Position numbers and translations under genes: made by a program. 39,283 nucleotides of DNA. It comes from Geminocystis herdmanii PCC 6308. GTDB lineage: Bacteria > Cyanobacteriota > Cyanobacteriia > Cyanobacteriales > Cyanobacteriaceae. Location of the stretch: assembly GCF_000332235.1 (NCBI RefSeq), contig NZ_CM001775.1, forward strand, positions 264,247 to 303,529. Reading direction: 5' to 3'. Position 1 is the stretch's first letter, and each line of letters begins with the position of its first letter. Positions 1 to 39,283 of the stretch are shown here, in pieces. A model generated the notes under the pieces. It was not told the DNA's origin and ran no database searches. It saw only the letters and a list, made by a program, of their open reading frames with translations.

Positions 1-203
1 CCAGCTACAGGCTCACGAATACCGTCAATGTCCACGGGAGGAGCTGCGATGAAAGCGATGATAAAACAAGTGGTGGCAGTTAAGAGGGTAGGGATCATTA
101 AAGTACCGAACCAACCTACATATAAGCGGTTGTTGGTAGAAGTGATCCACTGACAAAACTGCTCCCATGAGGAAGACTGTTGTTGTTGTAAAGTGGTAGT
201 CAT
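1..203 (-). CDS. psbA: Photosystem II D1 protein, N-terminal part (cut by window edge)
   Basis: The minus strand from 203 encodes the first 67 residues of D1, the photosystem II reaction-centre core protein of the thylakoid membrane. The start reads MTTTLQQQQ, then a W-E-Q-F-C-Q-W-I segment and [20 protein letters not shown], the stromal N-terminus and start of transmembrane helix 1. It continues with [19 protein letters not shown], a stretch that is nearly invariant in psbA. The rest of the gene lies beyond the left edge. The start codon is the ATG read from the CAT at 201-203. Only the identity as psbA is claimed; which paralogue or D1 form this is cannot be told from the fragment. Confidence 0.97.
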
Positions 204-259
204 GTTTTTATGATTGCGTTATAAATTTTTCGAGGTACAAATTTGTGATTGCTCACATT

Positions 260-291
260 TATATAATGACAAATTTATGAAGAAATGTAAA
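260..291 (-). promoter_or_regulatory. Candidate psbA promoter
   Basis: On the minus strand TTTACA (286-291) could be the -35 box. An AT-rich stretch reading CATTATATA (260-268) supplies the -10 region with a 17-20 base spacer. This leaves a leader of roughly 55 bases before the psbA start, similar in layout to other cyanobacterial psbA genes. The exact -10 hexamer is ambiguous. Confidence 0.35.
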
Positions 292-599
292 GGCTTCTCA
301 GCATAGAATAATTTATGATCCTGATAAGAAAAACTAATGATTTGAGTTCACCTCAGTTCGATGCAAGAATGTTTGATAAGGGCAGGTTTCAGGTTGCAGG
401 TGTAATTTTTAGAAGATTATATAATTCGATCAAAGAATTGAAGATAAAAAAATCAATTAGGATATATTTTTTGTCAATTCTTTAACCCTTTCCGATACCC
501 TTTCCGCAACCTTTACAGCACCAAAAATTTTATGTCGAACTCACCTGAGTTTTTGACATTCTCCCACCGTTAACCCTTTTCATTATCCGTCCAAACCTC

Positions 600-842
600 A
601 GTTCCACATAAGAAAAGTGGTGAAAACGAGAGATGATTTTATGGTGATTTAGTGTTCCTCTTGTAAGCGATAAGCGTAAATGAACAAAGGCGGGTGAAAA
701 ACTAAATAGAATTACGACCTTCGGAACGAGGGATAAAGCCTATTGCCTGAAAGTAAGACTCAATAATCTACGAAGATTAAAAAGCATTTCTTTGGGTAGG
801 AAGCCTACACCATAATTTTTAATTTGGTGTATGGTAGTTCAC
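600..842 (+). mobile_element. Decayed IS200/IS605-type right end (relic)
   Basis: At 800-842 the sequence has GAAGCCTACAC, a hairpin (TACACCA 806-812 pairing with TGGTGTA 825-831 across a 12-base loop), then GGTAGTTCAC. The same order, GAAGCCTACAC, an 8-bp stem with an 11-base loop, then GGTAGTTCAC, is found at the right end of the tnpB element at the other edge of the window (minus strand, 38822-38861). In one frame the copy here reads EAYT as in that tnpB C-terminus, but stop codons break it. No transposase gene is left. The left border is uncertain; only 800-842 is well supported. Confidence 0.5.
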
Positions 843-955
843 TTACCAGAAGATTTAATTTAACAGAAAGGTTTAATTTTGTAACACATTTTGGTTGTCA
901 AATTCAACGGAGGCATTCAACCGACATTAAAGGTAAAAAATTAAAACTTATATTA

Positions 956-978
956 ATTGGTGGGCAATGCCCACCCTA
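956..978 (-). terminator. Palindromic element downstream of the pmbA-like gene (copy 1)
   Basis: Core GGTGGGCATTGCCCACC (minus strand, 959-975) is an almost perfect palindrome that would form an 8-bp stem. It begins about 15 bases after the stop codon of the PmbA-like gene. The same 23-base sequence occurs after the aldehyde dehydrogenase gene at 29038-29060, in the same orientation relative to the gene. There is no clear T-tract, so it may be an interspersed repeat used as a terminator or mRNA 3' end. Confidence 0.5.
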
Positions 979-989
979 CTATCTTCTAT

Positions 990-2333
990 TTAAGATTGTC
1001 CTGTAATAGATAAACTGTCAACCCAGATACGAGGAGAAACGCCACTAGGACTAATTTCTGGAGTTTCTTCCACAAAAACGATCGATTTGAGGACTTCTAA
1101 AAAATCTCCTGCTACAGTGGCAGCTTCAATACTTACTTTTTCCCCTTTATTGACTAACCAACCGTCAAAAGGTAAGGAAAATGAACCTTGTAAGGAATTA
1201 ACTCCTGCGTGTAAGGCTTGAATATCATCAATTAAAATAACATTTTCGGCATTTTCCAAACTATACTCTTGACTAGGTTCTTCTCCACGAAAAACATGAT
1301 AATAGTTCGGACTGATACTGACTTTTGCCCCTATACTAGCATGACCTGTTGGTTTAGCATTCATTCTTTTAGCCGTAACGCTACTGTGTAAAAAATTGAC
1401 TAATACTCCTTTTTCGATAATGGGTAGGTTTCGGGTTGGTGTACCTTCTCCGTCAAAGGTTTCTGCGGATATATTTCCTTCGTGTAGGGCATTATCACTA
1501 ATGGAAAGTAAAGGGGAGGCGATTTGTTTCCCTAAGGATTCGGGGGTGGAAAGGCTTTGTTTGTCGAGAATATTTTGAGCGTTATAAAGGTTACTAAATG
1601 CGCCTAATAAACTCAAAAAGGCTTCAGGAGAAAAGACTACGGTATATTTCCCTGATTTAATGGGTTGGTAGTCGAGGTGAGAAAGGGTTTTTTCTACGGT
1701 TTCGTTAAAACAGCCTTCCATGTCTAATTTTTCTAAAACATTAGCTACTTTGTATGAACCACCGCTACGGGGTTTTTTATTTTCTTGTTCAGTAGTGGTA
1801 TATAAGTAAAGAGATGCGAACGATCGAGTTTCTTCTCTTAATGCACCATCACTGTTAAGATAAAATTTTTCGATTTCTTGTTCTGCTAAACCATTATAAG
1901 GGACGGATGCGATCGCCTCATGGGAGTTCAATAAATCCTGTTCGAGTTTCAATAATTTATTGATTAAATCAGAAGCCGGGGAAGGATTACCTAATTCAGT
2001 TTTCACCATAGGAAGGGGAGATTTTGCTTCCGAGCTAAAATCAGGCACATGATCTGTCACTCCGAAATAACTAGCTTCTAAGGCAGTTTTCAAAGCCAAT
2101 TCAATACCTACCTCATCCACATCCGTAGTAGAAGTAACTCCTATTTGTTCTTTCTCATTCCATACTCTGACAATAACACTGGATTTTTGACTGGCTTTTA
2201 CTTGTTTTGGTTCACCTTGAAACACTTGTACACTGGTTTGATCAACGGCTGAACCATAAATATCAAATTTTTTAATACCTAATTGAGAGGCTTTTTCTGT
2301 GGCTGTTTGTGCGATCGACTGTACTTTAGACAT
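990..2333 (-). CDS. TldD/PmbA family peptidase (TldE-like subunit)
   Basis: A 447-residue protein of the TldD/PmbA (peptidase U62) family. In characterised bacteria TldD and TldE/PmbA form a heterodimeric cytoplasmic metalloprotease that degrades unfolded peptides and processes some modified peptides; TldE is the partner without the metal site. Family features seen here are the N-terminal YGSAVDQTSVQVFQGEPKQ segment, an A-S-L-Y-L-Y-T-like central strand, and the C-terminal GEGTPTRN then LPIIEKGVLVNFLHS region. No HExxxH metal motif is visible, which favours the TldE/PmbA side over TldD. Length is usual for the family. The start is the ATG at 2331-2333. No partner gene is in the window. A 23-base palindrome follows the stop. 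Confidence 0.9.
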   Translation of the reverse strand: MSKVQSIAQTATEKASQLGIKKFDIYGSAVDQTSVQVFQGEPKQVKASQKSSVIVRVWNEKEQIGVTSTTDVDEVGIELALKTALEASYFGVTDHVPDFSSEAKSPLPMVKTELGNPSPASDLINKLLKLEQDLLNSHEAIASVPYNGLAEQEIEKFYLNSDGALREETRSFASLYLYTTTEQENKKPRSGGSYKVANVLEKLDMEGCFNETVEKTLSHLDYQPIKSGKYTVVFSPEAFLSLLGAFSNLYNAQNILDKQSLSTPESLGKQIASPLLSISDNALHEGNISAETFDGEGTPTRNLPIIEKGVLVNFLHSSVTAKRMNAKPTGHASIGAKVSISPNYYHVFRGEEPSQEYSLENAENVILIDDIQALHAGVNSLQGSFSLPFDGWLVNKGEKVSIEAATVAGDFLEVLKSIVFVEETPEISPSGVSPRIWVDSLSITGQS

Positions 2334-2338
2334 ATTTT

Positions 2339-2359
2339 AGTGAGTAGTGAGTAGTGAAT
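2339..2359. repeat. Short heptamer repeat (AGTGAGT)
   Basis: Three adjacent heptamers, AGTGAGT, AGTGAGT, AGTGAAT, lie immediately upstream of the PmbA-like start codon. This is a short example of the tandem heptamers found at several intergenic sites in this window. Confidence 0.6.
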
Positions 2360-2498
2360 GGTAAATAGTTTAAAAGAGGGTTAAAACCCTTACTACAAAC
2401 CGATAAAAAAATTTCTGGAAAACTCTATTTCCGTACAATAAATTACATGACAGATTATTAATTAACTGCCTACAGCTATTAATTTTCAATTATCCATT

Positions 2499-4157
2499 CT
2501 AAAAGTTGTATTTGACATTAAAATATAAACCATCATCTTGAATATTATTACCTCGATCGACCAGATCAATCAAGGGGGGGGCATAATCTAAACGCATATT
2601 GAGGTTTTCAAAAGGTTGCCAAATTAAGCCTAACCCTAAAGCGGCGATAAATCTTTGATTAGCGGAAAAGTTGGGATTGCCTTTAACATTCCATACCGAG
2701 CCCATATCAAAAAAGGGGGCTAATTGAAATACGGGGAAATTTTCCTCATTACGAACAATGGTAATTCTATCTTCAACGGAAAAGCGAAAACCGTTATCTC
2801 CAGCGCGGACATTTTGACGATAGCCTCTTACAGACTGTCCACCACCGATAACAAATTGTTCAGAGGGTAATAATGGGTCTAAACTTAATTGAATATCCCC
2901 TTGAATGATCAAAAGATTGTCTGGATTTAATAATTGTACCCGTTGAATTTGTCCTAACCAAGCATAAAAGTAACCGTCTGGATCATTCGCTTGATCGGAT
3001 TTTGTAGCACCCAACAATCCCGTACCGATACGAAATTGCGATCGAAATGCCCATGCGCCCATACTATCTCGCTTGACATAATCTTGACCCAAATTAATGA
3101 CATTAGTTTGTGTAACACCTTCTTGATCAGGTCCAATACCGAAGGGAGTCGGTCCTTGAAAAGTGAAAGTTTGCCCATGTCGATAACTCATACCCACAGA
3201 TAACGCTAATTCTTCCCGTGGATTACGAATCAGGGGTTGACGATAACTCAACTCATAAAACTGACTTTCGCCACTAATTTCTAACTCTTGAAAATCTCCT
3301 TGTACTACGGTATTTTCTTGGATAGATACCCGTGCATTTAAAGTGCCATTCATGGGATTTAAAGGGGCATTATAATTAATATCAAGGTTATAAGTACCCG
3401 TCCAGTCTTCAAAACGAGGTTGATAATTAACGGAAAAACTATCTCCAAAACCGAAAACATTGCCATATCCTGCGGCTAAAGTAGCTTGAGTTGCACCGAT
3501 ACTAGGAGGAGAATAGTTATCCACACCAACAGTACCAAAAAAGGGATCAGCTTCCTCCACTTTTACTACTAATATACTTTGTTTTTCTCCCGTACCCGAT
3601 CGCAAAGTAGCTTCTATATTGTCGATGAGGGGATCGGCTTTTAATAGTCTTAATTGATCTTCTAAACTACCAGAATTAAGGGGAGTTTTTGTACCTAATG
3701 CTAATCTCGATCGAACATAATTTTCTAAGCGATTTGCTCCTAGAATTTCGATCGCTTCTATTTCTCCTTCATAAACTTGAATAATAGCGACACCCTCTAG
3801 CACATTTTCAGCAATGGCTCTAGTGCTAATATACCCTTGGTTGAGATACAGTTGCGTAATTTGATTAGCGATATTTTGTAAATCTTCTGAGGTAATATTT
3901 TTATTTTCATAATCTTTAATAATAGTATTAATTTCATTCTCAAAAATAGTATTTCCCTGAACATCGATCGAAGTAACCAAAAATTGTTGTTCTGAATTTT
4001 GAACAATTAGATTATGTTTATTATAAAAATTTTTATTTAGATTTTTATTCGTATTTTTTGCCAAATCTTGAGAAAAACTGGGAGTTTTTATCAAAAAAAA
4101 AGATAACAAACTAAAGGATGAAATAGAAAAAATTGTTTTTAAAAAAGAAATTTTCAT
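2499..4157 (-). CDS. Two-partner secretion transporter, ShlB/FhaC type (TpsB)
   Basis: A 552-residue outer-membrane Omp85-superfamily protein predicted to export the adjacent giant TpsA protein. It starts with a hydrophobic signal peptide (about residues 8-30, ending near PSFSQ). A POTRA domain follows (about 60-140: FLVTSIDVQGNTIFEN to VYEGEIEAIEILG), then a ShlB-type beta-barrel rich in alternating aromatic strands. The barrel carries the VRGYR motif (GGGQSVRGYRQN, about residue 445) of the conserved loop 6 in TpsB proteins. The chain ends NVKYNF, with the terminal Phe typical of outer-membrane barrels. It lies 205 bases downstream of tpsA on the same strand. A palindrome between the two genes means it may have its own promoter or be expressed by readthrough. 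Length is normal for FhaC/ShlB. Confidence 0.93.
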   Translation of the reverse strand: MKISFLKTIFSISSFSLLSFFLIKTPSFSQDLAKNTNKNLNKNFYNKHNLIVQNSEQQFLVTSIDVQGNTIFENEINTIIKDYENKNITSEDLQNIANQITQLYLNQGYISTRAIAENVLEGVAIIQVYEGEIEAIEILGANRLENYVRSRLALGTKTPLNSGSLEDQLRLLKADPLIDNIEATLRSGTGEKQSILVVKVEEADPFFGTVGVDNYSPPSIGATQATLAAGYGNVFGFGDSFSVNYQPRFEDWTGTYNLDINYNAPLNPMNGTLNARVSIQENTVVQGDFQELEISGESQFYELSYRQPLIRNPREELALSVGMSYRHGQTFTFQGPTPFGIGPDQEGVTQTNVINLGQDYVKRDSMGAWAFRSQFRIGTGLLGATKSDQANDPDGYFYAWLGQIQRVQLLNPDNLLIIQGDIQLSLDPLLPSEQFVIGGGQSVRGYRQNVRAGDNGFRFSVEDRITIVRNEENFPVFQLAPFFDMGSVWNVKGNPNFSANQRFIAALGLGLIWQPFENLNMRLDYAPPLIDLVDRGNNIQDDGLYFNVKYNF

Positions 4158-4309
4158 AGTTTTATATGAGGGGATATGTAAATTTAAAAAATGACTAAAT
4201 TATAATAATAAAATTGTAAATGTAATTAGAGAATAATGATAAAATTTTTTTTTGGAAAAAAGTAGGCAAAAGACAATAGGGAATTTTTCAGTAATTTTTT
4301 GATGAGGGA

Positions 4310-4329
4310 GGGTTTAATATATTAAACCC
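4310..4329 (-). terminator. Perfect palindrome between tpsA and tpsB
   Basis: GGGTTTAATATATTAAACCC is a perfect 20-base palindrome 34 bases after the tpsA stop codon. It is a likely partial terminator or RNA processing hairpin that could lower tpsB expression relative to tpsA. No strong T-run follows on the minus strand. Confidence 0.5.
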
Positions 4330-4338
4330 CTACATTCT

Positions 4339-4359
4339 TAATTCCTAATTCCTAATTCT
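4339..4359. repeat. Heptamer repeat (TAATTCC x3)
   Basis: Three tandem heptamers TAATTCC, TAATTCC, TAATTCT lie between the tpsA stop codon and the palindrome. Confidence 0.6.
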
Positions 4360-4362
4360 TTC

Positions 4363-7300
4363 TTACCACGGATTACCAATCAGAGTGAAAGGAGCCCAGT
4401 AGAAAGGATGAGAGAAGTCTTCCCGTAGTCGAGAATCTTCAGGTAATCCCTCAAGAGATACTGACATATTGGGGGTAATGATAGTATTACCATCCTCAGA
4501 TTTATAAATCTTGCCATTAAGCATATTTAATTGAGTTTGCCGTAGGGCTTCAGCTTTAGTAGTTTGAGTTCGCAGTTCGCTATAAAAGTCCGTCATGAAT
4601 GCTAATGTACCAGTATCCCCGATCGTCCATACCGTACCGATGGCACTTTTAACTCCAGCTTGTACTGCTAAACCTGCAAATCCTAACTCTGCAATATCAT
4701 TCCCTAAAGCAGTTTGACAAGCACTTAATAACATTAATTCTACCTTCGATCGACTTAAACCAAGTTGATTAATGTCATCGAAATTCAAGCGAGAGTTATA
4801 TAATTGAATGAAAATATCTTCTTGTTCATCAGCGCCAAATGAACCGTGAGTACCAAAGTGGATAATACCATAGGGTTGTTTATCCAAATTAGCCTGAATC
4901 GTTTCTAAGGTAAAGTTATCATTGAGAAACTCTCGATAATTGTCAGAGGCTTGTTGATTCCAGATTTTTTTGATGGTAGGTAATTCGATACTAACCCCCG
5001 GTAAAGGTGTTTGTTGTTGATCTTCGGCAAATTCCGCCGCCCCCATCGCCAGTAGATTTAAGTCTTTAACACTACGATAAGTGTTATCATTTAAGTTGAG
5101 ACTAGGCGCTAAACCACTACTATATTTTTCCACTAAGAATTGTTCTGTTTTCTCGTCATATAACGAGGCAAGAGGTGCAAAACGAATATTGAGAGGAAGG
5201 ATAAATAACAGGTTACTAATTTCTCGCTCTTTTAAGGTTTCTTCAATAGGAGTAATTAACCAACTATATAACTCTGTGGCATAGGGTTTATACTGTTCAT
5301 CGAGACGATCGGAGGATAATTCGATCGATAAATTAAGAGCAGAATCCACCACTTCTTTACGAGTAACGGGTACAGTAACTCGAATGGGTTCACCTTCATT
5401 GGTGATTACTAATAAGTCTAGTTGATCATCTTCGGCAGGTTGTAAGGCGATGGTAGGCTGTAGATTTGGATTATTAATGTTGACTCGACTATACTCTTGA
5501 GTATTGGTAGCTTCTCGACGAGCAAATTCTGCTTCTAAATCCTTTGGCTGAAAACCTTTAGGAGTGAAACTAACGTAAATAAACGCTGGTTTTTCTGCTG
5601 CCTCTCTTTCAATGGCGCTTAAAATTTCTTGAGCTTCAGTGATGGTAGCTATGGGAATTACTGGAGGTGCAAAAGTAGCGACAGCAGTTGTAACAGGATT
5701 ATTGACATTGACGGAATTATTGGGATCGACGGGAACACGACTTAAAAGTCTTAAGTTTAAATTTCCATTGGTGGTGTTAATCACATATTCTCCTGCATCA
5801 AGACTGAAGTTAAAATTATTAATCGTTCCCGCAGTACCGTTTTTACTAGCATCACCAATAACAAACGGTAAACGAGGATCACTAATTACACCATTTTCTG
5901 AGTCATCGGGGAATAGATCGATCGTCACACTACCATCAGAGCTATCACCAGTAGTATTAATACTCACACCATCTCCCACAGTACCCGTCACTCTCAAAGT
6001 ACCAGCCGTTGTAATTTCGACATCTCCGCCATTGTTGCCTCTGGCATCGATACTGGTGACGACAATATCACTAGGTGCATTTAAAGTAACATTACCCCCC
6101 TGACTACTGCCACTGGTTTGAATAGTACCTGTATTAATTGTTGTATTGGAGTTAAGTTCGATCGAACCCCCTGTTGTACCAGAAGTATCAAGATTTTGAG
6201 TACTTACAGCACCTTCACTACTAATCATAGAGATATTTCCGCCTTGAGTCATGATATTTTGAGTAGAGATACTTTCTGCATTGAGGATGACATTAGTACC
6301 ATTACTAGAGATATTTTGAGAGGAGAATGTACCTTGACTATTAAAGTTTGTATTTTTCGTTAAGGTAAGATTACTATTAAAGTTTTGATTACCAGTGGTA
6401 GTAATGGAATCACCTTGAAAGACGGTATTGTTGGAAGTAACAGAAAAGTTGCCTAGACTAATGTTATCCGTAAGAGAAATACTATTACTTCCTGCATTTA
6501 GAGTTAAATTATTATTGCCGTTAATACTACCAAGAATGTCAATATTTCCAGTACTGTTGTTACCCGTAGAAAGAGTGACATTTGAGCCGACAAGAACGTT
6601 ATCATCGATCGTGATGTTATTACCCTGAGTAATAATATCAGCATTAAGAGTGGTAGTGGTTTTTGAACCCTTTAAGGTAATAGAAGCGTTATCATTGCCA
6701 TTGATGTTGTTATTAACAACAATATTACTTGCTTGAAGTGTTAAAGGATCATTTACTGTCAAGTTTTCATTAATAGTAATAGTACCACTGGTATTATTTT
6801 GTCCGATCGTGATAGAGTCAAATCCATTAGCTCGATCGAGATTGCTAATGACAAATTGACTATCATTGCCACTACCGATAAGAATTTCACCGCTATTAAA
6901 GGAGGTGATGACTAAATTACCCCCTAGGGATGTGAAGTTTTGATTACCAAAATTAACCCCCTTCAAACTACTCATGGTTAAATTATTGCCATTGCCATTA
7001 ACACTGCCCGTAAAATTAATGTTTCCTTGAGTACTATTTAGGTTCGCATTATTGGCAATATTAAAATTCTGATAATTTTGATCATTAATAGTTGTCACCT
7101 TCGCATTTCCTAAACTAGCTAAAGCCCGATTTGGTAATGCTAAAATAGCTGGATTTTCTGCTAGAGTAAAAGTACCTAAAGTAGTTAAAGATAGCCCTTG
7201 TATTGTGCCTGATACTGTTGTGGTGTTTCCTTGAATATTAATATTTCCAGTGGTAACATTAGTCGGATTTAAAAAGGTAAGAATAGTTCCAGTATCTATA

Positions 7301-10300
7301 TTGTTGCCAGAAATCGTGACATTTCCGGAAGTTTCTGTACCCATAGAAGCAATAGCTAAAACCGAAACATCGCCATTTTCAGTGGCTAAAGAAATATCTC
7401 CGGCCTTTGTAGCAAAAAATGTTGCACTAGTAGCAGTCGTATTAACAGCACCCTGTAAGTTAATATCATTGTTTGCATTAATAGTAATATTTCCCGTTTC
7501 TTGATTATTTGTTCTAGCTGTACTAATAGCTAAAAGACTATTTGCACCAGGTTTTCCTGTAATAGTCACACTATCACTAGCATTAATGGTTAAAGAGATA
7601 GGGGTAGTAGAATTTTGATTTGCTTCTATACTAACAGCCGTGAGATTATTCCCTTGAAAAACAGTACTTTGTTGTAACAATACATTATTATTATAATTCT
7701 GATTTCCAGTGGTAGAGACATTACCATTGAGAATAGTTTTACCATCAGCATTAGTCGTTAAACTACTTAAAGGAGTGACACTTCCGACACTGCCATTCAG
7801 GGTAGTTCTTCCTTCTTGATTTGTATTAATGATTAAATTCTGACTACCATCGATCGAACTACCAAAGGTTATATTATTACCATCTAATTGCACATCACTA
7901 GCTAGAGTAACAGCGTCTCGATAAGTTTGATTTCCCGTAGTAGTGACATTCCCCCTTAGAATTGTTGTCCCGGCAGGATTAGTAGTTAAACTATTAGCTT
8001 GTATATTGCTATTAATCGTATTTATTTGAGTAACTCTGAGAGCTAAATCACCAGAAATATTGATGTCAATAGGATTATCTGAAGAATCAACATTAGATAG
8101 AGTTAAATTATTAATATCTGAGAGGGTGACGTTATTCGCATTATTTACCGAAACAATATTAAAATCATTACTACTATTACCGAGAATAATATCATTCCCC
8201 CCTGTGTCAAGGATTGTATTGTTTGCAACAAAAATACTCCCGCTATTAGTTATATTTCCATTAGTAGTAATTGTTAAGTTACTCGCATTTATATTCGCCA
8301 AATTTAAGCTATTTCGATCGACTATAGAAACATTATTTCCCTCTACCACGGATAAGATATTAAAATCATTATTACTATGAGTAAGGGTGATATTCCCTTG
8401 ATTAGTAGCATTTAGTCGAGTTCTTCCTGTTACGGTAATAGCATCAGTTTGTACGATGCCGGGTGGACTACTTTCAGTTGGTACAATCGGGGGGGCTTGG
8501 GTGGTAATATTTACTGTCCCATTAAAGTTATTTCCTGTATTGTTTAAACTAATAACATTTCCTGTTAAGGCTTGTCCATCAAAAGCAATGCCACCTTCTC
8601 CAACTTCGCTAGTAACAGTCAAATTGCCTGTAATATTGTTACTCAATCCTTGGTTACTCAAACTTTCAGAAATATCTATTTCTCCTTGTTTTGTAATTGT
8701 TACATTTTGATTAGCATCAATCTCTACACTACCATTACTATTAGTTCCATTGATAATATTATCAGGATTATTCAGATTTGCCCCTGATGGTTCGATCGTT
8801 GTCGTTCCAGCTACTTGAATTTTTCCTGATGGTGTTTGAGTAACTTCTCCACTGGAATTAAGATTAAAATTACCCCCAACTAAGACTTCTCCTAACTCCG
8901 TTGTACCATTATTACTTATATCCACATCTCCTAAATTTTGGGCAGTGGTAGTCAAACTTGTATTACCTAATACTGTAATTAATGAATCAGGAGTTTGAGT
9001 TAAAGTATTACCAACTGTTATATTTAAGTCAGCGTTAGCAGTAACATTGGATAACACCAAGCTATTAACATCATTAATATTAATACTATTTCCTGCCACC
9101 ACGGACAAAATATTGAAATCATTATTACTGATAAGAGTTATATTACCTTCATTTGTGGCATTTAAAGATGTTAAACCGCCTACTGTTAGGGCATCAGTTT
9201 GTACGATTCCGGCTGGTGTACTTTCTACCTGTTGAATGGGGGGAGCTTGGGTAGCAATATTTACCGTCCCATTAAAGTTATTTCCTGTATTGTTTAAACT
9301 AATAACATTTCCACTTAAAGGTTGTCCATTAAAACCAACACCCCCTTCTCCTGTTTCACTAATAACAGTCAAATTTCCGATAATATCAGTAGATTGCTCA
9401 TTATCTAGTAGAGCTTTAGAGACATCAATAATACCAGTTCCGGTAACGGTGATATTTTGATTATCTTCTTCTACATTCACAGCACCACTTTTATTAATGA
9501 TGTTATCAGGATTATTTAGACTAGTGCCTGATGGTTGTACTGTTGTTGTTCCAGCTACTTGAACTTTTCCTGATGCTGTTTGAGTTACTTCTCCATTGGA
9601 ATTAAGATTAAAATTACCTCCTACTAACACTTCTCCCAACTCGGTTGCAGTATTATTACTTATATCTACATTTCCTAAATTTTGCGCTGTGGTAGTCAAA
9701 CTGGTATTCCCCAAGACTGTAATTAATGAGTCTGAGGTTTGAGTAAGGGTATTACCAACGGTTATATTTAAGTCCCCGTTAACTGTCAAGTTAGACAGAA
9801 TTAAATCATTAACATCGTTAAGTATTACATTTCTGGCGTTATTAATTCTGACTTCCCCAAAATCGCTAGGAGAAGTAAGAGGGATAAAAATATCTTTTTC
9901 GCTACCAAGAGGGTAAATGATGGTTTCACCATTACCATTATCGATAGAAAGGGTGTTAAAGGTAGTTGTACCACTGGTAATAATCGCACCATTTTCAAAT
10001 ACTCTAATAGCATCATCGTTATTGATGGAATGGGCATTAAGATTAATACTCCCTCCGCCAATAGAATTAATCTGAGAATTAGCCTGAATAGATATTCCTC
10101 TTGATGTATCAGAAGAAGCATTTGTTAAACCATTTAAGGTGATTATGCCTGAATTAGATATAATTCTTGTCGGATTGGCTGAAGTATCACCTTCTGTAAG
10201 AATACCTACATTACTACCAGTACCATTACCCTCATGAATACCCACTAAGTTAATATTACCCGTACCTGTGGACTCAATGATAATTGTTTCATTAGCAATA

Positions 10301-13125
10301 TCTGGACTGGAAAAACCAATACCATGATTACGCTGTCCACTTGCTTGTCCTGTACCCACAAGAGTAATATTCCCCTCGACTGTACGAATAGTCGTGTTTC
10401 CTTGTAAACCAATTCCTGCGTTATCATTTCCCGTACCGCCAAAACCCGTACCCCTTAAACTGATCAAACCTGTTCCATTGGTTTCTAGGGTGGCATTATT
10501 GAGTAAAATTCCATAATTTCGATCGTTCGGATTTGCCCCAGTATTTGCGACTCCAATCGCAGGGGTGCTTAAAGGATTATCTCCTCCTCCTCCTAATACG
10601 ATGTTACCACCATTAGCTGTGATAGAAGAACCACTATTCATTCTGATAGCACCGCCATTTAAGCCATCTCGATCGGAATTAAGGGTAACATTACCATCGT
10701 TACTATTAATCGCAACATTATCATTAACTACAATGCTATCGTTAGCTCCGGCATTAAAATCCCCCCCATTAGTACTAATGTTTTGATTAAGAGTTAAATT
10801 ATTATCACTGTTGATATTAATTACGGGGTTGCCAATTCCCGTATTATTCATTACAACATTAAAGTTCTCTGTATTAACAACAACTTCGTTATTGACTACG
10901 AAATCAACGGTGCTATTTGCCCCTGATGGTTGAATATTATTACCTGTTAAAATGACATTTCCTGTATTGTTACTATTACTAAAACTTTCAAATCTAATAT
11001 TAGACGGCAAATTAACATTACCATTAGGAGCATTCAAGATAATATTTCCAGCGTTGCCACTGGGAGTCGTAGCAATAATATTTCCATTATCAGGAGAGAT
11101 ACTAATTGAGGCATTTGTAGAGTCAAGGCGAATATTTCCTGCATTACCCACACCACCCACAGAAACAAATGCCCCTAAACTGTAGGGAAAAGCTCCCTCG
11201 CCAGTGCTTGTGCCTTGAACACTGATATTATTGGTAGCATTTAAGGTAATATCTCCAGCATTACCATTGGTATCTATTGGAGTGGAAGTGTCGATCGCAC
11301 CTACGGTAATATTATTTCCAGAAATATTAACATCTCGTCCTCTGGCGATAATAGTATCCGTGGCACTCATAGAGAAATCACCACCGCCGATACCATCAGA
11401 GTCAGCTCGGAAAGTGACAGAAGTACGAGGATTAGCCCCGATGGTAATATTATCTTGAAAAGAAAGGGCATTATCGCTTAAATCTTCTATGGTAATATTA
11501 TTTGTTGCCTCAATAATGACGTTAGTTGTACCTGATAAATTTTCTAAAGATTGTTCATATAATATAGATTCATTCGCAACAAAGGTATCATCATTCACAA
11601 AAGCGTTGAAACTTGGTTGACTTTCTGCATCTGACTCGTCTTCTATGATAACTATAATTGTATCGCCACCTGAACTACCATCTTTGATTATGATATTTTC
11701 AGGATCTAATAATAAAGTTCCTGTGTTACCATTTTTTGCAGTAGTATCCACGTTTCCGTTAAAGTCAAGGATGTCTTTTCCTGAAACTTCTACGAATCCA
11801 CCATCACCGCTATTTTCTCCTCCCTTTGCCTCAATGTTACCAGTAAAAGAAGTATTACCATCTGCCCAAACAATTACGTCTCCACCATCACCATTAACTG
11901 TGGCATTAGCGGTTATGGTGCTATTTTTATTAACTACTGTGGTTTGAGCATTTGGAATCGAGCCTTTTCCTTGAAAATCGCCACCAATTAAGACTTTACC
12001 GCCTCCTTGCGCACCATTAGCGGTGATTTCAGCGTCAATTACACCGACTCTCTCTCCTAAAACGGTGATTTCTCCTCCTAAACTCTCGGAGGATGTGCTA
12101 ACCTTCCCAGAAACGATCGAACTTCCTGTTCCCTCTGGTATGGTGGTATTGGCTACTTGTACTTGAGGCTTATTAGGGTTAATACCATTAACTTGGGGGT
12201 TAATACCATTAACTTGGGGGTTAATACCATTAACTTGGGGGTTAATACCATTAACTTGGGGGTTAATACCATTAACTTGGGGGTTAATACCATTAACCCC
12301 TACGGCATTGTTTTTGATGGTGATATTCGGAGTGGCTACTCCTGCGTTATTCGCTCCTGTTAACAAAGTGGGCAAATCTTGAGGGGTGAACCCTAGTAAA
12401 TTTCCTTGCTCATCTTGAGGTATATCAAGCTCTAAGCTCAATAAACTGCCTTCGGGGGTGATTTTTACCCTTGATGTCCCTGCAACGGCTTGTATGTTGA
12501 TTTTACCGTTCGGGGTTTCGATCGAACCTGTATTAATTACATTACCGCCGATGAGGTTAATATTACTACCTTCAGAAACTTTTAAGTCTCCTGCATTGAT
12601 AATGCTACCCGGTTGATTGGTATTGAAAACAAAGTTAGTGGGATTGCCGGTTAAGTTGCTATAGTCGTTACTACCGACAGCACTAAAAACGCCGTTATTG
12701 AAACCGATACCCGTTGCTGTGGTGGCGGTAAAGTCTGCTGGAACATTTATACTAGCTCCTGAGCCGAAAACCACCCCTGCTGGATTCATTAAGAAAAGGT
12801 TACTATTACCTCCCACTACTTGAATTAAGCCGTTAATGTAGGAAGGGTTGCCTCCTGTCACCCTCGTTAAGATATTGTGAATATTGGGATTCGTCAGAAA
12901 AGTGGCTATTTGTTGTTGTGTTAAACCAAATTCCTTGAAGCTGTGAAATAGGTTTTTACCGTCTCTGGAAAAGGTGTTACCGTCTATGGTAATTCGATCG
13001 CCGTCTTTGGTTACAATGGTGGCAGTGCTACCATCGACTTTAATTTCTTGGGCTTGGCTCGATCGAGGTTCTAACAGAGCAAGAAATGATAGAATAACAA
13101 CAAATAAACCAGTTTTTTTCAACAT
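4363..13125 (-). CDS. Giant secreted TpsA filamentous haemagglutinin-type protein with C-terminal CHAT protease domain
   Basis: A 2920-residue two-partner secretion exoprotein. The order is: signal peptide (1-25, ending SSQAQ); TPS/haemagglutination-activity domain (about 26-170) with the typical LFLMNPAGVVFGSGA motif; a Gly/Asn/Thr-rich parallel beta-helix body to about residue 2500; then a globular C-terminus. The last 230 residues form a CHAT (caspase-HetF-associated) cysteine protease domain with HFGTHG (His2760) and LLSACQTALG (Cys2803), ending FYWAPFTLIGNPW. Six NGINP heptapeptide units lie at about 275-317. Residues about 1100-1315 and 1350-1560 are close copies of each other. The protein should be exported by the downstream TpsB. 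CHAT fused to such adhesins is known from cyanobacteria, but substrates are not. It is divergent from a trypsin-like protease gene. Confidence 0.93.
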   Translation of the reverse strand: MLKKTGLFVVILSFLALLEPRSSQAQEIKVDGSTATIVTKDGDRITIDGNTFSRDGKNLFHSFKEFGLTQQQIATFLTNPNIHNILTRVTGGNPSYINGLIQVVGGNSNLFLMNPAGVVFGSGASINVPADFTATTATGIGFNNGVFSAVGSNDYSNLTGNPTNFVFNTNQPGSIINAGDLKVSEGSNINLIGGNVINTGSIETPNGKINIQAVAGTSRVKITPEGSLLSLELDIPQDEQGNLLGFTPQDLPTLLTGANNAGVATPNITIKNNAVGVNGINPQVNGINPQVNGINPQVNGINPQVNGINPQVNGINPNKPQVQVANTTIPEGTGSSIVSGKVSTSSESLGGEITVLGERVGVIDAEITANGAQGGGKVLIGGDFQGKGSIPNAQTTVVNKNSTITANATVNGDGGDVIVWADGNTSFTGNIEAKGGENSGDGGFVEVSGKDILDFNGNVDTTAKNGNTGTLLLDPENIIIKDGSSGGDTIIVIIEDESDAESQPSFNAFVNDDTFVANESILYEQSLENLSGTTNVIIEATNNITIEDLSDNALSFQDNITIGANPRTSVTFRADSDGIGGGDFSMSATDTIIARGRDVNISGNNITVGAIDTSTPIDTNGNAGDITLNATNNISVQGTSTGEGAFPYSLGAFVSVGGVGNAGNIRLDSTNASISISPDNGNIIATTPSGNAGNIILNAPNGNVNLPSNIRFESFSNSNNTGNVILTGNNIQPSGANSTVDFVVNNEVVVNTENFNVVMNNTGIGNPVININSDNNLTLNQNISTNGGDFNAGANDSIVVNDNVAINSNDGNVTLNSDRDGLNGGAIRMNSGSSITANGGNIVLGGGGDNPLSTPAIGVANTGANPNDRNYGILLNNATLETNGTGLISLRGTGFGGTGNDNAGIGLQGNTTIRTVEGNITLVGTGQASGQRNHGIGFSSPDIANETIIIESTGTGNINLVGIHEGNGTGSNVGILTEGDTSANPTRIISNSGIITLNGLTNASSDTSRGISIQANSQINSIGGGSINLNAHSINNDDAIRVFENGAIITSGTTTFNTLSIDNGNGETIIYPLGSEKDIFIPLTSPSDFGEVRINNARNVILNDVNDLILSNLTVNGDLNITVGNTLTQTSDSLITVLGNTSLTTTAQNLGNVDISNNTATELGEVLVGGNFNLNSNGEVTQTASGKVQVAGTTTVQPSGTSLNNPDNIINKSGAVNVEEDNQNITVTGTGIIDVSKALLDNEQSTDIIGNLTVISETGEGGVGFNGQPLSGNVISLNNTGNNFNGTVNIATQAPPIQQVESTPAGIVQTDALTVGGLTSLNATNEGNITLISNNDFNILSVVAGNSININDVNSLVLSNVTANADLNITVGNTLTQTPDSLITVLGNTSLTTTAQNLGDVDISNNGTTELGEVLVGGNFNLNSSGEVTQTPSGKIQVAGTTTIEPSGANLNNPDNIINGTNSNGSVEIDANQNVTITKQGEIDISESLSNQGLSNNITGNLTVTSEVGEGGIAFDGQALTGNVISLNNTGNNFNGTVNITTQAPPIVPTESSPPGIVQTDAITVTGRTRLNATNQGNITLTHSNNDFNILSVVEGNNVSIVDRNSLNLANINASNLTITTNGNITNSGSIFVANNTILDTGGNDIILGNSSNDFNIVSVNNANNVTLSDINNLTLSNVDSSDNPIDINISGDLALRVTQINTINSNIQANSLTTNPAGTTILRGNVTTTGNQTYRDAVTLASDVQLDGNNITFGSSIDGSQNLIINTNQEGRTTLNGSVGSVTPLSSLTTNADGKTILNGNVSTTGNQNYNNNVLLQQSTVFQGNNLTAVSIEANQNSTTPISLTINASDSVTITGKPGANSLLAISTARTNNQETGNITINANNDINLQGAVNTTATSATFFATKAGDISLATENGDVSVLAIASMGTETSGNVTISGNNIDTGTILTFLNPTNVTTGNINIQGNTTTVSGTIQGLSLTTLGTFTLAENPAILALPNRALASLGNAKVTTINDQNYQNFNIANNANLNSTQGNINFTGSVNGNGNNLTMSSLKGVNFGNQNFTSLGGNLVITSFNSGEILIGSGNDSQFVISNLDRANGFDSITIGQNNTSGTITINENLTVNDPLTLQASNIVVNNNINGNDNASITLKGSKTTTTLNADIITQGNNITIDDNVLVGSNVTLSTGNNSTGNIDILGSINGNNNLTLNAGSNSISLTDNISLGNFSVTSNNTVFQGDSITTTGNQNFNSNLTLTKNTNFNSQGTFSSQNISSNGTNVILNAESISTQNIMTQGGNISMISSEGAVSTQNLDTSGTTGGSIELNSNTTINTGTIQTSGSSQGGNVTLNAPSDIVVTSIDARGNNGGDVEITTAGTLRVTGTVGDGVSINTTGDSSDGSVTIDLFPDDSENGVISDPRLPFVIGDASKNGTAGTINNFNFSLDAGEYVINTTNGNLNLRLLSRVPVDPNNSVNVNNPVTTAVATFAPPVIPIATITEAQEILSAIEREAAEKPAFIYVSFTPKGFQPKDLEAEFARREATNTQEYSRVNINNPNLQPTIALQPAEDDQLDLLVITNEGEPIRVTVPVTRKEVVDSALNLSIELSSDRLDEQYKPYATELYSWLITPIEETLKEREISNLLFILPLNIRFAPLASLYDEKTEQFLVEKYSSGLAPSLNLNDNTYRSVKDLNLLAMGAAEFAEDQQQTPLPGVSIELPTIKKIWNQQASDNYREFLNDNFTLETIQANLDKQPYGIIHFGTHGSFGADEQEDIFIQLYNSRLNFDDINQLGLSRSKVELMLLSACQTALGNDIAELGFAGLAVQAGVKSAIGTVWTIGDTGTLAFMTDFYSELRTQTTKAEALRQTQLNMLNGKIYKSEDGNTIITPNMSVSLEGLPEDSRLREDFSHPFYWAPFTLIGNPW
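8450..9830 (-). repeat. Internal tandem duplication of about 750 bp in tpsA
   Basis: Two segments about 744-750 bp apart are strongly similar at DNA level; for example the run from ATTAAAGTTATTTCCTGTAT recurs at 8521 and 9271. Both encode the series NITVGNTLTQT, LITVLGNTSLTTTAQNLG, ELGEVLVGGNFNLNS and LNNPDNIIN. This is an in-frame duplication of a roughly 250-residue beta-helix block. Confidence 0.85.
12175..12300 (-). repeat. 21-bp in-frame tandem repeat in tpsA
   Basis: Six head-to-tail 21-bp units, with core TTAATACCATTAACTTGGGG on the plus strand, encode NGINPQV repeated without frame change. Copies are nearly identical at the DNA level, so copy number probably varies by slippage. Confidence 0.9.
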
Positions 13126-13511
13126 AGCAATACCTTAATGGGGAATTTTCGTTAAACTTCTTATGTTTAAACAATTTACTGTTATTGTATATAAGGTATT
13201 TCTTTTTTTCAATACATTATTTGTTAAGAAATATCAATCACATTTGTTTTTTCGTGATTGTTGATCAGGTAATTGCAAGTGTTCACTACAAATCTTAAAA
13301 AAATCTAAAGATTTTTTATGTATCAAGATTCACCCATTAGCTAAATAGAATATTTACTTCCATAAATCATAAAATTATCGGTTGAGATAAGTAAAAGTAT
13401 CTATCATTGAGATAAAATATACCTAAATTGATTTTAAGTTAATATTTTAAAAATTGAAAATTGTTTATCTGTGGAAATGAGATCAAAAAAAATAATTTAA
13501 ACTCTTTTCGT
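13126..13511. other. Divergent intergenic region between tpsA and the trypsin-like protease
   Basis: This AT-rich region of 386 bases holds the tpsA promoter (13184-13212) and presumably the promoter of the rightward protease/FHA/COP23 group. No RNA gene or convincing operator is visible. Confidence 0.5.
13184..13212 (-). promoter_or_regulatory. Sigma-70-type promoter for tpsA
   Basis: On the minus strand TTGAAA (13207-13212), a 17-base spacer and TACAAT (13184-13189) form a good promoter about 60 bases before the tpsA start codon. An AAGG ribosome-binding sequence precedes the ATG. Confidence 0.5.
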
Positions 13512-14411
13512 ATGTTGTCTATATTCAAGATGTCAGGTAAATTGACAATGGCGGTTTTAAGCACATTGTTACTTGTGGGCATATTTTGGCACATAAAAAC
13601 AGGGCAACAAACAAAATTAGTGGAAAAAATTAAGCAAAGAGGAGATGATATTCTTACTAATAATGGAGGGTTGGAAAAAAATGAAAATCCTCAAGATAAA
13701 ATTAATTTACTCCATGAGCGACAATTAAAAATAAAGGCTCGATTAATTACTGTGAGGATATTTTCTTCTGAGGAAAAAGGCGGTTCTGGGGTTATCATTG
13801 GAGAAGATAATGGCATTTATTATGTGATTACTAATAATCATGTCATCAAAGATACTAATGTTAATTATAAAATTCAAACTTATCGAAATAAGATTTATGT
13901 GGGGGAAGTTATTTGGCAAAATAATCAAGATACTGTGATGGATGATTTAGCTTTATTAAAATTTAGTAGTTCAGAAAAATATAATGTAGCTAAACTAAAA
14001 AAATATGTTCAAAAAAATGAAATGGTTTTAGCTAGTGGTTTTCCTTTTCAAGATAATTTTACTCAGTCATCTAATATTAAATATACCCTTGGATATGTTA
14101 AAAATATTTTACATGAACCTTTGATCGGAGGTTATCAATTAGGTTATAGTAATAATATCTATTCCGGGATGAGTGGTGGTTCTATTCTTAATCAAAATGG
14201 CGAATTAATTGGTATTAATGCTTTAGGTTCTTATCCGTTTTTAGGTAATCATTATATCTATCAAAATGGCACTATTATTCCCGATAAAGAAGTAGCAATA
14301 ATGGAGAAATTAAGTTGGGGTATTAGCAGTAGTTCGATCGAAAAGCTAATGAATAAAATTCAAGAAGAAGGATTAATTAACTTTAACTTAAATAATAAAA
14401 TCAATAATTAA
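13512..14411 (+). CDS. Membrane-anchored trypsin-like serine protease
   Basis: A 299-residue protein, if started at the ATG at 13512. The open frame extends upstream to a TTG at 13461, but neither start has a clear ribosome-binding site; ATG at 13530 is a third option. A single hydrophobic segment near residues 9-29 would anchor it with the protease domain outside the cytoplasm. The S1-family catalytic triad is complete: His110 in NNHVIKD, Asp145 in DDLALLKF, Ser221 in SGMSGGS. No PDZ domain follows, so it is not a full DegP/HtrA protease. It is 43 bases upstream of the FHA/membrane protein gene on the same strand, which suggests an operon with that gene and perhaps COP23. Its substrate is unknown; a role in maturing the divergent CHAT exoprotein is conceivable but not shown. 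Confidence 0.85.
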   Translation: MLSIFKMSGKLTMAVLSTLLLVGIFWHIKTGQQTKLVEKIKQRGDDILTNNGGLEKNENPQDKINLLHERQLKIKARLITVRIFSSEEKGGSGVIIGEDNGIYYVITNNHVIKDTNVNYKIQTYRNKIYVGEVIWQNNQDTVMDDLALLKFSSSEKYNVAKLKKYVQKNEMVLASGFPFQDNFTQSSNIKYTLGYVKNILHEPLIGGYQLGYSNNIYSGMSGGSILNQNGELIGINALGSYPFLGNHYIYQNGTIIPDKEVAIMEKLSWGISSSSIEKLMNKIQEEGLINFNLNNKINN

Positions 14412-14454
14412 TAGACTTTTCTAAATTAAATATTTGTATTATTAATTAAAAATT

Positions 14455-16596
14455 ATGCCACCCAAAGCCGATAAATTACAGCAAAATATAGAAAGTATTA
14501 AAAGTTTTTTAAACAGAAAATTACCTGAGTATAATGAGTTAACTAATGTTATCTCAAAAGTTAATAAAATAGAGGCTTTATTATCAGAAAAAAAACTAAC
14601 CTTACAAATAGTTGGTAATGAAGAAAAATTAATTCAGGCAATGTTTGATTTAATTAGTAAAAATCCTGAATTTAATCAAGGATATAAGATTAAGTATGAT
14701 CTGATTCCAGAGTTACCAAAAGAGATGTTACCAACATCTTTAAGTATTTTAAAGTTAGTTAAATTTATTGATGATGAAATTAATGTTATTCAAGAAATTA
14801 TCCTTGATAATAATCAAGTTTACACTGTGGGAAGAAATCCTGAATTAAATCTAGTTTTAGATGGAAATATTTATAAAGGGGTATCTTGGCAACACGCAGA
14901 AATTAAAACTATTCTTGATGAGGATGGTGTGGCTAAATGGCATATTAAAGACTTAAATAGTAGTAATAGTACTTTTGTTAATGGTCAAAAAATTATCGAT
15001 CGAATCTTACATTCTGGGGAAATAATAACCATTGCTAATAGTAGTTATCAAGATAATTTTGCTTGTTTTTATTTTACGGAAGAAATGGTTAATCAAGACA
15101 ATATAAATAATGCCTATTATGATGTGATTGATTGTGATGTATTATTATTGGTGAGTGCCTATGATAATTATCAGTTAAACTCAATTTTTTTAAGGACATT
15201 AAATATCGAAATGATGTCTAAACAATTTGTAGTAATGGATTTAGATATACAAGAAGATGAAAAAAATTTAGAAATAGTTATAAGTGAATGGGAAAGTTGG
15301 TTAGAATCACAAAATTTTGATTATAAAATAGATTTTTTTCCAGTACCTTTAACCCCCTATTATCAGGAAGATTATCAAGATAATTTATCTAAACCTATGC
15401 AAAAAAGATTAGATAAATTTATTAAGGCTTTAGGTAATGTTATTAAGCGTCAACCAGAAAATATTTTAGCTAAAAGATTAAATGCTCAATTAATTCCTTT
15501 AATAACTCCCTTAGAGTCCATTTTAGTCAAAGAAGATGAAGAATTAAATCAAAAAATTACTCATTTTCAAGGAAAGTTACAGGAAATGACTCAAAAAAAT
15601 TGGAAAGATATAACTAAAAATGTATTGGGAGAAGTTAAAGAAGATAAGGACAAATTTTTTAAACAAATTAAAACTGATTTAACTCAAGCAAAAGCAGCTA
15701 TTTTAGATAACTTTAGTAAACGTAGTCTTATTTCTCAAATTCAAAATTTTGTCGATGATTTGCAACCTATAATTTTTAAAAAAGAAGGACAACCTTATGT
15801 GAAGTTATCTCCAAAGCAAGGGGATATTAATACTGATTTGAACCAAATTATCATACAATTCTCTACTTCTACTATGGAAAATTGGGCTTTAAAAGAGTGG
15901 GATAAAATCTTAAATGTTTATGGTAATGGTGGTTTAAATGGTTTATTAATGCGCAGTAATGAAAGGGCTAATATTATTCCTAATTTATTCTCTGAATCTC
16001 CATTTCATCAACCTTCTGAGTTAGATGTTAAAAATAATTTTCTGATTTCTTTTATGGGTATTGATAGTGATGTTCGTCATAAACAAGTGTCTATGGCAGG
16101 TTATATTATGAAAACTATTCGATCGAATTTAATGCAAATAATGATGATGGCTACCCTAGTTTTTGCGATTTTAGGGCAGAAAGTGGGTAAAAATGAAATG
16201 TTTGCTCAATTATCAGGGGTTTTTAGACAATTTCCTTTCTTATTAGGCTTAGGGGTTTTTGCTTTAATATTTTTCCTCACCACATCTTATAACCAAGATA
16301 AGAATTTAAAATTAGAAGAAGCCGCCGAAAAATTGAGAAAAGAGGTTAGTAGTTATTATCAATCTTTAAGTAAAAATTTATTAGAAAAGGTTATTCAAGA
16401 TATGAATTTAACTTTAGAATATGAAGCAAATCGTCTTGATAATAGTTTACAAAATATTCAAGAAACTTATAATGACTATATTATAGAACAGGAAAAACAA
16501 CAAATTTCTATTAAGGCAAATTTAGACCTTTTTAAAGAGAAAGAAAAAAATTTAAGTAAAGAAATTACCGAATTTAAAAAACTCATCAGAACTTAA
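14455..16596 (+). CDS. FHA-domain protein with two membrane segments; possible degenerate dynamin-like protein
   Basis: A 713-residue protein. Residues about 118-210 form an FHA (phosphothreonine-binding) domain with VGRNPE (Gly126-Arg127), SWQH (144-147) and NSSNSTFVNG (168-177). Before it, LTLQIVGNEEKLIQAMF (48-64) resembles the beta-strand/P-loop region of dynamin-like GTPases but lacks GxxxxGKS. After it, DVLLLVSAYDNY (about 228) and FVVMDLDI look like GTPase core strands with the NKxD motif lost. Two hydrophobic segments at about 558-575 and 593-612 are joined by a short loop, with long helical or coiled-coil regions on both sides. This layout recalls bacterial dynamins with a membrane paddle. 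The FHA part is certain; the pseudo-GTPase reading is inference. It follows the protease by 43 bases and precedes COP23. Confidence 0.85.
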   Translation: MPPKADKLQQNIESIKSFLNRKLPEYNELTNVISKVNKIEALLSEKKLTLQIVGNEEKLIQAMFDLISKNPEFNQGYKIKYDLIPELPKEMLPTSLSILKLVKFIDDEINVIQEIILDNNQVYTVGRNPELNLVLDGNIYKGVSWQHAEIKTILDEDGVAKWHIKDLNSSNSTFVNGQKIIDRILHSGEIITIANSSYQDNFACFYFTEEMVNQDNINNAYYDVIDCDVLLLVSAYDNYQLNSIFLRTLNIEMMSKQFVVMDLDIQEDEKNLEIVISEWESWLESQNFDYKIDFFPVPLTPYYQEDYQDNLSKPMQKRLDKFIKALGNVIKRQPENILAKRLNAQLIPLITPLESILVKEDEELNQKITHFQGKLQEMTQKNWKDITKNVLGEVKEDKDKFFKQIKTDLTQAKAAILDNFSKRSLISQIQNFVDDLQPIIFKKEGQPYVKLSPKQGDINTDLNQIIIQFSTSTMENWALKEWDKILNVYGNGGLNGLLMRSNERANIIPNLFSESPFHQPSELDVKNNFLISFMGIDSDVRHKQVSMAGYIMKTIRSNLMQIMMMATLVFAILGQKVGKNEMFAQLSGVFRQFPFLLGLGVFALIFFLTTSYNQDKNLKLEEAAEKLRKEVSSYYQSLSKNLLEKVIQDMNLTLEYEANRLDNSLQNIQETYNDYIIEQEKQQISIKANLDLFKEKEKNLSKEITEFKKLIRT

Positions 16597-16694
16597 ATTA
16601 TTTTTTTATTAAGAAATCAACAAATTTATAGCTAAATTACAATCGTTATAATATATAATCGTAATTAGGAAAAACTTTTTTAAGATTAAAAATT

Positions 16695-17336
16695 ATGAAC
16701 AATTCATGGCTAAGTAAAATAATGGTATTGGCTATGTCGATCGCACCTTTGTTATCGTTCAATAGTTCAGTAGAAGCACAAACAAAGAAAAATGTTTATA
16801 GCTGTATCAATCATCAAGGAAAACCTAGTACGGTAGTCGATACAGATAAGGGGAGAATTTTGTTAATTGTTTGGGAAAGTGACTTTTTTAGAGGTTCGGG
16901 TTGGACTCCTCAAAAAAGATGTGAAGAAGTAACAAAAAGATTTCAAGAATTTTCTGACAATAAAACTTTAAGGTATCTGACTACGGGTAAAATGAAAGGA
17001 CAAAATGTTATCTGTGTAGGAACGCCCATAGGGGGATCAGCCTATAAATGTCTTGACAATGGATTATTACTAACTTTGGAAGGGAGAAACGATAATCCCA
17101 ATGAAGTATTACAAAATTTATTTCAAGCGACGAGATCAAGTAGTAATTTTCTCCGAAGAACGGGAAATAGGTATGCTTTTGAATTTGACAAATTTATCGA
17201 TGAAGCTCCTGTAATATCACAGCCTTCTATTCCTGACACATCTATTCCTCAAATATCTCCTCCAGCAATCACCCCAAATCCACAATCTGAGCCACAAAAA
17301 GAAAATTCTGATTGTCCTCCCCTTTTCTGTGATTAA
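16695..17336 (+). CDS. Secreted COP23-domain protein with C-terminal CX4C tail
   Basis: A 213-residue exported protein. A signal peptide (about 1-28, ending SVEAQ) precedes a COP23 domain (about 35-165). Its landmarks are YSCINHQGKPSTV, ILLIVWESDFF, WTPQKRCEEVTKRFQ, NVICVGTP, YKCLDNGLLLTLE and a long final helix ending FDKFIDEAP. COP23 is named from a circadian-oscillating membrane-associated cyanobacterial protein of unknown biochemical role. A Pro/Ser-rich linker (about 172-200) leads to the tail DCPPLFCD, in which Cys207 and Cys212 form a Cys-x4-Cys pair one residue from the end. The pseudokinase and kinase in this window end the same way. It converges on the FHA-WD40 gene; the two stop codons overlap within a TTAA at 17333-17336. 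Confidence 0.85.
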   Translation: MNNSWLSKIMVLAMSIAPLLSFNSSVEAQTKKNVYSCINHQGKPSTVVDTDKGRILLIVWESDFFRGSGWTPQKRCEEVTKRFQEFSDNKTLRYLTTGKMKGQNVICVGTPIGGSAYKCLDNGLLLTLEGRNDNPNEVLQNLFQATRSSSNFLRRTGNRYAFEFDKFIDEAPVISQPSIPDTSIPQISPPAITPNPQSEPQKENSDCPPLFCD

Positions 17337-18760
17337 ATTTGGGAAATAAATATTTTAGTCTCATCTAAAATACTCGCCAATAAATTTCCTTGACTATTCA
17401 CTGTGATTAATTTTCCAAAAGTTTCGGGGAAATAAAAATTAAACAATTCTTTTTCAGAATTTTCGTCAAATAAACTAACTTTATTATCTTGAAAAGTACA
17501 CAAAATTAATTTTTTATCCCCGTTAAAACCTAAATATTGAATGGCAGATTTACTATCAGTTTTGATGGTTTTTTCTTCGGCTTGAGTTTCCATATTCCAT
17601 AGTTTAATTACTTTATCACCTCCGCCACTAATTAAGTATTTTCCATCATTACTAAAGCCTAAACTATTAATGGCTAATTTATGACCTGATAAAGTGGCGA
17701 TTTCTTCTTGGGTTTCTACATTCCATAGTTTGATTAGTTTATCCGCTCCACTACTAGCTAATATTTTATTATCGGGACTAAATTGTAATGTATTAATGGC
17801 TAATTTATGACCTGATAAAGTAGTAATTTTTTCTTGGGTTTCGATATTCCAAAGATAAATTGATTTATCATTTCCACTACTTGCTAATATTTTTCCATCG
17901 TGACTAAATGTAGAAATATTCATTTGAACTTTAGCATCTGTCATGGTGATAATTTCTCCATTTGTTTGCCACTTACAAAGTATAATTTCTTTAGCTTTTC
18001 TGATAATAGATATGGTTTGATTATCGGCACTAAAAGCGATATTTTGCACATCTTTTGTCTCTATGTCAATATTTGCTAATTCTTGAGGATTAACTAAATT
18101 CCAAATAGTTTTTTCGGTAGAAATAGTAATATTAGCAACAGGATTAATTATGATTTTTGTTTCTAATTTTTCTGATAATTCATCGGGTTTATTTTCAGCA
18201 CTTTTAGCTGTTTTTTCCTTTGAAGATTCTGTTTTTTTATCTTTCTCTTTTACGGAGGATTGAACTTTGGTTTTCGTTTCTTCTTTAATATTTTTAGCTT
18301 TTTCTTCCTCTGAAGATTTAGTGGGGGAAACTGTCGGAGTTTTTATTTTTTCTTCTTCAATTTTTGGCTGAATTTCTTCTAAGGTTTCTGGTTCATTTTC
18401 GACTAAAACAGTGGCGTTTAAGATTTCTGTTTCAAAAATAAATTCAGCCCCTTTTAATCCTAACATGATTCGATCGTTCGATCGTAATTGATAGGGTTCG
18501 GTAATTTTTTCTCCATTAATTAACGTGCCATTGGTAGTACTTTTATTGGTGATTTGCCATAAAAATTCACCGTTAATTTCTACTAATTCAATTTGAGCAT
18601 GATAGCGAGAAACGGTAATAAATTCATCAGGATTTAAAACTATTTGACAGTTAGAAGCTCTACCTATTAAAGTTATTTCTTGGGAAGAAAGTATATATTT
18701 TTTGTTTTTATCAGCTTCTTTAGAGATAAGGGTAAGATTAGCAATTATATCTTGATTCAT
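17333..18760 (-). CDS. FHA-WD40 protein
   Basis: A 475-residue, probably cytoplasmic protein. The N-terminus (about 10-112) is a well-kept FHA domain: IGRASNCQIVL (Gly33-Arg34), SRYHAQI (51-57), NKSTTNGTLING (72-83). A highly charged Glu/Lys/Ser linker (about 120-205) follows. The C-terminal half (about 225-475) is a WD40-like beta-propeller of roughly six blades. The middle blades are near-identical repeats of LSGHKLAIN, FSPDNKILASSGADK and IKLWNVETQ. The likely role is an adaptor that binds a phosphothreonine target and presents a propeller docking surface. It lies 358 bases downstream of the pseudokinase on the same strand, with a MITE in the gap. The first and last blades are degenerate. 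Confidence 0.88.
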   Translation of the reverse strand: MNQDIIANLTLISKEADKNKKYILSSQEITLIGRASNCQIVLNPDEFITVSRYHAQIELVEINGEFLWQITNKSTTNGTLINGEKITEPYQLRSNDRIMLGLKGAEFIFETEILNATVLVENEPETLEEIQPKIEEEKIKTPTVSPTKSSEEEKAKNIKEETKTKVQSSVKEKDKKTESSKEKTAKSAENKPDELSEKLETKIIINPVANITISTEKTIWNLVNPQELANIDIETKDVQNIAFSADNQTISIIRKAKEIILCKWQTNGEIITMTDAKVQMNISTFSHDGKILASSGNDKSIYLWNIETQEKITTLSGHKLAINTLQFSPDNKILASSGADKLIKLWNVETQEEIATLSGHKLAINSLGFSNDGKYLISGGGDKVIKLWNMETQAEEKTIKTDSKSAIQYLGFNGDKKLILCTFQDNKVSLFDENSEKELFNFYFPETFGKLITVNSQGNLLASILDETKIFISQI

Positions 18761-19118
18761 AATTTTAAAAAGTTTATTTTATAATAATTGTAAATTATTT
18801 GGGGCGATCACAGAAAATAAATTTAATATTTTCAATTTTATTTGCTTCATAAATTTTCTTGAATAATCTAAGGTAAATTCTAAGGCAGGTAAGATATTTT
18901 TACCAGATAAATTAACAAGCATTACTTAAATCCAATTATATTGGCTCTTCTACAGTAGTTATGATAATTTAATAATAAATAACGAATAAAACCTTTGATA
19001 TATAATAATTTTAGTATTTTAAAAATGCAATTGTTATAAATTTATAGTTTGCATTTCACTTAACACCTTTTTTTAGACATAATTTATCATACTCAAAGTA
19101 GAAGAGCCATTATATTTA
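18761..19118. other. 358-base gap between FHA-WD40 and pseudokinase genes
   Basis: About half of this gap is the MITE and its duplications (18935-19116). The remaining 174 bases (18761-18934) are AT-rich and presumably hold the FHA-WD40 promoter; no gene is seen. Confidence 0.6.
18943..19108. mobile_element. MITE of ISL3 type, 166 bp, with 8-bp target duplication
   Basis: The element starts GGCTCTTCTAC and ends with its inverted repeat GTAGAAGAGCC. Similarity between the two ends extends inward to TATGATAA on both sides. It is flanked by a perfect direct repeat ATTATATT at 18935-18942 and 19109-19116. GG-CTCTT termini and 8-bp duplications are typical of the ISL3 family. The interior is AT-rich without any open frame, so it must depend on a transposase elsewhere. 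The right duplication ends two bases from the pseudokinase stop codon. Confidence 0.85.
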
Positions 19119-20852
19119 TCATTCTACACATAAAGGACCTGGACAAATATCCACCGTAGGATTAATGATTAATACCCTATTTTTGCATTCTTCAATTAAG
19201 TCTAAAGCATTTTTTTTCCAAATGCTACTTTGAGGAATATTAGCTAATTTTTCTTCGATAATCGAGCAATTATTTTCGAGAGAAGCCATAGTTTTAGCTT
19301 CTTCTAAAATTTGTTTTGACCAATCATCAATAAATGTTTTTGCTCGGTTATAATCAGATGATTTACCATCAATTCTTAAAGCAATTTTTATGGCTTCAGA
19401 AAAGTTATTATTCAATGCTTCTAATTCGGCTAAACCTAACTGACATTTTCCTAAAAATTCTTGTTGAATACTATCTCGAACTGTTAAAGATTGTACTTTA
19501 TCTGAGTTGATAAAAACAATACAATCATTATATTTTTTCTCATCGGATAATGTAGTAATTTCTTCTAAAATAGAATCAATTTTTTTTTCGTATAAATAGT
19601 TTTTGAGAAAGCCAAAACCAAAGATGATTAATGATGCGATCGAAAAACTAATAATTATACCTTTAGGAGTCTTGGCTTTAGTAATAAAATTTACCAAAAA
19701 ATGTGTATTAACAAATAATTTTTCTTGCTGGTTTAAAGAAGAATTATCATTATCTCTATTCGTTTTATTGGATTCATTTAATGATGATAGTGAAATCTGT
19801 TCGATCGAGCTATCATTTATAATAGAATTATCATCAATAATGGAGCTATTATGAATATTAGAATTAGATAAAATTTTGGGTTCATCTTCTATATAATTAG
19901 GGAAAATCAACTGAGTTTTATCAATAGTTTGAGGTTGATTTTCTTTTTCTGAAAAATCTTGTGTAACATATTTACTAATTATTTCTGTAGGGTGTGTATT
20001 TAATAATTGATCATTATTAGGGATAATTTCTGTAGGAATATAACCACTATTATTATTATTAATATCTGGAAAATATTTGTTAATATCAGTAATAATATTT
20101 AGAATATTTTGATAACGTTGACTGATTTTAGGATGAATCATTTTATTGAGAATCATCACTAAATTTTCGTTAAAATATTCTTCATTTGTCCATATTAATT
20201 TCCCTTCTTGATCTTCATCTAAGGTGATGGCATTTTTTCCCGTAATCATAGAAATAATTACCATACCTAAGCTATAAATATCACTACTAAAAACTGTTTT
20301 ACCTCTAATATTTTCGGGAGCAATATATAGCTTATCTTCAATAGTAATTGTTACCATAGCAGGTGAATTAACAATATTTATCTTACCGTAACTATTAATA
20401 ATTAATTGCTTATTTTTATCAGATAAAATAATATTTTGAGGCTTAATCATTTGATGAATTAAGTTTTGTTTATGCAGTAAATCAATACTTTCTAATAGAT
20501 ATTTAAGGTTAATAATCGCTTCTTCTTCTGTCCATAATATTTTAGTTTCTATTTGTTTTTGTAAAGTGATTCCTTCTATTTTTTCATAGATGATTTGAAG
20601 ATTATTATTTTCAGTTACAATCTCAATTAATGGTGAAAATCGATTGTTAATTAATGATTTTTGATTCAATAATTTAATTTTATCTATCAATTCTTTTTCC
20701 AATTCATTATTATTAGATAAATCAAAATTATGTAACAAATATTTTTTGTGAGATTTTCCTAGTTTTTCTACTAAGTAAAATTGTTCAAAATCGAAATATT
20801 CTAAGATGTCAACTATTTTATAATTAGAGGCAACAATATCATTTATTTTCAT
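19119..20852 (-). CDS. Membrane-anchored Ser/Thr pseudokinase with C-terminal CPGPLC tail
   Basis: A 577-residue protein with a kinase-like fold at about 8-265 that has lost its catalytic residues. The Gly-rich loop is absent (ILEYFDFEQFYLV), the beta-3 Lys is replaced (YLLHNFDL), HRDxKPxN reads HQMIKPQN (catalytic Asp is Met135), and DFG reads SYG (154-156). The late-lobe signatures IAPENIRGK, SSDIYSLGMVII and an HPKISQRYQ-like segment remain, so the fold is probably intact. An Asn/Ser-rich linker leads to one transmembrane helix (about 395-413) and a helical outer domain with TPR-like spacing. The C-terminus is ICPGPLCVE (Cys570, Cys575). The outer domain and tail match the intact kinase at 34658-36427. 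Likely role: a binding partner or allosteric regulator of that kinase. The start is ATG at 20850-20852. Confidence 0.85.
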   Translation of the reverse strand: MKINDIVASNYKIVDILEYFDFEQFYLVEKLGKSHKKYLLHNFDLSNNNELEKELIDKIKLLNQKSLINNRFSPLIEIVTENNNLQIIYEKIEGITLQKQIETKILWTEEEAIINLKYLLESIDLLHKQNLIHQMIKPQNIILSDKNKQLIINSYGKINIVNSPAMVTITIEDKLYIAPENIRGKTVFSSDIYSLGMVIISMITGKNAITLDEDQEGKLIWTNEEYFNENLVMILNKMIHPKISQRYQNILNIITDINKYFPDINNNNSGYIPTEIIPNNDQLLNTHPTEIISKYVTQDFSEKENQPQTIDKTQLIFPNYIEDEPKILSNSNIHNSSIIDDNSIINDSSIEQISLSSLNESNKTNRDNDNSSLNQQEKLFVNTHFLVNFITKAKTPKGIIISFSIASLIIFGFGFLKNYLYEKKIDSILEEITTLSDEKKYNDCIVFINSDKVQSLTVRDSIQQEFLGKCQLGLAELEALNNNFSEAIKIALRIDGKSSDYNRAKTFIDDWSKQILEEAKTMASLENNCSIIEEKLANIPQSSIWKKNALDLIEECKNRVLIINPTVDICPGPLCVE

Positions 20853-20912
20853 AATTAAAAGGATGAAAAAGTCTTTTGATGACGGGAGGTATTAGATAAT
20901 CAGTAACAGTTT

Positions 20913-20968
20913 TAATTCTTAATTCTTAATTCTTAATTTTTAATTCTTAATTTTTAATTCTTCATTCT
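20913..20968. repeat. Heptamer repeat (TAATTCT/TAATTTT)
   Basis: Seven tandem heptamers, TAATTCT with TAATTTT variants, plus one diverged unit (TCATTCT). They fill most of the gap between the GluR0-like gene and the pseudokinase gene. This is of the cyanobacterial STRR type. Confidence 0.85.
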
Positions 20969-20969
20969 G

Positions 20970-22085
20970 TTAATCTACACCAAACCACTGTTCATAAATA
21001 CGATCGTAAGTACCATTTTCCTTAAGACGTAAAATAGCTTGGTTAATAGATTCACGATAAGGGCTATCTGATTTTAAAGCAATACCATAACTTTGTTTCG
21101 CAAAAACTGAACCCACTACCCTCGCATTTCCATTACTTTCACTTCGGGCATAATAACGCAAAACAGGGGCATCATACACTATCGCTCTTATTTTACCCTC
21201 CTCAAGCGCGGTATAAGCCTGTTCGATCGAATCAAACAACACCATATTAACTTTAGTAGAGGCTAAAAATTCTTCCGCCGTAGTGTTTCTCACAGTGCCA
21301 ACAAGTTTATTGTGTAAATCTTGGATAGTAGTAATATTATTATCTAATTTTTCCACCGTTAAAGCCGAAGTAACCGAAGCAGTAAAATAAGAAATGAGCA
21401 TTACTCCCGTAAACATCCACACCGTAGCGACAATTCTTCCTGCAACTCCCTTGGGGGTTTTGTCACCATAACCGACGGTTACTACCGTTACCACCGCCCA
21501 CCAAAAAGACTCCCAAATACCTTCTATATATTTTTCAGGAAATTCGGGGTTATTTTTCCTTTCTAAAATCCAAATTAAATGGGCAGCAATGGAAATTACT
21601 ATTATCAAAAAAAGTATTGTACTCCATAAAATAGGAGAGAAAAGGAAAGAAATCACCATTTGCCAAGGGTAAATATTTTTACTAGAGACTAAAATTTGTA
21701 ATCCCGACTCAAAAAAAGGATAGGAAAAATCCACATCTTTTTCTCTCTGTGCCGTCATAGTAATTCCAGCCATGCCAATATCCGTATTTTCATCCCGAAT
21801 AGAAGATAGTAAATCAGGGATGGTTTTTTCTCCATAGATTTCTGACTCTAAATTTAATTCTTTGGCTATTTCATTCCATAAATCAATACTAAAACCTGCA
21901 TATCTTCCACTATCTTCAAACACAAAGGGAGGAAAACTTTTCGTGGCAACCCTCACACGAGGGGAATTAATTTGAGCATCAGCACTAATACTGTTCCCTA
22001 AAACCCAAAGTATTACAGTTATTATTTTTAATAATTTATGTCTTTTTTTTGAACTAATAAACAATTTTTCATAAATCATAATCAT
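20970..22085 (-). CDS. GluR0-like ionotropic receptor / K+-selective ligand-gated channel
   Basis: A 371-residue protein with the architecture of prokaryotic ionotropic glutamate receptors, first characterised in Synechocystis. Order: signal peptide (about 17-37, ending SADAQ); ligand-binding half S1 (about 44-135), with TAQREKDVDFSYPF, where Arg114 should bind the ligand carboxylate; transmembrane helix (about 148-173); pore loop with a potassium-channel selectivity filter, TVVTVGYGD (about 200-208); transmembrane helix (about 217-241); and S2 (about 250-371), with the NKLVGTVRNTTAEEFL and AIVYDAPVLRYYA segments. It sits in the plasma membrane with the binding domain outside. The ligand cannot be told from sequence. 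The start is MIMIYEK; the second Met is equally possible. It lies 117 bases upstream of the pseudokinase on the same strand and is divergent from the coiled-coil array. Confidence 0.93.
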   Translation of the reverse strand: MIMIYEKLFISSKKRHKLLKIITVILWVLGNSISADAQINSPRVRVATKSFPPFVFEDSGRYAGFSIDLWNEIAKELNLESEIYGEKTIPDLLSSIRDENTDIGMAGITMTAQREKDVDFSYPFFESGLQILVSSKNIYPWQMVISFLFSPILWSTILFLIIVISIAAHLIWILERKNNPEFPEKYIEGIWESFWWAVVTVVTVGYGDKTPKGVAGRIVATVWMFTGVMLISYFTASVTSALTVEKLDNNITTIQDLHNKLVGTVRNTTAEEFLASTKVNMVLFDSIEQAYTALEEGKIRAIVYDAPVLRYYARSESNGNARVVGSVFAKQSYGIALKSDSPYRESINQAILRLKENGTYDRIYEQWFGVD

Positions 22086-22407
22086 TAAGTTTTATTAATA
22101 AATAAGAATTCTTTTTTTTATTTTTACGATCGAAATATAACAAAAATATTAAATTTTACCAGATTAGCTCAAAGAGAAAACTACAATGTAATTATAAAAA
22201 ATAAGTTATGAGGATTCAGCTTAATAATCATAATTTAACAGCTAAAAAACCACAAATTATCCTCAACAATTACTTGACATTACCCATTTATCTCAAAAAT
22301 ATAGTTTTAATAGGTTGTGTCGTGTTTCTTAATAACACAATATCTTGATCATGGGGTAAGTTTAGTATAAAAAAAATATTCTGAATAAAACAAATGGAGT
22401 TAATATT
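22086..22407. promoter_or_regulatory. Divergent control region, GluR0-like gene / coiled-coil array
   Basis: This is 322 AT-rich bases between divergent genes. A rightward TTGACA at 22274-22279 with TATAGT at 22300-22305 is a candidate promoter, but its 20-base spacer is long. A second weak pair, TTGATC (22345) and TATAAA (22366), has a 15-base spacer. A small inverted repeat, GTGTT...AACAC, lies between them (about 22322-22339). No gene is seen here. Confidence 0.35.
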
Positions 22408-23304
22408 ATGGCAACAACGGAAATTAATGTTTTAATTGAACAAGTTGACGAAAGGGCGCAAGCCTTGATTGTGGAAGGAGAAAAGTCTTTTCAGGAAGTG
22501 GAAGCAATTGTTGCTAAAGCCACTGAAATCGCCGAAAATTTGTCCACTGCTGGGGAAGAAGCAAAGACAAAATGGGAAGCGATGATTGCCGAAATTGAGG
22601 AGGCAGAAGCTACCCTCGAAACGGAATTAGACAATACCACTAATATTATGGGGGAATTTGAAAGCAAAATAGGAGAAATTACCGATCAAGTTACCCAGTC
22701 GATCGAGGAGTTTCAAGCTAGATTAGAGGAGTTTATCGCTAAAAAAGAAGAAATAGCCTCAGAAATCGAAAGTCAAACAGAGGAAAGTAAATCTAGTTTT
22801 GATAGTTATGCCCAAAATATCAAGGATACTGAAGAACAATTTGGCACTTATCAAGAAACTGCAAAAAGCAACATTGAAGGATTAAACGAAGCGGTAAACA
22901 CGGCTACTGAAAGTTTCCAAAGTCAAACAGAAAATTTAGCCCAACAATTTGCTGATTTGGCGGAAGAATTAAACAGTAAATTGGAAAGTTTGCAAAGTGA
23001 ATTTGATGATGTAGAACAACAAGCATCATCAGGAGCTGATTCTCTGGTAGAAGGTTTAACATCTCAAACTGATGATTTAGTTAGTACTCTCACTTCTAAA
23101 TTTACGGAAGAATTAATGGGAGATTTGACGGATTCAGCAGGAGGATTAACGGAGGCTTTAGGTTTCCTTAGCAGTGCTGGAGAAGAAGCGGAAGAATTGT
23201 TAGACGGTGGTATTGGCGATATTGTTGGGCAGGTTGGAGAAATTACCGATCTCATCGATGAGATTAAACCCGTTTTAGACTTGATTCAAGACCTTTTAGG
23301 TTAA
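22408..23304 (+). CDS. Acidic coiled-coil protein 1 of the array
   Basis: A 298-residue protein rich in Glu, Ala, Thr, Ser and Gln, without Cys, signal peptide or membrane helix. Heptad-like spacing of Leu/Ile/Val/Phe runs through about residues 5-230, predicting a long coiled coil or helical bundle. The C-terminus is more hydrophobic and Gly-containing (EELLDGGIGDIVGQVGEI, then a final helix ending LIQDLLG). The segment LSTAGEEAKTKWE (45-57) matches LATVGEEFDSNWE in protein 4 of the array, which shows common descent. A GGAG ribosome-binding site precedes the ATG. It is the first gene of a rightward series and 78 bases before the next. I recognise no named family; function unknown, possibly a filament or scaffold component. 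Confidence 0.85.
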   Translation: MATTEINVLIEQVDERAQALIVEGEKSFQEVEAIVAKATEIAENLSTAGEEAKTKWEAMIAEIEEAEATLETELDNTTNIMGEFESKIGEITDQVTQSIEEFQARLEEFIAKKEEIASEIESQTEESKSSFDSYAQNIKDTEEQFGTYQETAKSNIEGLNEAVNTATESFQSQTENLAQQFADLAEELNSKLESLQSEFDDVEQQASSGADSLVEGLTSQTDDLVSTLTSKFTEELMGDLTDSAGGLTEALGFLSSAGEEAEELLDGGIGDIVGQVGEITDLIDEIKPVLDLIQDLLG

Positions 23305-23381
23305 TTTTTGTTACGGATGACGGATTTTGTGCGATTTTTTTTACTTTCATTACTAATACTTAATATCAGGAGATTGCGACT

Positions 23382-24374
23382 ATGGCTGAAACTCAAGTGA
23401 TGGAGCAGAATATTGATGAGTCGATCGAGAAGCTAGAAGAATTATTAAAAGCGCTCGATATTGCAAATAATCAAATGGGAGATTTTACCCAACAATTAGA
23501 ATCAACTAACGAGTCTCTCACCCAATGCGAAGAAAATGTAACTTCTATATTGGAGACGGCTAGTAGTGATTTTGAAAGCTCAAAAGAAGAATTTACCCAA
23601 GATTCTACCGCCATGATGGAAGGCTTAACGGGTTTTCAAGAAGCCTTAAACGAGTTACAGGCAAAAATGGACGAAGTTAACCAATCCATTGAGGAGAAAA
23701 AGGGGGAAGTTGAGGAAGAAGTTAACAATCAACAGGAGGCTTTAGAAGGGGTTTTTGCTGACTTAACAGAAACTTTCGGTACTTTAATAGAGTCGATCGA
23801 AACTTTAACATCATCTTTAGAAGAAAGTAACAACACCGCCGAAGAATTTTTTAGCACCTTTACTGATGAAGTGTCAGGATTGCAAGATAATTTAACCTCC
23901 GCCCAAGAAGAAACCGAAGATAAGTTAGAAGAAACTGCCACCAACGTAGGGGAAACCCAAAAAAGTGAGCTAGATTCTTTACTGAGTGAGTTTAGTGGTA
24001 ATTTGACAGGGGAGCAATTAACAGAATTAACCTCTCAATTAGAGGATTTAACCAGTGGTTTTGAAGATTTGCTTTCTTCCTTCAGTGACGAAAACATGGA
24101 TTTAGCAGATCAACTTAAAGAGCGTTTAAACGAAATTCTGGAAAATTCGATCGAATACTCAGGAGAAACCATGAAAGACGAACTAACAGAGTCTTTTCAA
24201 GACGCAATGGAAAACGCCGTATCTGGTTTAGCCCAAGAAATGGTAGAAAACATCACCATGACAACCGTTGGTACTTCTGTCACCGCCTCTATCAGTCCTA
24301 TGTTACCCACTATTGTAGCGGCAAAAGTAGCATTGAGCGCTATCAATGCCGTCTTAGATGCTTTTGACTTCTAA
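23382..24374 (+). CDS. Acidic coiled-coil protein 2 of the array
   Basis: A 330-residue Glu/Thr/Ser/Leu-rich protein, almost wholly helical by composition, with heptad-like hydrophobic spacing to about residue 285. It has a single Cys (Cys49). Unlike its neighbours it ends with a markedly hydrophobic stretch (about 288-330: MTTVGTSVTASISPMLPTIV, then AAKVALSAINAVLDAFDF), which could be a membrane-associating or oligomerising helix. A strong AGGAG site precedes the ATG. The gene is followed by a hairpin with a T-run. No named family recognised. Size, composition and position mark it as part of the same paralogous set. Confidence 0.85.
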   Translation: MAETQVMEQNIDESIEKLEELLKALDIANNQMGDFTQQLESTNESLTQCEENVTSILETASSDFESSKEEFTQDSTAMMEGLTGFQEALNELQAKMDEVNQSIEEKKGEVEEEVNNQQEALEGVFADLTETFGTLIESIETLTSSLEESNNTAEEFFSTFTDEVSGLQDNLTSAQEETEDKLEETATNVGETQKSELDSLLSEFSGNLTGEQLTELTSQLEDLTSGFEDLLSSFSDENMDLADQLKERLNEILENSIEYSGETMKDELTESFQDAMENAVSGLAQEMVENITMTTVGTSVTASISPMLPTIVAAKVALSAINAVLDAFDF

Positions 24375-24388
24375 CTTGGTTCGTAGTA

Positions 24389-24407
24389 ACGGCTTTAGCC
24401 GTCTTTT
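24389..24407 (+). terminator. Hairpin with T-run after coiled-coil gene 2
   Basis: ACGGC, a four-base loop TTTA, GCCGT, then CTTTTT form a small terminator-like hairpin 15 bases after the stop codon. The surrounding TTCGTAG...GGCTTTAGCC sequence recurs inverted at about 25529-25548, so it is also part of an interspersed repeat. Confidence 0.55.
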
Positions 24408-24493
24408 TGAGAATTAAGATCAAAATCTATTGAAACAATGTGAAAGTTTTATTTAATACACAAAAAATCTATCATAAATAAGGAGTTTTAAAC

Positions 24494-25426
24494 ATGAGTG
24501 AATTAAGCGACAGTTTGAATATGTTATCTCAATTGATAACTCAGTTTCCCGAAAGACTAGATAATTTAATTACCCTAGCCGAAGAAGTGGAAGCCGAAGC
24601 CAATGAATTAGTCTCCAACGTTGAAGAAAAGCAATCTCAAGTAGCGGACATTATGACGGAAATTCAAGAAGCATTAACCGCTATGAAAGATGAAATCGCA
24701 GAAAATGAAACCAACACCGAAGCTGAGGTGGTGAACTTTGAAAATAGTGCTAATGAATTAACTGCCTTCTTAGAAGAAGCTCAACAGCAGATGATTGAAG
24801 AAGTGCAAAGCGCGATGGAAAAAATGAACGAATTTAAAACCCAAATTGAGGAGGGAAAAACCGAAACCGAAACCACCGAAGAAACTACTCAAAACACCTT
24901 AACAGAAGCCCAAAATTCTATTAAAGCAAGTCAAGAAGAATTAGCTTCCGCTATGGAAAGTACTCTAAGTGTGATGGAAACTCTGCGAGACAAACTCGAA
25001 GACGTTACCAGTCGCATGGAAGAAGAAATGCAGAATTTTACCGAACAGGTAAATCAAGGGCAAGAAACCGTTACCAGCGAAATTCAAACTATGGCACAAG
25101 AATTTGCCTCCGTCAGTGAGAATTTTAGTGGTGTTTTGTCTTCTACCTCCGAAGCCATGTCTGGGGGTGTTGACGGTTTAATGGATAAAGCTCAAAGTGA
25201 AATTGAACAACAGCTACAAGAATTAATTGCCTCTGCCATTGGTAAAGTTACCGATTCTCTCGATGACATGGTACAAAAAATCACCAATGCTGAAGACGAA
25301 TCTTCTGGTATGAGAGAAATTGTTGCAGATTTAATCGACGAATTAGATGGCTTTATCGAACCCATTGAAGAAGGTATCGATGGTGTCAAATCTGCTGCCG
25401 AGAAATTTGGTGTTTCCTTCGGATAA
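24494..25426 (+). CDS. Acidic coiled-coil protein 3 of the array
   Basis: A 310-residue Cys-free, Glu/Thr/Ala/Gln-rich protein with heptad-like hydrophobic spacing along about residues 5-270. The central part (about 110-190) is especially acidic and threonine-rich (EEGKTETETTEETTQNTL), offering possible phosphothreonine sites. The C-terminus carries a shorter hydrophobic helix (REIVADLIDELDGFIEPIEE) and ends KFGVSFG. No signal peptide or membrane helix. An AGGAG ribosome-binding site lies 8 bases before the ATG. The preceding gap contains a terminator-like hairpin, so it may have its own promoter. No named family recognised; function unknown. Confidence 0.85.
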   Translation: MSELSDSLNMLSQLITQFPERLDNLITLAEEVEAEANELVSNVEEKQSQVADIMTEIQEALTAMKDEIAENETNTEAEVVNFENSANELTAFLEEAQQQMIEEVQSAMEKMNEFKTQIEEGKTETETTEETTQNTLTEAQNSIKASQEELASAMESTLSVMETLRDKLEDVTSRMEEEMQNFTEQVNQGQETVTSEIQTMAQEFASVSENFSGVLSSTSEAMSGGVDGLMDKAQSEIEQQLQELIASAIGKVTDSLDDMVQKITNAEDESSGMREIVADLIDELDGFIEPIEEGIDGVKSAAEKFGVSFG

Positions 25427-25436
25427 TACTATTACG

Positions 25437-25560
25437 TTTTGTAATTAAGAGGAAACGAAGCAATCTCCCTTGTCTGTCATTGCGAGGAACGAAGTAATCT
25501 CTTAATCTCTTTCGGAGATTTTAGAATAAAAAGGCTAAAGCCTACGAACTAATTAAATAT
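25437..25560. repeat. Interspersed repeat debris between coiled-coil genes 3 and 4
   Basis: The gap contains TCATTGCGAGGAACGAAG (about 25477-25494), a sequence type seen as an interspersed repeat in several bacteria, with a related GAGGAAACGAAGCAATCTC copy just before it. It also holds AAGGCTAAAGCCTACGAAC (25530-25548), the inverted counterpart of the element after gene 2. No gene is seen. Confidence 0.5.
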
Positions 25561-25586
25561 AAAATTGATTAAAAGGAGTTAAAAAC

Positions 25587-26495
25587 ATGGCTACAGACTT
25601 AGAACAAAGTATTGGCGAAACCGTCAATCAACTACAAGAATTATTAGATCGAGCAGACACTGCGGAAGAAAATCTTACCCAAGCAAGAGAAAAATTAGCC
25701 ACAGTGGGGGAAGAATTTGATAGTAACTGGGAAGAATTGTCCACTCGTGCCCAAGCATTATTAGAGAAAATTTCCACCGCAAGAGATGAATTAAGTACTC
25801 AAACCGATAGCCTAAAGGAAGGATTAACTAATTTACAAAGTAACGTACAATCTGCCCAAGAACAAGCCAGTCAAGGAGTAGAAAACGCTAAAACGGAAAT
25901 TAGTGCCCTAAAAGAAGATAGCGAAGCAAAATCTTCGGAATTGGAGGAAGTTTTCAACACGATTAAAGAAACCCTTGAAACTTTACAAAGCAAAGTGGAG
26001 GAAATACAAGAGGATTTAGAAAGTACTGTCAGTGAATCTCAAGGGAAATTAGAAAATGATTTCCAAAGTGCCATGAATGAAAATCAATCAGAAGTGGAAG
26101 AAAAAACAGCAGAAGTTGAGCAACAGATAGCCCAAGACGCTATTTCTCGCTTAAATGACATGATTTCTACGTTTTCTAGTCAAATTCAGGAATTAACGAG
26201 TACGGTTACTGAACAAGCACAAGAACAAGCCAATAATACCCAAGAATCGGCTAATTCTACTTTAGAAGACTTTACCAGTGGTGCAGAGGGGATTTTCGGG
26301 GATTTACTTTCCACTGCTGAGGATATAGAAAGTACTTTGACTACCATTAGTGAGGCGGTTTCTACTTTAGGCACAACCGTTGACACTACCACAGATACCT
26401 TAACAACTGCAATGGACACGACAAATGTAGGTTTAAATAGTGCGATCGGTATTTTTGACGAAGTGAAGGAATTGTTAAGTAAAGTCGGAGTGTAA
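25587..26495 (+). CDS. Acidic coiled-coil protein 4 of the array
   Basis: A 302-residue Cys-free protein rich in Glu, Gln, Thr, Ser and Leu with continuous coiled-coil-like heptads to about residue 225. A Thr-rich C-terminal section follows (about 240-285: TLTTISEAVSTLGTTVDTTT), then a short final helix EVKELLSKVGV. The segment LATVGEEFDSNWE (37-49) matches protein 1, the clearest pairwise link in the array. An AAGGAG site precedes the ATG. Its stop codon TAA is the first three bases of the 14-copy heptamer array that follows, so repeat slippage directly adjoins the coding end. No named family recognised; function unknown. Confidence 0.85.
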   Translation: MATDLEQSIGETVNQLQELLDRADTAEENLTQAREKLATVGEEFDSNWEELSTRAQALLEKISTARDELSTQTDSLKEGLTNLQSNVQSAQEQASQGVENAKTEISALKEDSEAKSSELEEVFNTIKETLETLQSKVEEIQEDLESTVSESQGKLENDFQSAMNENQSEVEEKTAEVEQQIAQDAISRLNDMISTFSSQIQELTSTVTEQAQEQANNTQESANSTLEDFTSGAEGIFGDLLSTAEDIESTLTTISEAVSTLGTTVDTTTDTLTTAMDTTNVGLNSAIGIFDEVKELLSKVGV

Positions 26496-26590
26496 CAATT
26501 AACAATTAACAATTAACAATTAACAATTAACAATTAACAATTAACAATTAACAATTAACAATTAACAATTAACAATTAACAATTAACAAT
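26493..26590. repeat. Tandem heptamer array, 14 x TAACAAT
   Basis: Exactly fourteen perfect TAACAAT units (98 bases) occupy the gap after coiled-coil gene 4. The first unit supplies the gene's stop codon. Perfect identity indicates recent expansion by slippage. Confidence 0.95.
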
Positions 26591-26625
26591 TCTCCATTCT
26601 CCATTCTCCATTCTCCATTCTCCAT
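26591..26625. repeat. Tandem heptamer array, 5 x TCTCCAT
   Basis: Five perfect TCTCCAT units follow the TAACAAT array without a break and end five bases before the start codon of coiled-coil gene 5. They occupy the place where a ribosome-binding site would be. Confidence 0.95.
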
Positions 26626-26630
26626 TTCTT

Positions 26631-27533
26631 ATGAGTCTTACTTTAAATGAATTAATCGATCGATTGCAAGAGAGAATAGAACTATTAGGAAGTCAAACTA
26701 CGGCTTCTACGGGTTCATTTTCTATGGTTAATAAAGCCATCGATTCCTTACACAATAATATTGAGAATATTAATACAAATACCCTTAATATTACTAATAA
26801 TTTAGGTAAAAAATTACTAGATTTAAGTAATAGATTAAAGGAAGAAAAAAACTCGGCGGAGGAAACTTTAAATAACCTCAAAAATCAAAGGGATTTAATC
26901 GATCGAACTACCGATGATTTAATCACTGAATATGAAACTAAAAATCAAGAGTTTAGAGATACTGTTGCGAATATCGATCGAAATCTTGATACGGCGGTTA
27001 ATCAATTACTAAATAATATTAATGAATGGTCAACAAAAATTGAAACTTTAGATGAAAACTTGACTAATTATCAAGAAGAAATAATGACAGATTTAGATAA
27101 TTTTCAAAGCACAACTAATAATTGGAGGGGAAATTTTAGAGAACAACAAACTAATTTAACTAATAATTTTAATGAAATTGAACAGTTATTAAATAATCAA
27201 ATTAAAAGTTTAAAAACTGAAAATAGACAGTTGATTAATCAAGCTATTAATTATCAAAAACAAGTAGAAAAAGAGGCAAAACAGTATGATAATAGATTTG
27301 ATGAAGAAATTAAAATTAACTTAAATGAGAAGGTAATAGATAATATTATTAATCAATTAGAGGAAAGTAAAATTATCATTCAAAATATAAATGATAATCT
27401 GAATAATGTGGGCGAAAATTTAGTTAAAAATATTGTGGATAATCAGGATAAACTGAGAGAAAATAATCAATATTTAACACAAATAGAACAGCAGTACGAT
27501 CGAAGTTTAGATATTGTCAGTTCGATCGAATAA
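26631..27533 (+). CDS. Coiled-coil protein 5 of the array
   Basis: A 300-residue Cys-free protein, strongly helical, with heptad-like Leu/Ile spacing throughout. It is Asn/Ile/Lys-richer than proteins 1-4 (NNIENINTNTLNITNNLG near residue 42) and more AT-rich in its codons, so it belongs with proteins 6-8 in composition. No signal peptide or membrane segment. The start ATG at 26631 has no Shine-Dalgarno sequence, since heptamer repeats fill the upstream region. Expression therefore either depends on an unusual leader or is low. The last residues are IVSSIE. No named family recognised; function unknown. Confidence 0.8.
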   Translation: MSLTLNELIDRLQERIELLGSQTTASTGSFSMVNKAIDSLHNNIENINTNTLNITNNLGKKLLDLSNRLKEEKNSAEETLNNLKNQRDLIDRTTDDLITEYETKNQEFRDTVANIDRNLDTAVNQLLNNINEWSTKIETLDENLTNYQEEIMTDLDNFQSTTNNWRGNFREQQTNLTNNFNEIEQLLNNQIKSLKTENRQLINQAINYQKQVEKEAKQYDNRFDEEIKINLNEKVIDNIINQLEESKIIIQNINDNLNNVGENLVKNIVDNQDKLRENNQYLTQIEQQYDRSLDIVSSIE

Positions 27534-27612
27534 ATTATGAATATTCTACAATGGTTATGAGCGACAGCAAAAATTATAAATTATTTCTAGTTTATTACCA
27601 TTATTAAAACTT

Positions 27613-29001
27613 ATGCTGACATCTGACACCAAGTCTTCGATTGCTTCTACCCTGAAAGCACAACGGGAATATTTCGCCACTTCTGCCACAAAATCCCTTG
27701 ACTTCCGTTTACAGCAGTTAAAAAAACTCAAATCTGCCATCGCCTCGAAACAGGATGAAATCCTAGAGGTGTTAAAAAAAGATTTAGGAAAGCCTAGTCT
27801 TGAGGGTTGTTTTGAGTTGGCTGTCTTACAGGATTTAACCTATACCATTAAAAATTTACCTCGATGGGTAAAACCCCAAAAAGTAAAAACGGGTATTGAT
27901 CTTTTTCCCAGTCAAGCTAAAATTTATCCTGAGCCTTTAGGTGTTGTTTTAATTATCAGCCCTTGGAATTATCCTTTTTCTCTCCTGATTTCTCCTTTAA
28001 TTGGTGCGATCGCATCGGGAAATTGTGTTATGTTAAAACCATCAGAAATAGCTACTAATACCTCTCGATTTTTAACAGATTTAATTAGGGATATTTTTCC
28101 TCCAGAATACATTGCCATTGAAGAAGGAGGAGTGGAAGTTGCCCAAGAATTATTAAGCTGTAAATTTGATCATATTTTCTTCACAGGAGGCACAAAAGTT
28201 GGCAAAATTGTTATGGAAGCCGCCGCCAAAAATCTTACTCCTGTCACCCTCGAATTAGGCGGGAAAAGTCCTTGTATAGTTGATAGGGAAATTAACCTAA
28301 AAGAAACCGCAAAACGCATTACTTGGGGTAAATTTATCAATGCAGGGCAGACTTGTATTGCTCCAGATTATCTACTGGTAGATAAGCAAATAAAAACCGA
28401 TTTAATCAAAGAAATAAAACAATGTATTAACTCTTTTTATGGAGATAATCCTGCGCTTACTGCTGACTATGGAAGAATCATTAATGAGCAACAATTCGAT
28501 CGATTAAAGGCTTTATTAAATGATGGTAAAATTATCATCGGCGGTGAAACTAATCGAGAAAAAAAATATATCGCTCCCACTATTTTAGATGATGTTTCTC
28601 CTAATTCTGCGGTGATGGAAGAAGAAATATTTGGACCTATTTTGCCTATATTAGAATATGATACTTTAGACAGTGCGATCGAACTCATTAATAGTAAACC
28701 AAAACCACTGGCATTATATCTTTTCTCCCATAATCAAGAAAAACAACAACAGGTATTAAGGGAAACTTCTTCAGGGGGAGTGTGTATCAATGAAACCATC
28801 ATGCACGTTGGGGTGACAGAATTACCCTTTGGAGGTGTCGGGGATAGTGGTATTGGTGCGTATCACGGTAAGGCAACTTTTGACACTTTCACCCATTATA
28901 AAAGCGTTTTATCTCGTCCATTTTGGGGAGATTTAAACTGGCGTTATGCACCTTATCAAGAGAAAACAATTAAACAATTTAAGAGTATGTTTACTAAATA
29001 A
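27613..29001 (+). CDS. Aldehyde dehydrogenase family protein
   Basis: A 462-residue NAD(P)+-dependent aldehyde dehydrogenase of the shorter class-3-like branch that in bacteria oxidises fatty or apocarotenoid aldehydes to acids. Landmarks: IISPWNYPFSLL and KPSEIA (cofactor binding), FFTGGTKVGKIV, general-base Glu214 in VTLELGGKSP, nucleophile Cys248 in NAGQTCIAPDYLLV, and EEIFGPILPILEY. The C-terminal part has FGGVGDSGIGAYHGKATFDTFTHYKSV. Full length and intact. It is on the same strand as the coiled-coil genes but looks unrelated and interrupts their array. The ATG at 27613 lacks a clear ribosome-binding site. A palindromic element follows at 29038-29060. Substrate cannot be assigned from sequence. 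Confidence 0.93.
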   Translation: MLTSDTKSSIASTLKAQREYFATSATKSLDFRLQQLKKLKSAIASKQDEILEVLKKDLGKPSLEGCFELAVLQDLTYTIKNLPRWVKPQKVKTGIDLFPSQAKIYPEPLGVVLIISPWNYPFSLLISPLIGAIASGNCVMLKPSEIATNTSRFLTDLIRDIFPPEYIAIEEGGVEVAQELLSCKFDHIFFTGGTKVGKIVMEAAAKNLTPVTLELGGKSPCIVDREINLKETAKRITWGKFINAGQTCIAPDYLLVDKQIKTDLIKEIKQCINSFYGDNPALTADYGRIINEQQFDRLKALLNDGKIIIGGETNREKKYIAPTILDDVSPNSAVMEEEIFGPILPILEYDTLDSAIELINSKPKPLALYLFSHNQEKQQQVLRETSSGGVCINETIMHVGVTELPFGGVGDSGIGAYHGKATFDTFTHYKSVLSRPFWGDLNWRYAPYQEKTIKQFKSMFTK

Positions 29002-29037
29002 TTTTCTTACAAAATACAATAACTTTTTTTGAAATTA

Positions 29038-29060
29038 TAGGGTGGGCATTGCCCACCAAT
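29038..29060 (+). terminator. Palindromic element downstream of aldehyde dehydrogenase (copy 2)
   Basis: The same 23-base sequence as at 956-978, core GGTGGGCATTGCCCACC, lies 37 bases after the stop codon. It could form an 8-bp hairpin. Confidence 0.5.
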
Positions 29061-29092
29061 CTCCACAAATAATTATTTTAAACTCAATAATG

Positions 29093-29536
29093 TTAGGTTC
29101 GATCGATATTGATAAACCAATTAGCAATTTTTAAGCCACTAAAATCGGCAAAGTCTCTAACATTATTCGTTACTAAAGTTACTAAAATTAAGTCATTAGT
29201 AAAGGCAATACTCGCAATTTATCCATCAGCAAAAGCCGGAGTTTTCCCTATTTTTGATAATCTTACCCTTTCCTGTGCATAATATTGAGCCGACTTTAAA
29301 TCATAATCAAGGATAGAAATAGTAGATAAAATTACATTCTCTAAATAATTTTCTAAATCCCGACGCTTATTAGAAATTGGCAATCGTAAAATACCAAATA
29401 ACAATTCATTAATAACCACAGAAGCAGTGGCTATTTCTTGAGAATATAAGGTTATATTTTTAGTAATATTTTCATTAGGTAAAGGACGTTTTGCTTCTGA
29501 GAAAATATTAGTATCTAATAAGTATTTTAAAGTCAT
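29093..29536 (-). pseudogene. VapC-like PIN-domain toxin broken by a stop codon
   Basis: A PIN-domain RNase toxin gene read from ATG at 29534-29536. The start LKYLLDTNIFSEAKRP carries the first acidic residue, and VVINELLFGI follows. The frame stops at 29219-29221 (TAA) right after PAFADG. Beyond the stop the same frame continues with IASIAFTNDLILVT, NNVRDFADFSGLKIANWF and ends at TAA 29093-29095. This is the missing C-terminal quarter of the domain, with the final acidic residue of the NVRDF motif. In homologues the stop position is commonly Gln (DGQIA), so one CAA-to-TAA change explains it. A small LVT duplication just before NNVRDF is a second defect. The truncated 105-residue product is probably inactive. 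It overlaps the antitoxin gene by 4 bases. Confidence 0.8.
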
Positions 29537-29814
29537 AAAATAATCTCTCTACCCGGTGATTTATCTCGTAAATTATCAAAAGTATCATCATCAAAAGATT
29601 CTAAATCCACTCGATTACGAAATTCTTGTAAAGCCTCCCAAAAATCTTTTTTCTTATGGTTTAAATTTGCTTTCAAATCATCCCCATTATTAGCTGTTGT
29701 CTGCTGTTGATTAACAACTTCTTTTTTTAGTTTATCCTCAAGAATATTAAATAGTGAAACTTGTTCGTCTGATGACAAATTATCTAAGTCTTTGATCATT
29801 TCTTGTAATGTCAT
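29533..29814 (-). CDS. Antitoxin-like partner of the broken VapC
   Basis: A 93-residue acidic protein (MTLQEMIKDLDNLSSDEQVS at the start). An N-terminal helical region could bind DNA or dimerise, and an unstructured acidic C-terminus (about 70-93) suits toxin binding. Assignment rests mainly on position: its stop overlaps the start of the PIN-domain gene by 4 bases, as in type II toxin-antitoxin operons. It has the best ribosome-binding site in the window, AGGAGG (about 29820-29825), as expected for an antitoxin that must be made in excess. The family cannot be named with confidence. Confidence 0.7.
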   Translation of the reverse strand: MTLQEMIKDLDNLSSDEQVSLFNILEDKLKKEVVNQQQTTANNGDDLKANLNHKKKDFWEALQEFRNRVDLESFDDDTFDNLRDKSPGREIIL

Positions 29815-30222
29815 GAGTTTACCTCCTACAAAAACCGATTTTCTTTAATTATATTTTAATCTCGTTTCAGTAGGGGGGTAAAAAAATTGTAATTTAATTA
29901 TCAAAAATGCAATTACGATATTTTATCTAACAACGTAATATTGTTCGATCGAGAGGAAGTACGATCGAACTGTCAAAATATCAACCAATTTTCAACTTTT
30001 TCGAGCAATTTAAGCAATCCATTAATTCCTATAATTATTCATAATTAATTCTTAATATTTTTTAATTATTTTATGTATAATTATTTATTATAATAAATCT
30101 TATTTAAGGTTTACGATCGTATATTTACTTGTGAAAATTACTGTATTATTGAGAAATGTATTATTAATTTTAGACGCTCATTATCTAAGAGATTAAATTA
30201 TTATTTATAATTAATATTTATT
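29815..30222. other. Divergent gap with inverted-repeat hairpin
   Basis: This is 408 AT-rich bases between the divergent antitoxin gene and coiled-coil gene 6. GTTCGATCG (29943-29951) and CGATCGAAC (29962-29970) form a 9-bp inverted repeat around a 10-base loop, a candidate operator or hairpin. The rest shows only AT-rich sequence in which promoters cannot be placed reliably; no gene is seen. Confidence 0.45.
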
Positions 30223-31875
30223 ATGGATATTTCAGAAAAAGCCAAAAAAGTTGTTGCCTCCTCCGTTGCTGGTTTAGGGGTTTTAGGTAGTTTAATTGGT
30301 ATGGGTTTCAAAAATAGCGTACAAGCTGAAGATGCCCTATCTAGCGTCACTCAAGAATTACAAGCAAGTAGTACTGACTTATTAGCTTTAGCCCAAGAAT
30401 TAGAAGGTGAAGAAGGGCAAAAATTGCAGAGTATGGGGGAATATATTGGTAGTTTAGCATCAAAAATGGAGCAAGGAGAAATCCCTACAGAAACAGAAAT
30501 TCAAGAGGCGCAAGGAAAATTAGACGAGTTAAGTGGAGGTGAAAGCAATTCTTCTCCCATTTCAGGAGATACCAATGATAAGGAAGATAGCGATAAGGGA
30601 GATAGTAATAAGGGAGATAGTAATAAGGGGGAAGCAACCTCTCAAACAGCAGGAAATCAAGAAAATCCAACGGCTTCGGAGGGAGGAGGTAAATCGTCAC
30701 AGGAGTCAGCTTCTACTGGTGGAAATAAACCAAAAGGGGAAGATAAAGGGAAAGATGGAGAGGAAGGTAAACAAACTCAAAGTAAAGGGGGAGGGGAAGG
30801 AGGAGAAAAAGGCAACTCAGGGAGGGGAGATTCTGGCAAAGGAGAAGAAAAAAGCGGTGTCAAGGAAATGGCGGAGGATGTGGATAGCGCCCAAAATCAG
30901 ATAGAGGAAATAAGTGCAAAATTAGATGAATTAGGAAAACTTTTAGATGGCGCAACGGAAGAATCGGAAAAAGAAGCAGAAGAATTAGATAATAGTAGTA
31001 AACAATTAGATGATTTATTGGAAAGTTTGACAGAAAAATTGACGGAAAATGAAACAGAGATAAATTCTGAGGAAGAAAATACTTTACAACAATTTACTGA
31101 TTTTCAAAATACCTTAACAGAATTGATGCAAAATCTATCAGAAATTCAAGAAACTTCCAGTAATAATGCTTCTGAAATTACCAATAAAATTGATTCTAAC
31201 CAACAAACCTTAAAAAATGACTTTGATAAAATTGATAGTATTATTCAGCAAATTATTAAGGGTGAATATTTACAGCAAAATAATAATGATGATGATGAGG
31301 AAGCTATTGATACTCCCGAAAAATTAACCCAAGTTATCGATAAAATTGAAAACTCTCTGACTTCTTTTCAAGAATTAATGGATACCATGAATAATGAGGT
31401 AGTTAATCAGGAAGAAGAAACGGAAGAAAATATAACTACTATTATAGATATTTTTAGTAACAGTCGATCGAACTTAGAAGAAAAATTTGAAGCATTGAAT
31501 ACAGAAATAACCGACATTAAACCGCAGGAAATCGAATCTAGTTTGACAATTTTTCAAGAAAATATTGAAGAAGAAACGACTCAATTTATTGAGAAAAATA
31601 TTAGTTTAATTAAGGATTTTCAAGACTCTAGTAAAGCATCCTTAGATAATTTTGAACATACTTTAGAAACTAATACACAAAATGAGATAGAAAACCAAAT
31701 GAATAATCTCACAGATGATTTATTAAAATTTTTACATCAACACTCAGATAATTATGAGCAAATTTATCAAATATCTAACACTTTAGAGGAATTAATTACT
31801 CTAAGTGAAGATTTATCTTCTGCTAGTGAAATTGCCGAAGAAATGAATCAACAATTAGATAATATTACCGTTTAA
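30223..31875 (+). CDS. Coiled-coil protein 6: long member with hydrophobic N-terminus and Gly/Ser/Lys linker
   Basis: A 550-residue protein and the only long member of the array. A basic start (MDISEKAKKVV) precedes a hydrophobic Gly/Ala/Leu segment (about 11-30: ASSVAGLGVLGSLIGMGFKN) and VQAED. This is either a membrane anchor or a weak signal peptide with an AxA-like site. A short helical part follows to about 100. Then comes a low-complexity Gly/Ser/Lys/Glu linker (about 105-215), including three DKGDSNKG-like repeats. The C-terminal 330 residues are acidic coiled coil like the other members. No Cys. The ATG has no clear ribosome-binding site. It heads a tight operon with genes 7 and 8 (gaps of 14 and 28 bases), so it may tether the ~300-residue members to the envelope. 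Function unknown. Confidence 0.82.
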   Translation: MDISEKAKKVVASSVAGLGVLGSLIGMGFKNSVQAEDALSSVTQELQASSTDLLALAQELEGEEGQKLQSMGEYIGSLASKMEQGEIPTETEIQEAQGKLDELSGGESNSSPISGDTNDKEDSDKGDSNKGDSNKGEATSQTAGNQENPTASEGGGKSSQESASTGGNKPKGEDKGKDGEEGKQTQSKGGGEGGEKGNSGRGDSGKGEEKSGVKEMAEDVDSAQNQIEEISAKLDELGKLLDGATEESEKEAEELDNSSKQLDDLLESLTEKLTENETEINSEEENTLQQFTDFQNTLTELMQNLSEIQETSSNNASEITNKIDSNQQTLKNDFDKIDSIIQQIIKGEYLQQNNNDDDEEAIDTPEKLTQVIDKIENSLTSFQELMDTMNNEVVNQEEETEENITTIIDIFSNSRSNLEEKFEALNTEITDIKPQEIESSLTIFQENIEEETTQFIEKNISLIKDFQDSSKASLDNFEHTLETNTQNEIENQMNNLTDDLLKFLHQHSDNYEQIYQISNTLEELITLSEDLSSASEIAEEMNQQLDNITV

Positions 31876-31889
31876 ACAAGGAGAAAATT

Positions 31890-32816
31890 ATGTCCACAGA
31901 GGCTTTAATTACAGGATTAGAATATATCAGTCAAGTCAGAAAACAACTCCCTGATGAGTTAGCTATTATGACGGAAAAACTTACTCTTATTAAACAACAA
32001 ATTGCCGATTCGATCGAGCAAAATAAATTAAAACAAGTAGAAATGATAACATTATTATTAACTATTCAAGAAAAGTTAAAAGCCTTGCCAGAAACCATTA
32101 TACAACAACAAAGTTTATTGCAAAATAAGATGATTTTAATTGCTAATAAACTGAAAAAATTAGACAAAATTATTGATACTCAAGAAGCCCAAATGTCTCC
32201 CATCTTAGAAGGAGTTAATAAATATTTTGAGCAATTTGAAAATCAATTAAAAACCATCAAAACTAAACATCTACAATTGTTAAGCGATAGTATGGTAATT
32301 TTTAATGAATTATGGCACACAGTGGAAGATAATTATAACAAAATGGAAGTCAGTTGGTTAGAAATGGAACAAGAAACCGATATTTTAAACCAAAAATTAA
32401 CCAGTTTTCAGCAAACAAGTCAATCTCATTTTAGCACTACGGAAAATAATTTAGACGAAATGCAAAATACCTTAGAAAATTATGTTGAAGATAATATTAT
32501 TAATGCCTTAAATAATGTCGAAGAAACGTTAAAACAGGAGATAGAAAATAGTTTAGAAAATATCGAAGATAAAATTCAAGAATTTAACGAAGAAACAGAC
32601 GATAGAATAACAGAAATGGGAGAGTTAATTAAAGAAACTATAGCTGATGTGATGGAATCGATCGAAGAATCTTTAGCCATAGAAGATAACAGTCAAGAAA
32701 TAGACGATTCTCAGACTAAATTTGTACAGACATCAGAAAATTTAACAGGTTTAATGCCTTCAATTAGACAATTAATTTCTGACTTAGAAAAAGCTAAAGA
32801 GTCACTAAATATTTAA
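31890..32816 (+). CDS. Coiled-coil protein 7 of the array
   Basis: A 308-residue Cys-free protein. The N-terminal half has more Lys/Gln/Leu (ELAIMTEKLTLIKQQIADSI), while the second half is acidic. Heptad-like hydrophobic positions are continuous, and two Trp residues occur near the middle (in NELWHTVEDN and VSWLEMEQ). It ends with a helix LMPSIRQLISDLEKAKESL. No signal peptide or membrane segment. AAGGAG precedes the ATG, and the gene begins 14 bases after gene 6, so the two are almost certainly co-transcribed. No named family recognised; function unknown. Confidence 0.83.
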   Translation: MSTEALITGLEYISQVRKQLPDELAIMTEKLTLIKQQIADSIEQNKLKQVEMITLLLTIQEKLKALPETIIQQQSLLQNKMILIANKLKKLDKIIDTQEAQMSPILEGVNKYFEQFENQLKTIKTKHLQLLSDSMVIFNELWHTVEDNYNKMEVSWLEMEQETDILNQKLTSFQQTSQSHFSTTENNLDEMQNTLENYVEDNIINALNNVEETLKQEIENSLENIEDKIQEFNEETDDRITEMGELIKETIADVMESIEESLAIEDNSQEIDDSQTKFVQTSENLTGLMPSIRQLISDLEKAKESLNI

Positions 32817-32844
32817 CTTTCATTTAACTTTAAGGAGTCAAATT

Positions 32845-33741
32845 ATGAGTACATTAATTGATATAGTCAGCAATGTTTATCAAGAGTTTTTAGATTTTGA
32901 AACGGAAAAAAAAGACACCTATGAGAAGATAGAAGATTTAGAAGATTTTTTAGAAGAAAGTAATCAATTAACGGCAGAAAATTACGCTAGTTTAACCGAT
33001 ATATCTGAGACTTTCATAGAAGAAATTGATAATATCTCAGAAAATTTTATTGATGAAATATCCTCCATGTTAGAAGAATTAGACAGTTTAGGAGAACATA
33101 TTGATCAATTTATCACAGAAACAGAAACCCTCGCCCAAGAAAGAAAACAGGAAGTAATTGATTTAGTTGATAAAATGGGGGATTATAATCAACAAGTTAA
33201 TGATTCGATCGAACAACTATCAAATATAGTAAACCATTTTAACGAAACCGTCACAGAAATAAAACCCCCCTTAGAATCTAACTTAAATAAAGTCACAACA
33301 TTTATCAAAGATGTGATGATTAGGGGTATTAAAAACTATCAGAATATTATAGAAGATAGTGAAGAAAAACTAGAAGAATTACTAGCAGAAAATATAAATA
33401 ACGCCCTTGAAGAAGAAACAGAAAACTTACAAAATTCCCTTGATGATATTGGTAATAACATCGAAAATATTGAAAATAATTATCAGGAAAACTTAGAAAA
33501 TATTACCGAATATTTAGTAAACTTTTACGGAGATAAAAGCAACTATTTACAAGATAAATATCAAGAAATTTTCACCTTAATTCAAGAAGACTCGATCGAA
33601 ATGTTAAAAAATAAAGAACAAGAAATTAATGAAGAAAATAACAACCTCAAAGAAGTTATAGAAACTGTGTTAGTTAACTATTCAGACATTAATAATAACG
33701 CAGAATCTTTGATGGAGATTTTTGAAAAACTCATTAAATAG
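32845..33741 (+). CDS. Coiled-coil protein 8 of the array
   Basis: A 298-residue, very acidic, Cys-free protein, Glu/Asn/Ile/Leu-rich, with heptad-like spacing over nearly its whole length. It starts MSTLIDIVSNVYQEFLDFET and ends SLMEIFEKLIK. The central stretch (about 180-225) is dominated by Glu and Asn (ENINNALEEETENLQNSLDD). No signal peptide or membrane helix. TAAGGAG precedes the ATG; the gene follows gene 7 by 28 bases and closes the operon. No named family recognised. Equal length to genes 1, 4 and 5 supports a common building-block size. Confidence 0.83.
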   Translation: MSTLIDIVSNVYQEFLDFETEKKDTYEKIEDLEDFLEESNQLTAENYASLTDISETFIEEIDNISENFIDEISSMLEELDSLGEHIDQFITETETLAQERKQEVIDLVDKMGDYNQQVNDSIEQLSNIVNHFNETVTEIKPPLESNLNKVTTFIKDVMIRGIKNYQNIIEDSEEKLEELLAENINNALEEETENLQNSLDDIGNNIENIENNYQENLENITEYLVNFYGDKSNYLQDKYQEIFTLIQEDSIEMLKNKEQEINEENNNLKEVIETVLVNYSDINNNAESLMEIFEKLIK

Positions 33742-33845
33742 GGTTTGCTGAATAAATCAGAAAAAATACTTAAAATCAAGGGTTTAGTCATAGATAATGT
33801 GTCATATAGCAGTCAGTTATGAGTTGTGAAAATTATCTTATCATC

Positions 33846-33873
33846 AAAGGCAAGAGGCAAAAGGCAAAAGGCA
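33846..33873. repeat. Heptamer repeat (AAAGGCA x4)
   Basis: Four tandem heptamers, AAAGGCA, AGAGGCA, AAAGGCA, AAAGGCA, lie in the gap after coiled-coil gene 8. Confidence 0.8.
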
Positions 33874-33957
33874 AGATTAGTCGTATCTTCGATATTTTTT
33901 CTAATAATTTATTTCTCACAAATGATTCCTGATTGCTATAGTAGTCTAATTCCTCAT

Positions 33958-34236
33958 TTAAGCTAAACGTGCTAATTTTTTATACACTTCATCATCATTA
34001 CGCTTCCCAACTAATAAGACTTCGACTAAATCTTCTTCTAGGTGATAACGGTAAACAATACGATACTCGCCACTATCTACTCGATAATAGTTAGGGTATC
34101 CTTTTAATTGTTTACTATCTGTAGGGAAAGGATTAACATTAAGAGATAAGGTTTTTTTTGCAATTTGAGCGGCGATTTTAGGTTGTAACCCTTGTAAAAA
34201 GTTTAATACAACTTCTAAGCCATCGAGTTTAGCCAT
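33958..34236 (-). CDS. RelE/ParE-superfamily toxin
   Basis: A 92-residue basic protein with the RelE/ParE fold signature: an N-terminal helix pair (LEVVLNFLQGLQPKIAAQIA), KQLKGYPNYYRVDSGEYRIVYRY as the core strands, and VEVLLVGKRNDDEVYKKLAR at the end. The YRVDSGEYRIVY strand and LVGKRNDDEVYK match the RelE type, whose members usually cleave mRNA on the ribosome. The frame is intact. It overlaps the 3' end of the antitoxin gene by 8 bases, and translation is probably coupled. Confidence 0.9.
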   Translation of the reverse strand: MAKLDGLEVVLNFLQGLQPKIAAQIAKKTLSLNVNPFPTDSKQLKGYPNYYRVDSGEYRIVYRYHLEEDLVEVLLVGKRNDDEVYKKLARLA

Positions 34237-34492
34237 TTGCGATTCTTTCTAAAGTAGCGGTAAATTCTTCACTACCAACCATTGAAGATTGATTTAATGC
34301 TGTTTCAGCACTTTTGGCTAAGTTTAAATCCTCTAATTCTTCTAATCTGGTGATTAATTTTTGATAGATTTCAGCGGAGATAATGACATGGCTAGGCCTT
34401 TTTTGCTTAGTCACCAATATTGGCTCTAGTTGAGCTTTATCAAATACTTCTCCGTGTTGGTTACGGGTTTCGGTTAAAGTATAACTTTTCAT
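34229..34492 (-). CDS. Phd/YefM-family antitoxin
   Basis: An 87-residue protein. The N-terminus (YTLTETRNQHGEVFDKAQL, then PILVTKQKRPSHVIISAEIY) is a typical Phd/YefM DNA-binding domain. The acidic C-terminus (about 50-87) should wrap the toxin. It is the first gene of a two-gene operon with the RelE-like toxin and probably represses it through the palindromic site just upstream. Confidence 0.88.
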   Translation of the reverse strand: MKSYTLTETRNQHGEVFDKAQLEPILVTKQKRPSHVIISAEIYQKLITRLEELEDLNLAKSAETALNQSSMVGSEEFTATLERIANG

Positions 34493-34513
34493 ACTATAAT
34501 ATTTTGACTATTT

Positions 34514-34537
34514 TGTACATAATAGCATTAATGTACA
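34514..34537 (-). promoter_or_regulatory. Candidate operator of the phd-relE operon
   Basis: An inverted repeat TGTACAT (34514-34520), ten bases, ATGTACA (34531-34537) lies 22-45 bases before the antitoxin start. It overlaps the likely -10 region (TATTAT on the minus strand). This position and symmetry fit autorepression by the Phd-type antitoxin. Confidence 0.5.
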
Positions 34538-34657
34538 TTAATTTAAGCTAAGTTTTCATTTATATCAACGATCGAAAAACCTGCTTAGTTAAAATGATGA
34601 GCAATAGATAATATAGAATTGCTATATAATTTTATCAAAAATAAATAAAATTGAAAG

Positions 34658-36427
34658 ATGAATGACTCTGCTACTATAAATCATAATATTCCTTCCCCTT
34701 ATAAAGTTATTAAAAAACTAGGTAGTGGTAGTTTTGGTCATGTTTACCTCGTTACGAATGGAGAAACTCAACAGCAATGCGTTATTAAAATACTGCATCC
34801 CATTTCTCAGCAACCCAACTTTATTAAACAGGCAAAAAGACTCTTTCAACAAGAAGCCACAATTCTCAAAAAAGTCAATCATCCCCAAGTGCCAAAACTG
34901 ATTGATTACTTTGAAGAAGAAGGAGAATTTTATTTAGTAGAAGAATATATACAAGGTTATACTCTTAGAAATGAACTGAAACCAAATCAACCTTGGACGC
35001 AAGAAGCAACCATTAAATTATTACAAGAAGGACTATCCATTCTCAAAGATATTCACCATTGCGGAATCATTCATCGAGATGTGAAACCAGATAATTTCAT
35101 TCGTCGTCAACAAGATCAAAAATTAGTGTTAATTGATTTTGGTGCGGTTAAAGAATTTAATATAGAACAAAGTCGCTTAATTGATCCTACCGTAGCTTTG
35201 GGTACTCGTGGCTATATGCCCACAGAACAAGCTAGGGGGAAACCGTATAAAAACAGTGATATATATGCTTTAGGCATGATTGCCATTCAAGCCTTAACGG
35301 GTAAAAATCCCATGGATTTAGAAGAGGATGAAGAAGGGGAAATTATTTGGCGTAATGGAGTAAATATTAATCCACTTTTAGGGGATATTCTTAGTCAAAT
35401 GGTGCGGTATCATCACAAATTGCGTTATCAATGTGCAGATGATGTCATTAAGGCTCTAAATCATTATTTACAACCAAAGTCTAACATTGTTAGTACCCAA
35501 TTAATTGATAATTCTCCATCACCTTCGGAAACAATAAATAAAACCGAGATTATCAATAATACTAATTCTGCTGTTTCCACTTCTGGGAAAAATGAAATGA
35601 CTTCTCCTAGGGAAACACAAAATAACTCTTTTGGCGATTGGTTAAAATCTTCTGTAGGTTCAACGGTGACAACCGCCCTCACCATCGGACTCATTGCCAC
35701 AGGAGGAGCTTATTTTATGAATAGTCAAGAAAAAGCTCGCATCGAACAAGAGCAAAATGATTTTGTGGCTTTAATGGATACTAAACTCAGTAGTGGTGCT
35801 TATGAGGAATGTTTTACCACAGTTGAAGAAGAATTAGAGAAAGAAAGTACTAATATTACCAGTAAAATCTTATCACAATATCAGGGGCAATGTCGTTTAG
35901 AACAAGGTAAACAATTAGCACAATTTTCTAATTATACTGATGCTTTAGCTGTAGTTAATAAAATCCCGAAGGATAATGAATATCATAATCAAGCTCAAGT
36001 TTTATCGGAAGAATGGAGTAAAATGGTGTTTGAAAAGGCAAAAACTCTATATACCGAAGAAGGAAAATTAGATGAAGCCCTAAAGGAAATTGATACTATT
36101 CCCGATAATTCTGTGAAAAAAGCATCTTTAATTGTGGTGAGTAAATGGCAGGAGGAATATAAGCAAAATAGTTATTTATTAGGTCAAGCCCAAAAAGATT
36201 TAGAATACAATAATTGTGAGTCTGCCATCGAAACTGTTAGTCAAATTTCGGGTTCAAATTATTGGTTATTAGAAGGGAAAAAAGTTGTAGATAAAGCTGA
36301 AAAATGTTTAATCGATCGAACTAAAAACTCTCCAAATAATTCTAATAATCAATCATCTCCACTGCCATCACTTCCCACTAATGGTCATGCTATCCCTCTT
36401 TGTCCGGGTCCTTTATGTCCTGATTAA
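34658..36427 (+). CDS. Membrane-anchored Ser/Thr protein kinase with C-terminal CPGPLC tail
   Basis: A 589-residue Hanks-type kinase of cyanobacterial type. The catalytic domain (about 14-275) has all key residues: GSGSFGHVY (22-30), Lys44 in VIKIL, Glu66, HRDVKPDN (139-146), DFG (160-162), GTRGYMPTEQARGK and SDIYALGMIAI. A Ser/Asn-rich linker leads to one transmembrane helix (about 335-356). An outer helical domain of about 190 residues with TPR-like spacing follows, then an Asn/Pro/Ser linker and the tail CPGPLCPD (Cys582, Cys587). The whole architecture is shared with the pseudokinase at 19119-20852. It is monocistronic. A possible TATAAT lies at 34625-34630. Its last 38 bases overlap the convergent dndC gene. 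Confidence 0.93.
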   Translation: MNDSATINHNIPSPYKVIKKLGSGSFGHVYLVTNGETQQQCVIKILHPISQQPNFIKQAKRLFQQEATILKKVNHPQVPKLIDYFEEEGEFYLVEEYIQGYTLRNELKPNQPWTQEATIKLLQEGLSILKDIHHCGIIHRDVKPDNFIRRQQDQKLVLIDFGAVKEFNIEQSRLIDPTVALGTRGYMPTEQARGKPYKNSDIYALGMIAIQALTGKNPMDLEEDEEGEIIWRNGVNINPLLGDILSQMVRYHHKLRYQCADDVIKALNHYLQPKSNIVSTQLIDNSPSPSETINKTEIINNTNSAVSTSGKNEMTSPRETQNNSFGDWLKSSVGSTVTTALTIGLIATGGAYFMNSQEKARIEQEQNDFVALMDTKLSSGAYEECFTTVEEELEKESTNITSKILSQYQGQCRLEQGKQLAQFSNYTDALAVVNKIPKDNEYHNQAQVLSEEWSKMVFEKAKTLYTEEGKLDEALKEIDTIPDNSVKKASLIVVSKWQEEYKQNSYLLGQAQKDLEYNNCESAIETVSQISGSNYWLLEGKKVVDKAEKCLIDRTKNSPNNSNNQSSPLPSLPTNGHAIPLCPGPLCPD

Positions 36428-37982
36428 ATAGTTTTTCATCATTTTTCTGAGGAGAAAATTTAACGTTTCCCCAAGTAAGTTTTTGTTGCAATGTTTTAAT
36501 ATCACCTTGTTTGGCGGCATTTTTTATATCTCTGATATGATGAGCATTAGCGATGGCTTCTTCCTTAGAACGGGAGCTAGTTTCAAAGCATTTTTCGAGA
36601 GCTTGATAAATACCAATACGGCGAATTTTCGTAAAATATTGACGCTCAATATCTAATAGTTTAGTCATCAATTCTAACTGCATTTCATCTTCACATAAAT
36701 CCTGTAAAATTTCCCATTCTTCTTTCCCTAAAAGACTATTTCCTGCACCAATTCGAGGATCGATAAATTCTTGTTTTTTTACTTGTTGATAAATGCGAGG
36801 TAAGCTATCATCAAATTCGTGTTTTTCTTCTAACCAAATACGTCTAATTTCGCTTAATTCTTCCGTAGTAATTAGTTGAATCTCTTGAAATTCTGGCGGT
36901 GCAAATTTTCTGATACTTTCTTCCGCTTCTAATACCTTAGTTAGCCAATATTCTCGCCATTTTTTGACGTAAGGACCCGGAATTGGTTCGATCGAAGTTT
37001 CACCTTCCACATTTCGCTCAAATAACTCTACTTTTCCGTAAATTCGGCGAAAATCTCGCTTATCTCGATCGTCCCTAATGTCTAATTCATTACGAATATC
37101 TAACAAAGGTTGTAACCATTCTTTTTCCTCATCATTTTGAATCATTGCCCCCATAGATTTATCTTTACTTACCATGGTACACACCCAACAACCGAAACGA
37201 GAATCACCACAGCTAGGAGTAGAAGTATCCACCACTAAAGGACATTCATTGTCGGCAGTAGCACCCCGATAAAGGGTGAATAAATCCTGATTATCTCCCC
37301 CCCAAGGGTTTTTCCATTGCATTAAGTAAAGCCAAACTTCATCTGTACGCCAATCTTCAATGGGAGTGTAAATATAAGAGTTGGGCAGGTGAGAATTGAG
37401 GTTTAAGCGGTCACGAAATCTGCCTTTGGCGTGTTTTTCCATATTTTTGCCACGGGTAACACTCTCGGCTTTTCTAACCCCCAATACAAGAATAATTTCC
37501 CCATGATTGCGCACGGTTTCTCTAATAAAATTATCCGCCGGTTTAATCTTCATGCGATCGGTACACCAACGAAAACCTTGACGGGGGGCAGGATAGCCTT
37601 TCCCCATTAAACACACCCAAAAGCTATTTTTAACCTCTGGAGTGAGTAAGTGGGGTTCAAAGGGCATTTTCTGCTCTTTGGCGGTGATTTCTATGCGCTT
37701 GAGGCAACCTTTCACCCAATGGGCAACGATGGGATTTTCCACTAAGGTATCGGTAGTAATTACATAGATTTTTTTTTGGCGTTTTTCTACGGGTAAAAGC
37801 TCGATCGCATTCCAAATTAACTGTAAGATACAAGAACTATCTTTTCCGCCACTATAGCCAATTACCCAAGGAAGATGATCTTGGCAATACAATTCTTGAA
37901 TTTCGGCGGTTAAAATATCAATATCAGCCACTAATTCTTCTAAACTGCGAGGCGGGAAAAGAGGAATTTGGGTATTGTTCAT
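36390..37982 (-). CDS. dndC: DNA phosphorothioation sulfurtransferase DndC
   Basis: A 530-residue PAPS-reductase/PP-loop family protein. SGGKDSS (44-50) is the ATP-pyrophosphatase loop. Cys140 (FRWCTDRMK), Cys258, Cys265 and Cys268 (SCGDSRFGCWVC) fit the four cysteines of the DndC Fe-S cluster. IEDWRTDEVWLYL and YRGATADNECPLV are DndC-type segments, and length is usual. In characterised systems DndC works with DndA/IscS, DndD and DndE to replace a DNA phosphate oxygen with sulfur. No dndB, dndD or dndE is adjacent: the flanking genes are a convergent kinase (38-base overlap) and a divergent DUF2062 gene. It may act with dnd genes elsewhere, or be a remnant or repurposed copy. The frame is intact. 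Confidence 0.9.
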   Translation of the reverse strand: MNNTQIPLFPPRSLEELVADIDILTAEIQELYCQDHLPWVIGYSGGKDSSCILQLIWNAIELLPVEKRQKKIYVITTDTLVENPIVAHWVKGCLKRIEITAKEQKMPFEPHLLTPEVKNSFWVCLMGKGYPAPRQGFRWCTDRMKIKPADNFIRETVRNHGEIILVLGVRKAESVTRGKNMEKHAKGRFRDRLNLNSHLPNSYIYTPIEDWRTDEVWLYLMQWKNPWGGDNQDLFTLYRGATADNECPLVVDTSTPSCGDSRFGCWVCTMVSKDKSMGAMIQNDEEKEWLQPLLDIRNELDIRDDRDKRDFRRIYGKVELFERNVEGETSIEPIPGPYVKKWREYWLTKVLEAEESIRKFAPPEFQEIQLITTEELSEIRRIWLEEKHEFDDSLPRIYQQVKKQEFIDPRIGAGNSLLGKEEWEILQDLCEDEMQLELMTKLLDIERQYFTKIRRIGIYQALEKCFETSSRSKEEAIANAHHIRDIKNAAKQGDIKTLQQKLTWGNVKFSPQKNDEKLFNQDIKDPDKEG

Positions 37983-38212
37983 ATTTTTAATTTCTTTGTG
38001 TAGTTATTAAGGCTATTTTATTTGTTTCAAAAAGACGCAACTTTTTTACGTCTTAGTCTATCAATAATTAAGGATTTTTCATTATCAACAAGATTTACGC
38101 ATCATAACCTAAAATTAGGGTTTGAGAGATTCTTCGACTAGCCCAGAATGACAATTTTTCATTTTTAGTCCGTGAGTGCTAATAAACTTTAAATTATAAA
38201 TTATTTTATGAT

Positions 38213-38710
38213 ATGATACAAACTCGATGTAGTCAAAGAGTGAAAAAACAAAAAAAATCGAAAACAATAAATAGATATTGGCATTATTATCGACTGCGAT
38301 TATTAAGATTAAAAGAACATCCTCATAAATTGGCTAGGGGTTTTGCTGCGGGAGTTTTTGCCGGTTGTTTTCCTTTTATTGGTTTACAATTTGTTATGGC
38401 GATAATTTTCGCTTTAATTATTCGTGGCAATAAGTTTACCGCCATTTTAGGAACTTGGATTAGTAATCCTTTTACCTATGTTCCTTTATTTTTTTTCAAT
38501 TTTCAAGTAGGTAAATTAATTCTTAGTTTTTTTCTTAGTAATCATGATTTAGATTTTAGTTGGGATTCTTTGATAGAGTTAAAGGATGCAGGAACAGAAA
38601 TCACTGTTACTCTGTTGTTTGGTTCTGCCATGGTGGGTTTATGTTTTAGCTCGATCGCCTATTATTTAGTTATTAATATCTTAAAAAGTAAAAATTCTAC
38701 AACAAATTGA
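38213..38710 (+). CDS. DUF2062 membrane protein
   Basis: A 165-residue protein with a basic, Arg/Lys-rich N-terminus. The DUF2062 core is recognised by HPHKLARGFAAGVFAGCFPF, a following GLQFVMAIIFALIIRGNKF helix and TWISNPFTYVPLFFF. A last hydrophobic helix lies near residues 138-160. Three or so membrane segments place it in the inner membrane. The biochemical role of DUF2062 proteins is unknown. It is a single gene with no obvious link to its neighbours. The ATG at 38213 follows a short out-of-frame ATG-ATA-TGA. Confidence 0.88.
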   Translation: MIQTRCSQRVKKQKKSKTINRYWHYYRLRLLRLKEHPHKLARGFAAGVFAGCFPFIGLQFVMAIIFALIIRGNKFTAILGTWISNPFTYVPLFFFNFQVGKLILSFFLSNHDLDFSWDSLIELKDAGTEITVTLLFGSAMVGLCFSSIAYYLVINILKSKNSTTN

Positions 38711-38746
38711 TTATTGATGCAGAATTTGAGATTAATTAACTTTTGT

Positions 38747-38821
38747 TTAATTAGCAAATATATCTGATTGTTGTTTTTCGAGGGCTTCTTTTTCTTGTTC
38801 TCTCAAGTATTGAAATAATGT
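38747..38821 (-). pseudogene. 3' end of an unknown gene cut by the IS element
   Basis: Read on the minus strand, the sequence outside the IS end is open and encodes LFQYLREQEKEALEKQQ then SDIFAN and a stop (TAA 38747-38749). Upstream the frame runs straight into the IS right end, where a TAG appears. The charged helical tail resembles C-termini of several cyanobacterial protein families, but it is too short to name. The 5' part should lie beyond the window on the far side of the element. Confidence 0.45.
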
Positions 38822-38861
38822 GAACTACCTACACTATACCGTTAGGTTAGTGTAGGCTTCA
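38822..38861 (-). mobile_element. Right end of IS200/IS605-type element with subterminal hairpin
   Basis: On the minus strand GAAGCCTACAC, an 8-bp stem (CTACACTA 38829-38836 and TAGTGTAG 38848-38855, 11-base loop) and GTAGTTCA form the end. The hairpin overlaps the last codons and stop of tnpB. The end of tnpB mRNA and this region are where IS605-family elements encode their guide (omega) RNA, so one may start here. Confidence 0.7.
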
Positions 38862-39283
38862 TCTTTCACAGGCTCATGCCTCAAGACGGACTTGCGTCCG
38901 CCCTTTGGTCTTACAGTGCCTCCAGATGCAGAAACGGCTATTCCATCCGTCTGTATAATTCTGATGCCTTCTGCCCTAATGTTTTTACTGGCATTCTCGT
39001 CTCGATCGTGGACTGCACCACAACTAGGACAAGTCCATTCTCTTACATCTAACGACATTTCTGACATTTGATATAAGCAATTAGAACAGGTTTTAGAACT
39101 AGGAAACCATCGATCAATTTCGAGTAATAACCCACCATGAAGTTTGAGTTTATAGTCTAAGTAATTGATGAAAGTTCCCCATCCCACATCAGATATAGCT
39201 TTGGCTAAACAGTGATTGCGAACCATACCCTTGATATTCAATTTCTCTACGACTACTACCTGATTTGCCACTGACAATCTTTC
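38834..39283 (-). CDS. tnpB: TnpB-type RNA-guided nuclease of IS200/IS605 family, C-terminal part (cut by window edge)
   Basis: The frame is open to the window edge; about 150 C-terminal residues are present. VVVVEKLNIKGM holds the second acidic residue of the RuvC-like nuclease site. A zinc ribbon follows (CSNC...CPSCG), then DRDENASKNIRAEG with the third acidic residue. It ends ARG-rich, then DEAYTNLTV. The catalytic parts visible are intact. No tnpA is visible within the window. TnpB proteins act as RNA-guided DNA nucleases in characterised elements. Confidence 0.92.
   Translation of the reverse strand, partial: ERLSVANQVVVVEKLNIKGMVRNHCLAKAISDVGWGTFINYLDYKLKLHGGLLLEIDRWFPSSKTCSNCLYQMSEMSLDVREWTCPSCGAVHDRDENASKNIRAEGIRIIQTDGIAVSASGGTVRPKGGRKSVLRHEPVKDEAYTNLTV

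Follow-up and report, generated by a model that had tools for sequence, protein, structure and literature searches.

Polymorphic toxins are among the chief weapons that bacteria use against one another, and every group known so far is tied to a delivery route. To our knowledge, antagonism has been little studied in cyanobacteria. The trafficking modes listed for polymorphic toxins, in the part of the 2012 survey that was available, are types II, V, VI and VII, PVC, TcdB/TcaC, PrsW, MuF and others (PMC3482391). The type VIIb secretion system (T7SSb), as far as described in the available part of its source, combines the EssB/YukC pseudokinase, EssC with FHA domains, helical WXG100 partners and LXG toxins (PMC9600267). 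Coiled-coil-rich filament proteins of cyanobacteria, which the initial annotation of the DNA studied here had named as a precedent, are indeed documented in the accessible part of their description (Springstein et al. 2020; PMC7002697). That annotation concerned eight acidic coiled-coil proteins encoded in the window, by which we mean the whole analyzed stretch of 39,283 nt from Geminocystis herdmanii PCC 6308, and proposed them as building blocks of a filament, scaffold or surface layer.

RESULTS

The array is a doubled four-gene cassette

An ORF check recovered all eight reading frames on one strand with the positions and lengths first assigned to them (Table 1). Intergenic gaps in the array are 14–160 bp long, with the exception of 1,221 bp between an aldehyde dehydrogenase gene and CC6. 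The description as a tandem array is correct as to the direction of the genes, but the array is broken between CC5 and CC6 by the aldehyde dehydrogenase gene and by a pair of PIN-domain genes on the minus strand, found in the domain scan of the window. The aldehyde dehydrogenase gene is absent from this position in all four relatives with both CC5 and CC6 (G002, G007, G008 and G011); it came later and split the tandem duplicate. In the locus comparison, the loci of G008 and G011 yielded no CC8. The search of the window against Rfam gave no match.

TABLE 1. Positions of the array genes and their neighbors in the window
Feature	Position	Strand	Remarks
FHA-domain membrane protein	14455..16596	+	Constant partner of A–D; FHA E 1e-15
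FHA-WD40 protein	17333..18760	-	Recurrent A–D neighbor
PK1, pseudokinase	19119..20852	-	Hydrophobic segment 395–421; lacks Gly loop, Lys, HRD Asp and DFG Asp
Glutamate-receptor-like ligand-gated channel	20970..22085	-	Divergent from CC1
CC1, rod protein A, 298 aa	22408..23304	+	Orthologues in 23/388 class genomes, own included
CC2, rod protein B, 330 aa	23382..24374	+	Hydrophobic C-terminus; family n = 28
CC3, rod protein C, 310 aa	24494..25426	+	Family n = 27; collinear with A, hhalign E 5e-18
CC4, rod protein D, 302 aa	25587..26495	+	Genome set identical to that of A (23/388)
CC5, A′ (copy of A), 300 aa	26631..27533	+	hhalign to A, E 3e-16
Aldehyde dehydrogenase	27613..29001	+	Splits the array; outside the system
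CC6, B′ (copy of B with extra N-terminus), 550 aa	30223..31875	+	hhalign to B, E 7e-13
CC7, C′ (copy of C), 308 aa	31890..32816	+	hhalign to C, E 6e-11, 299 columns
CC8, D′ (copy of D), 298 aa	32845..33741	+	hhalign to D, E 3e-8
PK2, Ser/Thr kinase	34658..36427	+	Catalytic motifs intact; homologues near A–D in distant loci

Profile comparisons using hhalign with reversed-profile controls showed that the eight proteins are homologous. Among CC1–CC4, the best match of each of CC5–CC8 was the position-matched member (Table 1), with reversed controls for these four pairs at E 4e-5 or worse; reversed controls reached 4e-11 within CC1–CC4, and 7e-7 between CC1–CC4 and CC5–CC8 (CC2 against reversed CC7). 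The alignment of CC5 to A covered 288 columns with a one-residue offset, and the A profile matched CC5 in the window's own genome with E 4e-14. Residues 224–548 of CC6 aligned with 8–328 of B, and the added N-terminus of about 220 aa consists of a Gly-rich hydrophobic stretch and a Ser/Gly/Lys/Glu linker. The pairing of CC8 with D was the weakest of the four (182 columns, one-residue offset). CC5–CC8 are a tandem copy of the cassette A-B-C-D (CC1–CC4), and because they copy it in the same order, four genes, not eight, are the natural unit.

Composition and predicted structure of the rod proteins

The acidity first ascribed to all eight proteins is strong in CC1–CC4, CC6 and CC8 (net charge -0.15 to -0.20 per residue) but weaker in CC5 (-0.07) and CC7 (-0.10); a net charge of -0.12 per residue was reached by none of 279 other ORFs of at least 200 aa from A–D loci. 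The set contains a single Cys, as had been counted before, which is located in CC2; its scarcity is no family trait, with 69 Cys across 28 B sequences. Seven proteins have a regular hydrophobic period of 3.54–3.60 residues, matched by none of 500 shuffles, which lies between the values of a heptad repeat (3.5) and of a straight helix (3.6) and corrects the initial "heptad-like" description. The period of CC7 is weak (peak at 3.73, 4 of 500 shuffles). The shared motif LxTxGEExxxxWE is present in CC1 (position 45) and CC4 (position 37), but it is conserved in only 2 of 28 and 1 of 27 members of the respective families; the Trp of D is retained in 26 of its 27 sequences. The near-uniform size extends to orthologues, the lengths of which are constant to about ten residues despite identities of about 30%, and the 28 B proteins are 327–337 residues long apart from one outlier of 275.

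AF2 with a 3-sequence alignment predicted CC1 as a long single rod made of helices 2–239 and 246–297, and a Foldseek search of the PDB with this model gave no match. The model of CC2 was helical, with confidence too low for interpretation. No signal peptide was seen by eye in A–D. In agreement with the initial failure to place the eight in a known family, Pfam and NCBIfam gave composition-driven matches only. Two of these passed the Pfam cut-off, ATG17_like for CC1 (43.6 vs 43) and Nup88 for CC4 (26.1 vs 24.4), and both were dismissed as spurious, since unrelated coiled-coil families appear by the dozen with scores beside theirs.

The cassette is conserved and has constant partners

Among the 388 cyanobacterial genomes searched, the 23 that encode A are precisely the 23 that encode D, and the order A-B-C-D on a single strand is kept in all 26 complete loci, which is clustering far beyond chance. 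The loci seem to have spread horizontally, between families. In searches with the window, G237 and G204 versions, D was absent from plasmids; it was also absent from viral contigs, and the FHA protein from plasmids. A renewed search for D through 36 genomes of one family and 42 genomes of one order gave no additional locus.

The part of the FHA protein that follows the FHA domain was found in 27 of 388 genomes, which are all 23 with A–D and four others. Among the 13 genomes of the window's family, the FHA protein is present in exactly the six with A–D, and the same six are detected with PK1 at E <= 1e-60. The glutamate-receptor-like channel occurs in nine of these 13, and is therefore not specific to A–D. 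With the dynamin superfamily (mitofusin Fzo1) the FHA protein shares a weak match of its post-FHA part to the Fzo1 G domain (E 0.004–0.015) as well as a hydrophobic segment close to its C-terminal end, but the P-loop GKS/T motif was not seen by eye in the alignment of 23 FHA proteins, hence by its sequence it is not a working GTPase. It is possibly an inactive dynamin-like protein, an assignment that is tentative given the marginal similarity. The N-terminal part alone gave no dynamin match, and two of the 23 relatives weakly touched IcmF-related (best E 0.0012).

One clade of loci carries tagged toxins between B and C

In one clade of A–D loci, the gap between B and C contains polymorphic-toxin genes with a common N-terminal tag of about 30 residues. 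Of the 26 complete loci, 11 have such genes between B and C, in the same orientation. The tag profile matched 12 of 388 genomes, all within the 23 with A–D, and gave zero matches in the 365 genomes without A–D; seven matches beyond the seed genes likewise lie inside A–D loci. The tag has no significant similarity to A–D (best hhalign probability 13%). Seven of the 19 tagged proteins passed a Pfam cut-off, with PT-HINT in two (one also with Ntox24), Ntox28, Peptidase_C39, Amidase_6, Ntox5 (25.1 vs 25) and DUF6973, and the other 12 had no domain above cut-off. The slot genes thus combine a constant N-terminus with unrelated C-terminal toxin domains, as is typical of polymorphic toxins. One of six neighbor genes scanned encodes a known immunity domain, SUKH-1.

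The toxins are swapped in otherwise similar loci. In the pair G324/G072, A–D are 91–95% identical, the tag 82% and the toxin bodies 22%; in G089/G237 the corresponding values are 86–88%, 92% and 32%. The loci of G089 and G365 have A–D merely 37–44% identical, together with a toxin body 80%, a next gene 87% and a tag 52% identical; judging from these identities, the toxin and its neighbor gene seem to have moved between distant A–D systems. Wza/Wzc-like envelope-export genes are present in seven loci only, and the loci showed no export signal, channel or energy source that all of them share. The tag profile found no tagged protein in the window's genome or in the other A–D genomes of its family that the search covered (G007, G008 and G011), and PT-HINT was not found in 13 A–D genomes without a tagged gene in the locus, the window's included. 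The toxin-bearing loci form one clade and the window's locus is outside of it, so the toxin role may be derived.

DISCUSSION

We lean slightly toward the explanation that A–D form a helical-rod apparatus, controlled by kinases and an FHA domain, which handles and probably delivers tagged toxins, and that the window has a doubled version of it. The four paralogous, very acidic and almost straight rods would be about 35–45 nm long if fully helical, and may act jointly as one heteromeric assembly, with the FHA-domain membrane protein and transmembrane Ser/Thr kinases as partners. The FHA domain probably reads the kinase signal, which would switch assembly or docking. The cargo that the assembly would handle, and probably export or deliver, would bear the short, putatively helical N-terminal tag; in one clade it would consist of the polymorphic toxins encoded between B and C and followed by likely immunity genes, at loci that sometimes lie beside the Wza/Wzc-like genes. 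In the window, the tandem-duplicated A–D and A′–D′, with the added pseudokinase PK1, may do the same job for a cargo of their own. Weighing against this explanation are the absence of tagged proteins from the window's genome and the A–D genomes of its family that were searched, the position of the window outside the toxin-bearing clade, the lack of an export component shared by all loci, the divergence of tags between some near-identical loci, the lack of significant similarity of the tag to A–D, the low confidence of the CC2 model, and the 12 of 19 tagged proteins and five of six neighbor genes that have no recognized toxin or immunity domain.

The searches conducted here matched the A–D system to none of the known secretion systems or protein families, and no title or abstract describing such a system was found in a literature that took in no preprints and few subscription journals. 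A toxin set with a private tag that was found here nowhere but next to the four rods, with their FHA membrane protein and kinase, suggests an uncatalogued delivery route. More tentatively, we suggest a so far undescribed type of bacterial machine for protein delivery, in which four paralogous helical rods of about 40 nm, gated by a transmembrane kinase via the FHA-bearing inactive dynamin-like protein, would recognize the tag of about 30 residues and deliver exchangeable toxins across the cyanobacterial envelope, with the doubled version in the window's lineage; taken in full, this proposal falls somewhat short of probable. The anonymous coiled-coil proteins become a testable complex, with the tag as a handle for finding cargo and partner, and the cargo of the doubled, toxin-free version in the window's lineage becomes a question of interest.

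The homology of the eight proteins, the conserved cluster, the steady lengths and the long helix predicted for CC1 agree with the originally proposed blocks of a filament, scaffold or surface layer, but the unit is four genes, and the FHA protein, the Ser/Thr kinases and the mid-locus toxins of the related clade are not what a passive structure of any of these kinds would predict. The grounds on which the initial annotation was to be refuted, no similarity among the eight profiles and no clustering kept in other genomes, were not borne out. The filament reading is possible, and it explains less than a toxin-handling machine. A version of it in which A–D form an intracellular cytoskeletal or membrane scaffold (a mesh or a filament that the kinase and FHA proteins would switch) with no role in toxin traffic is consistent with the long helix, equal lengths, regular hydrophobic period, the lack of a visible signal peptide, the cyanobacterial filament proteins described in the accessible text (PMC7002697), and the absence of tagged proteins from the window's genome. 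We regard it as rather unlikely, as it leaves unexplained why a tag restricted to A–D loci heads exchangeable toxins inside the A–D gene run, and the patchy (23 of 388), apparently horizontal distribution is unlike that of a core cytoskeleton.

It is also unlikely that A–D are a signaling or stress module with which toxin cassettes merely share a mobile island. The island seems to move between families, 11 of the 23 A–D genomes have no tagged protein, the FHA, WD40 and kinase proteins suggest signaling, and the tags can differ in near-identical loci (28% identity in G101/G059 with A–D at 85–89%, 45–55% in G025/G077 with A–D at 91–97%). However, mere hitchhiking does not agree with the use of a single slot on the same strand in 11 of 26 loci, with the lack of tag matches outside A–D genomes, or with the apparent G089/G365 transfer, in which the tag is less alike than the toxin body.

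It is very improbable that A–D are themselves secreted and form pores as multi-part alpha-helical toxins similar to ClyA, MakA and Nhe. Over positions 6–112, the B profile has marginal matches to MakA and to a component of a non-haemolytic enterotoxin (E ~0.006), and CC4 has a weak HBL match (E 4e-4, below cut-off), but unrelated helical proteins score better in the same B search (E 2e-5), the CC1 model, built on a 3-sequence alignment, is one long helix, not a bundle, with no PDB match, and no hydrophobic head was seen by eye in A, C and D; the ClyA/MakA relation of B was rejected as resting on background-level profile scores. Chance neighborhood of proteins of similar composition has a negligible probability even though coiled-coil composition inflates scores (up to the 4e-11 of reversed controls), because the eight are homologous with position-matched duplication, A and D are present together or not at all, and the cluster keeps its order in all 26 loci.

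The toxin-handling apparatus proposed here can be set beside several known systems. No type VI or PVC sheath, tube, VgrG or AAA+ genes were found among the window and slot proteins scanned, and for ten window proteins the PADLOC matches were all of a generic sort (kinase, coiled-coil, beta-propeller, protease), with no protein specific to an anti-phage defense system. The filament proteins of Springstein et al. (2020; PMC7002697) are likewise long, coiled-coil-like and cyanobacterial, but they are set apart, in the accessible part of their description, by having no four-gene cassette, kinase or FHA partner, or toxin slot. The polymorphic toxin systems described in 2012 share with the slot genes the constant N-terminus, HINT, the exchangeable C-terminal toxin and the adjacent likely immunity gene, but their trafficking modes, in the available part of that text, include nothing like A–D, with "FHA domain" occurring once and "coiled coil" never (PMC3482391). 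The T7SSb differs in several respects: no LXG or WXG100 domain was above cut-off in the slot proteins scanned (WXG100-type models reached E 0.01–0.06, below cut-off, with CC1, CC2 and CC4), the scan of 14 window proteins from outside the array found no FtsK/SpoIIIE ATPase, the rods have about 300 aa and not about 100, the hosts are cyanobacteria and not Firmicutes, and the kinases of distant A–D loci mostly retain their catalytic motifs. Yet both, with the T7SSb features taken from the available part of PMC9600267, have a kinase-fold membrane protein (here the pseudokinase PK1), an FHA domain, several acidic helical proteins, polymorphic toxins whose N-terminal part is helical and serves trafficking (putatively so at the A–D loci), and immunity genes (likely ones at the A–D loci).

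Composition and origin of the rod proteins

The eight ORFs of the array were found as the initial annotation had described them, including a single Cys across the whole set. Its statement that all are acidic held for six of them (net charge of -0.15 per residue or lower) and less so for CC5 (-0.07) and CC7 (-0.10), which lie outside this strongly acidic group; none of the 279 other ORFs of at least 200 aa in the same loci reached -0.12. The heptad-like spacing seen initially was present as a regular hydrophobic repeat over the full length of seven proteins (0/500 shuffles), its period of 3.54-3.60 residues being closer to a straight helix than to a heptad coil, while the periodicity of CC7 was weak (peak 3.73, 4/500 shuffles). 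The AF2 model of CC1, built on a three-sequence alignment, contains helices 2-239 and 246-297 (pLDDT about 70-81 over residues 11-200, 67 overall), and that of CC2 is helical with low confidence (46.8).

These proteins, initially regarded as possible filament or scaffold building blocks, were similar in an all-against-all hhalign comparison with reversed controls (families of 28/28/27/27 sequences for CC1-CC4 and 5/5/5/3 for CC5-CC8). CC1-CC4 matched one another roughly collinearly (E 1e-14 to 5e-18, against 4e-11 to 7e-9 for the reversed controls), and the comparison shows that, as judged by sequence profiles, they are paralogues. The best match of each of CC5-CC8 among CC1-CC4 was its positional counterpart (CC5-CC1 3e-16, CC6-CC2 7e-13, CC7-CC3 6e-11, CC8-CC4 3e-8; reversed controls of these pairs 4e-5 or worse). 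CC8-CC4 is the weakest link, because reversed controls of non-counterpart pairs were as low as 7e-7 (CC2 vs reversed CC7); with smaller alignments CC8 was nearer CC2 (1e-7) than CC4 (2e-6, control 3e-6). From the paralogy of CC1-CC4 and the positional matches of CC5-CC8 we conclude that a single ancestral rod gave rise to four (A-D), and that this set was duplicated in the window's family.

CC8 was not found in the G008 and G011 loci. CC5 and CC6 adjoin directly in all four relatives having both; in the window they are separated by an aldehyde dehydrogenase gene and by a PIN-domain gene (PIN score in Pfam 23.5, cut-off 23.6) with a small gene upstream of it, the two looking like a toxin-antitoxin pair. 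The 7-bp repeat units in the gaps at or beside the array are TAACAAT x14, ATTCTCC x5, TTAATTC x8 and AAAGGCA x4.

Features of the window and of compared loci (L-numbers)
Feature	Coordinates	Strand
2,920-aa protein, C-terminal CHAT protease domain, adjoined by ShlB/FhaC-type two-partner secretion transporter	2499-13125	-
FHA protein (FHA domain, hydrophobic segment)	14455-16596	+
PK1, kinase-like	19119-20852	-
7-bp-unit tandem repeats	20912-20968; 26493-26626; 33846-33874	
Array CC1-CC8	22408-33741	
PIN-domain gene and small upstream gene, in gap splitting array	29219-29814	-
PK2, Ser/Thr kinase	34658-36427	+
L110 (G195), tagged slot protein, C-terminus GIY-YIG nuclease-like by eye	1635-2387	
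L066, L068, L110, proteins of 121-171 aa, tag and glycine-zipper-like hydrophobic stretch	10807; 10749; 2435	
L107 (G083), L108 (G159), glycine-rich acidic proteins of 402-478 aa after A-D-less FHA-protein homologues	11015-12223; 8139-9575	

Distribution and neighbours of the A-D loci

CC1 was present in 8 of 40 genomes (the window's genome and near relatives) and absent from three of the four other genomes of the genus. Among 388 genomes of the class, A was found in 23 and D in the identical 23, in a first-look search scoring 6 candidates per genome (18 in the tag search and 3 in that of the FHA protein, below), where single misses are possible; B and C were traced within loci. Clustering proved conserved, as gene order and strand were the same in all 26 complete loci (25 genomes, with two loci in G176); those of G195 and G277, broken by contig ends, are not among them. 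Lengths are 295-307 (A), 327-337 (B), 301-325 (C) and 294-302 (D) residues; the exceptions are a locus whose four proteins all measure 270-277 and a single A of 221. The concatenated A-D tree of the 26 loci scatters taxonomic families, places G025, from the window's order, beside G077 from a different order (A-D identity 91-97%), and sets the two G176 copies apart, which we read as pointing to horizontal transfer. No copy of D was found in plasmids and viral contigs.

A kinase gene occurs in 23/26 complete loci. In distant loci the kinases have, for the most part, intact catalytic motifs, with one altered motif each in G089, G237 and G059; no kinase domain was found in the G048 piece. The catalytic motifs of PK1 are missing in all five members read, which makes it a pseudokinase. 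Six of the 13 genomes in the window's family have A-D; these six and no others encode PK1 (E <= 1e-60), the same holds for the FHA protein, and a glutamate-receptor-like channel occurs in nine. PK1 and PK2 both carry CPGPLC inside their last eight residues, conserved in the four PK1 orthologues read. The genes for the transporter and the CHAT protein are found close to A-D in G007 and G010 as well, and the G204 locus has homologues of both.

The post-FHA part of the FHA protein was found in 27/388 genomes, including all 23 with A-D; the others are G083, G159, G032 and, as a fragment, G153. Its gene lies within the fetched stretch of 21/26 complete loci and away from A-D in G007, G008 and G011. 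In G083 and G159 it adjoins a glycine-rich protein in place of A-D, with kinases too in G083, possibly a sister system with a different partner. Since it weakly resembles the G domain of the mitofusin Fzo1 (E 0.004-0.015) and no P-loop was seen by eye in the alignment, we tentatively suggest that it is a dead dynamin-like protein.

Tagged genes in the B-C slot

Genes sharing an N-terminal tag of about 30 residues occupy the B-C gap in 11/26 complete loci, and also in G195 and G277. Seven of 19 tagged proteins scanned (one weakly tagged) passed a Pfam cut-off: two with PT-HINT, one of these also with Ntox24, one each with Ntox28, Peptidase_C39, DUF6973 and Amidase_6, and one, after D in G284, with Ntox5 at its cut-off. 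One of six neighbour genes scanned encodes a SUKH-1 immunity protein, and NCBIfam added practically nothing. The short glycine-zipper-like proteins are possible membrane-active cargo; the Pfam glycine zipper scored below cut-off, in L068 alone. For the L110 slot protein with a nuclease-like C-terminus, the Pfam scan returned no GIY-YIG domain. Wza-like and Wzc-like genes lie 3' of D in seven loci (G324 checked by Pfam).

The tag profile, built on 12 seed sequences from 10 loci that were bound to match, hit 12/388 genomes, each of which belongs to the 23 having A-D, and none of the 365 without. All seven matches outside seed genes fall inside A-D loci (two each in G195, G237 and G284, one in G277); both in G195 share contig C295 with B, C and D, while A ends contig C293.

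Eight locus pairs were compared. Between G324 and G072, A-D are 91-95% and the tag 82% identical, as against 22% for toxin bodies and 15% for the next genes, and between G089 and G237 the values are 86-88%, 92% and 32% (body). Conversely, G089 and G365 share just 37-44% in A-D and 52% in the tag, with 80% in the toxin body and 87% in the next gene. These contrasts suggest that toxin cassettes are exchanged inside a constant frame, in polymorphic-toxin style. The slot gene is identical (100%) in G284 and G277, therefore swapping is not seen in every pair; G090/G077 were too far apart for comparison. The tag does not simply track A-D, since it is 45-55% alike in G025/G077, 28% in G101/G059 (A-D 85-89%) and 25% in G101/G284 (A-D 88-91%; the G284 ORF begins upstream of its tag).

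Toxin-bearing loci form one clade of the A-D tree (support 1.0), which omits G195 and G277; G295 is its sole member without a tagged gene. The window's locus falls outside this clade, the tag profile found no tagged protein in its genome, and PT-HINT was absent from the 13 A-D genomes without a tagged gene in the locus. Toxin delivery by A-D, which we infer even for the toxin clade, would thus be doubly indirect for the window.

Comparison with known systems

The A-D system resembles the type VIIb secretion kit, as described in the part of the source consulted (PMC9600267), in combining a kinase fold and an FHA domain with acidic helical proteins and with polymorphic toxins that bear a tag, and differs from it in having no ATPase, WXG100 or LXG parts among the proteins scanned; at most by analogy might it work alike. 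The list of toxin trafficking routes in the portion of Zhang et al. (2012; PMC3482391) compared contains none like A-D. On these two grounds, and within a literature made up largely of open-access journal papers, the A-D system would be categorically new.
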